This document shows, piece after piece, positions 1 through 21,014 of a stretch of 21,014 nt of DNA. Source of the stretch: Stramenopiles sp. TOSAG23-6. Its lineage: Eukaryota > Sar. Each line of letters opens with the position of its first letter. Position 1 is the stretch's first letter. Where the stretch lies: assembly GCA_900128565.1 (NCBI GenBank), contig LT636031.1:1-21014 (forward strand), read 5' to 3'. The translations under genes were made by a program, and so were the position numbers. The notes beneath the pieces are model-generated. The model saw only the letters and a list, made by a program, of their open reading frames with translations, searched no databases and had not been told where the DNA came from.

Positions 1-3000
1 AAAGGTAATGTTGGAGTAGTTGAACAACTTCTCAAAGCGGAGAATATTAACGTCAATCCGGCTACTGACCACGGATTTACCCCATTGTATATTGCTTCAG
101 ACAAAGGTCATGTTGGAGTAGTTAAAAAAACTTCTTAGTGCAAAGGGAATTGAGGTTAATCAGACTGATAAAAATGGAGCTACACCGTTGTATGTTGCTT
201 CAGCATGTGGTCATGCGGGAGTAGTTCAACTACTTATCAAAGCAGGTGCTGATGTAAATCAGGCTGATGAACACGGAGATACCCCATTGCTTATTGCTTC
301 ACAGAATGGTCATGCTGGAGTAGTCAAACTACTAATTGATGCTGGTGCTGATGTCAATCAGGCTGCAGCAGGCGAATATACCCCATTATATGTTGCTTCA
401 CATAAGGGTTGTGCAGGAGTGGTTGGGCTACTTATTGGTGCTGGTGCGGATGTCAATCAGCCTAACAAAAAAGGTGTCACCCCATTGTATATTGCTTCAC
501 AGGAAAATAAGGTAGAAGTAATTAAAAAGCTGATCGAGGCAAACGCATGTGTCAATTTTGCTGATAACTTCGGATCTACCCCATTGCTTATTGCTTCACA
601 GAAGGGTCATGTTGGGGTAGTTAAATCACTTCTCAAATCAGATGATATTGATATCAATCAGGCTAATGAAGACGGATATACCCCATTAATGATTGCTTCA
701 GCAAAGGGCAATGGAAAAATTGAAAAGCTATTGAAACTAAGGGGACTACAGCCCCTCTTTGATGCATTTGACAAAGTTGGCATACCATCTGCGAGAATCT
801 TGAGTAATAAAAACCCGAAGTTGGTGCAAGCATTTTCAGAGTTGAACACTCTAAACGACATTATTGAAGGTACTTTCACAGCCCTTGAAAATCTTTGCGG
901 TTCTATGGATTCAATGAATGTAGTAGCCATTAAAAACGAAAATAAAAAGATATGGACATCATTTATGGAAGCCTATGAAACAAAACCAAAGTATAAAGAT
1001 TTCACAAAGCTCAGCAAAAGATTACATAATAAATTTTGGAAAATCATAAAAATCAATTCGTGGATCAATAAATATGAGAGTCCGGGGACACAAGAAAGCA
1101 AATCCGGTGAAACTTTGCAGTCTCAAAAATCAAAACGTGCCCATCCGAAGCAATCACTTCCCATATCTCAGAAGAAGGAGGCAAGTAAAAAAGACAAAAA
1201 CAGTGGTGAGAAAACGCAACAACTAAAACCAAATACGAAGCAATCATTTCCCAAATCTCAGAAGAAGGAGGCAAGTAAAAAAGACAAAAACAGTGTTGAG
1301 AAAACGCAACAACTAAAACCAAATGCAACTGAACAACAGTCGCTAGAATTAATGTGGCAATCAGTCAATGATCAACTACCAAACGAACGATTTAGCTGGG
1401 AGCAACAGAAAGCAACAGTTGAAGCAAAGGAAGTAAAAGACAGTCTGTCTATAACTTTAAGTAATGGTATTGCTAATGATATTCCAATGCAAGCCATGGG
1501 GGGTACTGCGTCTGCCGCAAGAGCCGATGATGAACATATTGATTCTGCAGCCAATGCTGAACATATTGATCATAAAGTACAGGAGTTGTATGAAACAACA
1601 CTTGGGTCACCCGTTGCAAAGATTGTCAAAGGAAATGGAGGAGGAGGAGGTGGTAGTACCAGTTTAAGCAGGCGACAAAGAAAGAAGAAAAATAAAAGAG
1701 AAATGCAACGTTATAAAACAATCTTGAAAAATACTCGTGTTGAGTATAGAAATCCTGTGGCGAAATGGATAGAAACTGCAGGAAAAACAGAATTGAAACA
1801 ATTTGCAAACATTGTGCAAAATATTTATTACCCAAATCGCAATCATAAGAAAATATTACAAGGCTATAAGGGTGAGTATGGTAACTTTGTGATAGAAGCT
1901 CGTCTGGATAAAGCTGCACGTGTTTTATTTGAGCTACGAGGAAAGGATGATGATGGACATGTAAATCCGGCAGTCATTCATCGAGTTGTATTAGATCATG
2001 ACGATGTACCACACTATGCTAGTCAAATTGCGCATAATCTTAGTTCTCCAGATATGATATCAATGGATGCAGAATCAAAGGGAGCAGAAGAGGCAAAAGA
2101 ATCTAAAGAAGTTGCATCAGATATGAAATTTCGGAAAAATGCAGGCGCTGTGAAACGATTTTTCTTTGAACCTAATGAAGACTTTGAATGGTTACATCAG
2201 GATAAGAGAGCAATGGATCGCTATCAACAGTTAGAAGATACACAAAATAAGCTGGTGCAGATGAATGGATATCTAGCGATTCAAGGCCGAAGTGGTACAG
2301 GTAAGTCTATTGTGTTATTACATCGAATGCTACGCTGGCATTATTATCAACAAGGAGAAGTTGAAGCTAACGAAACGAAACGCGTGTATACTCAAGTATA
2401 TATTGCAAAATCGAAACTTCTTACAGATGCAATAAAGAATAAAGTATCACCTGATGAGTGTGATGCAAAATATGCGAAAATGAAGTTTTTACCACTTGTT
2501 GTTTCTAAGGCAAATCCTGAATTTACTACACTACTAGTATATTTAGAGAATGAGACAAAGCCTTTAGACCATGAGCCTGAGCGTGTGTTTTCAGAGGATA
2601 TGCGTGTTGATTTCATATTGTTCAAGAAATGGTATGATGGGGAGCACGGATTTAAACCAATCCAAAGGCGAAGTAAGCTTACATTCTCTGCACTAACAGT
2701 GTGGACACAAATACAATCCATTATCAAAGGTTCTTTACAAGCATTTAAGAGTGGTAAGCCATTGACTAGAGAAGAATATTTGGCATATAATGGACGCAAA
2801 GTACCGTTTAAAAAAGAGGAGCGAGAGGTGATCTATGCTGTATATGAACGTAGTCAAAAATCATATGGCCTCAACAAATATGATAATGGTGATCGTGTTT
2901 TACAATTAGCTCGGAGGCTTAATAGAAAAGATACTGGATGGAAAAGTGGAATACATCCTTTTGATCGTGTTTATGTAGATGAAGTGCAAGATTTAACTCC

Positions 3001-4093
3001 AGCTGAACTTGCATTAATTTTTATGGCTGTTGGTGAGAATCCAAAAGCAGTTACTGTAGCAGGTGATGTAGCCCAACAAGTCACTGCCGGTGTAGAGTTT
3101 AAATTTAGTGATGTTCTGACAGTAATGAATATGCATAAAATAAACCCTGCATTTCGTAAACAAAAGGAAACTTTTAGAGCAGACGCAAAAATATTGACTG
3201 AAAACTTCCGTACACATCAAGGTGTGCTCAAACTAGCAAACTATTTTATTAATCTTCTCAGAAAGGACTTTTATTTAGAAAATGCACTTGAAGAACATAG
3301 TAAAAATATGGGGCCTCCTCCAGCGACATGGGTAACTACTATTGAGCAACTTTTGGTAGAGTTGGGTGAGAAATCTAGTGCATTGTTGCTTTTCATAGAT
3401 GATACTTCAAAACAAGCATTCCGTCAGTCGAAAGCATTTCAAAAACTAATGGAAAAAAAACAGCAAACAATACTTATGTTTACAGTTGTCGAAGCAAAAG
3501 GTCTTGAATGGGAACATGTTGTTCTTGTTAATTTCTTTTCAACGCCGAATATGAGATGGAATACAAAGCATATTTCAAAGGACCCCGATACTAAACATTT
3601 GTTAAAATTGATTTACACGGGAATAACACGATGTCAGAGTCGTCTTTTTATCGTCGAAACTAATCCATTCAAAGGTTCTCACCCAGCACTCGGTAAAATA
3701 AAAGACTCAACTCAAGTGTATCATCAAACGTGTGAAGCACCAAAACTAGCATTAAACCAATTGCAATTGAACCAATTTGGTATGATTAAACAAGGTTTTA
3801 TGTTGGTATCAATGGCACTTAATGGCGAAGGCGATCAATACCAGTTTTTGTCACAAGCTGCAAATGCATTTGCATTAGCAAATAGGGAGGACTTAGCTGA
3901 AAGAGCTATTGCAACTAACTATTGTATGAATAGCTCTCTTGCATTTCGAAATGAGGAAAAACTTGTATTATTTGTAAGTAATTGTATTAAATGTGGAATG
4001 TATAGTAAAGCAAAGCAAGAGGTGGTCAAGTGGTATAGTAAAAATCCTCTTCATATTGATTATTTGAAAGCAATAGAAGAAAAAATTCAATAA
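1..4093 (+). CDS. Ankyrin-repeat / UvrD-like SF1 helicase protein (TRANK1-like), 5' partial, one frame break
   Basis: The gene enters from beyond the left edge. Bases 1-123 encode about one and a half ankyrin repeats. A run of seven A at 124-130 then shifts the frame, and the old frame stops at 136-138. The downstream frame is open from 122 to the TAA at 4091-4093. Numbering codons from 188, the protein has about six ankyrin repeats (1-180), a Lys-rich linker with a 30-residue tandem repeat, a Gly6 run, a region resembling the RelE/ParE fold that precedes some UvrD helicases (about 520-615), and an SF1 helicase core. Core motifs are Walker A GRSGTGKS (700-707), DEVQD (931-935), GDVAQQ (959-964), ENFR (1005-1008), EAKGLEWEH (from 1102) and YTGITR ending at Arg1148. 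This order resembles TRANK1-type proteins. The ATPase motifs look intact. Substrate and role are unknown. No intron is visible. Codon 188 is TTG, not a true start; the first in-frame ATG near 688 would remove the ankyrins, so the real start lies upstream. Confidence 0.85.
1147..1326 (+). repeat. Two tandem 90-bp units inside the helicase gene
   Basis: Units at 1147-1236 and 1237-1326 differ at only a few bases and keep the frame. Each encodes a 30-residue Lys/Ser/Gln-rich segment containing QKKEASKKDKNS. This is a recent in-frame duplication in the linker between the ankyrin and helicase parts. Confidence 0.9.
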
Positions 4094-4154
4094 ACTATTT
4101 TTGTATGAAAAAATTTATTGAGAGATATTGTAAATATAAAAAACTTGATATACA

Positions 4155-4268
4155 AATAACTAACTATAACATTGGTGGTGGAATTTGAAATTATTATATT
4201 TATTTTAAGATGGAAAAAAACTAAAAACATGAAAACTCAATAACTAACTATGACTTTGGTGGTGGAAT
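4155..4268. repeat. Pair of 30-nt direct repeats in the 3' intergenic region
   Basis: Copies at 4155-4184 and 4239-4268 match at 28 of 30 positions and share the core TTGGTGGTGGAAT. They lie 84 bp apart between the convergent 3' ends of the helicase and Sel1/MYND genes. The rest of this 278-bp interval (4094-4371) is AT-rich with no gene visible. The repeats may mark a local duplication or a shared 3'-end signal; function is unknown. Confidence 0.8.
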
Positions 4269-4371
4269 GGTAAAAACTTCCTTTGACTCTTCAACATTGA
4301 AAAAAATAATTATTTCATCTATTTGTTTTTGTTTGACGTTGTTTTACACTAAAAAATATGAAAGTAATATC

Positions 4372-5499
4372 TCATTTTGTTGTTCTTTTCAAACACTCGT
4401 TCTTGTGTGTAATCTTCCAATGTATTTTCTGACACTTTTTTGAACAATATGTCGCACAGTTACACCGACTACAAAGAAGCATTTTATAATGTGTACCCTC
4501 TTTACCACAAGTAAAACATGTTGATTTGCTGTATTTAATTATTAATCTCTTTACCTCATCATCTTCTACATCTTTTATCTGCTTTTTGGCCTTTGCATTC
4601 CACTTTGATGCAGTTTTCAAACATTTAGTGACACCACGACCATGATAATAGCAGCAACCAAGCATACATTGTGCAGTACTATCACCAGCATTCGCAGATT
4701 TAGTATACCACTTAAAAGCTTCTTTTTTGTCTACAGCAACACCATCACCATCTAAATAGCAATAACCAAGATGATTTTGTGCATAACTATTACCAGCATT
4801 TGCAGATTTAGTATACCACTTGAAAGCTTCTTCTTTATCTATAGCAACACCAACACCATTATCATAGCAGACACCAAGATTCTTTTGTGCACTACTATTA
4901 CCAGCATTCGCAGATTTAGTATACCACTTGAAAGCTTCTTCTTTATCTATAGCAACACCAACACCATTACCATAGCAACAACCAAGAGTATATTGTGCGT
5001 AACTATCACCAGCATTAGCAGATTTAGTAAACCACTTGAAAGCTTCTTTTTTGTCTACAGCAACACCATCACCATTAAAATAGCAATAACCAAGACTGCA
5101 TTGTGCTACACTATCACCTGCATTCGCAGATTTAGTATACCATTTGAAAGCTTCTTCTTTGTCTTCAGCAACACCATCACCATTATCATAGCAATTACCA
5201 AGTTGATTTTGTGCAGTAATATTACCAGCATTTGCAGATTTAGTATACCACTTGAAAGCTTCTTCTTTGTCTTCAGCAACACCATCACCATTTTCATAGC
5301 AATAACCAAGATGATTTTGTCCATTGCTATTGCCAGCATTCGCAGATTTAGTAAACCACTTGAAAGCTTCTTTTTTATCTTCAGCAACACCATCACCATA
5401 AAAATAGCAACAACCAAGACTGTTTTGTGCGGCACTATTACCTGTATTAGCAGATTTAGTATACCGCTTGAAAGCTTCTTGTTTGTCTTTTGCGCCCAT
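4372..5499 (-). CDS. Sel1-repeat protein with C-terminal MYND zinc finger
   Basis: This is an intronless 375-residue protein that starts MGAKDKQEAF and ends at a TGA at 4372-4374. Residues 8-295 form eight almost identical 36-residue Sel1-like repeats with the pattern EAFKWYTKSANAG...LG.CY..GDGVA.DK. Sel1 repeats are alpha-helical solenoids that scaffold protein complexes. The tail (328-369) has the Cys/His spacing of a MYND zinc finger: CFTC, CSRC, YCSKKC and HWKITHKNEC. MYND fingers bind proline-rich partners. A cytosolic or nuclear adaptor role is inferred. The repeats are very similar at DNA level, which indicates recent expansion or gene conversion. No signal peptide or membrane segment is seen. 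The upstream region and first codons are duplicated at 5596-5723. Confidence 0.9.
   Translation of the reverse strand: MGAKDKQEAFKRYTKSANTGNSAAQNSLGCCYFYGDGVAEDKKEAFKWFTKSANAGNSNGQNHLGYCYENGDGVAEDKEEAFKWYTKSANAGNITAQNQLGNCYDNGDGVAEDKEEAFKWYTKSANAGDSVAQCSLGYCYFNGDGVAVDKKEAFKWFTKSANAGDSYAQYTLGCCYGNGVGVAIDKEEAFKWYTKSANAGNSSAQKNLGVCYDNGVGVAIDKEEAFKWYTKSANAGNSYAQNHLGYCYLDGDGVAVDKKEAFKWYTKSANAGDSTAQCMLGCCYYHGRGVTKCLKTASKWNAKAKKQIKDVEDDEVKRLIIKYSKSTCFTCGKEGTHYKMLLCSRCNCATYCSKKCQKIHWKITHKNECLKRTTK
4615..5478 (-). repeat. Eight tandem 108-bp Sel1-coding units
   Basis: The coding sequence repeats every 108 bp (36 codons) eight times. Units differ mainly at a few codons after SANAG and at the GDGVA/GVGVA position. 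The last unit, nearest the 3' end of the gene, is the most diverged. The high DNA identity makes copy number prone to change and to assembly collapse. Confidence 0.9.
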
Positions 5500-5723
5500 C
5501 TTGAAGATACTCTGATACTCTCTCTCTCTCTCTCTCTCTCGCTTGGATGCTAAACACTGAACAACGTAACGAATGTTTAGTTGTAGTTAGTGCTTTTGTC
5601 TTTCGCGCCCATCTTGAAGATACTCTGATACTCTCTCTCTGATACTCTCTCTCTCTCTCTCTCTCTCCCTTGGATGCTAAACACTGAACAACGTAACGAA
5701 TGTTTCGTTGTACGTAGTTAGTG
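5483..5723. repeat. Tandem duplication of the Sel1 gene 5' end and upstream CT-rich region
   Basis: Unit 1 is 5483-5592 and unit 2 is 5596-5723. Each holds, on the minus strand, the first codons of the Sel1 gene (MGAKDK), a CT/GA microsatellite, and the same flank containing TGCTAAACACTGAACAACG. Unit 2 has a longer CT array (about 5630-5667). In unit 2 the start codon at 5612 is followed by MGAKDKSTNYN and then leaves the Sel1 sequence, so it is a truncated copy of the gene start. Confidence 0.85.
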
Positions 5724-6003
5724 TTTACTTATGATTATTAAGTTAACACAAAGCCAATCGATCCAATGTCATATCGGTTGGCCGAATTCTGTCACATCAG
5801 GATGTGCGGTCAGAAAAAAAAAATTAAAACCTCCGTCGATTGCTGTCCGGTAATTCCGGTCGAAATTCAACGTATCATCAGTTACAAAGTTCTTGTCCCC
5901 TAATATGATACTCCAACACAAAGGATATATCATTGACATAATTATTCACTTTCATCCAACCGAACTTCAGACACGTACAATAGCAAAATCCAAATAGAAG
6001 AAG
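5500..6003. promoter_or_regulatory. Divergent intergenic region between Sel1/MYND and coiled-coil genes
   Basis: This 504-bp gap separates two divergently transcribed genes and should contain both promoters. Its left half is the duplicated CT-rich unit described separately. Its right half (5724-6003) is unique sequence with a small inverted repeat, CACATC-AG-GATGTG at 5793-5806, and an A9 run. No convincing core promoter element or additional gene was seen. Confidence 0.5.
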
Positions 6004-7692
6004 ATGCTTCAATTCTCGGAGTATTTACGCGATCCTAATCATAGGAAAAGTAAAGGACGAGGAAGTCTTCGCTCTTCTAAGCCTACTGGAGTCGGAAATG
6101 TTTTGGGCGGACAAGCATCATTGTCTTCACTCAGTAAACCTCCATCAAGAAGTGGAGCTTTACTCGCGAAACGTTATGAGGAACTTAAAAGAGAAAACAT
6201 GGCACAGCTAACTTTGAATCAAGTTGATAAAAATAGAGCTTTTACTTCTGAGCTCACTCCATTTGTAGAGAAAGCTATTGATAATCCACAAAGTCTTCCA
6301 GACCATGAAGAAGTGAAACCAAACCCACTGTCACCAAAAGTCCGACAAGCTGCGAGTGCCTCACGTTTCCGAAATGTATCAAGTACACTCAATAATAAAC
6401 AAGATATGCCTCTAGATCATCAATATGAAACAGAAACCGAAAAGGTTTTTAGATATTCAAACGAAAAAAGAGATCAAGTAAGTCCTCGGAACTTGCAATA
6501 CAAGCCTACAAGAGGTCGTAGGGCCGTTCGTATATCAGACACAGAAGAAAAACGTCTAAATTCTAAAGCCAAAAGTATGGCAATGTCTGGAAATGAACCT
6601 CTTGAATCTTTGCATATTCCAAATCGGCTGAGCATGCGAGGAGGAACTCTGTACAGAGGAGGTAAGAAATTAAACATCATTGGTCAAAACAAAAAAAATA
6701 ATTTACCGCCGTTTGCTGTGGATTATTATGAAAATGCCGATGATATCGACGACGAAACGATACAATTTTCTGCAGTGGAGAAGCAACATCAGGTAAATGG
6801 AAAATATAAAAACGTTGTTGATAGCATAATTCCTGGTATAACTATGCAAAAACCATTTGGTACAGATATTGACATTCAAAAAAATCTTTCAAGTGTTCCA
6901 ATATGGCAAAGTAAGGTACGAAAATATCGACAAATATATAAACCTTCTGATAACATTAAAATTGGTGCTGGTGTTTCAATAAGAAATGATGCTATAGATG
7001 CTACCACAGAAGCATCAAATAGAGGTTTAGGTCGTGGTGGCGTGATTGCTTCTAAATTATCCCGCGATCACGTCGGTCGTATATTGAATGAAAATTTATT
7101 AAATGATGCAATCAACGACAGTACTCAAAATAGAACTGATGAAATTGAAATATCTTTAGTTCCACCTTTACCTAGACTAAAGCAACGCCCACAACTAAAC
7201 CCATTGGATAGAAAAACTGCACTAGAACAACAAATTGAAGAAAAACGAATTAGGAAAGAAAAGATGAAACGCTTGGAGAAAGCTAAGGATATTGAAGATG
7301 AGACAAGAGCCGAAGAACAACGCAAAGCAGAAACATTACAATATATGGAAGAACTCAAGGCTAATGGACAATTTGGAAGACTACGAAAAGTTAGAAGTGA
7401 AATAGTAGGACAAATGAAAAAAGATCTTTCACTTTCAAAGAAACGCTCAACAGCTTTACGACAAATGAACAATCAAGGAACTCAAGGATGGGAATTCTTC
7501 CAAAAAGAATCAAAACCTTTTCGAACAGGAAAACGATTGGCTCATGCAGGTAGAGCATATACTCGAAGTCAAGTTAATTTACATAATACCAATACTACTA
7601 CAGGTGGCTCCAGTGATTATTTTCTACGACGTGAGATGGGAAATTTCCACGTAAATAATAGGCAAGGACAACTATATCGCCGAAAAAGATGA
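6004..7692 (+). CDS. Basic coiled-coil protein, possibly CSPP1-like centrosome/cilium protein
   Basis: This is an intronless 562-residue protein from ATG 6004 to tandem TGA stops at 7690-7695. Most of it is polar, basic and low in hydrophobic residues, so it is probably largely disordered. Residues about 400-465 form a charged helix typical of a coiled coil (LEQQIEEKRIRKEKMKRLEK...), followed by the conserved-looking stretch ELKANGQFGRLRK. The QQIEEK(R)xRKEKEK style of segment resembles CSPP1, a microtubule-associated protein of spindle poles and cilia. That match is from general appearance only. No signal peptide, membrane segment or enzyme motif is seen. It could instead be another cytoskeletal scaffold. 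The gene is divergent from the Sel1/MYND gene and converges with the orphan gene 96 bp downstream. Confidence 0.75.
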   Translation: MLQFSEYLRDPNHRKSKGRGSLRSSKPTGVGNVLGGQASLSSLSKPPSRSGALLAKRYEELKRENMAQLTLNQVDKNRAFTSELTPFVEKAIDNPQSLPDHEEVKPNPLSPKVRQAASASRFRNVSSTLNNKQDMPLDHQYETETEKVFRYSNEKRDQVSPRNLQYKPTRGRRAVRISDTEEKRLNSKAKSMAMSGNEPLESLHIPNRLSMRGGTLYRGGKKLNIIGQNKKNNLPPFAVDYYENADDIDDETIQFSAVEKQHQVNGKYKNVVDSIIPGITMQKPFGTDIDIQKNLSSVPIWQSKVRKYRQIYKPSDNIKIGAGVSIRNDAIDATTEASNRGLGRGGVIASKLSRDHVGRILNENLLNDAINDSTQNRTDEIEISLVPPLPRLKQRPQLNPLDRKTALEQQIEEKRIRKEKMKRLEKAKDIEDETRAEEQRKAETLQYMEELKANGQFGRLRKVRSEIVGQMKKDLSLSKKRSTALRQMNNQGTQGWEFFQKESKPFRTGKRLAHAGRAYTRSQVNLHNTNTTTGGSSDYFLRREMGNFHVNNRQGQLYRRKR

Positions 7693-7788
7693 TGAGGTAT
7701 TTATGATAATGAAAAGTAATTAATAAAAATAAAACAACAATGTATTTGGTTACAGTTTACAGAAAATTTATAATATATTTAAATATCA

Positions 7789-9433
7789 TTAGATATCTAC
7801 AATTTTACACAAATCATCAATATTATAACGAGGCATAGTTTTACTATCTTTCTTTTGATGAATATTCCAAATACATTGAGTGATTAATTTTGTCATTGCC
7901 ATGTCTACAGAGTCATACATTTTTTTACATTTACTATAATCTATGTTTATACTTTCTTCTTTGTCAAACTCTGTGAGTTTATTGTTTTCAACAGTATCAT
8001 TAAACTGTTTTATCGCGGTATAAAAATCTTTTTTAGATCCAAAATGGCCGAAACCAAAACCATAACGATTTATTCCAACCATTCTTAGTGTTTGTTTCAA
8101 CGAATTTTTATCATTATTTCGTTGATTCTTCTGAGCTTTACATGAATGTCTCATGAAAATCCGACCCCATTTACATGTGCTAGGTGGAATATCTACTATA
8201 CTTTCCTTACATTTTTGGAATGATTTTTTATCATGTTTCAGAGTGAAATTGCCTGCATTTTTGTCATTGTACAAAATCGAGGACTTTCTTGTAGTTGACA
8301 TATTTGTATTGATCATAGTTTTTATATTTGAAGTTTTCGTTTGATTACATACAAATGCATCTATAGAATTCAAAGTTTTCTTTTCTTTTACTCTACATAT
8401 TTTGTGAAAAAATATTTTTTTTTATACAATTTGTTAGGTACGAAATTTCGTACGAAAAAATAATTGAAAAAAAAAATCTATCTGTAAAGTACTAACAAAT
8501 TCAGAGGAGAGACAAGTTGTCCCTTTGAGCTTTTGAACTGTTGTCCTAAACCAATGAATAATACTGTATATATGTATTGTGAAAACAAATTTCAAAAAAA
8601 AATGTTTTTTTGTTAGGTACAAAATTTGGTACAAAAAAAATAAAATAGAAATTTGTAAAATGTACAATAAAAATCGATAAAAAGAAGTTCCCTACAGTTG
8701 TATGACGTAGCCAATGTCTTGTTTCAAGTATGCTCCATGATGTATTATTATGCAAATTGTTACTCCTAGATACATCTTGGTTAACAACGAAATCTCCAAC
8801 AATTATGCCGTGGTTACAGCCTACTTGAAACTCTACACCTTCTACTGGCTGTATATGGCTACATATGACTCTATCAGAGTGAGTTGAAGCAATATTATCT
8901 CTAATTTTTAACCGATACCAAGTATTTGGTTTGAGGGTTATAGTATTCAAGTTACTTAACTTTGTCAAATCAAAGAGTATACTTTGGGGATTTACATGAT
9001 CATCATTAGAGATAGTAGTACTATCTACACCATTTTTACACACATTCTTTGGAAAAGTATTCTTTAAAGGGAAACTTGATAAAGACGATAAAGACGGACT
9101 AGTCGTACAACTATTAATTTGATAGTAACTATATAAGTTAGGTATGACATGAATATTTTCAAGAATGAGACCACAAGAAACAACCTGATCATCTAATAGT
9201 CCACTGATTCTAAATAAAGATGTTGTTCTTCGAGGAAATGGTTCACCATATTTACACGAAGTCATAATATCTACAAAGTAATAATAAGAAGACAGTTTTG
9301 TTGTTGGACTTTTTTTTGTGCTAGCATTACAATTACAAAGCTTATTTTTGTTATCGGGATGACAGGTTGTATTTTTCAAATTAATGGGAAGACGATCTTC
9401 ATCATCCAGCGACTCGGAAAGTTGCAAAGACAT
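7789..9433 (-). CDS. Orphan three-exon gene with a predicted membrane segment
   Basis: The exons are 8666-9433, 8493-8571 and 7789-8396, joined across two repeat-family introns. Together they give 1455 nt, or 484 residues, starting with ATG (MSLQLSESLDDEDR) and ending in TAA. I do not recognise the family. The first exon encodes a probable beta-rich domain with the stretches NTWYRLKIRDN and VEGVEFQVGCNHGIIVGDF, plus a Cys-rich N-terminal patch. Splicing brings together a hydrophobic stretch at about 247-266 (NFFLSIFIIYSIIHWF) that could be a single membrane helix. The remainder is polar and Lys/Asn-rich, with a C-terminal half containing GINRYGFGFGHFG. No signal peptide is evident. Exons upstream of 9433 cannot be excluded. 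The intact frame across both junctions supports a functional gene. Confidence 0.65.
8397..8492 (-). other. Repeat-family non-canonical intron, orphan gene intron 2
   Basis: This is a 96-nt element beginning GTACTTTACAG and ending CACAAAATAT. It contains the perfect 16-bp palindrome GTACGAAATTTCGTAC (8438-8453) followed by CTAAC. Removing it joins EFV-S to RVKEKKTLNS in frame. The boundary can only slide right, through a shared GTA, and not left. Confidence 0.75.
8572..8665 (-). other. Repeat-family non-canonical intron, orphan gene intron 1
   Basis: This is a 94-nt element beginning GTACATTTTAC, with TTTTGTACCTAAC in the middle and ending TTTTCACAATACAT. Removal keeps phase 0 and joins FI to IYSIIHW. 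Read-through of the intron would stop soon afterwards. Confidence 0.7.
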
Positions 9434-9544
9434 CGGAAAATGATAATATCGAACTTTGTTTTACCATCTCATGATGATGCAACACACGAGAGAAAGAATC
9501 TCTGTGTATGACAGTCCGGTTTTTTGATTGATGAAAAATAATAT

Positions 9545-9561
9545 CCGAACTTCAAGTTCGG
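9545..9561. repeat. Short perfect inverted repeat
   Basis: Two 8-bp arms (CCGAACTT / AAGTTCGG) flank a single base. It lies upstream of the orphan gene and downstream of the RAMA/Tudor gene. It could be a protein-binding palindrome or a 3'-end hairpin; the sequence does not decide. Confidence 0.7.
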
Positions 9562-9620
9562 ACAGGTTTGTCAGAATTCGATTTTTCAATTATTATGTAT
9601 GCGCATTTTCCCCCATGCTT

Positions 9621-9643
9621 TTGATTTCATCTGATGAAATCAA
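9621..9643. repeat. Perfect inverted repeat with 11-bp arms
   Basis: The arm TTGATTTCATC is followed by one T and then its exact reverse complement. It lies 60 bp from the other palindrome in the same intergenic region. The tight centre suggests a dimeric protein-binding site rather than a stable RNA hairpin. This is inference. Confidence 0.75.
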
Positions 9644-9755
9644 ACTCAAAATCTGAATATCAAAGAAAAGTATATCATCATGAGAGTTAGAGTTTTTTTA
9701 TTATCAACAGTAATTAATAATGAATTACTTGAATAAGTCAACTGCTTAAATTCTC

Positions 9756-11885
9756 TTATTCATTTGAACAAACATTTTTCATAATCCATTCACCTTCCTC
9801 TAGTGCACATGTAGCATGCGTTGGATGCGTAGGTAATGCAATCCATGTATCTTTCTCTAGTGCTGCTGTCGCAGTAAGACTTTTATAAACAGTTTCATTT
9901 AATTTCAAAGTGTTTTTAATATCAACACCAAGTAATACTGATATTGTCTTTATCGACTCCTTCTTTCTTCGACCCTTGACTATATACCAATATATTGCAT
10001 CTCCCCATTTCATAATATTAGCACTATCCTTTAAACTGCTTGTATTACTCATTGTTTTAGACTTACTATATGTTGAACGTTTGGCTTTTGAGCAAGGAAC
10101 TTTTGTAGTTTCATGTTTGCTATGTAAACAATGACACGAAATCTCTCGAAATGATTTGTCAGAAGAATTACATTTCAATCTATCACACGAATAAATAGTC
10201 TCATATGCCCCCGAATTTTTATACCTTACTTCAATGCCGTTTTTATTTTCAAAACACTCGCGAAATGAAGCTCTATACCATGCATTGTGAAAAATACCAA
10301 AAATCAATTCGTTAGGTACAAAATTTTATACAATTTTTTTTTGAAATTCATGATAAGAAAACATACACGTACCTTTATATTCTACCATAAGGCCCGCATC
10401 ATTCAAATGTAATGCATTAGCCCATGCAGACATACAAGAAGGAAGATTTGAGTGAGAAATACTGCTGGAAGTGGAAGAAGCACTTTCTTGTTGTGATAAG
10501 AGATTTTGTTCTTGATATTTACATTTGTATGACTTATTACTAAGCATATCCTCAGTTGAACTCTTCCTTTTCTTTCTGTATGACTTATTACTAAACATAT
10601 CCTCAGTTGAACTCTTCCTTTTCTTTCCAGAACTTTTCTTACGTGTTTTAGAAGTTTTGCTTGAAGTGGCAGAAGAAGGTGCAGATATTGAAGATAAGTA
10701 TTGATTACGAAAAGATAAGTATTGATTACGAAGTGATTGTAATGAAACTCCAGCCTGTTTCACACTTAACCAACCATTATCAGTTTTTTTCGATGGTACA
10801 ATCCTGCGCTTCGTACATGTATTTTGGAAAAATATTTCAAAACAAAATTGTTCGTTAGGTACAAAATTTCGTACGAAAAAAAATTCGAAATTAAAAAAAA
10901 TAAAATATACATATAGCCCAGCCAGAAGGTGCGTTAAACATAGCTCTAGTAGTTTCATCAACAATTATACCTTCTTTGGTCAATGCGGCATTGAAGACAA
11001 CACCTTTGAAAGTTATTGTCAGTGCTTTTGGACCTGATAATAAAATCCCGGATTTGACAAGATCTAGAAGACTACATGTATTTTGGAAAAATATTTCAAA
11101 AAAAAATTGTTAGGTACAATTTCGTATGAAAAAAAATTGGAATTCGAAAAAAAATAAAACATACATGACTTTGAGGAGTTTTCATCTTCAATATCAGATG
11201 AATCAATAGCCGAATCAGTCGCCGAATTAGATGCTGAATCAAATAAAGATTCATCGGAATTATGATTTCGTTTGTTAAACTCTTCTTCTTCACTTCCAGA
11301 AGAAGTATTTGAAAAATCATGTTTTTGGTATTTATTGTAGTAGATTTGGCGAGAGTTACGTATTTTCTGAACATTTTTCGCTGAAGGAACATTTACTTGA
11401 CCTCGATGCCTCAATAGAATTCGAGGAAATATCTGAACATTACCATTTGGAAACTCCAACCAATCGGCAGTGTTGTTATCATAATCGATCAGAAATATCA
11501 ATACGTGTTGATTTTTTTTATGTTGCTGATTGTTTGTTAGGTATGGATTTTTTTCAGCAAATGGAGATAAATTAGGTAAATCCTCTTGTAATAAAACCAA
11601 AGTTTTTCCCACATCAGATTTCTTTATATTGTAATACAACTTGATGTACCCCAAAATAAGTTGGTTGTGATATCTGACTTGTACTCTCCTTCCAATAAGG
11701 TTAGGAAAATTATTCATAATAATCTGAGATTGATGAGGGTGAGCATAAGAATGAACTTGTCGAGAGTTATTCTTTATATGTCTAACTCTTTCCGTCTGAC
11801 CATCTCTTTGAGTATTGTTACTGATAAGTTGGCCAGGTTTATCGGAATTTACGCCAATTGCATCAGGAAGAGAAAATGCTCTCAT
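9756..11885 (-). CDS. Putative chromatin protein: Tudor-like, RAMA, Tudor-like, LysM-like (four exons)
   Basis: The exons are 11165-11885, 10911-11075, 10367-10816 and 9756-10279. They total 1860 nt and encode 619 residues, from ATG 11885 to TAA. Domains are read by eye. Residues 63-155 are Tudor-like (LIGRRVQVRYHNQLILGYI ... LIDYDNNTADWLEFPNG). An acidic Ser/Asp tract follows (196-240). Residues 243-330 match the RAMA pattern (LLDLVKSGIL, FKGVVFNAALTKEGII, FNAPSGWAI, NGWLSVKQAGVSLQSLR), which is found in MPND and in restriction/methylase-associated proteins. A Lys/Ser-rich tail resembling a nuclear localisation signal comes next. Residues 438-475 are a second Tudor-like segment (VEYKGTWYRASF ... 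IEVRYKNSG), and 546-595 are LysM-like (ESIKTISVLLGVD ... DTWIALP). The RAMA fold is interrupted by an intron and becomes complete only after splicing, which supports the exon joins. Binding of modified DNA or histones is inferred, not shown. Confidence 0.75.
10280..10366 (-). other. Repeat-family non-canonical intron, RAMA/Tudor gene intron 3
   Basis: This is an 87-nt element beginning GTATGTTTTC, with TTTTGTACCTAACG inside and ending CACAATGCAT. Excision joins VEYKGT to WYRASF and completes a Tudor-like strand pattern. It is the shortest copy and its central palindrome is partly decayed. Confidence 0.7.
10526..10627 (-). repeat. Two tandem 51-bp units in the RAMA/Tudor gene
   Basis: Units 10526-10576 and 10577-10627 encode two nearly identical 17-residue blocks (KKRKSSTEDMxSNKSY). 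They are basic and could act as a duplicated nuclear localisation signal. A separate 21-bp duplication near 10691-10732 repeats RNQYLS. Confidence 0.85.
10817..10910 (-). other. Repeat-family non-canonical intron, RAMA/Tudor gene intron 2
   Basis: This is a 94-nt element beginning GTATATTTTAT, with TTCGTACGAAATTTTGTACC then TAAC, and ending CCAAAATACAT. Excision joins SGWAI-C to TKRRIVPSKK within the RAMA domain, giving the expected Pro-Ser ... NGW spacing. Confidence 0.8.
11076..11164 (-). other. Repeat-family non-canonical intron, RAMA/Tudor gene intron 1
   Basis: This is an 89-nt element beginning GTATGTTTTATTT and ending CCAAAATACAT. CATGTA is present at both junctions. Excision gives SKS-C-SLLDLVKSG in frame. 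Using the nearby AG (GTAG) as a canonical acceptor would create an immediate in-frame TAG. Confidence 0.8.
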
Positions 11886-12273
11886 CTCAAGTGACAATAG
11901 TGTTTTTTTCGAAAGTGGTGAAAGAAGAATCCATCAACAACAACGAAAAAAAATCCGCTGTTATTTTTTTCAAAAACACGAAAAATTCAGATTTTTTTTT
12001 CATGTTTTCCAAGGTTGAACATTTGAAATGATAAATATTTTTAAAAACATCATATTTTCATTAATTCTATTCCGATGGCAAAATTTTTCTGAAGCAAACG
12101 CTGATGATGATGAAACTGTAGTTCATTTAGATATTCTATGTTTTGAAACTTAAAGTAGTGAATTAACAATGAGTCACTTGAATGAGTCCTCTTATTAAAT
12201 TTCTACAAATTCAATTCAATTTTGAAAATAAACAAGGAATATCTATTTATTATGTACGATGAATCAATTTCAT
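11886..12273. other. Intergenic region between VPS53 and the RAMA/Tudor gene
   Basis: This 388-bp AT-rich gap holds the 3' flank of VPS53 and the presumed promoter of the RAMA/Tudor gene. It contains several T8-T9 tracts near 11905-12000. No gene, intron-family copy or strong palindrome was seen. Confidence 0.5.
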
Positions 12274-15163
12274 TCAATTTTGGCTACTACTACTACTACT
12301 TCCCATTCTGAACATTGATGCAAAATTAGCTGCTGTTGCTGCCGCAGTATTCGTATTAAATCGTTGTGAGAGTTCTGCGGCAGCATCGGACACAGTTCCT
12401 GTAAGACTTGTCGGTTTATACTCGAGACCCATCTTTTCAATAACTTCCTGTTGATCACTTTTCTTCTCACCTTTTAGGGTCATAACACGTTGTAAATCTG
12501 CAGCGGTGCCACCAACCCATAAAATTTTAAAACTTTGAGGTAAACGTTCCAAAGGAGTCCCGATTAGTTTCAGCAGCATGACGGCTTTATTCGCTTCTTT
12601 ATTTGCATATTTACTGAATGTGGAGAGAGATCGAATCATCGTAGCTTTTTCATCAGATTCTAAGTCTGAAGTCGGAACAGAAAGAAATGATGTTTTAACA
12701 GCATGTGTATCGAGTAATAGTTGTTGTGCAGCCATTTCACTGATGCGTTTACATTTGAAGATATTTTGTGTAAATCGCGGTAAAAATAAAGCTGCGAAAC
12801 GATCACAGAAATTATTAAAGTAAATCGGTCCAGATAGCGCAGAACGAATGGGTATCACTTGTTCCCGAAGTATTTTTGATATTTCAACCACATAAGGAGA
12901 CTGGTCGCCAACATCAACACATGTATTTTGGAAAAATATTTCAAAAAAATCGTTAGGTACAAAATTTACTATAAAAAAAAATTCCGAAATTGAAAACAAA
13001 TAAAACGTACATGTACCCCACGGCATTCGATGCATTGCAATGAGAGAGGGTTCTAATTTAACGACACAACCAGATATTTATTGTGAAAAAATATTTTTAA
13101 AATTTGAAATTCATTAGGTACGGAATAATTTAACAAAAAAAACAAATAAATAAAAATATGAAATTCATAAATGTAAAACGTACACTAGACACTTAATCGC
13201 TGCTCCAATGACATCATAAAATGCATCGGGAGAAATATCAATATGTATTTTGGAAAAATATTTCACAAAAAAAAAATTGATTTTTGTTAGGTACAAAATT
13301 TCGTATGAAAAATAAATTAGAAATTGAAAAAAAAATAAAACATACATGTTCCTCAAATACTTCGTCGATTTCATCTTGTAGCAACTCTTCTAATTGGGGC
13401 GAAGTCTCCGCACAATAGGCAGCTGTGTTTACAATAAAACAAATCCAGTCACGAGTTTTATCATCTTTAATAACAAAATGATCTCCTAAAGAAGAATTAA
13501 ATTGAGACTTTGGAAGTTTTTCACTTAATCTTTCAGAATATGTTGCTAAAACAGATTTAATTTCCTTTTGAAGTAAAAATAAAGTTTGACCATTAGAAAA
13601 ATGAACACAACGTTCGATTGCTTTTTTGATATATCGAAACAAAACTGCCGCAGATTGTAAAACTCCAATGTTACCTGATGTCATGTTTTCTTCTTCTTCT
13701 GACATAGCCTGTTCCATAATAGTAATCATATTAGCCTTTTCAGCTTCTACATATTTTGACAAATATGGTTGAAATGCTGCGCTAATTATGCCTTTAAACT
13801 TTTTCAATTGTATTTCATTATTTATATTATCTCCATTTTTTCCATTGAGTGACGTAGCACTCCCAAGTGGTGCATTAGAGGTGTCATCAAGACCATCATT
13901 AAAACGATTTGTCTCTCTTTTCTCTTTTTCTTTCTTTTCACGTTCGATTCGTTTGGCTTCAGTCCTCTGTTTTTCATATTTTCTACGAATGCCTTCTGCA
14001 CTATTTGGATCAATTAATTGACCATCATCATCAAATTCTGGACCACCTCCACCACTACGATTTGTTGAATCATCAGAATCTTCAATTTCTTTAAAACGAT
14101 CACATAACATACGTTCAAATGATTTGGTTACACGAAGATGATGCATTAATAATTTCACATGCAAATCTTCGTTCAATAAAGAATTCAATTGAAGCCGCGT
14201 CGCTTCACAAAATTGAATACAAATGCGCCGACACATTTGCCAATTTTGGGGGAAAACGTCAGCTAAATGTTTATCAAAGATCTTGAGAAGTCGTTTAAAC
14301 CATTTAAAACGTCGATCAACTGCAGCTTCTTCAGTTAAAATATAACCTTCGCCACCTCTCCCAAATAATCGATTATATGGACGAAGTTGATCTTCATAAA
14401 ATAAGCGGATAAGTCTCTTTTGATGTGTACCACCGATTGATTCAACTACGAGGCAAGCATCACGTAGAGCTTCAGGGTCTATACCAGCTAACTGAGGATT
14501 ATCTATAATTGCTCCAACTTCTCGAAATTGATCAAATATTTTCTCCTTTAAATCTTTTTGAAGCTCTTTGACGACACCACATAACTCAGCCACCTTTGGT
14601 ACATCCGTGTATGCTTCAAAATATGATGCTAATGATGTTACAGCACTCACCAGGTACGCTGCACGGTTATATTCTCCAGTCTTTGACATCTTTTGGAGTT
14701 GGTCAATGGCAGTCACCCACATTTGGAGCTTCTTCAGGGATGCAATTGTCGTAGTCAAGTGATGCTTTGCGGAATCTAATTGTTTAATATCGCGGCATAT
14801 TTCTTCTACCATTACTTCAGACTGCTCTGCTTTTGACTTGATATCTTTTATTTTGTGCGAAAGCTGCAGGATAGACTGCTTCGCATCATCTACATCACGT
14901 GAAGTCTGCTTTGAAGCAACAGCCTGTTCTCTAATTGCTTCAAATATTTCCTCATCTAAATTTTGTATTCGATCATTTAAATCTACAGAAAATTGATCAA
15001 TGCGTGAAAGGGATACTTCATCTGGAAATTGTGTGTTCAAATACGCAATAGGATCAAAGTCAGCACAATCTAGAGGGTCGTCCGAAGGAAGCACGTCTGC
15101 GATAGCTCGTTCTACAGCATCACTGAAACGGTCACGATCAACTGGACTCTGAGATGCTGGCAT
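12274..15163 (-). CDS. VPS53: VPS53, GARP/EARP tethering complex subunit (four exons)
   Basis: The exons are 13346-15163, 13184-13242, 13011-13075 and 12274-12920, totalling 2589 nt or 862 residues. I chose ATG 15163 because the longer open frame reaches only a GTG at 15181. VPS53 is a core subunit of GARP, which tethers endosome-derived vesicles at the trans-Golgi; EARP shares it. The N-terminal region has the family opening (DPLDCADFDPIAYLNTQFPDE style), then a long helical coiled coil and the YNRAAYLVSAVTSLASYFEAY block. A charged Lys/Glu insert lies near 385-450. The C-terminal part has WICFIVNTAAYCAETSPQLE, VGDQSPYV, FKCKRISEMAAQQLLLDTH and the end of the VPS53 C-terminal domain. The order and spacing of conserved blocks run across all three introns, so the exon joins are checked by homology. 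The tail ends in a Ser run coded by a TAG/AGT trinucleotide repeat. This is a conserved housekeeping gene, probably functional. Confidence 0.92.
12921..13010 (-). other. Repeat-family non-canonical intron, VPS53 intron 3
   Basis: This is a 90-nt element beginning GTACGTTTTATTT, with TTTTGTACCTAACG inside and ending CCAAAATACAT. Excision gives MPWGTCVDVGDQSPYV, with the same spacing as other VPS53 proteins between the M-x-W motif and VGDQSPYV. The next AG acceptor (GACCAG) would delete VDVGDQ. Confidence 0.85.
13076..13183 (-). other. Repeat-family non-canonical intron, VPS53 intron 2
   Basis: This is a 108-nt element beginning GTACGTTTTACATTT and ending CACAATAAAT. It is the most diverged copy: the branch-like motif reads TACCTAAT and the central palindrome is lost. 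Excision joins IKCLV to SGCVVKLEPSLIAMHRM in frame, matching the VPS53 region that precedes the M-x-W motif. Confidence 0.8.
13243..13345 (-). other. Repeat-family non-canonical intron, VPS53 intron 1
   Basis: This is a 103-nt element beginning GTATGTTTTATTT, with ATACGAAATTTTGTACC then TAAC, and ending CCAAAATACAT. ACAT precedes both junctions. Excision joins EVFEEH to IDISPDAFYDVIG in frame. No AG exists near the 3' junction. Confidence 0.85.
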
Positions 15164-15477
15164 ATAGGCCGCCAAGGACACAACAGTATTGTGTTTGTAA
15201 TATCAATGTGGGAAGCAGTGCAAATTGAATTGGTATTTAAGTCTGCCTAAAATTCCAGCGAATGATGAAAGCGATGAGACGAATTAAGATGTCAACACGA
15301 CGACTTTGACCCACGGGAACCCTAACCCTAGCCTAGCGTGTCTATCAAGAATTTCAAAATTCATGATGGCTGTCATAAAAAAAACACTTTCGATTTCGGC
15401 AAGAGCAAAGCTTTGCCTTTGAGTTGTTCAATTTAAATTGGATCATAAAGTCGTGATTACTTCATATCGGAAAAAGA
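15164..15477. promoter_or_regulatory. Divergent intergenic region, VPS53 and DUF1330 genes
   Basis: This 314-bp interval separates divergent genes and should hold both promoters. It contains CCCTAACCCTAGCCTA at 15320-15335, which resembles two to three units of a CCCTAA telomere-type repeat. No clear TATA-like element or further gene was seen. Confidence 0.5.
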
Positions 15478-16116
15478 ATGCCGGAGACTTATCTTGTAGC
15501 GTACTTAAAAGTGACTGGAAATCTTGAAGAGTTCAAGACAGAATATGCAGCAAAAGTACCAAAGACTTTAGAACCCTTCGATGGACGCTATTTGGCAAAA
15601 GCTCTCCCTTTGAGTAATGCAAAATTTTCTGAAGGGACTACTGCAAAGGACTACACGTTGTGTGCAGTACTTGTATTTCCAAGCAAAGAAAAAGCTATGG
15701 CATGGAAAAGTAGTGCTGCGTATCAAGCTATCCTTCCTGCACGAAAAGCAAATACTCAAGGTCCTGTCGCCATTGTCGAAGGACTTGGAAATGAATCCAA
15801 GCTGAGTGGTAAGGTAAAGGCAATTCTTGTCGCTTTCCTCAATGTATCCGACATGGACACTTTCAAGCAATATGCAGGTAAAGTCCCAAGCACGTTAGAA
15901 CCGGTTAATGGCCAATATTTGGTCAAAGCCTTGCCTCTTGACAAAACTGCTCTTTATGCGGAGGGTTCGGAAAGTTTTACTCTCGCAGCTGTACTTGGTT
16001 TTGAAAGTATCGAAAAAGCTATGGAGTGGCACGACTCTAAACTTTATCATGAAGAAACTTTGCCTCTGCGCCTGAAAAGTGCTACTGGTCCAATGTGTAT
16101 CACTGCAACGCTGTAA
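15478..16116 (+). CDS. Tandem two-domain DUF1330 protein
   Basis: This is an intronless 212-residue protein from ATG 15478 to TAA. It consists of two homologous halves, about 3-100 and 112-210. Both contain the series YLVAYLKV / ILVAFLNV, KVPxTLEPxxGxYLxKALPL, a TLxAVLxFxSxEKAMxWxxS segment and a terminal GP(V/M) strand. DUF1330 proteins are small alpha/beta barrel (ferredoxin-like) proteins that usually form homodimers, so the fused copy probably forms the dimer within one chain. Enzymatic function is not established for the family. No signal peptide or membrane segment is seen; it is probably cytosolic. Confidence 0.85.
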   Translation: MPETYLVAYLKVTGNLEEFKTEYAAKVPKTLEPFDGRYLAKALPLSNAKFSEGTTAKDYTLCAVLVFPSKEKAMAWKSSAAYQAILPARKANTQGPVAIVEGLGNESKLSGKVKAILVAFLNVSDMDTFKQYAGKVPSTLEPVNGQYLVKALPLDKTALYAEGSESFTLAAVLGFESIEKAMEWHDSKLYHEETLPLRLKSATGPMCITATL

Positions 16117-16279
16117 TTGAAAGTGATGATTGAAACAATTCTACTAAAACGATAATCACAGTAACAATTCGCTAAGCAAAAATGTCCAATAGCGATGGGA
16201 TACACATAAAATTTTGGATATTTTTTAAGTTTCGAATATAAAAATGTAAAATTCCTCAAATGATTGTTTTATTATTTTT

Positions 16280-16296
16280 GAATAATAGTATTATTC
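16280..16296. repeat. Short inverted repeat between convergent genes
   Basis: GAATAATA-G-TATTATTC is a perfect 8-bp inverted repeat around one base. It sits in the 247-bp gap (16117-16363) between the convergent 3' ends of the DUF1330 and cysteine-rich genes. It may help 3'-end formation, but it is AT-only apart from the ends and could be chance. Confidence 0.5.
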
Positions 16297-16363
16297 TAAT
16301 TAACAATATTTGGTACACATTTGAATGTTTTTCGTCTCAAATCTTTAATAATATCTTCTGATA

Positions 16364-19300
16364 TTACAAGATAAACATTAAAATGCAAAAAGTTATACTC
16401 AAGAAGGACGCCAATTCTTTTGATGAAGCTCCACTTGAACCTAATGCCATCGCATGTACATTTTCAGCAGTTACAGTTGGAACTAAACCATTATTGACTT
16501 TTGCCGATAACAATCGATCTTTCGTTAATGCTTCCATCTCTTTTCCCATCAATTGGAGTTCATTTTTTTCTGATTCGTTAGCAGTCATTTGTACAGTCAT
16601 ATCTACTTTGAGAGAACCATCGTAAATTTTCACCCCATTTGTACCATTTTTAACAGATAGTAAACCTCCCGATTCAACTGCAGTCACAATTTCACTCTTA
16701 AGTTTTGCAGCGTTAACACTAGCATCATATTCCATATTGTATTTAAGAGTTATATCAGCACTAAATGTTGCTTTTGCATTCGGTTTAAGTTCTTTTTCTC
16801 CGCCTTTGCTGGTATCATCTTTTACGGTTACGTCTCCATCTTTTGTTTTGTCATTCGGTGTTGGAGTTTTGTCATTCGGTGTTGGAGTAGGAGGGCTAGT
16901 ACACGACGTTTTCTGTAATAACCAGTTGCCATCTGTATCACATTCCCTGGTAATAGCACCGCTTTGTCCAGAAGGGCACGCTATTGACGCTGTTTTGCCA
17001 GCTTCAGTGGTTGGAAAGCCATCAACTGCATTGCAATCAGGGGACTTCGGGGGAAGACCAACCTCCATATCACTCTGTCTCTTTACAAAGATCCATCGGC
17101 CTGCAGATAAACCAGTTGCGCAGAGTAAACCATCTTTTGTCGTAATAGTCGTCTTTATAGGAACACCAATGACACCCGATTCAGTAGATTGTGCAACATC
17201 GAGAGTATCAAATTTTGTACAAATCTCCTTATCAGGCACATCAACTTTCCTACACAATAATGTGCTGGCCCCTTCTACTTCAGTTTTTACAAACGAGTCA
17301 TTTAGAGTTTGTCCAATGATGTGCCCTTTAGCATTAGGTACGTTAGCCCATTTTTCACACGCTTGATATTCAGATGGCATAAGTCTTCTTCGTGTACTTA
17401 GGGGTTTTGTATTATAAAGACCAAGACCAAGTTCAAGGTTTTCAACAACACGTGTTTTGTCTCCACTTGAGCAACTTTTTGTTGTGCAACCACCAGGACA
17501 TGAAATACGGACACTTGCATTAGCCAATTCAAATCCACTCGACGCTATACTTTCACATAACACAGTTTTTGACTTGAGTACAACATTGACTACTCCTTTT
17601 TGTTCTTGAACTTTGTCACTTCCAACACCACACGCATTTGCCACAACAGAAATCGCTGCAACGTTAGGAGCCGTATGACATTGAATTTGACGTTTATACA
17701 TTTCATTAAATACGACAGCAATTCCATCATCAATTAATGCATCCATTTTTCGTCTATCAATATCATCATCCACAACATACTTTGAAGTGTACTCTCTCTT
17801 CATCCATTGTCCCCGTCGAACTTCACCTGCAGTTGTCCACTTACCTGGATACCATTGTGCTCTGGGGTACCACTTTTTATCTGAACATTTACTTGTATTT
17901 TCACAGTCTGCTTTGCTCAATCCGGTCTCGGTCCAATCATTGTGTTTAGATCCACATGTACCTCCATGGGCATCACACGATACTTTATCGTTGGCCTCTT
18001 TAATCCATTTGTGATTTTTCATTGCTTCGCATTCTCCTTTTTTATACACTGGAGCATGGCAACCAAATTTATGTGCGTAATCGTAAGTACTGGCATTATG
18101 ATCACCATTCAGAAAAATATTACGACAGGACTTGCGTCGGCCAGTTTCATCGGGTTCATATGGAAGTATACACTTACCACCACGTACATCCCAATCTGTA
18201 CATTCCCCTTGCTGAGTACATTCGGCTTCAGTTTTACACGATGAATGTCTGTAGAATTTACACTGCATCAAACGTGACATTTTGGCCTCCGTGACAGATA
18301 ATGTATGAAGTGACAATACTGCATCTTTGTGTTCATTAATACAATCTTGATCACTTGTTGGAGCAGATGTCATATTACGTAAAAAACATGTTTGTGTCCA
18401 CCAATCAAAGTCACCTTTAGCAGCATGACATGAAGTATAATCCGTCGCCGATTTAACTTCACATGAAACTTCACATTTTCCACGGTCAGACTTACTATCT
18501 TTACCTGATAATGTGCTACATGAATAAAATGTCGCCGCTTCCTTTTTGCATACTGCTTCACCTTGCTCATCATTAAAATCAAAATCGCGAAGCAAGCAAA
18601 CCTTTTCGGTATCATTCCATTCATACTTTGATGTGCAATCATTTTGAGATTTATCAACAACACACAATGACTTTTTAGCATTATACGAAGTATAATTGTT
18701 ATGACATGCAGAACAATGCCTGTTGCAACTTCCAGAATCTTCACCAAGACATTTGGCATTATAATCCCTACCCTGATTCCTCCTGTAACAAAGGCCTTCT
18801 TCGCATGCTTGTTTACTGTCGTTGTAACCTTTATAATGAGTTCGACCTTCCCACCATTGACCAGCATTTTTTTCACAATTTGCTTTGTTCACGTCAGTTT
18901 TGCTATGACTCCTAAACACAAGACACAAACCAGCCCCACTAGCATAGTTGCTGTAAAAATAAAGACCCGAAAACATTGGGATAGTATTATTAGCAGTTTT
19001 TAATGAATGACACTTATCGTTATCGTTCTTATCAGGAAAGAAACACATGGGTTCTCGACATTGATGATGGTCTCGATTTTCATTATGATCAACCGGCAGA
19101 ATGGATTCGTTTGGTTCACATTTCACTACCCACTGGTTCAATTGTTGCTTTGTCTTTGTGTCACATGTTGAAGTATCACATTTCTTAATATGCTCACAAT
19201 AAGCCTTTGAGTCTGTTTCAATATGATGAAAATATCCTGGAAACTTTGACGATGCATCCTTAAAACATGCTTTAACACACGTAGGTGGGTATGTCGTATT

Positions 19301-20964
19301 CCTACGAGGTTTAGGACATACTTCTGACGGTAAACATTTTTGCAAATTCCTCTTATCAGGACGCCCACAAATGTTTCTACCATGTCTTGACAGTAAAGTA
19401 GATTTAGTAGTGAGAATTTCTGTCTCAACTTTTGTCCATGCACTATGACCATTTTCCGAACAAGTGCACCCTCTATTTTTATTCCAGTAGCATCTCTCAA
19501 TTACGCATTGATCTAAATCCATGTCTTGTTCACAATTACCACCTCCACAGTATTGCCCACAAAAAAAGTTATCACCATTAACATCAGTTACACCTTCTTT
19601 TTTGAAACATTCATCTTTTGTAGTTGGTGTCACTCCATTATCTCTCCAATTACAGTTCTTTTCTAACTCGCACAATGAGAGATTGGCCTCTTGCCATACA
19701 TGTCCATTAGAAGTATAAGCATAACCAGACTTAAGTCTATGAAATGTACCAACTGATTCATTTACATCAACCCATTTGTAATCAAGATCTTTTTGACAAT
19801 CAACCTTTGCATGGTTCACATACGTCTCACCATTTTTTGCTTTCGTAGCAGTTGGTACACAAAACGACAATTTCTTTACAGCAGTATCGCAACTAACAAT
19901 CATCTCTGAATCAAGACGATTTTGCGCCGAATCACCAAAATGATTTTGGCCTACTTTACAGTAACTTTTCTTATTTTTGTCATCATAGAGAGAGGTCACT
20001 GTAATGCCATTCATAGCTTCCAATGCTTTGCATTGTTCTTCTGTTAGAGGGCCTGTTTTCAAATCAATCATACACACACCCTGTTCATGCATGTATCCAC
20101 TACCAACACAATTTTTCATTGTAACCTTTTTCATCCATTTTTGTTCTGCACAGTAGTAATAATCGCTCGGTTTTTTTATCAACTCTGTTGCTTTCGTCAA
20201 ATCCGAAGGGCAAACTAAACTTTTAGAAGTTGGAACATCGTATAAACCTGCCAACAGTCCACTAGAATTCACAATTTTACTACTGAATCCTAAATCATCT
20301 GCAACATAATCCCAAACGCCCGGATCTTTCTCAGTGCCATGAGGAGCATTTTGTACCCAACATTTAAATAATGCTTTTGCTGCAGCTGATCCACTCATTT
20401 GCGTACATTGTTTCTTGCTATGATTGTCAGAGCATACTCCAGAATAACAATCACTCGATGTTGTGCAATCGTCTAAATTTGCCTTTGTTTTACCGTGATA
20501 TACAGCCGATTGACATTCATTGACAAATTTCCTTGCTGCGTCAATGTCGTCCTCTGATGCATTTTGCTCAACTTCACTATCGCAGTTCATATCACCTGGA
20601 ATATTTTTCAGGTACATCTGTTTACCGTAATATTGAATAAAGGATTTTGCTTTTTCATAATCAGCACCACATCCTCCAGGTTCAGTCTTTTCTTTTTTTG
20701 CAATTGCCGTCGCTGTATCAGAAAGCACACAATCATCTTTACCTGGTTCACCACCTACTCCAACAGAACACGTGTCAGTGTGAACACCCACTTTTTCTTC
20801 TCTGACGCAACATTGTGTCCACGCAGCAATTTTGCTACAACAAGGATCCTTGTTGAATTCGGCTTTTTTTGCTGGATCATTTGGATCTATTGTACAAGCC
20901 ACTGAATTGGGTAGCGTAACGGTAGTCGTTGCAGGTGTCAAAAAGGAATCAAGGTAGTGTAAGC
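16364..20964 (-). CDS. Giant cysteine-rich surface protein, probably GPI-anchored or tail-anchored (5' partial)
   Basis: This is a single 4601-nt 3' exon encoding about 1533 residues and ending in TAA at 16364. The exon begins inside a codon at 20964, just after the 3' end of a repeat-family intron. The start and any signal peptide lie beyond the window; the internal TTG at 20941 is not a start. The chain is packed with cysteines (patterns such as CxxxxxCxW and DCxxxxxC), Trp and Lys, with many N-x-S/T sites, so an extracellular disulfide-bonded protein is likely. Near the C-terminus is a sushi-like module (CNAVDGF ... ITRECDTDGNW ... C), then a repeated linker PTPNDKT, then a cysteine-free alpha/beta region that could be SEA-like. 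The last residues (GSSGASSKELASFLSITFCILMFIL) are a small-residue site plus a hydrophobic end, as in a GPI-attachment signal. Role in adhesion or cell covering is inferred. I do not recognise a named family. Confidence 0.8.
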
Positions 20965-21014
20965 ATGTATTGTGAAAAATATTTTTTTTTTTGGTTTAAA
21001 AAAATCGTTAGGTA
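20965..21014 (-). other. Repeat-family non-canonical intron, 3' part only, cysteine-rich gene
   Basis: The last 50 bases match the 3' half of the intron family: TACCTAACGATTTTTTT, a T-rich tract, then AATATTTTTCACAATACAT. The exon starts with GCTTACAC. The 5' half lies beyond the window. Confidence 0.8.

Follow-up and report, generated by a model that had tools for sequence, protein, structure and literature searches.

The 3′ AG of introns is among the most constant rules of eukaryotic genes. The window analyzed here, a whole contig of 21,014 nt from a marine stramenopile, raises the question of how firmly this rule is kept, as several of its genes are interrupted by related short elements that start with GT and end with AT. 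Are these elements introns, where are they cut and how did they come to resemble one another? The reading proposed here, to which a probability of roughly 0.8 is given, is that they are U2-type spliceosomal introns cut at GT..AT in a marine stramenopile whose genome is labelled GSMAST32 (MAST-3), together with a recently multiplied, introner-like subgroup that is characterized by the 3′ end CCAAAATACAT. This reading is based on the anatomy of the elements, their sense orientation, their in-frame removal, the continuity of the proteins over the junctions and the recurrence of such elements in further GSMAST32 gene models.

The elements and their host genes

Nine related elements are found in the window, eight of them complete and the ninth truncated where the contig stops, and all nine are carried by the minus strand, which is the sense strand of their four host genes. 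Three of them lie in the gene for VPS53, a GARP complex subunit (12274..15163; four exons, 862 aa once spliced at GT..AT), namely I1 (13243..13345; 103 nt, phase 0, GTATGT..AATACAT), I2 (13076..13183; 108 nt, phase 2, GTACGT..AATAAAT) and I3 (12921..13010; 90 nt, phase 1, GTACGT..AATACAT). Gene B (9756..11885; four exons, 619 aa), which encodes a RAMA domain (PF18755) at residues 233-330 of the spliced protein, contains I4 (11076..11164; 89 nt, GTATGT..AATACAT), I5 (10817..10910; 94 nt, GTATAT..AATACAT) and I6 (10280..10366; 87 nt, GTATGT..AATGCAT), all in phase 1. Gene A (7789..9433; three exons, 484 aa), the product of which has no match in a Pfam search, contains I7 (8572..8665; 94 nt, phase 0, GTACAT..AATACAT) and I8 (8397..8492; 96 nt, phase 1, GTACTT..AAAATAT). 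The partial element I9 (20965..21014) consists of the 3′ 50 nt, from TACCTAAC to CACAATACAT, the contig end cutting off the rest. It precedes the 3′ exon (16364..20964) of a gene for a long Cys-rich protein, with an open frame of 1543 aa in 16364-20995, and this protein too is without match in a Pfam search.

Every complete element begins with GT, and more precisely with GTA[CT] (8/8), the 5′ site being mostly GTAYGTTTTA. All nine copies display a branch-site-like TACCTAAC or TACCTAAT at 33-45 nt before the 3′ end, followed by a U-rich tract and a terminal AT. Downstream of the branch motif, AG is absent in 9/9 copies, while composition predicts about 6.6 copies lacking it, a figure to be read with the copies not being independent. 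The 3′ end occurs in two forms, CCAAAATACAT in I1, I3, I4 and I5 versus CACAATACAT-like in the divergent I2, I6, I7 and I8 and in I9. A YAY triplet (CAT or TAT) closes eight of the nine copies, and such a triplet precedes the 5′ site in four of the eight complete ones. The palindrome GTACGAAATTTYGTAC before the branch site, for which a structural role was considered, is lost in I2 and I3 (as judged by eye) and is therefore not essential.

The pattern TACCTAAY, 15-45 nt and TTTTTC[CA][CA]AA has eight matches on the minus strand of the window (I7 being missed) and none on the plus strand; it was absent from both strands in 300 dinucleotide-shuffled versions of the window, and a stricter full-length pattern has three matches versus none in the same number of shuffles. 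These counts confirm what a sequence-only reading had described, i.e. nine copies, of which eight are complete, 87-108 nt long, with GT...AT ends in four genes. Scans of the window with Rfam (gathering threshold) and ARAGORN detected nothing, and scans of viral contig and genome contig collections with the intron pattern gave zero matches.

Repeated elements of this kind could be MITE-type mobile DNA lying in genes, either removed at the DNA level, as in ciliates, or disrupting the genes and leaving pseudogenes. The elements are indeed repeated and AT-rich (18.5% G+C versus 35.1% in exons), have short, imperfect terminal inverted repeats (AUGUA..UACAU) and include four near-identical copies. 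However, all of them are in gene sense, a half-pattern scan of the window finds no copy outside genes, the branch motif is strand-asymmetric, target-site duplication is unsupported (see below) and the VPS53 exons are still conserved, so that this explanation is considered highly improbable.

Evidence for removal at GT..AT

Removal at GT..AT restores complete open reading frames in each of the three testable genes, which together contain eight introns; retention, or the use of the first or the second downstream AG, restores none (0/3 each). GT-AG is the eukaryotic rule, and the most conservative explanation would be ordinary GT-AG introns with an AG acceptor slightly downstream of the conserved 3′ block. 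In its favor, an AG follows within 4-40 nt in 8/8 cases, and scanning for the first AG would be expected to leave the span between the branch site and the end free of AG. The distances from the element end to this first AG are nonetheless variable (40, 23, 20, 4, 8, 7, 8 and 4 nt), and neither the first nor the second AG leaves any of the three genes intact.

Homology to VPS53 proteins bears on the same choice. Junctions were evaluated with a profile of 38 homologues, from which the public model P0001 was left out, by applying 19x61 boundary shifts per intron. GT..AT splicing scores 906.5 bits, and the best boundary shifts reach 908.9 (I1), 906.5 (I2) and 907.7 (I3) bits, which puts the three GT..AT junctions 0-2.4 bits off the profile optimum. 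The best GT/GC-AG combinations with an acceptor between -15 and +45 relative to the 3′ end score 867.6, 659.8 and 687.9 bits for I1, I2 and I3, respectively, corresponding to costs of 39, 247 and 219 bits; retention scores 634.8, 660.1 and 882.0 bits. Many shifts score alike, so that the profile cannot place a junction to the nucleotide, and a 3′ end six bases earlier in I1 even gains 2.3 bits. In gene B, the spliced protein matches RAMA with 60.8 bits. When the middle exon is read into I5, the match falls to 32.4 bits, under the Pfam cut-off of 35.2, and it is gone when the end of exon 1 is read into I4. This test bears mainly on I5, the junction of which is well inside the domain, because the I4 junction lies near the edge of the match, 6-8 residues from where it starts. 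Finally, among the boundary shifts that leave the mRNA unchanged, GT..AT is the one choice common to all eight introns, as compared by hand.

The frames of three genes, VPS53 homology and, for I5, the RAMA domain reject nearby AG acceptors, and on these grounds the view that the elements behave as AT-ending introns, with boundaries at GT..AT give or take a few nucleotides, is supported. The same evidence supports the earlier claim that splicing here needs acceptance of a 3′ AT, and very little weight is left to acceptors of the GT-AG type.

A further possibility concerns the machinery rather than the junctions. The elements might be structure-guided, non-spliceosomal introns whose ends meet by base pairing, similar to the nonconventional introns known from euglenids and from hemistasiid diplonemids. 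The boundary regions do pair in the minimum-energy folds of I3, I4, I5 and I6, and partly in those of I7 and I8, and a short inverted repeat, AUGUA..UACAU, is present. Against this, the folds of I1 and I2 are without boundary pairing, fold energies are ordinary relative to shuffles (z from -2.3 to +0.5), and the conservation of GTAYGT, of the branch motif and of the U tract suggests recognition by U1, U2 and U2AF2. A structure-guided mechanism is judged very unlikely.

Copies and their origin

The sequence-only reading had also spoken of near-identical copies and of an introner family. Near-identity applies to I1, I3, I4 and I5, from VPS53 and gene B, which are 86-93% identical and alike in their interiors outside the splice motifs in all six pairs (z 3.1-5.9). 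It does not extend to the pairs with I2, I6, I7 or I8, which are 60-82% identical and have in common mainly the 5′ motif, the branch motif, the U tract and the 3′ block; interior z is below 2.5 in 20 of these 22 pairs, the other two reaching 2.5 and 3.3. Target-site duplication was considered as the source of matching ends. Position -3 is matched in six of the eight introns versus 3.1 expected, but in permutation tests p was 0.14 for four positions on the left, 0.25 for five on the left and 1.0 for four on the right, and duplication is therefore not claimed. What persists of the introner family is that I1, I3, I4 and I5 look like recent, introner-like duplicates, the argument for mobility being their similarity; target-site duplication is not supported (p = 0.14), and the terminal inverted repeats are short and imperfect.

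These elements might alternatively not be introners at all but ordinary introns of a lineage with very strict splice signals, constraint and AT-rich composition accounting for their likeness. The low interior scores of the divergent pairs favor this view, and the divergent copies could simply represent the usual introns of this organism, marked by strong signals. For the four similar copies, in contrast, the likeness extends to interiors without known signal. As a general account it is possible but rather doubtful; it concerns the origin of the elements, not the AT acceptor, and is therefore compatible with the first half of the explanation preferred here, that of U2-type introns cut at GT..AT.

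Recurrence in public gene models

The window derives from the genome that EukProt labels GSMAST32 (MAST-3 by label), whose VPS53 model P0001 corresponds to the DNA of the window with six imposed GT-AG introns. Five of these six remove coding sequence, in lengths of 42-102 nt that are always divisible by 3, and I3 is partly translated. Translated copies of the elements, seen at the protein level, also occur in three further GSMAST32 models (P0121, P0122 and P0123). They were found by a peptide search with a concatenated read-through query, in which 151 candidates from 5.77 billion included three proteins at E <= 10, all of GSMAST32 and each weak when taken alone (E 0.083, 0.2 and 1.3). A search with the read-through peptide of one intron, over a length range that left out P0001 among others, gave no candidate sharing three words. 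In the three proteins, the heads of the six read-through stretches fit in 6/6 cases and the tails fit ACAT in 4/5, the misfit being the second stretch of P0121, which demands ..TACGT or ..TATGT. Tails of the CCAAAATACAT type are present in P0122 and P0123. In P0121, codons fitting CACAATACAT are directly followed by STAAFKHGRTETIR, where the homology to carnitine palmitoyltransferase 2 sets in again.

All four GSMAST32 models examined thus suffer from either imposed GT-AG introns or read-through, a proportion that is not a rate because three of the four came from the read-through search. Damage of this kind may bias gene counts and completeness scores for such uncultured protists, as well as claims that they have lost genes.

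A possible mechanism and its implications

In the mechanism envisaged, U1 would pair with GUAYGU and U2 with the CUAAC branch site, and the U tract would be bound by U2AF2. A divergent reader of the 3′ splice site, most likely U2AF1, would accept the block UUUUUCMMAAUACAU, and step two would therefore join the exon after AU, with no AG between the branch site and the end to compete. Introner-like copies of the CCAAAATACAT subgroup may recently have been added at sites similar to its own ends (ACAT|GTA); the subgroup would have moved as DNA or else through reverse splicing.

More broadly, we infer an AT-acceptor intron type, perhaps standard in the genome, with a recent burst of copies within it. 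The DNA evidence covers nine introns from a single contig, and a statement about all introns of the genome is therefore an extrapolation. At about even odds, most or all introns of a MAST-3 lineage would have switched from AG to AT (UUUUUCMMAAUACAU|), the exon end changing likewise (AG| to AT|), as a consequence of changes in U2AF1 and possibly also in U1, and a mobile subfamily that carries the new acceptor would spread by inserting at ACAT|GTA. If introns of this organism end in AT, as those of the window appear to do, its splicing machinery would have changed a basic rule and the gene models published from it would be wrong. Uniform AT ends, with GT, branch site and U tract kept, would separate the reading of the 3′ end from the rest of splicing, and it would become testable, by comparing U2AF1 and U1 across sister lineages, which changes a spliceosome needs before it can abandon AG. 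No report of AT-ending introns in MAST-3, nor of MAST-3 introners, was found in the literature searched.

Comparison with known intron types

Minor (U12-type) introns have an RTATCCTTT 5′ site and a branch site close to the 3′ end. The elements differ from them on both counts, with a 5′ site that is mostly GTAYGTTTTA and a branch site 33-45 nt from the end. Of the features of canonical U2-type introns, they possess GT with a putatively U1-complementary extension (8/8) and the branch site with the U tract (9/9) and lack the 3′ AG. As for introners, near-identical introns in unrelated genes are represented by I1 and I3 in VPS53 and by I4 and I5 in gene B, to which the CCAAAATACAT-type read-through tails of P0122 and P0123 can be added.

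The comparisons that follow draw on parts of the cited papers. In the larvacean Fritillaria borealis, AG-AC and AG-AT introns with diverse ends are spliced by the U2 spliceosome, and the recognition of non-canonical 3′ ends by divergent U2AF paralogues is experimentally supported (PMC13326754). The elements resemble these introns, which end in AT or AC, in their 3′ AT, the closing YAY and the YAY that often precedes the 5′ site; however, the major classes of Fritillaria start with AG (PMC13326754), whereas here GT, the branch site and the 3′ block are uniform. Fritillaria is a tunicate and the source organism a stramenopile, so that the likeness is convergent at most, and the switch from AG to AT, if true, would have arisen independently of the YAY rule of this larvacean while paralleling it.

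Amoebophrya, also a marine protist, has repeated non-GT-AG introns that apparently spread like transposable elements; they are without fixed terminal dinucleotides, and an introner subset has 8-20 nt inverted and 3-5 nt direct repeats (PMC7789003). Here, in contrast, the ends are uniformly GT..AT, with a short, imperfect inverted repeat and no support for a direct one. Surveyed introners likewise form near-identical families in unrelated genes, some of them without target-site duplications or inverted repeats (PMC9860276). In the part of that survey used, rare GC and GA 5′ sites and GY/AG core splice sites are described and an AT acceptor was not found mentioned (PMC9860276).

Hemistasiid diplonemids, again marine protists, have mostly non-GT-AG introns, with a median of 91 nt in Namystynia and ends able to pair, but their terminal dinucleotides are not conserved, unlike the GTAYGT and branch motif of the present elements (PMC12621601). 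Giardia shares with them strict signals ([G/C]TATGT and CT[A/G]AC in that organism) and one GT-AT junction (PMC10711314). That AT is an isolated case, and in the control introns of Giardia the branch site is fused to the 3′ site (PMC10711314), whereas the elements described here regularly end in AT, with 33-45 nt between this end and the branch adenosine.

Anatomy of the introns

Nine related intron-like elements (I1–I9) lie in the window, all on the minus strand and within genes transcribed from that strand: I1–I3 in VPS53 (12274..15163), I4–I6 in gene B (9756..11885), I7 and I8 in gene A (7789..9433) and I9 (20965..21014), cut by the contig end, upstream of a Cys-rich open frame. The sequence-only reading had counted nine copies, eight of them complete (87–108 nt), with a GTAYGTTTTA-like start, and they were found so; complete copies all begin with GTA[CT], mostly as GTAYGTTTTA, and I8 starts with GTACTTTACA. 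All nine carry a branch motif, TACCTAAC (in I2 the variant TACCTAAT), 33–45 nt before the end (distances for I8 and I9 being derived from tail lengths), as well as a U-rich tract and a 3′ block resembling TTTTTC[CA][CA]AATACAT. The 3′ end is AT in 9/9, with a final triplet CAT in seven, TAT in one and AAT in one. In none of the nine does an AG occur between branch motif and end, where ∼6.6 would be expected by composition, the copies being related and thus not nine independent observations. The G+C content of the introns is 18.5%, versus 35.1% in the exons of VPS53, A and B, and the half-pattern common to the elements appeared in none of 300 dinucleotide shuffles.

Position of the predicted splice junctions

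The earlier claim that these introns have GT...AT ends is borne out by reading frames and protein homology. Removal from 5′ GT to 3′ AT (GT..AT) leaves complete open frames in all three testable genes (VPS53, B and A), and these frames require no GT-AG intron, nine introns in the window being a small sample. Complete frames number 0/3 when the first AG past the branch motif is used, when the second is used, or when all introns are retained. Against a VPS53 profile built from 38 homologues (excluding P0001, the public EukProt GSMAST32 model), GT..AT splicing scores 906.5 bits. With one intron shifted at a time over 19 × 61 boundary pairs, the top scores were 908.9 (I1), 906.5 (I2) and 907.7 (I3) bits, while the best GT/GC-AG pairs within the shift range, the rival choice, reached 867.6, 659.8 and 687.9 bits, and retention gave 634.8, 660.1 and 882.0 bits, respectively. 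A 3′ end of I1 placed six bases earlier gains 2.3 bits over GT..AT; near I1, oomycete homologues have two residues more than the spliced protein.

In gene B, the RAMA domain (PF18755) scores 58.9 bits within the spliced protein and 60.8 alone. The middle exon reading into I5 gives 32.4 bits, below the Pfam cut-off of 35.2, a piece joined across I5 but without the first half gives 27.5 bits, and the end of exon 1 reading into I4 has no RAMA match. Since the I4 junction lies just 6–8 residues inside the match, this is mainly evidence for I5. Exon and intron ends being alike, all eight junctions can be slid by at least one base with the mRNA unchanged; compared by hand, their slide ranges coincide solely at GT..AT.

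Relatedness of the copies and possible insertion

The description of the family as ‘near-identical’ holds for I1, I3, I4 and I5 (pairwise identity 86–93%) but not for I2, I6, I7 and I8, which share mainly splice signals. Interiors (from the 5′ motif to the palindrome region) of the former beat shuffles in 6/6 pairs (z 3.1–5.9), whereas pairs with I2, I6, I7 or I8 fall below z 2.5 in 20/22, the exceptions being I4–I8 (2.5) and I2–I7 (3.3). From this contrast, there seems to have been a recent copy burst within an intron set sharing mainly splice signals.

The base preceding the intron is T in 7/8 (p ∼0.001; exon T frequency 0.301), and joined exons resemble ACAT|GTA, the intron's own ends; in ordinary introns, CAG|G likewise repeats intron ends. 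A target-site duplication should make the end match greater within each copy than between copies, and among the complete copies in the window the within-copy excess is not significant. Insertion preference or reverse splicing accounts for the likeness of ends as well as a transposase would.

Source genome and further copies

The DNA is eukaryotic, with 36% G+C. The top database match of the spliced VPS53 protein is P0001 (‘GSMAST32.ASY1.ANO1.893.1’), and the next named relatives among the matches listed are oomycetes and brown algae. Seven blocks of P0001 match minus-strand translations of the window exactly, and a GT-AG junction fills each of its six inter-block gaps, reproducing P0001 letter for letter; the window is therefore the GSMAST32 genome, or one identical at the VPS53 locus. 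Judging from its label, we infer that GSMAST32 is one of the two MAST-3 assemblies, MAST-3A or MAST-3F, described in the excerpted text of Seeleuthner et al. 2018 (PMC5778133).

Screening a database of 5.77 billion with concatenated read-through peptides gave 151 candidates and, at E ≤ 10, three proteins, each of them a GSMAST32 model: P0121, a carnitine acyltransferase (E 0.083); P0122, which has a lipase maturation factor domain (E 0.2); and P0123, a leucine-rich repeat protein (E 1.3). These genes, known from protein models alone, contain six element-like stretches in total. Heads fit GTAY.. or GTAT.. in 6/6, two head variants having been written after the peptides were seen; tails fit ..ACAT in 4/5, the second of P0121 fitting ..ACGT or ..ATGT alone and the sixth stretch having no tail in its model. 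In P0121, carnitine palmitoyltransferase 2 homology resumes at STAAFKHGRTETIR, past codons fitting CACAATACAT; Met-Tyr-Val, with which that stretch starts, demands AT as the last two exon bases, and T|CN would then restore the conserved serine. The last exon base, where deducible from the stretch start, is T in 4/4.

Consequences for public gene models

In P0001 (VPS53, 12274–15163), six GT-AG introns are imposed. Five excise coding sequence (42, 57, 63, 81 and 102 nt, each length divisible by three), four of these overlapping stretches that homologues also possess; the sixth starts within I1 and ends midway through I3, so that P0001 translates a portion of I3. The models P0121, P0122 and P0123 read through introns. 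According to the excerpts of PMC5778133, the MAST-3F gene finder was trained on MAST-3A, there being too few complete protein matches for MAST-3F; if GSMAST32 is MAST-3F, such a shortage could follow from unrecognised acceptors. The same excerpts report ‘advanced pseudogenization’ of MAST-3A dynein heavy chains. That this reflects unrecognised introns is pure speculation, though perhaps worth rechecking.

Other features of the window

A long open frame on the plus strand (122–4093) has domain matches to ankyrin repeats and a UvrD-like helicase region and recalls TRANK1-type proteins; its ankyrin part is a 99-nt tandem repeat in the DNA (52–708). On the minus strand, domain matches identify a protein of Sel1 repeats whose C terminus carries a MYND finger (4372–5586), with about eight 108-nt repeats in the DNA (84% matches); around the 5′ end of its gene (5510–5718), a block with a CT microsatellite is duplicated, the 82-nt copies being 95% identical and beginning 127 nt apart. 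Two tandem duplications lie in the gene B coding sequence, one of 51 nt (98%; 10526–10627) and one of 21 nt (10691–10732). A protein with two stretches of DUF1330, a family of unknown function, lies at 15478–16116 (plus strand), and the Cys-rich frame (16364–20995, minus strand; 1543 aa, hydrophobic C-terminus) has no Pfam match at E 0.01.

Proposed mechanism and comparison with known systems

GTAYGT, the branch motif and the U tract would engage U1, U2 and U2AF2 in their usual roles, and the departure would have to lie in how the 3′ end is recognised and used. In Fritillaria borealis, as far as the excerpts of PMC13326754 go, non-canonical 3′ ends are recognised by heterodimers of duplicated, divergent U2AF subunits, and a YAY triplet ends the AG/AC and AG/AT introns, often standing before the 5′ site as well. 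In the present elements, YAY likewise closes the intron in 8/9 and precedes the 5′ site in 4/8, a striking resemblance between unrelated lineages. By this analogy, a changed U2AF1 is the favoured candidate behind the AT acceptor, possibly aided by pairing of the boundary regions. Minimum-energy folds pair these regions in I3–I6 and partly in I7 and I8, but in neither I1 nor I2, and the fold energies are unremarkable.

Among the listings and excerpts of open-licence PMC papers searched, none reports stramenopile introns with uniformly GT..AT ends. Hemistasiid diplonemids also have non-canonical introns, but the spliceosomal role there is not clear. In kind, the elements would be spliceosomal introns of non-canonical type, part of them an introner-like subfamily, as known in Fritillaria and Amoebophrya; the variant, as predicted from the DNA, is a stramenopile class whose ends are uniformly GT..AT.
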